A stretch of DNA of 32,803 nucleotides from Rhodobiaceae bacterium (GTDB taxonomy: Bacteria > Pseudomonadota > Alphaproteobacteria > Rhizobiales > Aestuariivirgaceae): NCBI GenBank assembly GCA_009885825.1, contig VFJY01000067.1, positions 1-32,803 of the forward strand, written 5' to 3'. The translations under genes and the position numbers were made by a program. The notes under the pieces are model-generated. The model was not told where the DNA came from and did not search any database. It saw nothing but the letters and a program-made list of their open reading frames with translations. Of the stretch, positions 1-32,803 are shown piece after piece (position 1 is the first letter of the stretch; each line of letters starts with the position of its first letter).

Positions 1-1831
1 CATCGGCGCAGGATGGGCACTTGCGGGCGTCGCTGCCGTCGGCGGGCACGGGGAATACGTGGGGGGCCAGAATTTCGTTCAATGCGTCGAGCACATTGGT
101 GACACGCAGCTCCTTGATTTCCGCGACATGGGCCGAGAAATCTTTCCAGAAATCACGCAGCACTTCGCGCCAATCGATTTCGCCATTGGAAATGCGATCG
201 AGTTGCTCCTCTAGGTTTGCGGTGAAATCATACTCGACGTAGCGGCTGAAAAAGGATTCAAGGAAAGCGGTGACGATGCGCCCCTTGTCCTCTGGAATGA
301 AGCGCTTCTTGTCGAGGCGAACGTAACCACGATCACGAATGGTGGAGAGCACGGAAACATAGGTGGACGGCCTGCCGATGCCGAGTTCTTCGAGCTTTTT
401 GATGATGGAGGCTTCCGAATAGCGTGGCGGCGGTTCGGTGAAATGCTGTTCGGCCGAAACCTTGCGAACGCCAATGCCATCGCCCTTAGCCATGGCAGGC
501 AGGCGTCTTGCATCCTCGTCTTCTTCGTCGTCCAAGTCTTCATGATAAGCTTTGAGGAAGCCGTCGAATTTCACAACAGAACCCGTTGCGCGGAAAGTGT
601 AGTGCTTACCATCCTGGCCCGTGGCGCCGAGATCGGCTGTGGTGCGCTCAAACTCCGCGCTTTCCATCTGGCTGGCGATGGTGCGCTTCCAGATCAATTC
701 ATAAAGCGCAAACTGGTCGTCGTCGAGAGTTGAACGCACACTGCCTGGAAGGCGGCCAAGCTCGGTTGGCCTGATCGCTTCGTGCGCTTCCTGGGCATTC
801 TTGGCCTTGGTCGTGTAAGCGCGGGGCGCGGATGGCAAGTAGGGTTCGCCAAAGGTTTTGAGAATGGCGTTGCGGGCGGCGGCGATGCCTTCGGGCGCGA
901 TATCAACGCCATCGGTTCGCATATAGGTGATGAGGCCCACGGTATCGCCGTCGATATCGACGCCCTCATAAAGGCGCTGGGCCACCTGCATGGTTTTGGC
1001 CGATGAAAAGCCCAGCTTGCGCGAGGCTTCCTGTTGCAAAGTGGAGGTCCGGAACGGCGCATAGGGGTGGCGCTTGGCCGGTTTGCTTTCTACGCTGTCA
1101 ACCGATAGGCGGGAATTCTTCAGCGTCTGCTCGATGGCGCGGGCCGAGGCTTCATCCTTGATGTCAAGCTTGGCGATTTTTTGCCCGGCCATGGCTTGCA
1201 GGGAGGCAGAAAACTCCTGGCCGGCAGGCGTGGCAAAGACGCCCTCAATTGTCCAGTATTCCTGCCGTTTGAAAGCTTCAATTTCCAGTTCGCGGTCACA
1301 AATGATGCGAAGGGCCACCGACTGCACCCGCCCCGCCGACCTTGATCCGGGCAATTTGCGCCAGAGGACCGGGGAAAGGGTGAAACCCACGAGATAATCC
1401 AAGGCGCGGCGGGCGAGATAGGCATCAACCAGGGGGCCATCCACATCGCGGGGATGTTGCATGGCATCAAGCACGGATTGCTTGGTGATGGCGTTAAAGA
1501 CCACACGCTGCACCTTCACGTTTTTGAGCGCACCTTTTTTCTTGAGAACTTCAAGCACGTGCCAGGAAATGGCTTCGCCTTCGCGGTCAGGGTCGGTTGC
1601 CAAAACAAGGCGGTCATCGCCTTTGAGGGCGTCAGCAATGTCTGCGAGGCGCTTGGAAGACTTGCTATCAACCTCCCATGACATGGCAAAGTCTTCATCA
1701 GGCAAAACCGAACCATCCTTGGCTGGCAGATCGCGGACATGGCCGTAGGATGCCAGAACCACAAAATCCTTGCCGAGGTATTTGTTAATGGTTCTTGCCT
1801 TGGCGGGCGATTCAACGACGACAACAGTCAT
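1..1831 (-). CDS. topA: DNA topoisomerase I (type IA), C-terminus beyond left edge
   Basis: Relaxes negatively supercoiled DNA by a transient single-strand break. 610 codons are visible. The N-terminal Toprim domain starts MTVVVVESPAK, with the catalytic Glu at residue 7 and the acidic DPDREGE motif following. The active-site tyrosine lies in ITYMRTDG (about Tyr303; E. coli Tyr319). The visible part stops inside CPSCAD, the start of a C4 zinc-finger repeat, so more zinc fingers or a basic tail should lie to the left. The ATG is 1829-1831; it is the only start that keeps the Toprim beta-strand intact, and it is preceded by a GGAACC stretch rather than a strong ribosome site. In many Hyphomicrobiales topA directly follows dprA; here about 4.5 kb of unrelated genes separates them. 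No frameshift was seen in the visible part. Identification is very secure. Confidence 0.97.
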   Translation of the reverse strand, partial: MTVVVVESPAKARTINKYLGKDFVVLASYGHVRDLPAKDGSVLPDEDFAMSWEVDSKSSKRLADIADALKGDDRLVLATDPDREGEAISWHVLEVLKKKGALKNVKVQRVVFNAITKQSVLDAMQHPRDVDGPLVDAYLARRALDYLVGFTLSPVLWRKLPGSRSAGRVQSVALRIICDRELEIEAFKRQEYWTIEGVFATPAGQEFSASLQAMAGQKIAKLDIKDEASARAIEQTLKNSRLSVDSVESKPAKRHPYAPFRTSTLQQEASRKLGFSSAKTMQVAQRLYEGVDIDGDTVGLITYMRTDGVDIAPEGIAAARNAILKTFGEPYLPSAPRAYTTKAKNAQEAHEAIRPTELGRLPGSVRSTLDDDQFALYELIWKRTIASQMESAEFERTTADLGATGQDGKHYTFRATGSVVKFDGFLKAYHEDLDDEEDEDARRLPAMAKGDGIGVRKVSAEQHFTEPPPRYSEASIIKKLEELGIGRPSTYVSVLSTIRDRGYVRLDKKRFIPEDKGRIVTAFLESFFSRYVEYDFTANLEEQLDRISNGEIDWREVLRDFWKDFSAHVAEIKELRVTNVLDALNEILAPHVFPVPADGSDARKCPSCAD

Positions 1832-1986
1832 TCTGGTTCCTGACGCTCAAACGGGAGGGCCTCATATAGGCATCCTCTCTTAACTGCAAGTTCTGACCAA
1901 ATGTGGAACAAATCACCCAACCTACCATCCTATGCAACTCAAGATTTTTTTAACTTAGATCAGACACGTATATAGTGCATACTGTC

Positions 1987-2000
1987 GCTCGGAACCGAGC
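1987..2000. promoter_or_regulatory. 14-bp perfect palindrome upstream of the small gene at 2037
   Basis: GCTCGGAACCGAGC is a perfect dyad. It lies about 10 bp downstream of a TATAGT (1971-1976) that could serve as a -10 box for the plus-strand gene at 2037; no good -35 is visible at the right distance. A dyad at the expected transcription start would suit a repressor operator. The loop is too short for a good RNA hairpin. The regulatory role is inference only. Confidence 0.3.
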
Positions 2001-2036
2001 ATTTGGCACCATCGGCTGTAGGAAGCGGGCATTTCT

Positions 2037-2276
2037 GTGATAAAACCTGATGCACCGAACGTGAAGAATGACGTAAGAAAACGGGAGCTGGCTCGATATA
2101 TGGCCGACATGCTGCTCGAAATGCGGGATATGGCAAGAACCGCGGGTTTTACAACCCTCACAAGCCTGTTTGAACTCAGCTTTTGCGAGGCTTTCACCAT
2201 TGCAAACCGTGTTGAACTACCAGAAGGCGAGGTTGAGAGGATTACTGAACTCTCGCGGGCCTCAAGACGGGCGTGA
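2037..2276 (+). CDS. small conserved-looking protein of unknown function (79 aa)
   Basis: A soluble 79-residue protein, predicted largely helical. It has a charged N-terminus followed by a motif of the type ELARYMADMLLEMRDMA, then a hydrophobic segment (TSLFELSFCEAFTIANRV) and an acidic tail. There is no signal peptide or membrane segment. Similar short proteins with an RYMADML...LEMRDMA core occur as hypothetical proteins in alphaproteobacteria, as far as I can recall; no function is known to me. The GTG start at 2037 has an AGGAAG about 11 bases upstream; an internal start is unlikely because the conserved core would be cut. The 3' end overlaps the convergent hutD-like gene by 35 bases. The overlap and amino-acid pattern make it a likely real gene, but the function is open. 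Confidence 0.6.
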   Translation: MIKPDAPNVKNDVRKRELARYMADMLLEMRDMARTAGFTTLTSLFELSFCEAFTIANRVELPEGEVERITELSRASRRA

Positions 2277-2775
2277 CTTCACAAATGGCGAGATATGATG
2301 GGTGCTTGAACTGGGCACGCTCGCCAGCGTCGAGGCAGAGGCTGTCTCCATCAATCGCGTGGATGAGGAGGCAGCCGCTATCACTGCCAAATTCGCCGGT
2401 CTCTTTCCCAGTCTGTAGCCGTAGTTGGCCAAAACCAAAATCCCGACGCACTATTAAATTGAAATCCATAACCGGGCCATCGGTGAGGCGTGCCGTGACA
2501 TTCGCGTCGCCTGAAAATGAGTAGGGCTGATGCAGATGTAGTATAACAGCTTCTTGGCCAGCGATTTCCAGCTTCATGCCGTTTCCAGACAATAGCATGA
2601 TGTGGCGTTCATAACCGGCGAAAGACGAGAACGGTCCATCATCGCTTACTGCGGCAATGCTGACCCGCCAGTCGAAATTCGGAAGATCTGGTGGATGGGC
2701 ATAGATTTCTGTTGTTGTGCCACGGCCATTTTTCCAGGGCATGGCGCGGTATTCAACTCGCGGGATCAGGCGCAT
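2242..2775 (-). CDS. HutD/Ves family cupin protein
   Basis: A 177-178-residue protein of the HutD/Ves family (bicupin fold). The N-terminal signature PWKNGRGTTTEI and the following DWRVSIAAVSDDGPFSSFAGYERHIMLLSGNGM are typical. HutD proteins sit in histidine-utilisation operons in pseudomonads, and Ves is an E. coli homologue; the biochemical role is not settled. No hut genes are near, so a role in histidine use is not supported here. The ATG at 2773-2775 shares one base with the TGA stop of the upstream cation transporter (TGATG), implying translational coupling. A GTG one codon earlier is the alternative. The C-terminus overlaps the convergent small gene. The family call is strong; the role is unknown. 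Confidence 0.85.
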   Translation of the reverse strand: MRLIPRVEYRAMPWKNGRGTTTEIYAHPPDLPNFDWRVSIAAVSDDGPFSSFAGYERHIMLLSGNGMKLEIAGQEAVILHLHQPYSFSGDANVTARLTDGPVMDFNLIVRRDFGFGQLRLQTGKETGEFGSDSGCLLIHAIDGDSLCLDAGERAQFKHPSYLAICEVTPVLRPARVQ

Positions 2776-4163
2776 CACTTCCTGTGCCGCTTGTGGCCTA
2801 CAGGTTCGGCGTGGGCAATGACCCGGCGGATTCTTGGAAACTTTGCCTGCAAGCCATTTTCGATCACATCAACCACTTCGTGAACATCATCAATCGTTTC
2901 CGACGGAGCGAAACGGCAATGATAGTGGACGAACAGGCCTTGCTCATTTTCACGGATCCTGATGTTGTGAAGGTTACTGAGGCGTGACTGTTTGTTGGCC
3001 AGAGACTTGAGGAGCGTTAAAATTGCCTTTGCCGTCCTTGTGGGCGCATTGCTTCCCGCCAGATGCCGCTCTGGCTGGGGCTCAATGTGGCTTTCCACCT
3101 CGACATCAGTACCAAGCTCCCGACGTATGGCATCTTCTAGAGCGGTTGCCTGTTCATGCGCCACAGACAAGGCCGTGAGGCCATCCACTTCCACATCAAA
3201 GCTGACGGCGAGCCGCGAATTGATCTCCTGAACGGTGACGTGATGAATGGCCAGATTTCGGCGCGATGCGATGAGCATGACGCGCTGAAAAACAGTCTCA
3301 TCATCAAGCGCCACAGGATTCACCGCAATGGTGACATCTGCTGTCGGAAATTTGGCCGAAATTGAATCAGCTAAAGTCTCTTTGAGTTTCACAATATCAT
3401 CGACAGGCATTGTGCGCCGGACTTCAACGACCACGCTGGTAAAAAGTGTTGGTCCCGCTGGACGCAATCGCAGCGACTTTATTTGGAGAACACCATGCGC
3501 CATTTCGACCGTTGCACGCACTTCAGCGGTAGCTCCGGCAGGGGCGGTATCTAGCAGAGTGGCCAAGGTTCTCTTGCCCAAACGGACACCAGCAAGAGCT
3601 ACAAAGAATGAGACGATCAAAGCTGCTGCGGCATCCGCGAATGGAAAACCAAGCCAGACGGCAATCAAACCAAACAACACAAAAACCGAACTCCACATAT
3701 CGGACGAAAAATGCAGGGCGTCGGCCTCAAGCGCTTCGCTGGATGTTTTGAGAGCAACTGCGCGCAGGGAACGCGAGCGGTTGAAATCGACAACAACTGA
3801 GCCTGCGACAATGGCTACTGCCCACCAGGTTATCTCAATGCTTTGCTCGCCAGCGACAAGCCGTTGGACGGCCTCGAGTATGATCCAGCCAGTTATAAGA
3901 AACAGGAGACCGGTTTCTATGAGAGCTGCGACGCTCTCGGCCTTTGCGTGACCATAGTGATGTTCGTCGTCCGGCGGTTGGTCGCTCCAGCGCACCGCAA
4001 ACCAGGTGACAAGCGTTGCGCCCAAGTCAATCAGGCTGTGCATGGCTTCTGACAAGATGCCGAGTGAACCGGTGAACAAACCGGCGGTAAATTTGGCAAT
4101 TGTCAACCCAAGGCTGGCCAAGACGGAAATGATGACGACACGTTGCTTTTCGGACCAGGACAT
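2775..4163 (-). CDS. cation diffusion facilitator (Zn2+/divalent metal efflux) with long C-terminal tail
   Basis: Exports divalent metal ions from the cytoplasm by proton antiport. The start region MSWSEKQRVV leads into six predicted membrane helices. The two metal-site motifs are visible: HSLID in TM2 (SEAMHSLIDLG) and HFSSD in TM5 (DALHFSSDMW). The His-Asp pairs at both sites fit zinc transporters of the ZitB kind better than the Asp-rich iron or manganese subfamilies. After the membrane part comes a cytoplasmic ZT-dimer-like domain. A further ~180 residues appear to contain one or two more copies of the same fold, so the protein (462 aa from this start) is far longer than the usual ~300. 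An open frame continues upstream to 4349 but would overlap the divergent MFS gene; ATG at 4163 or 4232 are the plausible starts. It is coupled to the hutD-like gene downstream. Confidence 0.88.
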   Translation of the reverse strand: MSWSEKQRVVIISVLASLGLTIAKFTAGLFTGSLGILSEAMHSLIDLGATLVTWFAVRWSDQPPDDEHHYGHAKAESVAALIETGLLFLITGWIILEAVQRLVAGEQSIEITWWAVAIVAGSVVVDFNRSRSLRAVALKTSSEALEADALHFSSDMWSSVFVLFGLIAVWLGFPFADAAAALIVSFFVALAGVRLGKRTLATLLDTAPAGATAEVRATVEMAHGVLQIKSLRLRPAGPTLFTSVVVEVRRTMPVDDIVKLKETLADSISAKFPTADVTIAVNPVALDDETVFQRVMLIASRRNLAIHHVTVQEINSRLAVSFDVEVDGLTALSVAHEQATALEDAIRRELGTDVEVESHIEPQPERHLAGSNAPTRTAKAILTLLKSLANKQSRLSNLHNIRIRENEQGLFVHYHCRFAPSETIDDVHEVVDVIENGLQAKFPRIRRVIAHAEPVGHKRHRK

Positions 4164-4230
4164 GGCGATTGCATAACTCACTTTGGACTGATTTGCTTTT
4201 AGAAAATGTGCCTGATAGGCATGGCACTCC

Positions 4231-5427
4231 ATGACCGCTGAGTCGATTTCTCCCAATTTTGCTTCTGGCCGCAGGGCTGGAGCCATGACCTTCGCCGCAA
4301 TATTTGCGCTTGAATCCCTCGTGAGGTCATTGAACTCGACCGTGATCACCTTGCAGGCCTATGATCTTCTGGCCAGCAGCCAGAAAGTGAGTGAGCTTTC
4401 AACTGTTGTTTCCACATCTGTGCTTTTGACGACCTTGCTTATGCCCTTCGTTCTTGGCCGCTTGCGGCGGCGCTGGGCCTATACGCTTGCCATTATGGGC
4501 ATGATTGTGGCCAGTCTGTTTCTGGCCAGTTTCAGCATAGGAGGGACAATTGCTGGCATGTATTTCCGCAATTGCGCGGCAGCCATCATGAACATCACTT
4601 TGTCGCTTTATATTCTAGACAATATCAAGCGCAGCGAGTTGGCGAAAACCGAGCCAATTCGCCTGAGCATATCAACTTTTTCCTGGATGATTGGACCAGC
4701 CAGCGGTGTTTGGCTCTATACGCAATATGGCGCCTGGGGCCCACAGCTTGCAAGCATCCTCGCATCCGTGGCATTGCTTGTCCTGTTCTGGATATTGCGA
4801 TTGACCGATCCGGTGACGATGCCATCCGGCACATTGCAACCATTCAATCCCCTTGCCAATGTCAAGCGTTTCGTGCGCCAGCCGCGGCTGCGGCTGGCCT
4901 GGATGATTGCCTTCGGGCGATCTTGTTTTTGGGCCACGTTCTTTATCTACGGCCCATTGCTGGCGGTTGAAGGAGGTGTCAGCAAGCAGGTCAGCGGTTT
5001 GGTGATTTCCGGCAGCCAGGCCCTCCTGCTTTTCGCCTATGTATTTGGCCGACTGGCGCTCCGGTTTGGGGTGAGACCTGTTATCAGCGTTTGTTTTGCC
5101 TTGATGTCTATCGCGGCAGTTTCGGCCGGTATCGCCGGAAAGGAACACTCCTATTTGGCGATGTTTTTCCTGCTTTGCGGCGCGCTGGCGGCATCCGGTC
5201 TTGACGGAGTTGGGGGCATTCCGTTCTTGCGCGCCGTGCGCGCCCAAGAACGCCAGAGGATGGCTGCGGTTTACCGCACCTATATTGATTTTTCAGAGTT
5301 GATCCCAGCCATTATTTTTGCAGTTGCCTTGTCTTATTTTGAGATTGGCATCGTCTTTGTTATTCTCGGCCTCGCTCTATCGGTCATGGGCGGTGTAGCA
5401 TTTCGTTTTTTGCCAAAGTCATTGTAA
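4231..5427 (+). CDS. MFS transporter of unknown substrate
   Basis: A 398-residue integral membrane protein with the layout of a 12-helix major facilitator. Hydrophobic helices are spread over the length, with a short basic loop after the second helix (GRLRRRW) and a longer central loop around residues 195-225 with basic residues (VKRFVRQPRLRLAW). There is no obvious substrate signature. It is divergent from the metal efflux gene and 9 bases ahead of the glutathione S-transferase gene, so these two plausibly form a small detoxification operon. The ATG at 4231 lacks a clear ribosome site; ATG at 4285 (MTFAAIF), with CTGGAG just upstream, is an alternative that would remove an 18-residue hydrophilic lead. 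The transporter class is secure from hydrophobicity; any drug or metabolite specificity would be a guess. Confidence 0.82.
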   Translation: MTAESISPNFASGRRAGAMTFAAIFALESLVRSLNSTVITLQAYDLLASSQKVSELSTVVSTSVLLTTLLMPFVLGRLRRRWAYTLAIMGMIVASLFLASFSIGGTIAGMYFRNCAAAIMNITLSLYILDNIKRSELAKTEPIRLSISTFSWMIGPASGVWLYTQYGAWGPQLASILASVALLVLFWILRLTDPVTMPSGTLQPFNPLANVKRFVRQPRLRLAWMIAFGRSCFWATFFIYGPLLAVEGGVSKQVSGLVISGSQALLLFAYVFGRLALRFGVRPVISVCFALMSIAAVSAGIAGKEHSYLAMFFLLCGALAASGLDGVGGIPFLRAVRAQERQRMAAVYRTYIDFSELIPAIIFAVALSYFEIGIVFVILGLALSVMGGVAFRFLPKSL

Positions 5428-5436
5428 GGGAATTTT

Positions 5437-6093
5437 ATGCCAAAACTTGTGCTTGTCATCGCCAACAAAAACTACTCGTCCTGGTCGTTGCGACCGTGGA
5501 TGGCGCTCACCATGGCTGGCATTCCGTTTGACGAGAAAATGGTCCGTTTTGGCGAGCCGCAGTTTGGACAGGAAATTCGAAAGATATCTCCGGCCGGCAG
5601 GGTTCCGGTATTGTTGCATGGCAAGCTGGTGATTTGGGACTCACTCGCTATTCTTGACTACCTGGCCGAGATTTTCCCGGGCAAGAATCTGTGGCCCAAA
5701 TCCAAAGCAGCGCGAGCGACGGCGCGTTCCGTTTCAAATGAAATTCACAGCGGATTTTCAGATCTGCGCAGCGCTTGTCCGATGAATTTGAGACGACCAT
5801 CGAAAGTGGTTAAGATGAGTGATGCGGCAAATGCCGACGTGTCTCGTATCGAAGCTCTTTGGCGTGATTGCCGAAAGACTTATGGCAAAGGTGGCAAGTT
5901 TCTATTTGGAAAATTTTCTATCGCTGACGCCATGTATGCCCCGATTGTTTCACGCTTCGAGACTTACTCCATCCCGGTTGCGAAGGATAGTCGTGAGTAC
6001 ATGGCGAACATAACATCAACCAGGGCATTCCAAACCTGGAAGGCCGAGGCTCTAGGGGAGCCGTGGATCGTTCCTGAGGATGAGGTGGACTAA
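5437..6093 (+). CDS. glutathione S-transferase family protein
   Basis: A cytosolic thioredoxin-fold transferase of 218 residues, the normal GST length. The N-terminal domain begins KLVLVIANKNYSSWSLRPW, with Ser residues in the position of the catalytic Ser/Cys of bacterial GSTs. SPAGRVPVL carries the conserved cis-proline, and IWDSLAILDYLAE is the glutathione gamma-glutamyl binding segment, with Asp-Ser in place of the usual Glu-Ser. A helical C-terminal domain ends with a GEPW motif. The start ATG at 5437 has GGGA six bases upstream and follows the MFS stop by 9 bases. Substrate unknown; conjugation or peroxide reduction are both possible. Its convergent neighbour is the broken small secreted gene 8 bases away. 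Confidence 0.88.
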   Translation: MPKLVLVIANKNYSSWSLRPWMALTMAGIPFDEKMVRFGEPQFGQEIRKISPAGRVPVLLHGKLVIWDSLAILDYLAEIFPGKNLWPKSKAARATARSVSNEIHSGFSDLRSACPMNLRRPSKVVKMSDAANADVSRIEALWRDCRKTYGKGGKFLFGKFSIADAMYAPIVSRFETYSIPVAKDSREYMANITSTRAFQTWKAEALGEPWIVPEDEVD

Positions 6094-6101
6094 CTCATCA
6101 G

Positions 6102-6330
6102 TTAGCCATAGTGGTAACAGACGAACTGGTTTTTCTTGTAGTCTACCTTCACATGGTGCAGTGACGTCCGATATTTTTTTGGCAAAGCTTTAGGGCTTCG
6201 TCATGGAATTTCTGTTGTTGCTCCTTGGTGTAATCGGTGCGGCTTTTTGACTTTTTTCCCGCTGCGCCAGCGTCGACAATGACCAACGAAGCAAGTGATA
6301 AAAAGACCGGCAAGACAGCAAATCTTTCAT
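6102..6330 (-). pseudogene. small secreted protein gene broken by two single-base losses in A runs
   Basis: On the minus strand GAGGAG stands seven bases before an ATG (6328-6330). The ATG frame is wrong after two codons. Adding one A to the AAA run at 6325-6327 gives MKRFAVLPVFLSLASLVIVDAGAAG, a normal signal peptide. The protein then continues KKSKSRTDYTKEQQQKFHDEALKLC until an A7 run at 6174-6180. One extra A there restores KYRTSLHHVKVDYKKNQF followed by VCYHYG and a TAA at 6102. That tail resembles small secreted alphaproteobacterial proteins with a conserved Cys-Tyr-containing end. The repaired product is about 77 residues. Function unknown. Either a pseudogene or two homopolymer errors in the sequence. 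An open frame from 6397 to 6149 covers the middle part and is probably an artefact of the shifts. Confidence 0.65.
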
Positions 6331-6399
6331 TTGGAAACTCCTCGTTCTTACCCACCAGAAGCTTATATTCCTGCGGTCGGAGCAGATTGTCAATCACCG

Positions 6400-7503
6400 C
6401 TAAATCAGCCCGACTCTGTGCTGTGAGTCACGTGCAACTTTCCCCGCAACTTCCAGTTCCAACAAAATCCCCAGTACAATAGCCGCAGGCAGGTTGCATT
6501 CACGGATGATGTCATCAATTCCGATCGGGGAGGGCGACAATAGGTTGAAAACCGTCAATCGTTCGTTTGGCCCGGTATCCATGCCCTCCTCATTTGCGCT
6601 ATCGGGTTCTGAGAATGACTTTGGAACTCCCACAAACTGGTTCTGAAGGCTCTGGACGACATCAGTTGCCTTTGTGAGAAGGGTTGCGCCTTCGCGGATC
6701 AGTTTGTTGGTTCCTTCGGCGCGGGGATCGAGCGGGGATCCGGGTACAGCGAAGACTTCGCGGCCCTGTTCGCCCGCAAGCCGGGCGGTGATGAGCGAGC
6801 CGGATCTCATGGCTGCTTCGACAACGATGATGGCTCGCGACATGCCCGATATGATGCGATTCCGCCTTGGAAAGTGTTCGGCCCTGGGAACTGCCCCGGG
6901 GAGCATTTCAGTGATCAGCAGCCCATTCCTGCTGATCAGTTCCTGCAGGCCAGCGTTCTCGGGCGGATAAACATTGTCAATACCGCCCGCTATTACCGCC
7001 GCCGTGCGGCCATCAGGCACTGCCTCATGGGCGGCCGTATCGATGCCGCGGGCGAGACCCGAGGTTATGAGATATCCTTCCTCGCTTAGTTCTGCAGCCA
7101 GTTGCCGGGCAAATTTGCGGCCTCCGGCAGAAGCATTGCGGGCTCCCACAATGGCAACGGATTCCATATCTGCAAGGGTCAGATCACCCATCACGCAGAG
7201 GAGCGGAGGAGCACCGTTTATATGGTAGAGTAACGGTGGATAGCCGGTTTCGCCAGCAGCCACGAAGGTTGCCCCGAACTCATGGGCGCGCTCCATGTCG
7301 GCTTCCGCCGCCTCGACCGAATAAATTCGAAGTGGGCGCTTGAGACCGCCTTTTGCTGAGAGCTGAGGCAACATTTCCAATGCAGCCGCCGCGCTGCCAT
7401 AGCGTCCAATCAATTGCCGGAAAGTTGCGGGGCCGACATTCTCGGTTTGGCTCAGCCGAAGCCAGTCACGGCGATGCGCAGGATCGAGAAGCTGCTTGTT
7501 CAA
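6400..7503 (-). CDS. dprA: DNA-processing protein DprA
   Basis: Loads RecA on incoming single-stranded DNA during natural transformation; also called Smf. At 367 residues it has the three expected parts. An N-terminal helical SAM-like domain carries LRLSQTENVGPATFRQLI. The Rossmann-like core carries VAIVGARNAS, the TSGLARGIDTAAHEA loop, EHFPRRNRIISGMS and the VVEAAMRSGSLITARLA segment. A C-terminal winged-helix domain (residues ~315-367) contains LTVFNLLSPSPIGIDDIIRECNLP. The start is TTG at 7501-7503, overlapping the plsY stop in a TTGA arrangement, which implies coupling. It is the last gene of the pyrB-pyrC-plsY-dprA run. No other competence genes are in the window. The identification is firm. 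Confidence 0.96.
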   Translation of the reverse strand: MNKQLLDPAHRRDWLRLSQTENVGPATFRQLIGRYGSAAAALEMLPQLSAKGGLKRPLRIYSVEAAEADMERAHEFGATFVAAGETGYPPLLYHINGAPPLLCVMGDLTLADMESVAIVGARNASAGGRKFARQLAAELSEEGYLITSGLARGIDTAAHEAVPDGRTAAVIAGGIDNVYPPENAGLQELISRNGLLITEMLPGAVPRAEHFPRRNRIISGMSRAIIVVEAAMRSGSLITARLAGEQGREVFAVPGSPLDPRAEGTNKLIREGATLLTKATDVVQSLQNQFVGVPKSFSEPDSANEEGMDTGPNERLTVFNLLSPSPIGIDDIIRECNLPAAIVLGILLELEVAGKVARDSQHRVGLI

Positions 7504-8090
7504 GGCTTCTTGCCGAGTTCAATGGTTGGCTCCTGACGGTTCACCAGACGGTGAATGTTGGCGCGGTGCATTAACCAGATTGTTGCGCCAATCAGAACAA
7601 CCGGGATCAGGAGCTCGTATCGACCGAGTGCCGCAACAAAAATGGGCGATAGAGCCGAGGCAGTAAGGGCTGCAAGGGAGGAGATGCGGAAAAGCAGGGC
7701 CATGGCGAGCCAGACCGCGATGAACAACAGGCCGAGCGGCCAATACAAACCGAACAATACGCCGATGCTCGTTGCGACACCTTTGCCACCCTTGAAGCCG
7801 AGCCAGACGGGAAATATGTGGCCCAGCATCGCGGCCATTCCCGCTATCGTAGCAGCATGCTCATCGCCGATGTATTTCAGGAGCAAGACCGGAACCAGAC
7901 CTTTCAGACCATCGCAAAGGAGCGTCAGCGCGGCGATCTTCTTGTTGCCTGTTCGCAAGACATTCGTGGCGCCAATATTGCCGGAGCCAATGTTGCGGAC
8001 GTCGCCCAAGCCCGCTGCTTTCGCCAGAATGAGCCCGAAGGGAACGCTTCCGCACAAATAACCAACGATGAGCGCTGCAAGTTCCACCAT
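7500..8090 (-). CDS. plsY: acyl-phosphate:glycerol-3-phosphate acyltransferase PlsY
   Basis: Integral membrane enzyme that transfers an acyl group from acyl-phosphate to sn-glycerol-3-phosphate, the first step of phospholipid synthesis. At 196 residues it has the family motifs in order: GYLCGSVPFGLIL, the glycine-rich GSGNIGATNVLRTGN (phosphate-binding loop), and GHIFPVWLGFKGGKGVAT. The predicted 5-7 membrane helices fit the family. The ATG at 8088-8090 begins four bases after the pyrC stop, and the stop overlaps dprA. This gene order is common in the group and suggests co-transcription. No oddities seen. Confidence 0.96.
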   Translation of the reverse strand: MVELAALIVGYLCGSVPFGLILAKAAGLGDVRNIGSGNIGATNVLRTGNKKIAALTLLCDGLKGLVPVLLLKYIGDEHAATIAGMAAMLGHIFPVWLGFKGGKGVATSIGVLFGLYWPLGLLFIAVWLAMALLFRISSLAALTASALSPIFVAALGRYELLIPVVLIGATIWLMHRANIHRLVNRQEPTIELGKKP

Positions 8091-8093
8091 GAT

Positions 8094-9410
8094 CTAGGAA
8101 GCGTATGCGTAAACCGTGCGGCCCGCAATGACCGTTTCGACAACACGGCCCTCGAGCGCGCAGTCTTCCAGGGGAGAGTTCTTGGAGCGGGACCGCAGCT
8201 GGGATTCTTTCACTGTCCAGTTCAGATTGGTGTCAACGAGCGCGAAGTCGGCGGGCGCGCCGGGCGCCAAACGGCCGGTTTCCAGCCCCAGTATTTTTGC
8301 CGGATTGGATGCCATGGCTTCGACCAGCCGGCCCAGCGGCATGTCTTCATTGTGGAAAAGCCCAAGGGCTGCCGACAGCAGGGTTTCCAAACCAATCGCG
8401 CCAAATGCCGCTTCGGCAAATGGCAACCGCTTGGTATCGGCGCTTTGCGGATCATGGGACGAGACGATGACATCGATTGTTCCGTCCCGCACGCCCTCGA
8501 CAAGCGCGTGGCGATCGGCTTCAGACCGCAGGGGAGGCGACAGCTTGAAGAAGGTGCGATAGGCGCCGATGTCGTTTTCATTGAGCGTGAGATGATGGAT
8601 GGAAACGCCACAGGTGACGGGCAACCCCTTGGCCTTGGCGGCACGGATGACATCGAGGGAGCCAGCGCAGGAAATTTGCGAGGCGTGGTAACGCGCGCCC
8701 GTCATTTCGACCAAACGAATATCACGTTCCAGCATGATGACTTCCGACATCGCGGGATTTCCGGCCAGCCCCAGCCGGGAAGCTGACTCGGACGCATTCA
8801 TCACGCCCTTGGAAAGGCTGGGTTCTTCCACGTGCTGCACCACCAGCATATTGAAATCCTTGGCGTAGGTGAGCGCGCGGCGAAACAAATTTGCGTTCGC
8901 GACGGCGTGGGTGCCGTCGGTTACTGCAACGGCGCCCGCCTCTTTCAGGCTGCCGATCTCACTCATGAGTTCGCCTGAGAGGCCCCTGGTGATGGCGGCC
9001 ATGGGGGCCACGCGAACAATGGCGGTATCCCTGGCGCGGCGCAAAATGAAATCAACGATTGCCGCATCATCAATCACGGGCTGCGTGTTGGGCATCACGA
9101 TCATGGTGGTGACACCGCCGGCCGCCGCCGCCACCGAAGCTGTCGCCAAGGTTTCACGATATTCAGTGCCGGGTTCGCCAGTGAACACCCGCATGTCGAT
9201 GAGGCCTGGAATAAGCGTCATGCCAGCGCAATCAAAAATCGTTGTGCCGATGCTTTGCGACTCCTTGGTCACATCGGGGCCGACCGCTAGTATCCAGCCG
9301 TCTTCAATCAGAATGCCGCCCTGTCCATTCAAGCCCTGCGCCGGCGCTACAATTTGCGCGTTTACATAGGCCTTGCGCTGGGAAGCGTTATTGAAGCCGG
9401 GGAAAATCAT
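8094..9410 (-). CDS. pyrC: dihydroorotase-like protein lacking the HxH metal ligands (PyrC'/PyrX type)
   Basis: A member of the amidohydrolase/dihydroorotase family (438 aa) in the pyrimidine pathway. At the place where active enzymes have D-x-H-x-H, this protein reads [10 protein letters not shown]: both metal-binding histidines are gone (Arg and Phe, codons at 9183-9191). Later positions are also altered. In Pseudomonas a non-catalytic homologue is a structural partner needed for aspartate transcarbamoylase assembly. Similar substituted proteins encoded next to pyrB are usual in Hyphomicrobiales, so this one is probably structural and a second, active dihydroorotase should lie elsewhere. 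The ATG at 9408-9410 overlaps the pyrB stop as ATGA and follows a strong GGGAGGGG site. An upstream in-frame start (9431) is less likely. Annotations often call it plain dihydroorotase. Confidence 0.9.
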
Positions 9411-10369
9411 AAGGGAACCCCTCCCTGCCAATTTCGCGAGAGCGCATCGAGCACCGCCATGCGCACAGCCACACCCATTTCAACCTGTTCGCGGATGACC
9501 GATTGCGCGCCGTCCGCCACATTGGAATCGATCTCGACGCCACGGTTCATGGGGCCTGGATGCATGACCAGGGCGTCTGCCTTGGCGCGGCGCAGCTTCT
9601 CATCGTCCAGCCCGAAGAAGCGGTAGTACTCGCGCTGGGAGGGAACGAAGGAGCCGCTCATGCGCTCGAGCTGCAGCCGCAGCATCATGACAACATCGGC
9701 ATCGGCCAAACCCTCCTGCATGGTGCGGAACACCTCGACGCCGAAATTGGCAATTCCGGTTGGAAGCAGGGTGGAGGGAGCCACGACCCGGACCCGGGCG
9801 CCGAGCTTGTTGAGCAGGTGAATGTTGGAGCGCGCCACGCGGCTGTGCATGACGTCGCCGCAGATCGCGATTGTCAGGCCCTCAATGGCGCCTTTGCGGC
9901 GGCGGATGGTGAGGGCATCAAGCAGGGCCTGGGTGGGGTGTTCGTGCTGCCCGTCGCCCGCGTTGATCACGGCGCAGGAAACCTTTTGGGCCAGCAGCTC
10001 GACAGCGCCCGAGGACTGATGCCGGACCACCAGGAAATTCGGGCGCATGGCATTGATCGTCATCGCGGTGTCAAGGACGGTTTCGCCCTTTGACATGGCG
10101 GATGTTGAAACCGCCATGTTCATGACATCGGCGCCCAGGCGCTTTCCGGCAATTTCGAAGGAGCTTTGGGTGCGGGTGGAGGTTTCAAAAAACAGGTTCA
10201 CCTGCGTCTGCCCCTCCAGCATGGAATTTCGTTTGCTGGGCGCGCTGTCTTCAACCACATAGGTTTGGGCCAGGTCGAGCAGGGCAGCTATTTCAGCGGG
10301 GGAAATGTCGTCGACGGCCAGGAGGTGCTGGCTGGCCAAGAGCTTTGGGCGCTGGGATGCGATGATCAT
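9407..10369 (-). CDS. pyrB: aspartate carbamoyltransferase catalytic subunit
   Basis: Condenses carbamoyl phosphate and L-aspartate to N-carbamoyl-aspartate, the committed step of pyrimidine synthesis. The carbamoyl-phosphate site [13 protein letters not shown], the [14 protein letters not shown] segment, the aspartate-side LRLQLERM and the MHPGPMNRG motif are all present and intact. About 320 residues from the chosen ATG (10367-10369, [11 protein letters not shown]), the normal family length. The frame is open for another 33 codons to 10468, but that extension is proline-rich and unlike the family. No clear Shine-Dalgarno sequence precedes the ATG; the bases just before it are C-rich, so initiation may be weak or leaderless. 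It is coupled by ATGA to the inactive-type pyrC. Confidence 0.95.
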
Positions 10370-10504
10370 TAAAAGGGGGTGTGTAGGGGGAAATTCACAT
10401 TGCCGCAAGGGCAGATTGACAGGGTGTGGAGAAGTGAGACATGGGCTTAACGGGAGACTGGTTTTCACGTTTCAATGGGCGTCGGGCACAGCTTCGCCGG
10501 GGGT

Positions 10505-10525
10505 GGAAACGGTTATGCCGTTTCC
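10505..10525. promoter_or_regulatory. 8-bp inverted repeat in the pyrB leader region
   Basis: GGAAACGG (10505-10512) and CCGTTTCC (10518-10525) form a perfect stem with a 5-base loop in the ~195 bp between the upstream minus-strand gene and pyrB. No T run follows on either strand, so it is not a classic intrinsic terminator. It could be a processing hairpin, a rho-dependent end for the upstream gene, or an operator for pyrB. No leader peptide or PyrR-type element was recognised. Confidence 0.35.
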
Positions 10526-10564
10526 GGGGTGGGCGAGAAGCGAAGGGCCCGCGTGGACAGCACT

Positions 10565-11248
10565 TCAGGACGTGTCGGGCTTCAGTGCATCACAGGCAAG
10601 CCCATGGCATTCGGCAAGCAACTCATCGACTTCGTGAATTGCCTTCCTGCGGTGGCCGGGAGGATGGCCCGGCCGGAGCGGCGACCTGAACTTCAGATGT
10701 GGCGCGTTCTCCCACCGCACCCGCCAGCGGGCGAGACGCCGGGCCTGGCGCGGCAGATCCTCAAGCGCGAACTTGAGGGCTTGGAGCCTGCGGGTGAGGC
10801 GTTCGGTATTGACGAGATCATCGGGCGGCGGAGCGGGATCGGCTACGGGCTGGGGCGCTGGCCACAGGGCTGCCACCCGGGGATCGCTTCCGAAAATATG
10901 GATGCGCGGGGGATTCCGCGTGAATGTTCTGTGGTGCAGGGACTCGAAGTTTTTCCGCGGATCGAAGAGCTGGAAGGAGGGACGCCTGCTTCCGCCACCC
11001 TTCCCGATGGGACCCGCCGGCATGGGACGCGAAGGTGCTGGCTTCACCACAAGGCCCCGCGCGGCAATGACAATGAGGCGACGCATAGCGGATTCGGCGG
11101 GCCGGAGCACCCGCAGCACGCCGCTGTGAACTGAACGCGGAAACCGCGCCACCGTGGCTTCACCCACAAGCCCCAGCATGGCGAACAGCACTTCAATGAT
11201 GTCCTTGAGCGCTTCGCTGTTGCGTTCAATGGCCCGGCTCCAGTCCAC
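10565..11248 (-). CDS. hypothetical protein (227 aa), conserved-looking
   Basis: The N-terminal half reads MDWSRAIERNSEALKDIIEVLFAMLGLVG and then SAMRRLIVIAARGLVV, a pattern I recall from uncharacterised alphaproteobacterial proteins. The central part is proline- and arginine-rich and probably disordered (about residues 70-145). The C-terminal part is helical and basic, with RLTRRLQALKFALEDLPRQARRLARW. The amphipathic segment after residue 15 could be membrane-associated. There are no known catalytic motifs. The GTG start at 11246-11248 has GGAAA about 8 bases upstream, and a near-consensus promoter lies ~35 bp before it, supporting a real transcription unit. It lies upstream of pyrB on the same strand, ~195 bp away. 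Function unknown; a DNA- or nucleic-acid-associated role would fit the basic C-terminus but is only a guess. Confidence 0.7.
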   Translation of the reverse strand: MDWSRAIERNSEALKDIIEVLFAMLGLVGEATVARFPRSVHSGVLRVLRPAESAMRRLIVIAARGLVVKPAPSRPMPAGPIGKGGGSRRPSFQLFDPRKNFESLHHRTFTRNPPRIHIFGSDPRVAALWPAPQPVADPAPPPDDLVNTERLTRRLQALKFALEDLPRQARRLARWRVRWENAPHLKFRSPLRPGHPPGHRRKAIHEVDELLAECHGLACDALKPDTS

Positions 11249-11282
11249 AATGTTTCCATACCCGACAAAAGAACAAAAAGTG

Positions 11283-11312
11283 AATATAAATCAATAGGAA
11301 TATACTTGTCAA
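11283..11312 (-). promoter_or_regulatory. sigma70-type promoter for the 227-aa gene
   Basis: On the minus strand TTGACA (11307-11312) and TATATT (11283-11288) are separated by 18 bases in an AT-rich stretch, and lie 35-64 bp before the GTG at 11248. This is the closest match to a housekeeping promoter that I noticed in the window. Confidence 0.6.
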
Positions 11313-11327
11313 GGGGATTTATTCACA

Positions 11328-11400
11328 CTTCTCCCTCTCCTCCCATTTATGGGGGAGAGGGTTGGGGCCCGCGCCAAAGGCGTGGGAGGGTGAGGGGCCC
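11328..11400. repeat. two-hairpin repeat, copy A (inverted relative to copy B)
   Basis: A ~73-bp element reading, on the plus strand, CTTCTCCCTC, a hairpin around CCCATTTATGGGG, GAGGGTTGGGGCCC, a second hairpin around CGCCAAAGGCG, then GGGAGGGTGAGGGGCC. Its reverse complement matches copy B at 11774-11843 along the whole length, with the hairpin loops being the variable parts. It resembles the dispersed palindromic repeats (REP-like) of alphaproteobacterial genomes. It ends immediately before the DUF559 gene. Confidence 0.8.
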
Positions 11401-11420
11401 CTGTGCCACAAGTTCTCACG

Positions 11421-11768
11421 ATGCGAGGCCCAAACCAAGAATCCACCGTCCGCGCCCGAAACCTGCGCCGCGAGCAAACCGCAGCCGAATCCAAACTCTG
11501 GGCCTGCCTCCGCAATCGCCAGCTCGGCGATGTGAAATTTGCCCGCCAAGTTGCCATCGGCCCATTCTTTGCTGATTTCTGCTGCCGTGATGCAAAACTC
11601 ATAATCGAGATTGACGGCGTCACCCACGAGACACCGGATGAATTGGCGTCTGATGCTCGCCGTACCGCTTGGCTGGAGGCCCAGGGCTACCGCGTTATTC
11701 GTTTCCGCAATGAGGAGATGATGGGCGATTTGGATTTTGTGCTGCAGAAGATTCAGCAAAGTCTCTGA
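11421..11768 (+). CDS. DUF559 / endonuclease-like (PD-(D/E)XK-related) protein
   Basis: A 115-residue protein (121 if the GTG at 11403 is used). Family features: TVRARNLRREQTAAESKLWACLRNRQLGDVKF at the N-terminus, then FFADFCCRDAKLIIEIDGVTH with a D...(x)EIDG pattern like the acidic active site of PD-(D/E)XK nucleases, and the C-terminal GYRVIRFRNEEMM. Such stand-alone proteins resemble very-short-patch-repair (Vsr) nucleases in fold; their function is undetermined. The ATG at 11421 keeps the usual N-terminus. The gene fills nearly all the space between two inverted copies of a two-hairpin repeat, one ending 20 bp before it and the other starting 5 bp after its stop. This suggests a link between protein and repeats, as in REP/RAYT pairs. 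Confidence 0.88.
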   Translation: MRGPNQESTVRARNLRREQTAAESKLWACLRNRQLGDVKFARQVAIGPFFADFCCRDAKLIIEIDGVTHETPDELASDARRTAWLEAQGYRVIRFRNEEMMGDLDFVLQKIQQSL

Positions 11769-11773
11769 CGGCG

Positions 11774-11843
11774 GCCCCTCACCCTCCCATTGCGTGAGCA
11801 ATGGGCCCCAACCATCTCCCCGTGAACGGGGCGAGGGAGAAGA
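11774..11843. repeat. two-hairpin repeat, copy B
   Basis: Begins GGCCCCTCACCCTCCC, then a hairpin around CCATTGCGTGAGCAATGG, GCCCCAACCATCTCCCC, a second hairpin around CCCGTGAACGGGG, and CGAGGGAGAAGA. It is the reverse complement of copy A apart from loop changes with preserved pairing, and starts five bases after the DUF559 stop codon. Confidence 0.8.
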
Positions 11844-11910
11844 TGCGTAGAAACTTTCCCTCTCTCCGCCTGGGCGGTTAACGCTGGTTGATTGTTGTGA
11901 GAGCGTCTGT

Positions 11911-11952
11911 AAAGTGGAGTGTCACCGTAATTCGTAAATTCGTAAATTCGTA
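11911..11952. repeat. left end of 23-bp inverted repeat plus 8-bp tandem triplet
   Basis: AAAGTGGAGTGTCACCGTAA plus TTC (11911-11933) is an exact reverse complement of 13347-13369. It runs directly into three perfect copies of AATTCGTA (11929-11952). Together with 13347-13369 it bounds a ~1.46-kb segment holding a secreted-protein gene. The sequence style is that of a transposable-element end, but there is no transposase gene inside. The surrounding 11844-12118 has no gene that I can support. Confidence 0.75.
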
Positions 11953-12118
11953 GTTTGTAGCTGTAATACTCTCTTTCTACAATCCGCATTCGCCGGATAA
12001 CGCAGTAAACTCCGATCCTTCTTCTCATGAATCGAAGTTGTCAGTGGTAGGTATCGCGGTTATCGCGCCTGCTGGAGGTTGGCATTTCGGAAAGGAGATC
12101 GGAAGCCTCCGCAATTTT

Positions 12119-12994
12119 TTAGGGTGCCGTTCCCAATGCAGGTGTTACGGACCACTCGACAAGTTCCGCAGGCTTGTCCGACTCGTTCGAAAGAACGACC
12201 TGCTGTGGTCTAGTCCATTCAATCCAATTGAACTGACCGAGTTTGAACATGCTTTTCGGCATCACGGACGTCTCCAACTCGACCGGAATGGTGCCCCACC
12301 TCAGTTCACCACTGGTGACCATCCGCAGGGTCGGATAACGATCCGTTGCCACGCTCTTGCTTCCCGGCGGCATGGTAACAATGCGCGTAGTCGCAGTCAT
12401 CATCCCCGTAGCCCGCAATTCCTTCTCCACCTCGCGGAATAAAATCTTGTTGACCCCCAGGGCTTGGAAGCCACCCCCAGCCCTGCGATAATCTTCGGGC
12501 GTATCCCACTGCCCCGGAGCCACGGGCCCACCGATATTCAGCTGGGCTCTCGAATAGAGCTCACTACCCCGGTTTTCCTCCCAGTACGGAACGCCAGTTG
12601 TAAAATTGCATGCAAAAGCGTCACCTGGACGGGTGGTGGTTTCCTGCCCGGTGATGTTCTTTTGCCCGTCGGCACCAAAGAGAACGCACCCCTCCTCAGG
12701 AGCTTTTCCCGACAACGTCGCCGAGACCGTAGATCCGGTTAGACCTACGTCCAAGCCCATCCATGTGCTTGGGACCTTCGGCTCTTTCAATTCGACTTTC
12801 TTTCCAGCGGGCAAGGAAATCCACATTGCCCACATTTCGCTTCCGGGAGGCATGCCCCCGGTCGAAATGGTTGCGGACTGACTGATCGACGTGATGATGC
12901 CAGGTGATTTCGCCCCCTCGGCCATAGCGAGCATCGGGAAAAACACCGCACTCACAATCGCCACAGTACCACGGAAAATGTGTGACATGCTCAT
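12119..12994 (-). CDS. secreted cupin-like protein of unknown function
   Basis: A 291-residue protein with a clear signal peptide (MSMSHIFRGTVAIVSAVFFPMLAMAEG; likely cleavage after AMA), so periplasmic or released. The mature part appears to contain two related beta-rich halves. One runs around GGMPPGSEMWAMWISLPAGKKVELKEPK, the other around TRIVTMPPGSKSVATDRYPTLRMVTSGELRWG. The repeated MPPGS followed by a binding-type loop is a bicupin-like pattern. No catalytic residues can be assigned. The ATG at 12994 has AGAGGGG just upstream; a second ATG at 12988 is possible. No operon partner. It sits alone inside a segment framed by a perfect inverted repeat, which suggests acquisition by transfer. 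Confidence 0.75.
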   Translation of the reverse strand: MSMSHIFRGTVAIVSAVFFPMLAMAEGAKSPGIITSISQSATISTGGMPPGSEMWAMWISLPAGKKVELKEPKVPSTWMGLDVGLTGSTVSATLSGKAPEEGCVLFGADGQKNITGQETTTRPGDAFACNFTTGVPYWEENRGSELYSRAQLNIGGPVAPGQWDTPEDYRRAGGGFQALGVNKILFREVEKELRATGMMTATTRIVTMPPGSKSVATDRYPTLRMVTSGELRWGTIPVELETSVMPKSMFKLGQFNWIEWTRPQQVVLSNESDKPAELVEWSVTPALGTAP

Positions 12995-13026
12995 GACCCC
13001 TCTACATCATCGCGCGAGACTGCACA

Positions 13027-13251
13027 TCAGAAGCTGCGGCGAGCCCGACATGCCAGCCCACATCCAGGACAACAACTTATCCGACATCCGCCGGATGACC
13101 GGCCTGTTGGGACTAAGATTGGCGCAAACAGGCAGCATTGGCAAGCCCTCTCGCTGATCGCGTTGAGCGGCCATGCTTTAAAGTACGAGACCTCAACGCC
13201 CTCCGCCCCAAGTGGCTCGATTTTTCCATCATCAAGACGCACCTCTCCCAT
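13027..13251 (-). CDS. possible small ORF, perhaps a remnant
   Basis: A GGAG six bases before an ATG (13249-13251) starts MGEVRLDDGKIEPLGAEGVE, which reads like a real protein for about 40 residues. The rest is rich in Cys, Arg and Ser and looks like translated non-coding DNA, so the frame may be lost midway. No family recognised. Apart from this, 12995-13328 shows nothing that I can name. Confidence 0.3.
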   Translation of the reverse strand: MGEVRLDDGKIEPLGAEGVEVSYFKAWPLNAISERACQCCLFAPILVPTGRSSGGCRISCCPGCGLACRARRSF

Positions 13252-13328
13252 GGTTTTCTCCAGAACGCATGACAACCGGACCGTTCATGCCGGTGATGGA
13301 TTGGGCGGCGGTCGCAGTCCGGCGATCA

Positions 13329-13369
13329 GAATTACGGTGACACTCCGAATTACGGTGACACTCCACTTT
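13329..13369. repeat. 18-bp tandem duplication ending in the right 23-bp inverted repeat
   Basis: GAATTACGGTGACACTCC occurs twice head to tail (13329-13346 and 13347-13364). The second copy continues ACTTT, making 13347-13369 the exact reverse complement of 11911-11933. Confidence 0.8.
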
Positions 13370-13460
13370 ATTAACATTATGGCGACGGACGTTCTACCAA
13401 TCGTGCCGCTCCCTCAAACCCGTTAAACGCAGCCACAAGCCGGGGAAGTAGACGTAATAG

Positions 13461-13480
13461 AGTGGAGCGTCGCCGTACTT
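13461..13480. repeat. degenerate third copy of the inverted-repeat sequence
   Basis: AGTGGAGCGTCGCCGTACTT matches AGTGGAGTGTCACCGTAATT (left end) at 17 of 20 positions and is in the same orientation as the left copy. The ~90 bp between it and the right end (13370-13460) holds no gene. Confidence 0.6.
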
Positions 13481-13520
13481 TAAAATTGGTCGATTGAACA
13501 AGTGTCATCAGAAGTAATAT

Positions 13521-13575
13521 CCCTCATCCGGCCTTCGGCCACCTTCTCCCATGGCCCAAGGGGCACGGGAGAAGG
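13521..13575. repeat. two-hairpin repeat, copy C
   Basis: CCCTCATCCGGCCTTCGGCC, then ACCTTCTCCCATGG...GGGAGAAGG. It has the same layout as copies A and B: a CCCTCA start, a first hairpin (GGCCTTCGGCC), CACCTTCTCCC, a second hairpin and GGGAGAAGG. The first hairpin differs in sequence, so it is a separate subfamily. Confidence 0.7.
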
Positions 13576-13628
13576 CGCCCGACAGGGTGAGTTAGGGCTT
13601 GTTGGCGAAATACATCTATTTGGGCAGG

Positions 13629-13673
13629 CCCCCTCTCCTGCCCTTCGGGCCCCCTCTCCCACGGAGGGGAGGG
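13629..13673. repeat. two-hairpin repeat, copy D (short)
   Basis: CCCCCTCTCCTGCCCTTCGG, then GCCCCCTCTCCCACGGAGGGGAGGGG. A shorter relative of copies C and E, with the CTTCGG loop and a CTCTCCC...GGGGAG stem. Confidence 0.6.
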
Positions 13674-13706
13674 GCTTGGCCTAAATATTTATTGACGCTG
13701 CAACCG

Positions 13707-13763
13707 CCCCCTCATCCGTCCATCGCTGGCGCGATGTCCACCTTCTCCCGCGAGGGGAGAAGG
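13707..13763. repeat. two-hairpin repeat, copy E
   Basis: CCCCCTCATCCGTCCATCGC, TGGCGCGATG hairpin side, TCCACCTTCTCCCGCGAGGGGAGAAGG. It lies 19 bp beyond the gyrB fragment stop codon. Same design as copy C with a different first stem. Confidence 0.7.
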
Positions 13764-13781
13764 CAAGTCAGTGAGGCGCGG

Positions 13782-13963
13782 CTACACGTCCAGGTTCGTC
13801 ACGTTCAATGCGTTCTCCCGGATGAAATCCCGTCTTGGCTCCACCACGTCGCCATTAACTTGGTGAAGATGTCGTCGGCTTCGTCGAGTTCGGAGACTTT
13901 TACGCGGAGCAGCGAGCGGACGTTGGAGTCGAGGGTGGTTTCCCAGAGCTGGTCGGGGTTCAT
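13782..13963 (-). pseudogene. gyrB: 3' fragment of DNA gyrase subunit B gene, frameshifted
   Basis: The minus strand encodes MNPDQLWETTLDSNVRSLL, RVKVSELDEADDIFTKLM and, in the next frame, GDVVEPRRDFIRENALNVTNLDV followed by TAG (13782-13784). This is the C-terminal ~60 residues of GyrB, which normally reads LMGDVVEPRR...FI...NAL...NLDV without a break. One G is missing in ATGGCGAC, where ATGGGCGAC would restore the frame. The upstream 750 codons (ATPase and Toprim parts) are absent: beyond 13966 the sequence has no GyrB similarity that I can see. So this is a remnant copy, and an intact gyrB must lie elsewhere. It abuts repeat E on one side and the coxC upstream region on the other. Confidence 0.85.
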
Positions 13964-14083
13964 TTGCAAAGATGGCTTCGAGCAAATCCGGGGGGCCGTG
14001 GGTGACCGTGTCGGACTCCTTGCGGCGGGCACGGGGCGGGCTGGAGAGGGGCGCGGCGGCTTCCTTGGAACGAGGCAAACAAG

Positions 14084-15313
14084 ATGCGCAATGCTGTTCT
14101 TTGCGTCCCCTATCTGGCGGGCTATAGTGACGCGCTGCATGGAACCTGCGGCAGTGTCGAAAGGGCTGATGTGGAACTTCATTTTGGACTGCCTCATGCT
14201 GCCGGATTTGTCGTTCTTTCGATCATGATGGCAATTTTTGGCGGCTACGTGGGGCTTGGCCTGGCAGGGCAGGCGCGCGCGGCGGACGGATTCTATCGCC
14301 GTGGCCTGCTGGCGGGCGCTGCCTGGTCCCTGGGCCTTGGCATCTGGACCATGCATTTCGTCGGCATGCTGGCAGCGCAACTGCCGGAAGGCACCCTGTT
14401 TTCGGTTCTACTCACGCTGCTGTCTTTCCTGCTTTGCGTTCTGGTGGTGGGCATTGCGGCGTTTATCGTCAGCCGGGGCACATCCAACCGGGGGTGGACT
14501 GCGCTGGCAGCCACGGTCATGGGCAGTGGAATCGTCAGCATGCATTACCTCGGCATGCACGCCATCACCGGCCCCTATATGCTGCAGCATGATGTGCGCT
14601 ACATCCTGGCAGCCGCGATCATCGCTGTTGCGTCAAGCTATGGCGCGCTGCGCATCTTCGAATCGCAACTCAGACATCAAACGCTGGCCCTCAGCGCCCT
14701 GATCTTTGGCTTGGCCGTATCCGGCATGCACTACACCGCGATGATGGGAACGATGGCCGCGCCTTCGCTGGCGATGGCGGCGGTTTTTGGGCCTGCGGTT
14801 TCAAGCGACATTCTCATGATTGTCGTCGCCCTCCTGGCCTTCATCATTTCCGGCATATTTCTGCTGTATCTTGTGCCGGAGAGAAGCCGTGTGACGGAAG
14901 AGATGATTGTCCCAACTCCCGCCCTAAAAGACCCACTTGCACCGCACCCGCGCATGACCCTCGTTCCCATCGAAAGTGAAGGTGTCACGAATTTCATGCC
15001 CGCCAATGACATCTGCGCCATTCAAGCGACGGCCCATTACACCCTGATCCACGATGGCCGTCGCGAGCATTTTTCGCCGTGGTCAATCACCGAAGCCGAG
15101 GAACGCCTCGACAAGACTGATTTCATGCGCGTGCATCGAAGCCATCTCATCGCCATCGAAAAAGTCAAATCTCTCAGAAAATCCGGCGATGGCGCCACCG
15201 TGGAAGTCGGCGCGCCAGAATCGCGCAGTGTTCCGGTCAGCCGCAACAACTACGCCGAGCTCAAATCGCGGCTTGGACTGAGGGTGAAGCTTCGGCAACA
15301 CCAAACGAGCTGA
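14084..15313 (+). CDS. coxC: MHYT-LytTR membrane regulator of CO oxidation (CoxC-like)
   Basis: Predicted CO-responsive membrane-bound transcription factor. The N-terminal ~250 residues hold about seven membrane helices with three MHYT-type motifs: TMHFVGM, SMHYLGMH and GMHYTAMM. The Met/His/Tyr residues are proposed to bind copper and sense diatomic gas. After a proline-rich linker, a LytTR DNA-binding domain covers about residues 305-405 (NDICAIQATAHYTLIHDGRR...FMRVHRSHLIAIEKV). The same two-domain design is found in CoxC and CoxH of Oligotropha carboxidovorans; position ahead of coxM makes CoxC the better name. ATG at 14084 has GAGG upstream; about 40 residues precede the first helix, so a later start is possible. 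LytTR-type direct repeats occur just after the gene. Confidence 0.88.
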   Translation: MRNAVLCVPYLAGYSDALHGTCGSVERADVELHFGLPHAAGFVVLSIMMAIFGGYVGLGLAGQARAADGFYRRGLLAGAAWSLGLGIWTMHFVGMLAAQLPEGTLFSVLLTLLSFLLCVLVVGIAAFIVSRGTSNRGWTALAATVMGSGIVSMHYLGMHAITGPYMLQHDVRYILAAAIIAVASSYGALRIFESQLRHQTLALSALIFGLAVSGMHYTAMMGTMAAPSLAMAAVFGPAVSSDILMIVVALLAFIISGIFLLYLVPERSRVTEEMIVPTPALKDPLAPHPRMTLVPIESEGVTNFMPANDICAIQATAHYTLIHDGRREHFSPWSITEAEERLDKTDFMRVHRSHLIAIEKVKSLRKSGDGATVEVGAPESRSVPVSRNNYAELKSRLGLRVKLRQHQTS

Positions 15314-15314
15314 T

Positions 15315-15363
15315 GCAGTTCGTGGCCGTTATTCCGCCGTTCGTGCAAATTGATCCCTTTCGT
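15315..15363 (+). promoter_or_regulatory. LytTR-type direct repeats, putative CoxC operator
   Basis: GCAGTTCGT (15315-15323) and GCCGTTCGT (15336-15344) start exactly 21 bp apart, the spacing of two LytTR 9-mers with a 12-bp gap. Each fits eight of nine positions of the AgrA-type consensus. A weaker third site, CCCTTTCGT (15355-15363), follows 19 bp later. The element sits between a LytTR regulator gene and the coxMSL genes. A role as the CoxC target is inferred. Confidence 0.6.
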
Positions 15364-15373
15364 GCAATTGCCG

Positions 15374-15403
15374 TTGAAGCCTTTTCGCCGACATGACCTA
15401 ATT
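15374..15403 (+). promoter_or_regulatory. possible coxM promoter
   Basis: TTGAAG (15374-15379) and CTAATT (15398-15403) are 18 bp apart. The -35 hexamer lies 10 bp past the last LytTR-like repeat, as for an activator touching RNA polymerase. A weak -10 fits an activated promoter. Confidence 0.4.
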
Positions 15404-15453
15404 CATCCCTGACCTCCGCCAAGAGAGGTGCACGTATCGAGGAGGATTGCCAC

Positions 15454-16314
15454 ATGATACCTGGCACATTTGAATATCACCGGCCCAAATCCGTGGCGGA
15501 AGCCGCCAAGCTGCTGCGCAAATCGAAAGATGGCCGCGTGCTGGCGGGCGGCCACAGCCTGCTTCCTATGATGAAATTGCGCATGACCGAGCCCTCCGCG
15601 CTCATTGACCTCGGCGCCATTGCGGCGCTGCGCGGAATAAAGAAGACAGGCACCAAGCTGGTCATTGGCGCAATGACAACCCAGCACGAGCTTTTGGCTT
15701 CAGCCCTTGTCGCCAAGAACCTGCCAATTTTGCATGAGACGGCAATTCTCATTGCCGATCCGCAAGTGCGCTATGTGGGAACCATCGGCGGCAACGTGGC
15801 CAATGGCGACCCGGGCAACGACATGCCGGCAGTCATGATGGCGCTGGATGCAACTTATAAAATTGCCGGCCCGACAAAAGCCAGGGTGGTCAAGGCTCGC
15901 GCCTTCTACAAGGGTTCCTATGAAACGGCCTTGAAGGCCGGCGAGATTGTGACGGCCATCGAAATTCCTGTCCCCGGCAAGCACGGCTTCGCCTATGAAA
16001 AATTGAAGCGCAAGGTTGGCGATTATGCAACGGCCGCCGCCGCCGTTCTCATCACCCTGAAAGCCGGAAAAATTGCGGCCTGCGCGATAGCGCTAACCAA
16101 CCTGGCGCCGACCCCGCTTCTGGCGGAAGCCGCCGCAGCTGCCCTTGTGGGCCGCGCCCCCGATGACGCGGCGATTTCCGCTGCAGTCGCCGCCGCAAGG
16201 AAAATCATGGACCCGGCGAACGATACACGTGGAACCCCCGCCTATCGCAAGAGCGTTGGCGGCATTTATGTCGAACGCGCCATCAAGCGCGCCATTGCCA
16301 GAGCCGCGGGCTGA
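15454..16314 (+). CDS. coxM: carbon monoxide dehydrogenase medium subunit (FAD)
   Basis: Flavoprotein subunit of the aerobic molybdenum CO dehydrogenase; it carries electrons from the iron-sulfur subunit to the quinone pool. 286 residues, normal length. The two FAD pyrophosphate-binding motifs are present: AGGHS (residues 31-35) and TIGGN (110-114), the latter within [19 protein letters not shown]. The C-terminal domain contains [10 protein letters not shown], typical of the subunit. The ATG at 15454 follows GAGGAGG with ideal spacing. It is the first structural gene, 11 bp ahead of coxS. Order M-S-L is that of all form I operons. Confidence 0.94.
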
Positions 16315-16325
16315 GGAGAGATTTC

Positions 16326-16826
16326 ATGTCAAAAACCCACGTCAAATTCAAGCTCAACGGCGCGGCTGCGGAAGGCATGTGCGAACCCCGCACCTTGCTG
16401 GTTCATTTCATCCGTGAAAACCTGTCGATCACCGGCACTCATATTGGCTGTGAAACCACCCACTGCGGCGCCTGCACGGTTGATCTCAATGGCAAGTCTG
16501 TCAAATCATGCACACTGCTCGCGGTGCAAGCGCAAGGGGCTGATGTTGTCACCATCGAGGGCATGGCAAATGCCGACGGCACCCTTGGCGCTCTGCAGGA
16601 AGGCTTCCGCCAGATGCACGGCCTGCAATGCGGTTACTGCACACCCGGCATGATTGTCCGGGCCCACCGGCTGCTGAAGGAAAATCCGAAGCCCACCGAT
16701 GAGGAAATCCGCTTCGGCATCGCCGGCAACCTGTGCCGTTGCACCGGCTATCAGAACATTGTGAAAGCCATTCAACACGCTGCCGCGAAGCTTCGTGGCG
16801 AGGAATATCTGGAGGCCGCAGAATGA
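16326..16826 (+). CDS. coxS: carbon monoxide dehydrogenase small subunit (2x[2Fe-2S])
   Basis: Electron-transfer subunit with two [2Fe-2S] clusters, 166 residues. The N-terminal plant-ferredoxin-like domain has the cluster ligands in [16 protein letters not shown] and SVKSC. The C-terminal helical domain has the second cluster ligands in [10 protein letters not shown] and [12 protein letters not shown]. All eight cysteines are in place. GAGGAGAG stands before the ATG at 16326. The stop overlaps the coxL start (ATGA), so the two are probably coupled. Confidence 0.95.
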
Positions 16827-19243
16827 ACGACATGTCCCCCAACAAGGCCGAACGCGAAGCCAAGCTCGAAGGCATGGGCTGCAGGCGCAAGCGCGTCGAA
16901 GACGTGCGCTTCACGCAAGGCAAAGGCAATTTCGTTGACGATATCAAGCTGCCAGGCATGTTGTTTGGCGATTTCGTGCGCTCGCCCTATGCCCACGCGC
17001 GCATCAAGGGCATCAACATCAAGAAAGCAATGAAGGTGCCGGGCGTGCTGGCCGTTCTCACCGCGACCGAGCTGAAGGGCGTTAATCTCGCCTGGATGCC
17101 AACTCTGGCGGGCGACGTGCAAATGGTGCTGGCTGACGGCAAGGTGCTGTTCCAGAATCAGGAAGTCGCATTCGTTGTCGCTACCGACCGCTATGCGGCG
17201 GCCGATGGCGTTGAAGCGGTTGAAGTCGATTATGAAGCGCTCCCTGTGCTGGTTGATCCATTCAAGGCCATGGACAAGAACGCGCCAGTGCTGCGCGAAG
17301 ATTTGAAAGGCAAGACGAGTGGCGCCCATGGCCCCCGCAAACATCACAACCACATCTTCGAATGGACGATGGGCGACAAGGATCTGACCGAGGCCGCTTT
17401 CCGCAAGGCCGATGTCACAATCAAGGAACTGATCTCCTATCACCGCACCCATCCTTCGCCACTCGAAACCTGCCAGTCCGTGGCGTCCTTCGACAAGATC
17501 AAGGGCGAGCTCACGGTTTGGGGCACATTCCAGGCGCCGCACGTCATCCGCACCGTGGCGTCGCTGATTTCAACAATTCCGGAGCACAAGATCCACGTGA
17601 TTTCTCCAGACGTGGGAGGCGGCTTTGGCAACAAAGTTGGCGCTTATCCGGGCTACATCTGCTCGATTGTCGCATCCATAGTGACCGGCAAACCGGTTAA
17701 ATGGGTTGAGGACCGCATTGAAAACCTGACCGCCACCAGTTTCGCCCGCGACTATCACATGACAGCCGAAATCGCCGCCACCAAGGATGGCAAGGTGCAG
17801 GCCTTGCGCGTTCATGTGCTGGCCGACCATGGCGCGTTTGACGCCTGCGCCGACCCGTCAAAATGGCCGGCGGGGTTCTTCAACATTGTCACAGGCTCCT
17901 ATGATTTCCCAGTGGCCCATTGCGCGGTCGACGGCGTCTACACCAACAAGGCGCCGGGCGGCGTTGCCTACCGCTGCTCGTTCCGCGTCACCGAGGCGGC
18001 CTATTGCATCGAACGCGCCATGGACATTCTGGCGAAGAAGCTCAACATGGATCCGGCGGAACTGCGTTTGAAAAATTTCATCCGCCGCGACCAGTTCCCT
18101 TATCAGTCTGCCCTTGGCTGGGAATATGACTCCGGTGATTATCACACGGCCATGAAGCAGGGCATGGAAAAAATCGGCTATCCGGCGCTGCGTGAGGAGC
18201 AAAAACGCAAGCAGGCCGATTTCAAGGCAGGCAAGACCCGCGATATCATGGGGATCGGCGTTTCCTTCTTCACGGAAATCGTCGGCGCTGGTCCTTCAAA
18301 GAACTGCGACATTCTCGGCATCGCCATGTTCGACAGCTGCGAAATCCGCATCCACCCCACCGGGTCGGCGATTGCCCGCGTCGGCACCAAGTCAACCGGC
18401 CAGGCGCATGAAACAACGTGGGCCCAGATCATCGCCACTGAAATCGGCATACCTTCCGCCGACATCATGGTGGAAGAAGGCAATACCGACACCGCCCCTT
18501 ACGGTCTTGGCACCTATGGCTCGCGCTCAACGCCAGTTGCCGGCGCTGCCATCGCCATGGCCGCCCGCAAGATCAAGGCCAAGGCGCAAATGATCGCGGC
18601 CTACATGCTGGAAGTGCACGAGGGAGACCTGCAGTTTGATATTGACGGTTTCCGCGTCAAGGGACTGCCAGAGAAGTTCAAGTCGATGAAAGAAATCGCC
18701 TGGGCCGCCTATCACTCCGTGCCACCCGGCATGGAGCCAGGCCTCGAAGCCGTAAGCTATTACGACCCTCCCAACATGACCTATCCCTTCGGCGCCTATT
18801 TCTGCGTCATGGATATTGATGTTGACACGGGAGTCTACAAAATCCGCCGCTTCTATGCGCTCGATGATTGCGGCACCCGCATCAACCCGATGGTCATCGA
18901 AGGCCAGGTGCACGGCGGCCTCACCGAGGCCTTCGCCATCGCCATGGGCCAGGAAATCCGTTACGACGCAGGCGGCAACGTGCTCACCGGCTCATTCATG
19001 GATTTCTTCATCCCGACCGCAGTGGAAACACCGGTTTGGGAAACCGATCATACTGTAACGCCATCACCCCATCACCCCATCGGCGCCAAAGGTGTTGGTG
19101 AAAGTCCAAACGTCGGAGGCGTGCCAGCATTTTCAAATGCCGTGAATGATGCCTTTGGATTCTTGGGGGCAACCCATATCCAGATGCCGCATGATTACTG
19201 GCGCAATTGGGAGGCTGCCAAATCGTTGGGCCTGATAAAATAA
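16823..19243 (+). CDS. coxL: carbon monoxide dehydrogenase large subunit, form I (Mo-Cu site)
   Basis: Catalytic subunit that oxidises CO to CO2 at a molybdenum-copper centre bound through molybdopterin cytosine dinucleotide. 806 residues, close to the 809 of O. carboxidovorans. The active-site loop is AYRCSFR (residues 382-388), with Cys385 as the copper-binding cysteine; this is the signature of form I enzymes, while form II reads AYRGAGR. The catalytic glutamate is Glu760 in [15 protein letters not shown] is the first molybdopterin-contact loop. The start is ATG 16823, which overlaps the coxS stop and follows GGAGG; the open frame upstream to 16733 lies inside coxS and is rejected. The sequence supports true CO oxidation rather than a xanthine or aldehyde role. 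Confidence 0.96.
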
Positions 19244-19245
19244 TC

Positions 19246-19293
19246 AAGGAGGAAATTCAACTGGGCCGGGGGCGGCCCGCGTGAATTTTTGAC
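19246..19293 (+). promoter_or_regulatory. Shine-Dalgarno, 36-nt hairpin and spacer before coxD
   Basis: AAGGAGG (19246-19252) stands 41 bases before the coxD ATG, too far to act in a linear mRNA. The bases between form a hairpin: AAATTCA (19253-19259) pairs with TGAATTT (19282-19288) and GGGCCG (19263-19268) pairs with CGGCCC (19273-19278), with a small internal loop and a GGGG tetraloop. Folding leaves only TTGAC between the Shine-Dalgarno and ATG. The stem is also followed by TTTTT (19286-19290), so it could be an attenuator that lowers coxDEF relative to coxMSL. No nearer in-frame start exists: a TGA lies in frame at 19282-19284. Confidence 0.65.
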
Positions 19294-20160
19294 ATGTCCA
19301 TCACCTTAGCCGATCTCAACAAGAAGCTGGCCGACGCCGGATACATCGCTGATCGCGAGCTCGCGATGGCGCTGCATCTGATGGAAATTTTGCGGCGCCC
19401 GCTTTTGCTCGAAGGCGAAGCGGGCGTTGGCAAAACCGAAGTGGCCAATGCCTTGGCCCATGTGCATGGCGCGAAACTCATCAGGCTCCAATGCTACGAA
19501 GGGCTGGATCGCTCGGAAGCGCTTTATGAGTGGAATTACCAGCGCCAGCTTCTGGCAATTCAGGCGCGCAACACACCAACCAACGAAGATGAAATTTTCT
19601 CGGAAAGATATCTCCTGGAGCGTCCCTTGCTGCAATCCATCCGGCAGGAAAAACCACCCGTGCTTCTGATTGACGAAATCGACCGCGCCGATGAAGAATT
19701 TGAGGCGTTCCTGCTGGAGCTCCTGTCAGATTTTCAGGTGAGCATTCCGGAGCTTGGAACCATCAAGGCAACCAGCATCCCGCGCGTGATCCTCACCTCA
19801 AACGGCACCCGTGAAATTTCCGACGCGCTGCGCCGCCGCTGCCTCTATCACTATGTGGATTTTCCCGATGTGGACCGCGAAGCCGCAATCCTGCAGCGCA
19901 GGATTCCCGACATCGGCGCAACATTTGCCTTGCAGATTGCCCGAGCCTTGGAAAAAATCCGCAAGGAGGATTTGCGAAAGAACCCCGGCGTCGCCGAAAC
20001 TCTCGATTGGGCGGCAGCGCTTCTGGGCCTCAATGTCAAAAACCTGCACAGCAATCCCGAAACCGTTTTCGACACCATGATGTGCCTGATCAAAACCCAG
20101 GAAGACAAATCCCGCTTCACCCGGGAAGTAGCAGAACGGGTTCTGGGCAAAGTCGCATGA
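19294..20160 (+). CDS. coxD: MoxR-type AAA+ ATPase CoxD
   Basis: Chaperone-like ATPase required in O. carboxidovorans for building the copper-sulfur part of the CO dehydrogenase active site. 288 residues. The Walker A motif is LLEGEAGVGKTE (residues ~39-50), Walker B is PVLLIDEIDRADEE, the sensor-1 region is RVILTSNGTREIS and an arginine-finger segment ALRRRCLYHYVDFPD follows. The gene starts at ATG 19294 after the unusual hairpin leader, and ends in an ATGA overlap with coxE. MoxR ATPases work with von Willebrand A proteins; CoxE is the partner here. Confidence 0.93.
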   Translation: MSITLADLNKKLADAGYIADRELAMALHLMEILRRPLLLEGEAGVGKTEVANALAHVHGAKLIRLQCYEGLDRSEALYEWNYQRQLLAIQARNTPTNEDEIFSERYLLERPLLQSIRQEKPPVLLIDEIDRADEEFEAFLLELLSDFQVSIPELGTIKATSIPRVILTSNGTREISDALRRRCLYHYVDFPDVDREAAILQRRIPDIGATFALQIARALEKIRKEDLRKNPGVAETLDWAAALLGLNVKNLHSNPETVFDTMMCLIKTQEDKSRFTREVAERVLGKVA

Positions 20161-21317
20161 ACGCCGTGCTCTTGCGGATTTCCGCGTTTTCGCAGCTCCT
20201 GCGAAACCACGGGTTTGTCGCAGGACTTGGCGAATGTGCCGATGCCGCAAGAATTATTGCAGAACTGGATAGCCAGCGTCCGGCTGATTTGCGCTCCGCC
20301 TTCAAAGCCCTGTTTTGCTCGCGGGTCTCTGACTGGAAAGAATTTGATGAACTGTTCAATTCCTTCTGGCTGGGCTCTGGAATGAAGAATTTGTTGAAGG
20401 TGGGTGGCGCGTCGCCAGTGTCCTCGCAATCAACCCTTTCGCCAATGGCCGGGAAAACCACGGGGCAAAACGATACCAGCGAACTTGCCGATCAAATTTC
20501 GGGTTCCGCGGGCCAGGAAATCGAAGATGGCGGCACGGGCAAGAGCGAAGGGGCGTCCAGCACCGAAACATCCGGCCACACGGATTTCAGAAAAATCGCT
20601 GATCCGATGGAGCTGGCAAAAGCCCATGCTGCTGCTGCGCAGCTCGCAAAGGCCATGCGCACCCGCCTCACGCGCCGCGACCGGGCCCGCGCCAAGGGCC
20701 GGCGCATTGATCTTCGCGCCACCATTCGCCACAGCGTCGGTCATGGTGGCATCCCGATTGAACTGAGCTTCCGCCAGCGCAAGACCAGGCCGCTGCGCCT
20801 GATCGTGCTGCTTGATGCTTCAGGCTCCATGCAGATGTACACAGCCGTTTTCACCCGTTTCATCCATGGTGTGCTGGATAGCTTCCACGAGGCGGAAGCC
20901 TTCGTCTTTCACACCAGGCTCGCTCACATATCAGCCGCCATGAAAGAGAAAAATGCAACCCGCGCCCTTGAACACATGTCGCTGATGACCCAGGGAGTGG
21001 GCGGCGGCACCCGCATCGGGGAAAGTCTTGCCACATTCAACAAATGGCACGCAAAACGCGTTCTAAATTCACGCAGCTGCGTAATGATCCTCTCGGATGG
21101 CTACGACACAGGAACGCCAGAGATTTTGGCGCGCGAACTCAAACGCCTGCGCCAGCGCTGCCGCCGCATAGCCTGGCTCAATCCCATGATGGGTTGGAAT
21201 GGTTATAAACCGGATGCCCGGGCCATGCAGGCAGCCTTGCCTTATCTTGATCTTTTTGCGCCAGCCCATAATCTCGAAAGCCTGGCAGCCCTTGAACCTT
21301 ATCTGGCGCGGCTGTGA
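20157..21317 (+). CDS. coxE: von Willebrand factor A domain protein CoxE
   Basis: Partner of the CoxD ATPase in maturation of CO dehydrogenase. 386 residues. A helical N-terminal domain, a low-complexity linker rich in Ser, Gly and Thr (about residues 85-140), a basic region (RTRLTRRDRARAKGRRID) and a C-terminal vWA domain. The metal-ion-dependent adhesion site is complete: DASGSM, the threonine in GGGTRIG and the aspartate in LSDGYD. The ATG at 20157 overlaps the coxD stop (ATGA). An open frame back to 20007 lies within coxD and is not the real start. Confidence 0.93.
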   Translation: MNAVLLRISAFSQLLRNHGFVAGLGECADAARIIAELDSQRPADLRSAFKALFCSRVSDWKEFDELFNSFWLGSGMKNLLKVGGASPVSSQSTLSPMAGKTTGQNDTSELADQISGSAGQEIEDGGTGKSEGASSTETSGHTDFRKIADPMELAKAHAAAAQLAKAMRTRLTRRDRARAKGRRIDLRATIRHSVGHGGIPIELSFRQRKTRPLRLIVLLDASGSMQMYTAVFTRFIHGVLDSFHEAEAFVFHTRLAHISAAMKEKNATRALEHMSLMTQGVGGGTRIGESLATFNKWHAKRVLNSRSCVMILSDGYDTGTPEILARELKRLRQRCRRIAWLNPMMGWNGYKPDARAMQAALPYLDLFAPAHNLESLAALEPYLARL

Positions 21318-21330
21318 CGGAGTGAAAGAA

Positions 21331-22149
21331 GTGCCCCACCAAAGCGATGTCATGTCGATCATTGCAGACTTGAAGCAGCGCGGCGAAGCTTTTGTGATCG
21401 CAACCGTGGTTCGCACGGTATCCGTGACGGCGGCCAAGGCCGGCGCCAAAGCGGTGATCATGCCAGATGGCAGGATATCGGGAGGATGGATCGGCGGCGG
21501 CTGCGCCAGGGGCGCCGTGTTGAAAGCCGTGCAAGATGTGTTGGCGGACGGCCAGCCAAGATTGATCTCAATTCAACCGCCCACTGAACTGGAAGCCCTT
21601 GGCATCGCACCCGGCGAAGCCCGCGAAGGTGTGCGGTTCGCAAGCAATTTCTGTCCCAGCCAGGGCACCATGGATATATTTGTGGAACCCGTGATGCCAC
21701 GTCCCAATCTTGTCATCTGCGGGGCAAGCCCGGTGGCTGTCGCCCTGTCGCGCCTCGCCGCAGTCATGGGCTATGCCGTCACCGCAGTAGCCCCCCAAGG
21801 CGAGCAGCAGGCCTTCGAAACAGCAGACGCCCGCATCGAAGGCTATGCCCTGCCAGTTGCCGACGCCGCCAGGCGTTTTGTCATTGTTTCCACCCAGGGC
21901 AAGGGCGATGAAGCAGCGCTTCGCGCCATCCTTGATATCGACGCAGACTATAAAGCCTTTGTCGGCAGCCGCCGCAAGATGGCATCCATTCGGGCGAAAT
22001 TTATGGCAGACGGCGTCTCAGCGGAAGCCCTGGATCCTATCAAGGCCCCAGCCGGGATTGATATAGGGGCCATATCTCCAGAAGAAATAGCGCTTTCCAT
22101 TATTGCCGAGATTACCGCGCTGCGCCGCCAAAAAATCCGGGCGGGATAA
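21331..22149 (+). CDS. coxF: XdhC/CoxI-family molybdenum cofactor maturation protein CoxF
   Basis: Expected to help insert or sulfurate the molybdenum cofactor of CO dehydrogenase. The N-terminal XdhC/CoxI domain holds FVIATVVRTVSVTAAKAGAKAVI and GWIGGGCARGAVL (residues ~15-70). The C-terminal Rossmann-like domain begins NLVICGASPVAVALSRLAAVMGYAV and contains the AFVGSRRK motif of XdhC. About 272 residues. GTG at 21331 has GGAG eight bases upstream and is preferred; GTG 21322 and ATG 21352 are alternatives. It follows coxE by 13 bp and appears to be the last cox gene: no coxG, coxH, coxI or coxK follows. In O. carboxidovorans coxF and coxI are both of this type. Confidence 0.88.
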   Translation: MPHQSDVMSIIADLKQRGEAFVIATVVRTVSVTAAKAGAKAVIMPDGRISGGWIGGGCARGAVLKAVQDVLADGQPRLISIQPPTELEALGIAPGEAREGVRFASNFCPSQGTMDIFVEPVMPRPNLVICGASPVAVALSRLAAVMGYAVTAVAPQGEQQAFETADARIEGYALPVADAARRFVIVSTQGKGDEAALRAILDIDADYKAFVGSRRKMASIRAKFMADGVSAEALDPIKAPAGIDIGAISPEEIALSIIAEITALRRQKIRAG

Positions 22150-22337
22150 AGCAGACGGCATTATGAAGGCCTCACGCTTGGAACCCCCCGGACAGAGGCT
22201 GAAATTCCGCATTGGCCAACAGCCCGCTGCGGCAAGGATTTTACCGGAAGAAGAGCCCATATTGTGTCATCGGCGATAACGCCTCATAACTACATTCAAG
22301 TGCCTGTTTCATTAAAATGCTACACTAGGACAAAAAT

Positions 22338-23258
22338 TTGGAACTGAAGTGGCTCGAAGACTTCCTGGCCGTCGCCAACAGCGGGAATTTCTCGCGTGCC
22401 GCCGAGGCGCGAAATGTAACGCAGCCAGCCTTCAGCCGCAGGCTCAAGGCCCTCGAGGTGTGGATTGGCGTGCCGCTGCTCGACCGTGGCAGCTACCCCA
22501 TTACGCTCACACCTGCCGGCGAAAAGTTATTGCCGGTGGCTGAGCGGGTGGTCCGCGAATTGCGCACGAGCCGCGATGACGTGCGGGCGAGTTCGACGGT
22601 TTCGCGGTCGATGCTGAAGTTCGCCATGCCCCATTCGCTTGCGGTCGATTTTTTTCCCGCCTGGTGGCAGACCGTGAGCGACAAACAAGCCAATGCCGCC
22701 GCAAAGGTGATTGCCGACAATCTGCATGATTGTGTGGAGCTGTTGCTGTATGGCGGCTGCCAGTTTCTTCTGTGCTATCGCAATGAGGCGGTGTCCAACC
22801 CGGTCACATCCAGCGGGTTCTCCGGCATCGCAGTCGATAGCGACACACTTATTGCGGTATCAGCGCCCGATGGGTCCGGCAGGCCACGCCATATGCTGAA
22901 GCCCCACATCAGCACGTCCGTGCCTTTTCTGAATTATGCCCCGGATGCCTTTCTGGGCAAGGTGACAGCCAGCCTGCTGAGCGCTACACCCAACCAGTAC
23001 AATCTGACGCTTTGTTATGAGAGCGCATTCGCTGAAGCCGTTCGGGCACAAACACTTGCTGGCGCAGGGGTCGCCTGGTTGCCAAAGAAGTTGATTTCCG
23101 CCGATCTACAAGATGGCCGCCTTGTTTCCGCAGGCAGCAATTTGCCCGAGGCGCCCCTGGCGATATGGCTTTACCGCGCGGCGGAAAAGGCGGCAGCCAG
23201 CGTTGAAGGCATCTGGACCGCTGCCAAAACTCTGGCCGAACGCAGGGCCATGCCGTAG
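22338..23258 (+). CDS. LysR-family transcriptional regulator
   Basis: A 306-residue regulator with the usual N-terminal winged helix (MELKWLEDFLAVANSGNFSR, RAAEARNVTQPAFSRRLKALE) and a C-terminal effector domain from about residue 92. The start is TTG at 22338, seven bases after AGGA; the residues directly after it match the family start, so no ATG was missed. It lies between the cox cluster and the sulfonate genes, reads towards the latter and is separated from the racemase gene by 81 bp, so it most likely controls the sulfonate genes with a sulfonate or pathway intermediate as inducer. The effector is inference; regulation of cox cannot be excluded. Confidence 0.9.
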   Translation: MELKWLEDFLAVANSGNFSRAAEARNVTQPAFSRRLKALEVWIGVPLLDRGSYPITLTPAGEKLLPVAERVVRELRTSRDDVRASSTVSRSMLKFAMPHSLAVDFFPAWWQTVSDKQANAAAKVIADNLHDCVELLLYGGCQFLLCYRNEAVSNPVTSSGFSGIAVDSDTLIAVSAPDGSGRPRHMLKPHISTSVPFLNYAPDAFLGKVTASLLSATPNQYNLTLCYESAFAEAVRAQTLAGAGVAWLPKKLISADLQDGRLVSAGSNLPEAPLAIWLYRAAEKAAASVEGIWTAAKTLAERRAMP

Positions 23259-23339
23259 GCACATAGTTTCATCCCAACTGCGCATTGGATAGCGGCAACG
23301 GTCTAAACTAGCCTTATGCCTTGAATTCAGGAAAGTCAC

Positions 23340-24062
23340 GTGAGCGACAACGGTGAATTGGTTGTGGGTGTAATTGGCGGGCTTGGCCCCGAGGCAACGC
23401 TTGATTTTTTTGGCAAGGTGCTGGTTCATTCAAAAGCCAAAAAGGACCAGGACCATATTCACCTGATCATCGAAAACAATCCAAAAACGCCAAACCGCAA
23501 TGATGCCATCGCGGGAAAGGGGATATCCCCCGGTCCCGCCCTCGCTGGAATGGCCGCCGCGCTTGATCGCGCAGGCGCGGATTTCATCGTGATGGCGTGC
23601 AACACCGCGCATGCTTTTGAAAACGCCATTCGCGCGGCAACGCCCAAACCCTTCATCAGCCTCATAGACGAAGTTGTGGACGAAGTCCGCGGCAGCTATC
23701 CCGATACGAAGCGCGTGGGCCTTCTTGCGGCCCAGGGCTGTCTGGACGCTGGCATCTATCACACGGCTTTTGCCAAGCAGGGTGTTGAGGTTCTGAATCC
23801 GGGCGAGAAATCACAGGCCAGATTCATGGAACTTCTTTACCGCATCAAGTCCGGGGAGCGCGGGGCTGATATCCGGCGCGCAATGCAGGAGCTGGGCGAA
23901 GAGCTCATTGCGGCAGGGGCCGAGATTTTAATTGCCGGCTGCACGGAAGTGCCGCTTGTGCTGACATCGGGTGAAAACACCAAGCCACTTGTTGATTCAA
24001 CCGACGTGCTGGCTCAACGCTGCGTGAAATATGCACGCCGCATCAAGCCACTGCCTGTTTAA
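23340..24062 (+). CDS. aspartate/glutamate racemase family protein; candidate cysteate racemase
   Basis: A PLP-independent racemase of about 240 residues. The family start GVIGGLGPEATLDFF, and both catalytic cysteines are present: Cys87 in MACNTAH and Cys201 in AGCTEVPL. The two-cysteine mechanism inverts the alpha carbon of acidic amino acids. Its neighbours are an HpsN-like dehydrogenase, an aminotransferase and a cysteate sulfo-lyase. Since cysteate is an isostere of aspartate, I infer that it may interconvert D- and L-cysteate; plain aspartate racemase is the main alternative. GTG at 23340 follows AGGAAAG with good spacing and an earlier start is not supported. The next gene begins 17 bp after. 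Confidence 0.85.
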   Translation: MSDNGELVVGVIGGLGPEATLDFFGKVLVHSKAKKDQDHIHLIIENNPKTPNRNDAIAGKGISPGPALAGMAAALDRAGADFIVMACNTAHAFENAIRAATPKPFISLIDEVVDEVRGSYPDTKRVGLLAAQGCLDAGIYHTAFAKQGVEVLNPGEKSQARFMELLYRIKSGERGADIRRAMQELGEELIAAGAEILIAGCTEVPLVLTSGENTKPLVDSTDVLAQRCVKYARRIKPLPV

Positions 24063-24079
24063 CCGGGAGACATCGTGCC

Positions 24080-25390
24080 ATGACCACAACCTATCTCAAG
24101 AAGGCCACCAAAACCGCCGCGACTGGGGATTCAGACACGCAAGCCACCGTGAGCGAGATGTTGCGGGCACTTAGGGAAGGCGGCGAAACAGCAGCCACAG
24201 ACTATGCCCGGAAGCTTGATGGCTGGGATGGCGAGATTATTGTCAGCCGCGAAAAAATTGAGGCGGCAACCAAGGCGTTGCCCGAGGGCATCAAGGACGA
24301 CATCCGTTTTGCGTGCGACCGCATCTGCGCTTTTGCCGCTCACCAGCGCGACTCGGTGCGTGAGTTTGAAGTTGATTTGATCGACGGCCTCGTCGCCGGC
24401 CAAAAAGTGATCCCCATCACCACGGCGGGTTGTTACGTGCCTGGTGGCCGCTATTCACACGCGGCATCCGCGTTGATGAGCGTCGGCACGGCGCGAGTGG
24501 CAGGTGTGCAGAACGTCATTGCCGCCACGCCATCACATAAGGATCGGGGCATCAATCCCGGCATTCTCTACGCCATGGATATTGCGGGCGCTGACACAAT
24601 TCTGGCGCTCGGCGGCGTGCAGGCGATCGCTGCCCTGACCTTTGGCTTGTTCACCAAGCAGCCGGCAGATATTGTTGTTGGTCCGGGAAACCGCTTTGTG
24701 GCTGAGGCCAAGCGCATGCTGTTTGGCCAAATTGGGATTGATGTTGTGGCTGGTCCAACCGAAACAATGGTGCTTGCCGATGATACCGCCGACGCGGCAA
24801 TCGTTGCCGCCGATCTGCTGGGCCAGGCCGAGCATGGGCCTGATTCTCCCGTGTGGCTCATTACCCTGTCGCGCAAGATTGGCGAAGACGTGATCGCCAT
24901 GATGCCGGGCATGATCGCGGCGCTGCCGGAGATCGCGCGTAAAGCCGCTGAAGCCGCCTGGCGCGATTATGGCGAGGTTATTCTGGTTGACAGCCGTGAA
25001 GAGGCTTGCGTGGTGAGCGATCAATATGCCTCCGAGCATTTGCATATTCAGGCCGCCGATCTGGGCTGGTGGCTTAAATCATTGCACAGCTATGGCTCGC
25101 TGTTTCTTGGCGAAGAAACCACCGTTGCCTTTGGCGACAAGTGTTCCGGCCCCAATCACATTTTGCCAACCAAAGGCGGCGGCCGCTACAGCGGCGGCTT
25201 GAGCGCCGCAAAGTTCCTGAAAGTTCTCACCTATCAGCGCATGACACGCGAAGCCAGCCGCATGGTTGCGCCTATTGCAGCGCGCATATCCCGCCTGGAA
25301 GGCATGGAGGCCCATGCCCGCACCGGCGATATTAGACTGGCCAAGTATTTTCCAGCCGAGAAATTCGAGCTGAAGCCTGCGGGACAATAA
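24080..25390 (+). CDS. histidinol dehydrogenase family enzyme, HpsN-like sulfonate dehydrogenase
   Basis: A zinc-dependent NAD dehydrogenase of the HisD fold, 436 residues. It resembles HpsN (sulfopropanediol 3-dehydrogenase) from its start (TYLKKA) through GCYVPGGRYSHAASALMSV, to the LEGMEAHARTGDIRLAKYFP end. HisD-type active residues are kept: Gln249 and His252 (GQAEHG), Glu319-His320 (ASEHL), Asp353 (FGDK) and His412 (EGMEAH). The family oxidises a primary alcohol through the aldehyde to the acid: HpsN makes 3-sulfolactate from DHPS, HisD makes histidine from the amino alcohol histidinol. Here DHPS or the amino alcohol cysteinolate are possible substrates. Real histidine synthesis is unlikely because no his genes are near. 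It stands after the racemase and 4 bp before the aminotransferase gene. Confidence 0.82.
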   Translation: MTTTYLKKATKTAATGDSDTQATVSEMLRALREGGETAATDYARKLDGWDGEIIVSREKIEAATKALPEGIKDDIRFACDRICAFAAHQRDSVREFEVDLIDGLVAGQKVIPITTAGCYVPGGRYSHAASALMSVGTARVAGVQNVIAATPSHKDRGINPGILYAMDIAGADTILALGGVQAIAALTFGLFTKQPADIVVGPGNRFVAEAKRMLFGQIGIDVVAGPTETMVLADDTADAAIVAADLLGQAEHGPDSPVWLITLSRKIGEDVIAMMPGMIAALPEIARKAAEAAWRDYGEVILVDSREEACVVSDQYASEHLHIQAADLGWWLKSLHSYGSLFLGEETTVAFGDKCSGPNHILPTKGGGRYSGGLSAAKFLKVLTYQRMTREASRMVAPIAARISRLEGMEAHARTGDIRLAKYFPAEKFELKPAGQ

Positions 25391-25394
25391 TGCC

Positions 25395-26603
25395 ATGACC
25401 GATGATCCACGCCTTGATCTCGATCTCAGTCTTCCCGGCCCAATTCCCGAAGAAGGAATTCAGCGCGCCATTGAAATCATGCGGAGCGGCAAGCTGCACC
25501 GCTATGGTGAGGACCGCACGGGCATTCCCGAAGCCACGGCCCTTGAGCAGGATTACGCCGCCTATATTGGCAGCAAGTATTGCGCTGCGCTGAATTCCTG
25601 CGGCGGCGCCATGTTTGTGGCACTCAAATGTGCCGGCGTGAAACCCGGCGACAAGGTGCTGATGAACACTTTCACGCTGGCGCCTGTGCCAGGCGCAGTG
25701 GCGCATGCAGGCGCGCAGCCTGTTTTCGTTGAAATCACCGATGAATACAAAATTGATCTTGCTGATCTTGACCGCAAGGCAGCGTCAAGCAGGGCCAAGG
25801 TGCTTTTGCTTTCTCACATGCGGGGGCACATCTGTGACATGGAGACACTTGTCGCAATCTGCGCCCGTCATGGCATCACGCTGATTGAGGATTGCGCCCA
25901 CACAATGGGCGCCAAATGGAACGGCAGATTTACCGGAACCTTTGGCGCCATCGGCTGTTTCAGCCTGCAGTCCTACAAGCATGCGAACGCCGGCGAAGGC
26001 GGATTGCTGGTGACCAATGATCCAGACATCGCAGCCAAAGCCATTCTCTATTCCGGCAGCTATATGCTTTATGCCCAACACAAGGCGCGGCCTGAGCTTG
26101 AATATTTTGAGAAGCACCGGGGCCACATTCCCAATTTCAGTCTGCGCATGTCAAACCTCGCGGCCGCCGTTGCACGTCCGCAAATTGGTTTGCTGGCCGA
26201 ACGCGCCAAAGTCTGGAATGAACGCTACCGGAAGCTGGCCGATGGCCTGGGCAGCATCCAGAACATCCGCATTCCACCCCGTCCAACCCGGGAGCAATTT
26301 GTTGCAAGCTCCATCCAGTTTTCGGTCAAGGGGCTGAGTGCTGCCGAGATGGATCTTTTTCTTGATGCCTCAGCCAGGCGCGGCGTGTTCATCAAGTGGT
26401 TCGGGCGCAAGCAGCCCCTGGGTTTCACAAGTGTGCACGACCATTGGGAATACGTAGAAGAAAAGCAAAACCTGCCACAGTCTGAGCGGGTTTTGAGCGA
26501 GGTCTGCGACATGCGCATTCCTTTGGCCTTGCCGCTGGAAAGCTGTGATACGATAGTGGCCGTCATCCGGCATTGCCTTGCGGACTATGCCAGTCCGGCA
26601 TGA
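25395..26603 (+). CDS. DegT/DnrJ/EryC1 family PLP aminotransferase
   Basis: A 402-residue fold-type I aminotransferase. The PLP lysine is Lys195 in SLQSYKHANAGEGG. The aspartate that contacts the pyridine nitrogen is in LIEDCAHTMGA, and the N-terminal ALNSCGGAMFVALKCAG segment forms the phosphate pocket. Members usually transaminate keto-sugars with glutamate. In this operon a sugar role is unexpected; the enzyme might aminate a 2-keto C3 sulfonate (sulfopyruvate, or hydroxyacetone-sulfonate to give cysteinolate), or run in reverse. This is inference from context. ATG at 25395 lies 4 bp after the dehydrogenase stop, indicating co-translation. Confidence 0.86.
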   Translation: MTDDPRLDLDLSLPGPIPEEGIQRAIEIMRSGKLHRYGEDRTGIPEATALEQDYAAYIGSKYCAALNSCGGAMFVALKCAGVKPGDKVLMNTFTLAPVPGAVAHAGAQPVFVEITDEYKIDLADLDRKAASSRAKVLLLSHMRGHICDMETLVAICARHGITLIEDCAHTMGAKWNGRFTGTFGAIGCFSLQSYKHANAGEGGLLVTNDPDIAAKAILYSGSYMLYAQHKARPELEYFEKHRGHIPNFSLRMSNLAAAVARPQIGLLAERAKVWNERYRKLADGLGSIQNIRIPPRPTREQFVASSIQFSVKGLSAAEMDLFLDASARRGVFIKWFGRKQPLGFTSVHDHWEYVEEKQNLPQSERVLSEVCDMRIPLALPLESCDTIVAVIRHCLADYASPA

Positions 26604-26621
26604 TTTTGTTCGTTCTTGGCA

Positions 26622-26651
26622 TTGGCCAGTGCGCAATTGGCTTCCTAAACT
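26622..26651 (+). promoter_or_regulatory. possible cuyA promoter
   Basis: TTGGCC (26622-26627) and TAAACT (26646-26651) stand 18 bp apart in the 84-bp gap before cuyA. It would allow cuyA to be expressed apart from the preceding genes. Confidence 0.35.
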
Positions 26652-26687
26652 GCCTCCATAACAAGAGATTTTTGGGAGCCCTGCGAG

Positions 26688-27698
26688 ATGCATTTAGCCC
26701 GATTTCCCCGCGTGCGCCTCGGGCACTTGCCTACTCCATTGGAAGCCATGCCCAATCTTTCGAAGCTTCTGGGCGGTCCCAACCTTTACGTTAAACGCGA
26801 CGATTGCACCGGCCTTTCCTCGGGCGGCAACAAGACCCGCAAGCTCGAATTCCTGATGGCGGATGCCCTGCAAAAAGGCGCTGATACCGTTATCACGCAG
26901 GGCGCAGTTCAATCGAACCACGCGCGCCAAACTGCCGCCGCGGCGGCCAAGCTCGGCCTGAAATGCCAGATACTTCTGGAAAACCGCACCGGCAGCAACG
27001 CCGTCGATTACTGCGGTTCCGGCAACGTGCTTCTCGACCATCTGCATGGCGCTCCAACGCGCATGTTCCCCGGCGGCACCGACATGAATGCCGCCATGGA
27101 AAAGGTTGCCGATGAAGTTCGCGCCAAGGGTGGCAAGCCCTATGTTATCGTAGGCGGCGGCTCGAATGCCATCGGCGCCCTGGGTTACGTCAACTGCGCT
27201 ATTGAATTGGTGGCGCAGGCCAACGACATGAATTTGCGCATTGATCATCTCGTCCATGCAACCGGAAGTGCTGGCACTCAAGCTGGCCTTGTGGCTGGCC
27301 TCGAGGGTTTGCGCAGCCACATTCCCGTTCTGGGAATTGGGGTTCGTGCGCCGCGTCCCCAGCAGGAGGAAAATGTTTACAAACTTGCATGCCTGACAGC
27401 GGATCACATGGACATGTCGGGCTGTGTCGCGCGCGAGCGTGTTGTCGCCAACTGCGACTATGTTGGAGCCGGCTATGGCATTCCAACCGATGGCATGATC
27501 GAGGCAATCAACATTTTGGCTCGCACAGAGGCTATTCTGCTTGATCCTGTGTATTCGGGAAAAGGCATGGCTGGACTCATCGATTTGTGCCGCAAGGGCC
27601 ATTTCAAGAAAACCGACAATGTCGTATTCCTGCATACAGGCGGCAGCGTCGCCCTGTTTGGCTACAATGGAATTTTTGAGCCGACCCGGCCAAACTGA
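26688..27698 (+). CDS. cuyA: L-cysteate sulfo-lyase (CuyA-like)
   Basis: PLP enzyme that cleaves L-cysteate to pyruvate, ammonium and sulfite. The 336-residue sequence follows the CuyA of Ruegeria pomeroyi closely as I remember it: MHLARFPR at the start, [27 protein letters not shown] with the PLP Lys49, [53 protein letters not shown], the [18 protein letters not shown] segment, and the end [21 protein letters not shown]. Relatives are D-cysteine desulfhydrase and ACC deaminase, which share the fold. The sulfonate context (tauABC-type importer, putative sulfite exporter, HpsN-like enzyme) favours cysteate. ATG at 26688 has GGGAG ~12 bases upstream and GCGAG adjacent. The sequence cannot prove the stereochemistry of the substrate. 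Confidence 0.83.
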
Positions 27699-27784
27699 GG
27701 CTGACGTTGGAGTCTGGATTTAGCAAGCTGGCGGAGATCAGTGATACAATGGGAAATTAACAAACAGCATAAGGGAGAAAATCT

Positions 27785-28777
27785 ATGCTCGGAAGACGTA
27801 AAGTACTTGGAACTATCGCTGCAATCTTGTTGGCAACAGTCAGCAGCACCGCAGCCATGGCGGAAAAAGTTGTGATCGGCCATTTCGGCACCCCGATCCC
27901 GATGCAGGCAGCGGCCGCTGCCGGCGAATTTGAAAAAGCCACCGGTTGGGAAATCGAATGGCGCAAGTTTGGCTCAGGCGCTGAAATCATCGCGGCAATG
28001 GCCTCCGGCGATCTCAAGATTTCTGAGCTCGGCTCATCGCCACTTGCCATTGGCGCTTCGCAGGGCGTCGACTATCAGCTCTTTGCAATCTCCAACATCA
28101 TCGGCGAAGCTGAATCGCTGATTGGCCGCAAGGACTCAGGTGTCATGAAGGTTGAAGACCTCAAGGGCAAGAAAGTTGGCGTTCCTTTGGGCTCCACCGC
28201 GCACTACTCCTTGATGGGTGCCATCAAGAATGCTGGTCTGGCGCCTGGAGACGTTGAAGTGATTGGCATGAAGCCCGATCAGATCGTGGCCGCTTGGGAT
28301 CAAGGACAGATCGACGCTACCTTCATTTGGGAACCAGCCAAAGGCAAGGCCATGAAGACAGGCACCCTCATTATGGCGGCCAATCAGGTTGCTGGTGCTC
28401 CAACGTTTGACGGCTGGGTAGTTAACACCGAATTTGCTGCTGCCAACCAGGAATTCATGGTGAAATTCCTCAAGGCACTTGATGCTGCAAATGCTGCCTA
28501 CACCTCCAATCCCGATGCTTGGACAGTTGACTCAGCGCAGGTCAAAGCCATTGCAGAACGCACTGGCTCTCCCGCCGAAGAGGTACCTGCAGCGTTGAAA
28601 GGCTATGGCTTTCCATCGCTCAAGGATATGGCTTCAGCTGATTGGCTTGGTGGCGGCAATCAATCCAACATGTTGGCGACTGCCAAGTTCCTGATGGAAA
28701 ACAAGCGTGTTGACGCCGTGCTCGACGACTACTCAAAATTCGTCAATGCGGAGTTCCTCGCCGCAGCGATGAAGTAG
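27785..28777 (+). CDS. tauA: TauA-like sulfonate ABC transporter substrate-binding protein
   Basis: Periplasmic binding protein of a sulfonate importer, 330 residues. A signal peptide (MLGRRKVLGTIAAILLATVS, then STAAMA with likely cleavage before EKV). The mature part resembles TauA: WRKFGSGAEIIAAMASGDLKISELGSSPLAIGASQG, VGVPLGSTAHYSLMGAIKNAGL, and DQIVAAWDQGQIDATFIWEPA. The start at 27785 follows AAGGGAG. No taurine genes (tpa, xsc, tauD) are near, so the ligand is more likely cysteate or another C3 sulfonate than taurine. A GC-rich hairpin separates it from the ATPase gene, as expected for a binding protein that is made in excess. Confidence 0.9.
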   Translation: MLGRRKVLGTIAAILLATVSSTAAMAEKVVIGHFGTPIPMQAAAAAGEFEKATGWEIEWRKFGSGAEIIAAMASGDLKISELGSSPLAIGASQGVDYQLFAISNIIGEAESLIGRKDSGVMKVEDLKGKKVGVPLGSTAHYSLMGAIKNAGLAPGDVEVIGMKPDQIVAAWDQGQIDATFIWEPAKGKAMKTGTLIMAANQVAGAPTFDGWVVNTEFAAANQEFMVKFLKALDAANAAYTSNPDAWTVDSAQVKAIAERTGSPAEEVPAALKGYGFPSLKDMASADWLGGGNQSNMLATAKFLMENKRVDAVLDDYSKFVNAEFLAAAMK

Positions 28778-28797
28778 TCATCCCGAACACGCCACTA

Positions 28798-28825
28798 CCC
28801 ACCCCGCCGATGCTGGCGGGGTGGG
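28798..28825 (+). terminator. strong hairpin between tauA and tauB
   Basis: CCCACCCCGCC (28798-28808) and GGCGGGGTGGG (28815-28825) form a perfect 11-bp stem with a GATGCT loop. Only a short CTTT follows, so it is a partial terminator or 3' stabiliser of the tauA message rather than a full stop before tauB. Confidence 0.75.
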
Positions 28826-28852
28826 CTTTGCACACTTGCATTGGGGGACGAT

Positions 28853-29656
28853 ATGGGAAGCCTTCACGTTGACCGCGTATCAGTTGAGTTTCCGGCGGGG
28901 CGGCATGCGCCGGTCGTTGTTGCGCTCAAAGAAGTTGACCTCAAAATACAACCTGGAGAATTTGTTGTAGCTCTCGGCGCTTCAGGCTGTGGCAAGTCAA
29001 CACTGCTGAACCTGCTGGCGGGATTTCTGTCGCCTTCGCAGGGGCAAATCAAGCTCAATGACGCAGTTGTTTCAGGGCCGGGGGCGGATCGGGCGGTGGT
29101 TTTTCAAAAGCATGCCCTGTTGCCATGGCTCAACGTCATTGACAACGTGGCGTTCGGCCTCAAGCTTCGCGGCATGGGAAAATCCGCGCGCTATGATACG
29201 GCGCGCAAGCATCTCGTTCATCTTGGCCTTGGCGCGTTTGAAACCCATCCAGTTTATCAACTGTCTGGCGGCATGCAGCAGCGCGTCGGCATTGCGCGCG
29301 CGCTCGCCAGCGATCCTGAAATCCTGTTGATGGATGAGCCCCTGGGCGCCCTTGACGCCCTGACGCGCGAAAAAGCGCAGGAGCTGATCATTCGCATCTG
29401 GAAGGACACGTCCAAGATGGTGTTCTTTATCACCCATAGCGTCGAGGAGGCGCTTTTCATGGGGACAAGACTTATCGTCATGTCGCCAAGACCCGGCCGC
29501 ATAACCCACACGTTTGACCTCGACTTCGGCAGGCGATTTCTCGCGGGCGCCGATGCGCGAACCGTGAAAGCATCGCCCGATTTCATCAAGATGCGCGAGC
29601 AGGTTCTCAAAATCATATTCGGCGATGAAGAAGCCGCGGGAGGCGATCATGTCTGA
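28853..29656 (+). CDS. tauB: TauB-like sulfonate ABC transporter ATPase
   Basis: Cytoplasmic ATPase of the importer, 267 residues. Walker A GASGCGKST, Q-loop VVFQKHALLPWLNV, signature LSGGMQQRVGIARAL, Walker B ILLMDEPLGALD and switch His in FFITHSVEEALFM are all intact. The ATG at 28853 is preceded by GGGGGA; a TTG at 28841 in the same frame is less likely. Its end overlaps the tauC start by 8 bases. Confidence 0.93.
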   Translation: MGSLHVDRVSVEFPAGRHAPVVVALKEVDLKIQPGEFVVALGASGCGKSTLLNLLAGFLSPSQGQIKLNDAVVSGPGADRAVVFQKHALLPWLNVIDNVAFGLKLRGMGKSARYDTARKHLVHLGLGAFETHPVYQLSGGMQQRVGIARALASDPEILLMDEPLGALDALTREKAQELIIRIWKDTSKMVFFITHSVEEALFMGTRLIVMSPRPGRITHTFDLDFGRRFLAGADARTVKASPDFIKMREQVLKIIFGDEEAAGGDHV

Positions 29657-30509
29657 CAGCAAAGAACCAGCGAGCAAGTCATTCCTCGATTCCATCTTCA
29701 AGATCAGGCCGACGAGGCCCGGAGAAGTCTATGGCGTTCCCGGTCAGGGCGACAGCCTGATGATCAGCGCCATTTCGGGCATCGCCATTATTGGGTTCTG
29801 GGCGCTTGCAACATCGATGGGCTGGATTAAACCCCTGTTCCTGCCTTCACCTGTGGCGATTTTCCAGAAATTCATTCAGGTCGCGACCGAGGGCTTCGCG
29901 AACTACACTCTGCTCGAGCACACATGGATCAGCGTGCTCCGCGTGTTTGGCGCTTTGGCGCTGGCTTGCGCAACAGCAATCCCTGTGGGCCTTGCCATGG
30001 GCATGAGCCGGGTTATGCGCGGTGTGTTTGATCCGCCGATTGAGTTCTATCGCCCGGTTCCGCCGCTTGCCTATTTGCCGCTGATGATTGTGTGGTTCGG
30101 CATTGGCGAGCTTTCGAAGGTCTTGCTGATATTTCTCGCGATATTTGCGCCCGTTGCCATCGGCACCCGATCAGGCGTGCGTTCGGCCGCCATCGAGCAG
30201 GTTCATGCGGCTTACTCCCTTGGCGCAACCCCCTGGCAGGTTTTGACGCAGATTATCCTTCCCGCCGCGCTGCCGGAGATCATCACAGCCACGCGCATCG
30301 GCATGGGGGTTGGCTGGACAACACTTGTGGCTGCTGAAATGGTGGCGGCGACGAGCGGCATCGGCTTCATGGTTCTTTCCGCTTCCCAGTTCCTGCAGAC
30401 CTCGACCGTGATCATGGGCATCTTTATCATTGCCGCAATTGCCTATGCGTTTGATCTCCTGATGCGGTTCCTTGAACGCAAACTCGTTCCCTGGAAAGGC
30501 TTCGCCTGA
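29649..30509 (+). CDS. tauC: TauC-like sulfonate ABC transporter permease
   Basis: Inner-membrane permease of the importer, 286 residues. A hydrophilic N-terminal stretch of about 45 residues, then six predicted helices. The EAA-type loop that contacts the ATPase is visible as EQVHAAYSLGATPWQVLTQIILPAALPEIITATRIG. ATG at 29649, preceded by GGGAGG, lies inside the tauB end; the longer frame from 29625 would start deep in tauB and is not favoured. Followed 4 bp later by the putative sulfite exporter gene. Confidence 0.92.
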   Translation: MSDSKEPASKSFLDSIFKIRPTRPGEVYGVPGQGDSLMISAISGIAIIGFWALATSMGWIKPLFLPSPVAIFQKFIQVATEGFANYTLLEHTWISVLRVFGALALACATAIPVGLAMGMSRVMRGVFDPPIEFYRPVPPLAYLPLMIVWFGIGELSKVLLIFLAIFAPVAIGTRSGVRSAAIEQVHAAYSLGATPWQVLTQIILPAALPEIITATRIGMGVGWTTLVAAEMVAATSGIGFMVLSASQFLQTSTVIMGIFIIAAIAYAFDLLMRFLERKLVPWKGFA

Positions 30510-30513
30510 GCCC

Positions 30514-31509
30514 ATGATCGCAGCCTGGTCGGCATCGGCGCGGACTCTCTTTCCGGGCGTCATCGCCAGCGTGACTGTCGCTATCGCCGCGGTGTTCCTC
30601 AACGAGCACTATGGCGCACCCGCCATGCTGTTTGCCTTGCTGCTCGGCTTGTCGTTCAAGTTCCTGTCCGAAGAGGGGCCTTGCGTTGACGGCATAATTA
30701 TGTCGTCAACCACAATCCTGCGCGTGGGCGTAGCCCTGCTGGGCTTCCGGATCACGATGGACCAAATGATGCAACTGGGTCCATGGACCATCCTGTCGAT
30801 TGCCGCATCCGTTGCCGTGATCATCGGGCTTGGGTTGCTGCTGGCGCGCGTCTTGAAGCTGGAATGGCAACTGGGGCTATTGACTGGCGGGGCTGTTGGC
30901 ATCTGCGGAGCAGCAGCAGCCCTCACCATTGCGGCTTTGCTGCCGCGCAGTGAGGAAACATCGCGCTGGACGCTTTTCACCGTCGTAGGCGTTACCGCCC
31001 TCAGCACTTTGGCGATGATTTTCTATCCCGCCATTGCGATGGTTCTGCAACTCGGCCCGCAGGATGCCGGCTTCTTTTTCGGCGCAACAATCCATGACGT
31101 GGCCCAGGTCATGGGCGCAGGCTATGCCGTATCGGAAGATACAGGCGACACAGCAGCCTTGATCAAGATGATGCGTGTTACCATGCTGGTGCCGGTGGTA
31201 ATTGCCTGCACCATCTTCATAAAACAACCGGCAGGCGGCACCGGTTCATGGCGCAACCCCTTGCCATGGTTTGTCATCCTGTTTGCAGCCTTTGTGGGGA
31301 TCAACAGCGCCGGCGCCATTCCGCCTTTCGTGGTTGACCAACTCTCTTCCGCCTCGCGGTGGTGCCTGATTGTCGGCATAGCCGCCATGGGCATGCGAAC
31401 CAGTTTCAAAGATGTCCTCAATATCGGCGGCCGGGCGATTGCTCTTATCTGCATTGAGACAGTGGCGCTAGCCGCCATTGTCCTGGAAACCATCCGCATT
31501 ACAAGCTGA
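30514..31509 (+). CDS. YeiH/UPF0324 family putative sulfite exporter (CuyZ-like)
   Basis: Integral membrane protein, 331 residues, about ten helices, of the YeiH/UPF0324 family (often annotated putative sulfate exporter). Typical motifs are LLGLSFKFLSEE, LRVGVALLGFRIT, GAVGICGAAAALTIAALLP, and the GATIHDVAQVMGAGYAVS segment. Members next to sulfo-lyase genes (CuyZ and relatives) are thought to export the sulfite that C-S cleavage releases. The position directly after tauC in a cuyA cluster supports that role, which is inferred and not proven. ATG 30514 is preferred over the in-frame ATG at 30472 inside tauC. It is the last gene of the cluster; no sulfite dehydrogenase (sorAB) is seen. Confidence 0.87.
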   Translation: MIAAWSASARTLFPGVIASVTVAIAAVFLNEHYGAPAMLFALLLGLSFKFLSEEGPCVDGIIMSSTTILRVGVALLGFRITMDQMMQLGPWTILSIAASVAVIIGLGLLLARVLKLEWQLGLLTGGAVGICGAAAALTIAALLPRSEETSRWTLFTVVGVTALSTLAMIFYPAIAMVLQLGPQDAGFFFGATIHDVAQVMGAGYAVSEDTGDTAALIKMMRVTMLVPVVIACTIFIKQPAGGTGSWRNPLPWFVILFAAFVGINSAGAIPPFVVDQLSSASRWCLIVGIAAMGMRTSFKDVLNIGGRAIALICIETVALAAIVLETIRITS

Positions 31510-31638
31510 CCAAGATGCGAGATGTTCAGTCCCGGCATTTGATGCTGCAATATTGCCCGCGGACCGGGGCACGCGCTGTGGGTCAGATCTTTCCGCTCAA
31601 TTCGATACCGCCGCCTGTGCCCTTCGCCACAGCAACAA

Positions 31639-31655
31639 CCGGATTCGGAATCCGG
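31639..31655. terminator. 17-bp palindrome between convergent genes
   Basis: CCGGATTCGGAATCCGG is an inverted repeat with 8-base arms about one central base. It lies 130 bp after the exporter gene and 9 bp past the end of the convergent hydrolase gene. It may serve as a two-way terminator, though no T run follows. The rest of 31510-31663 shows no gene that I trust. Confidence 0.35.
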
Positions 31656-31663
31656 CTGCATCA

Positions 31664-32803
31664 CTATTCAATCTGGCGGCGCGGCTGCCTGAACAGGCCG
31701 GAGAATGATGCGACCATTCTCGGCAGAAGGGCCACGGGCTGCGGCGTTGGCCGGCTCACGGGCGCGGCCAGGGCGCCAAGCAAGGAGACGACCAGCTCTT
31801 CCGTGCCGCCGATATCCTCGTGCAGGATGCCGTGACGCTTTGATGGGATCATGTGCAGCGATTTCTCAAGCGATCCGATCTGGCTGTGAATGAGCCTGGC
31901 GCTGGCCGGATCGACGGCGGGATCATCCGTGCCCTGAATAATTGCAACCGGGCATTTGATCTCAGGCAGGCTGGCCTCCAGCGCATCGATCACCTTGCGC
32001 AGCTCGACAAGGGCGCGCACTGGCATATGACGATATTCGAATTGGGGATGATCAGGTTCCGTCAGATGAAATGGCTTGACGCCGTCTTGCGCATAGACCC
32101 ATTCAGCAAGGCGGTTGATGCCGTGATAGAGCGGCGCGTATTTGACATTCTGGTCACGAAACTTGAGCGGGGCCGAGACCGCCACGACGCCGCGAAGCCC
32201 CGGCGGCCATGATGCCGCCACTTGCAGCGCCAGCGACGCCCCCGTGCCAAAACCCGCAAGCAGCACAGTTTCACTCAGATGAGACATGATCTCGTAACCG
32301 CGCCGCACGGAAGCGAGCCAGTCCTGCCAGTTTCGTTCGCGCAGGTCCCATGGCGAAGTTCCATGGCCTTTTAGCCGCACCCCAAGGACAGGATGGCCCT
32401 GATCGAACAGACGCTGGGCGAGTTTGCGCAGGGAAGCCGGGTTGGCCAGAAAGCCATGCGCGAGTACGACGCCTGATTTGCTTGGCGTCTCGGGTATCAG
32501 CAGAAATGGTTCGCCATTATCGCCTGCCGTTTCCAGCCGATTGATCATGGCATGGCGGGCTTCGGCATATTTTTGCCTGCTGTGCGTCCGGCTGCGCAGC
32601 TCGTCGTCAAAAAGCAATTTTGCCGCAGTCTCACCGGACGCCGCCACGGCGCGCTCCACGATCTTGATGACGTTCGTGAGCAGGGCGATTTCATTGGCGT
32701 AAACGCGTATAACATTTTCGAGGCGGGGATCGCGCTGGCCATTGCCGCCATGAATTGATGGCAGCAGGCGGTAATGGCGGGGAGTGATTTCAATCAGATT
32801 GGC
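31664..32803 (-). CDS. alpha/beta hydrolase-fold protein without the nucleophilic serine; N-terminus beyond right edge
   Basis: The frame is open from the right edge; the visible 379 residues start ANLIEITPRHYRLLP and no start codon is certain (a GTG at 32659 is internal). After a helical ~85-residue lead comes the hydrolase domain: VVLAHGFLANPASLRKLAQR (oxyanion region), LRLKGHG-like VRLKGHGTSPWD, then the nucleophile elbow, which reads AGFGTGASLAL. The canonical Gly-x-Ser-x-Gly has Gly in the Ser position (codon GGC at 32246-32248; AGC would be Ser). Candidate Asp (GTDDPAVDP) and His (KRHGILHED) are kept. The end contains a proline-rich tail. It is therefore either inactive, uses another nucleophile, or suffered a recent point change. 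It may be a lysophospholipase- or carboxylesterase-like protein by fold; substrate unknown. Confidence 0.8.
   Translation of the reverse strand, partial: ANLIEITPRHYRLLPSIHGGNGQRDPRLENVIRVYANEIALLTNVIKIVERAVAASGETAAKLLFDDELRSRTHSRQKYAEARHAMINRLETAGDNGEPFLLIPETPSKSGVVLAHGFLANPASLRKLAQRLFDQGHPVLGVRLKGHGTSPWDLRERNWQDWLASVRRGYEIMSHLSETVLLAGFGTGASLALQVAASWPPGLRGVVAVSAPLKFRDQNVKYAPLYHGINRLAEWVYAQDGVKPFHLTEPDHPQFEYRHMPVRALVELRKVIDALEASLPEIKCPVAIIQGTDDPAVDPASARLIHSQIGSLEKSLHMIPSKRHGILHEDIGGTEELVVSLLGALAAPVSRPTPQPVALLPRMVASFSGLFRQPRRQIE

Follow-up and report, generated by a model that had tools for sequence, protein, structure and literature searches.

The window, that is the whole stretch of 32,803 nucleotides that was analysed, carries a cluster of nine genes between positions 22338 and 31509. 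All of them lie on the plus strand, and each is an open frame with family matches:

22338-23258, plus strand: LysR-family regulator, first gene of the cluster (PF00126, 74 bits; PF03466, 45.9 bits)
23340-24062, plus strand: CuyB-type cysteate racemase (NF052483 'cysteate racemase CuyB', 268.7 bits, cut-off 190)
24080-25390, plus strand: HpsN-type (HisD-fold) zinc dehydrogenase, proposed amino-alcohol sulfonate dehydrogenase (structure 8v35, CpHpsN, 573.9 bits)
25395-26603, plus strand: DegT/DnrJ/EryC1/StrS-fold PLP enzyme (PF01041, 209.9 bits)
26688-27698, plus strand: CuyA, cysteate sulfo-lyase, PLP (NF052482 'D-cysteate sulfo-lyase', 564.8 bits, cut-off 450)
27785-28777, plus strand: TauA-type periplasmic binding protein (TIGR01729, 329.9 bits, cut-off 304.25)
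28841-29656, plus strand: TauB-type ABC ATPase (NF008421, 338 bits, below the cut-off of 357; TTG start uncertain)
29625-30509, plus strand: TauC-type ABC permease (NF007545, 288.2 bits, below the cut-off of 342)
30472-31509, plus strand: YeiH-type putative sulfite exporter (PF03601, 217.5 bits, above cut-off; TTG start uncertain)

The family matches bear out the one-strand array of racemase, HpsN-like dehydrogenase, DegT enzyme, CuyA-like lyase, TauABC importer and YeiH-type exporter described in an earlier sequence-only reading. The LysR regulator was absent from that list; a homologue (63-65% identity) also leads two of the loci described below (L003 and L004). TauA has a signal-like N-terminus, as judged by eye. 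The YeiH-type frame overlaps the TauC frame, and its protein scores 138.9 bits with TIGR00698, under the curated cut-off of 232.6. Promoter and terminator scans gave signals no better than shuffled sequence. An alpha/beta hydrolase gene on the opposite strand (31664-32659) was compared with the hydrolase of the Shinella, Paracoccus alcaliphilus and Phaeobacter clusters and rejected as its counterpart, as there was no significant match.

Dehydrogenase, racemase and sulfo-lyase

The dehydrogenase belongs to the HpsN type. Its best solved structure is HpsN of Cupriavidus pinatubonensis (573.9 bits, versus 248.1 for the best histidinol dehydrogenase), with 59% identity over 428 positions. The GRY(A/S)H motif, defined for the HpsN family in the accessible part of PMC11382572, is present as GRYSH together with the sulfonate-binding His (H127), and the zinc and catalytic residues Q248, H251, E318, H319, D352, K353 and H411 (Cp numbering) are all identical (H127, Q249, H252, E319, H320, D353, K354 and H412 in its own numbering). 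Although the protein passes the hisD model TIGR00069 (421.2 bits, cut-off 243.8), we rejected an ordinary histidinol dehydrogenase as extremely improbable on the structure scores, on the HpsN motif with Lys354, and because the genome carries a separate HisD (contig C220, 438 bits with TIGR00069); the sulfonate-binding His of the window protein is a residue that HisD lacks. Phylogeny and motif both oppose a true HisD, in keeping with the HpsN-like assignment of the sequence-only reading. The enzyme thus resembles HpsN, a sulfopropanediol 3-dehydrogenase, in HisD fold family, motif, and zinc and sulfonate ligands. Whereas Cupriavidus hpsN adjoins hpsO, an ADH-type gene and UxaA-type (SuyAB) genes, the window gene adjoins those for DegT, CuyA and the racemase.

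According to the accessible part of PMC11382572, L-cysteate sits in CpHpsN essentially like R-sulfolactate, which indicates that the HpsN fold tolerates an amino group at C2. Across 18 active-site positions, enzymes linked to DegT, CuyA or racemase genes were not separable from those linked to hpsO/hpsP, so that these positions leave 2,3-dihydroxypropanesulfonate (DHPS) in play as a substrate. A search of the aligned rows for a residue marker that splits both kinds gave no clean one: Gln or His stands at Cp position 321 in 23/23 DegT/CuyA/racemase-linked rows and also in 7/27 hpsOP-type rows, and positions 48 and 240 likewise overlap. One close dehydrogenase (L005, 86-87%) stands alone near hydantoinase genes.

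Both the racemase and the CuyA-like sulfo-lyase passed their dedicated cysteate models. The racemase, which putatively acts on cysteate, scores above cut-off with the wider amino-acid-racemase model TIGR00035 as well (188.3 bits, cut-off 93.1), and its Cys87 (ACNTAHAF) and Cys201 (AGCTEV) motifs align with those of aspartate racemase 1jfl; we take these two cysteines to be the catalytic pair. The order in which the enzymes act had been proposed as oxidation to D-cysteate, inversion to L-cysteate and cleavage. This direction is opposite to the literature. In the accessible part of PMC11382572, CuyB interconverts L- and D-cysteate and CuyA prefers D-cysteate, and the NCBIfam model name for CuyA is likewise D-cysteate sulfo-lyase, so CuyB would serve L to D. 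A dehydrogenase giving D-cysteate would render the racemase superfluous; it has a purpose if the dehydrogenase forms the R product, as CpHpsN does, which here would be L-cysteate. A point against cysteinolate as substrate is that older titles (one of them seen in a reference list) name the natural compound D, and D-cysteinolate, which is (S) by CIP rules as we worked them out, would not be a direct substrate of an R-specific enzyme.

Recurrence of the gene set and its neighbourhoods

The gene set was found again in Alpha-, Beta- and Gammaproteobacteria as well as in Thermodesulfobacteriota. Of the 9 plasmid DegT records examined (out of 11 matches), 8 hold CuyA, DegT, racemase and HisD-type genes together, and plasmids with the set come from Paracoccus, Mesorhizobium, Shinella, Leisingera, Ancylobacter and Pseudomonas; genome loci with the set include Exilibacterium and Desulfotignum. 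The linkage predicted from the window alone was thus recovered in distant taxa, and because the set recurs in many genomes, the cluster is not a chance arrangement.

Neighbours within 8 kb of the dehydrogenase were labelled by BLAST identity (DegT >45%, CuyA >50%, racemase >29%, HpsO- and HpsP-like >30%, SuyB and sulfolactate-dehydrogenase-like >35%), where the hpsO, hpsP and sulfolactate-dehydrogenase labels may take in other family members. Among 68 dehydrogenase loci (excluding the window, the duplicates L035 and L036 of L004 and L003, and the Polaromonas locus L144, which has no dehydrogenase frame >900 bases), DegT lies near 19, hpsO- or hpsP-like genes near 31, and both near none; 12 loci have no labelled neighbour. 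As 5 of the 19 DegT-linked loci were plasmid loci chosen via DegT, the count was repeated on the 61 loci found by the dehydrogenase alone, with the same exclusion (DegT 14, hpsO/hpsP-like 30, both 0). None of the 19 DegT-linked loci has a labelled sulfolactate dehydrogenase or SuyB. Two loci (L014 and L147) have CuyA and racemase without DegT. In the DegT-linked loci L084, L092, L007, L041 and L047, some of them on short contigs, no CuyA was seen, and in L047 the HisD-type and DegT genes adjoin ComE (237.7 bits, cut-off 221.5).

In the dehydrogenase tree, at least six switches between DegT and hpsO/hpsP context were counted, the number being 6 or 7 by label rule. Broad labels gave 6 changes over 53 rows, with CuyA- or racemase-only rows grouped with DegT, ComE- or sulfolactate-dehydrogenase-only rows grouped with hpsOP, and the set reduced by four distant rows that have hpsO alone (L048, L050, L052, L114). 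Restoring these four and setting DegT against any hpsO/hpsP gave 7 changes over 51 rows, and DegT against rows with both hpsO and hpsP gave 6 over 41 rows.

Across 385 genomes of the same class, at least 22 carry DegT, at least 32 an HpsN-type enzyme and at least 19 both, compared to 1.8 expected; as the genomes are related and only the first few candidates per genome were scored, these counts are lower bounds and Fisher values overstate independence. Among the 22 DegT genomes, HpsN-type enzymes are found in 19, CuyA in 11 and CuyB in 6 (CuyA and CuyB above cut-off). In 12 of the 19 genomes with both, the HpsN locus holds hpsO/hpsP-like genes and DegT lies elsewhere. DegT therefore tracks HpsN more than CuyA or CuyB, often away from the HpsN locus, and is not confined to the CuyA route. 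Stand-alone DegT genes shared no partner gene in more than 4 of 17 loci.

A candidate route for cysteinolate and its alternatives

Within the window there is no Xsc, as the sequence-only reading stated, but the genome has one on another contig (930.3 bits). A search of the genome gave no match to SlcC (with a query that itself scores 234.9, under the 500-bit cut-off of NF040650), and the best ComE score was 40.7 bits against a cut-off of 221.5. Best identities were weak for SuyB-like (33%), SlcD-like (32%, the query being an FMN-dependent dehydrogenase from an hpsN-comE locus rather than a characterised one) and HpsP-like proteins (32%). The genome thus appears to hold no convincing sulfolactate or sulfopyruvate route, and a cysteate-forming substrate would fit better than DHPS.

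We lean towards reading the cluster as an operon that degrades a C3 amino-sulfonate, with cysteinolate (2-amino-3-hydroxypropane-1-sulfonate) as the most likely substrate. In the route that we infer for this organism, TauABC would import cysteinolate, and the HpsN-type dehydrogenase would form cysteate through a four-electron oxidation of the CH2OH carbon, the product expected from CpHpsN geometry being R, or L-cysteate. CuyB would convert this to D-cysteate, CuyA would cleave D-cysteate to pyruvate, ammonia and sulfite, and the YeiH-type protein would export the sulfite. The cysteinolate substrate suggested earlier is retained, since gene content fits it better than DHPS, and the direction of the racemase is reversed. 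The cluster shares with the hpsRNOUP-suyAB DHPS cluster an HpsN-type enzyme as gate to a sulfo-lyase, but the C2 enzymes, the lyase and the importer all differ. CuyA/CuyB cysteate dissimilation has in common with it both enzymes, here above NCBIfam cut-offs, and a YeiH-type exporter; the window cluster adds the dehydrogenase and DegT, so that cysteate is probably formed along the way and is not the sole substrate.

A possible but unlikely alternative is a DHPS route ending in CuyA, in which the HpsN-type enzyme would turn R-DHPS into R-sulfolactate, a dehydrogenase encoded elsewhere would yield sulfopyruvate, and DegT, as the missing sulfopyruvate aminotransferase, would form L-cysteate for CuyB and CuyA. 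The accessible part of PMC11382572 describes the CuyA route and calls the R. pomeroyi aminotransferase and racemase genes unknown; the active-site positions match those of the DHPS enzyme, and DegT accompanies HpsN-type genes in 19 of 22 genomes. However, neither a labelled sulfolactate dehydrogenase nor hpsO/hpsP-like genes occur in any of the 19 DegT-linked loci, and the genome itself offers no convincing sulfolactate dehydrogenase and only weak HpsP-like matches. More doubtful still is an import of 2-oxo-3-hydroxypropanesulfonate or of wrong-hand cysteinolate, with DegT as the entry enzyme making R-cysteinolate for the dehydrogenase. The keto-sugar and inosose enzymes among DegT's nearest solved relatives and the local mutual exclusion of DegT and hpsO/hpsP speak for this putative uptake; against it, the pairing of DegT with ComE in L047 indicates sulfopyruvate rather than the ketone. 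Plain cysteate degradation, in which the dehydrogenase and DegT would be passengers serving some unrelated substrate, is improbable: cuyA loci of R. pomeroyi, Phaeobacter and Sulfitobacter have no annotated hisD-type gene or DegT nearby, but the compact linkage recurs in distant taxa and the genes co-occur across the 385 genomes.

The DegT enzyme and the place of the cluster in sulfonate metabolism

The role of DegT is the most interesting point of the cluster. A straight cysteinolate-to-cysteate route gives it no job. K195, R36 and R143 are present in 39/39 aligned rows, and R251 and R374 in 38/39, the remaining row being a gapped fragment. The AlphaFold2 model, in which the PLP-lysine K195 falls in a low-confidence stretch, matched nearest to DegT-fold aminotransferases in Foldseek. 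Fold and catalytic lysine position are those of BtrR, perosamine synthase and AHBA synthase, from which the window enzyme differs by Arg143-Gly-His and by its sulfonate gene context. This motif occurs in 39/39 DegT rows, whereas the residue in place of the Arg is Tyr or Ala in five solved relatives, two of which are structures of a single protein, and the cluster's nine genes include neither sugar-nucleotide genes nor hpsO or hpsP. Acting at C2, DegT may interconvert cysteinolate and 2-oxo-3-hydroxypropanesulfonate, or cysteate and sulfopyruvate, which would open the module to the opposite enantiomer or to the ketone, a role played for DHPS by HpsO and HpsP.

Tentatively, and with less confidence than we place in cysteinolate as substrate, DegT might represent a novel type of C2 enzyme in a dedicated cysteinolate pathway: a PLP enzyme specific for sulfonates that inverts or transaminates cysteinolate via 2-oxo-3-hydroxypropanesulfonate and replaces HpsO/HpsP. 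HpsN-type enzymes would then have changed repeatedly from an alcohol (DHPS) to an amine substrate (cysteinolate) or back by swapping C2 partner genes rather than the active site. Heterotrophic bacteria, too, are reported to contain cysteinolic acid, its biosynthesis not being established in the accessible parts of PMC8319176 and PMC9695272, and DegT could therefore be biosynthetic.

The individual pieces of the cluster are known; their combination is new. In line with the sequence-only reading, the open-licence literature yielded no pathway with exactly this gene set, nor genes for bacterial cysteinolic acid breakdown. Cysteinolic acid is a widespread marine microalgal solute that can reach higher cellular contents than DMSP, as stated in the accessible part of PMC8703288. 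If the proposed route is true, the module supplies candidate genes for bacterial cysteinolate breakdown and markers for metagenomes, and would explain why annotations such as 'hisD', 'D-cysteine desulfhydrase', 'amino acid racemase' and 'DegT aminotransferase' cluster on plasmids.

Gene content of the cluster and identity of its dehydrogenase

The cluster comprises nine genes and, as the sequence-only reading had it for the named sulfonate genes, the family-model matches place all of them on one strand.

Genes of the window referred to in the text
14084-15313, +, MHYT sensor fused to a LytTR DNA-binding domain
within 15454-22149, +, molybdenum hydroxylase FAD-binding subunit (PF00941), molybdopterin subunit (PF02738/PF20256), then AAA ATPase
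within 15454-22149, +, after the AAA ATPase, a DASGS-motif frame (VWA-like by eye) and an XdhC-like protein
22338-31509, +, sulfonate cluster: LysR regulator, CuyB-type racemase (23340-24062), HpsN/HisD-fold dehydrogenase (24080-25390), DegT PLP enzyme (25395-26603), CuyA (26688-27698), TauA, TauB, TauC, YeiH-type exporter (30472-31509)
31664-32659, -, alpha/beta hydrolase, convergent with the exporter gene

CuyA and CuyB scored 564.8 and 268.7 bits against curated NCBIfam cut-offs of 450 and 190, respectively, and the racemase was additionally above the cut-off of the broader model TIGR00035. The molybdenum hydroxylase genes lie directly upstream of the cluster.

The dehydrogenase is named hisD by its NCBIfam model. 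Among solved structures, it matched CpHpsN with 573.9 bits compared to 248.1 for the best histidinol dehydrogenase, and it is 59% identical to C. pinatubonensis HpsN. PMC11382572 gives GRY(A/S)H as the HpsN motif and His126, Lys353, Asp352, Gln248, His251, Glu318, His319, and His411 as its active site; the window dehydrogenase has counterparts of all residues named there. Score, identity, and retained residues together support the proposed HpsN-like character of the enzyme. The other dehydrogenase match in this genome, on contig C220 (TIGR00069, 438 bits), has neither the motif His nor the Lys and is likely the organism's true HisD. At the homologous locus L005, a dehydrogenase (10001-11302) 86-87% identical to that of the window adjoins solute-binding-protein and hydantoinase genes, and a search across 21 kb found no DegT, CuyA, or racemase match.

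Conservation of the gene set

The whole set recurs in the same order at one homologous locus (L003), and a second (L004) carries it through TauC; the 2.8 kb remaining of that contig gave no exporter match. CuyA, DegT, racemase, and dehydrogenase were also found together, rearranged, in Exilibacterium (L009), Desulfotignum (L011), and genomes of the window's class (L046, L091, L110, L111), while Desulfobacula (L013) has CuyA, DegT, and dehydrogenase without a counted racemase. In addition, nine of the 11 plasmid DegT matches were examined, and eight of these nine belong to the four-gene set: Leisingera methylohalidivorans, Paracoccus seriniphilus, Pseudomonas sp. MPC6, Ancylobacter pratisalsi, Polaromonas sp. 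P1-6 (CuyA and dehydrogenase counted as frames found here, absent from the annotation), Paracoccus alcaliphilus, Mesorhizobium terrae, and Shinella sumterensis. The set is not present around the Roseovarius W115 plasmid DegT (37% identity). In Ruegeria sp. SCSIO 43209, cuyA, racemase, and a hisD-type gene occur without DegT. The R. pomeroyi plasmid cuyA has an exporter nearby; within 9 kb of it, neither racemase nor DegT nor hisD is annotated. The suspected co-occurrence of racemase, HpsN-like enzyme, DegT, and CuyA thus holds across genome loci and eight plasmids. The cluster is a real, conserved sulfonate catabolic module, in which parts already known form a new combination.

Paracoccus alcaliphilus, Shinella, and Phaeobacter each encode a member of one alpha/beta hydrolase family (53-56% identical) close to cuyA or to the hisD-type gene. 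A possible function is to free the sulfonate from ester- or amide-linked conjugates. The alpha/beta hydrolase of the window showed no significant match to these family members.

Alpha/beta hydrolases near other clusters
L145:15015-15791, family member
L190:14009-14809, family member
L167:2247-3020, family member

Genomic context and role of DegT

Within 8 kb of 68 dehydrogenase loci, DegT was found at 19 and hpsO- or hpsP-like genes (BLAST labels that may include other family members) at 31, and never both (one-sided Fisher 5e-7, which overstates independence). Restricting the count to the 61 loci detected through the dehydrogenase only gave the same picture (DegT 14, hpsO/hpsP-like 30, both 0; 1e-5). 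CuyA lies near 16 of the 68, 14 of them with DegT and none with hpsO/hpsP. None of the 19 DegT-linked loci carries a labelled sulfolactate dehydrogenase or SuyB, and one (L047) has ComE. A 69-row maximum-likelihood tree, in which 53 rows are labelled, requires at least six changes of context (six or seven under stricter labelling), so DegT-linked and hpsO/hpsP-linked dehydrogenases are not two clades; none of 18 active-site positions checked separates them.

Among 385 related genomes of the window's class, we counted at least 22 with DegT (E up to 1e-60), 32 with HpsN-type (1e-130), 34 with CuyA, and 22 with CuyB (both above model cut-off). DegT and HpsN-type coincided in at least 19 genomes (1.8 expected), or, leaving out the window's own genome, in at least 18 of 21 DegT genomes (1.7 expected). 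Other shared genomes numbered at least 11 (DegT and CuyA), six (DegT and CuyB), 15 (HpsN-type and CuyA), and 15 (CuyA and CuyB). In 12 of the 19, hpsO/hpsP-like genes occupy the HpsN locus and DegT lies elsewhere; in six, including the window's own, DegT is linked to HpsN, and in one nothing is labelled there. These co-occurrence and locus counts indicate that DegT follows HpsN, which favours a role connected with the compound that HpsN consumes or forms over one connected with CuyA, and speaks against a module tied strictly to CuyA.

The closest solved relatives of DegT are DegT-fold sugar and cyclitol aminotransferases, and it shares their fold (model mean pLDDT 76.5; low at residues 33-41, 193-200, and 340-359, lysine included). 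Arg143-Gly-His is present in all 39 aligned rows, three outlying ones counted; in the five solved relatives compared, two of which are the same protein, the residue aligned with Arg143 is Tyr or Ala. The DegT arginines are putative sulfonate-binding residues. At L047 (6635-10261), a HisD-type gene, DegT, a 171-aa frame (7191-7703), and ComE (sulfopyruvate decarboxylase beta) follow one another on one strand. This order suggests that sulfopyruvate can be reached through DegT, and L047 is possibly a decarboxylating variant without CuyA. Two further loci (L084, L092) hold, among the genes sought, dehydrogenase, DegT, and TauABC only.

Proposed pathway and fate of its product

Judged from gene content, cysteinolate is the most likely substrate, an assignment we make with moderate confidence. 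Among the open-licence literature matches listed, no title or abstract opening describes bacterial genes for cysteinolate breakdown. According to PMC11382572, CpHpsN strongly prefers R-DHPS and binds L-cysteate in the manner of R-sulfolactate, and D-cysteate is the preferred substrate of CuyA. From CpHpsN geometry, the window dehydrogenase would be expected to oxidise R-cysteinolate to L-cysteate, which CuyB would convert to D-cysteate for CuyA. The order proposed previously, from D-cysteate to L-cysteate to CuyA, conflicts with that published preference. By CIP rules, D-cysteinolate works out as the (S) form, leaving room for DegT as a handler of the other enantiomer or the ketone.

Searches of the window's own genome (98.08% complete) gave no match for SlcC, 40.7 bits at best for ComE (cut-off 221.5), and best identities of 33%, 32%, and 32% for SuyB-, SlcD-, and HpsP-like proteins. 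Xsc (sulfoacetaldehyde acetyltransferase) was above cut-off on another contig (G000:C138:14998-16722), so this organism may have a separate taurine-type route. Sulfolactate, were it the dehydrogenase product, would be consumed by no enzyme that the SlcC, ComE, SuyB-, SlcD-, and HpsP-like searches recognised in this genome; with cysteate as the product, CuyB and then CuyA would come directly next.
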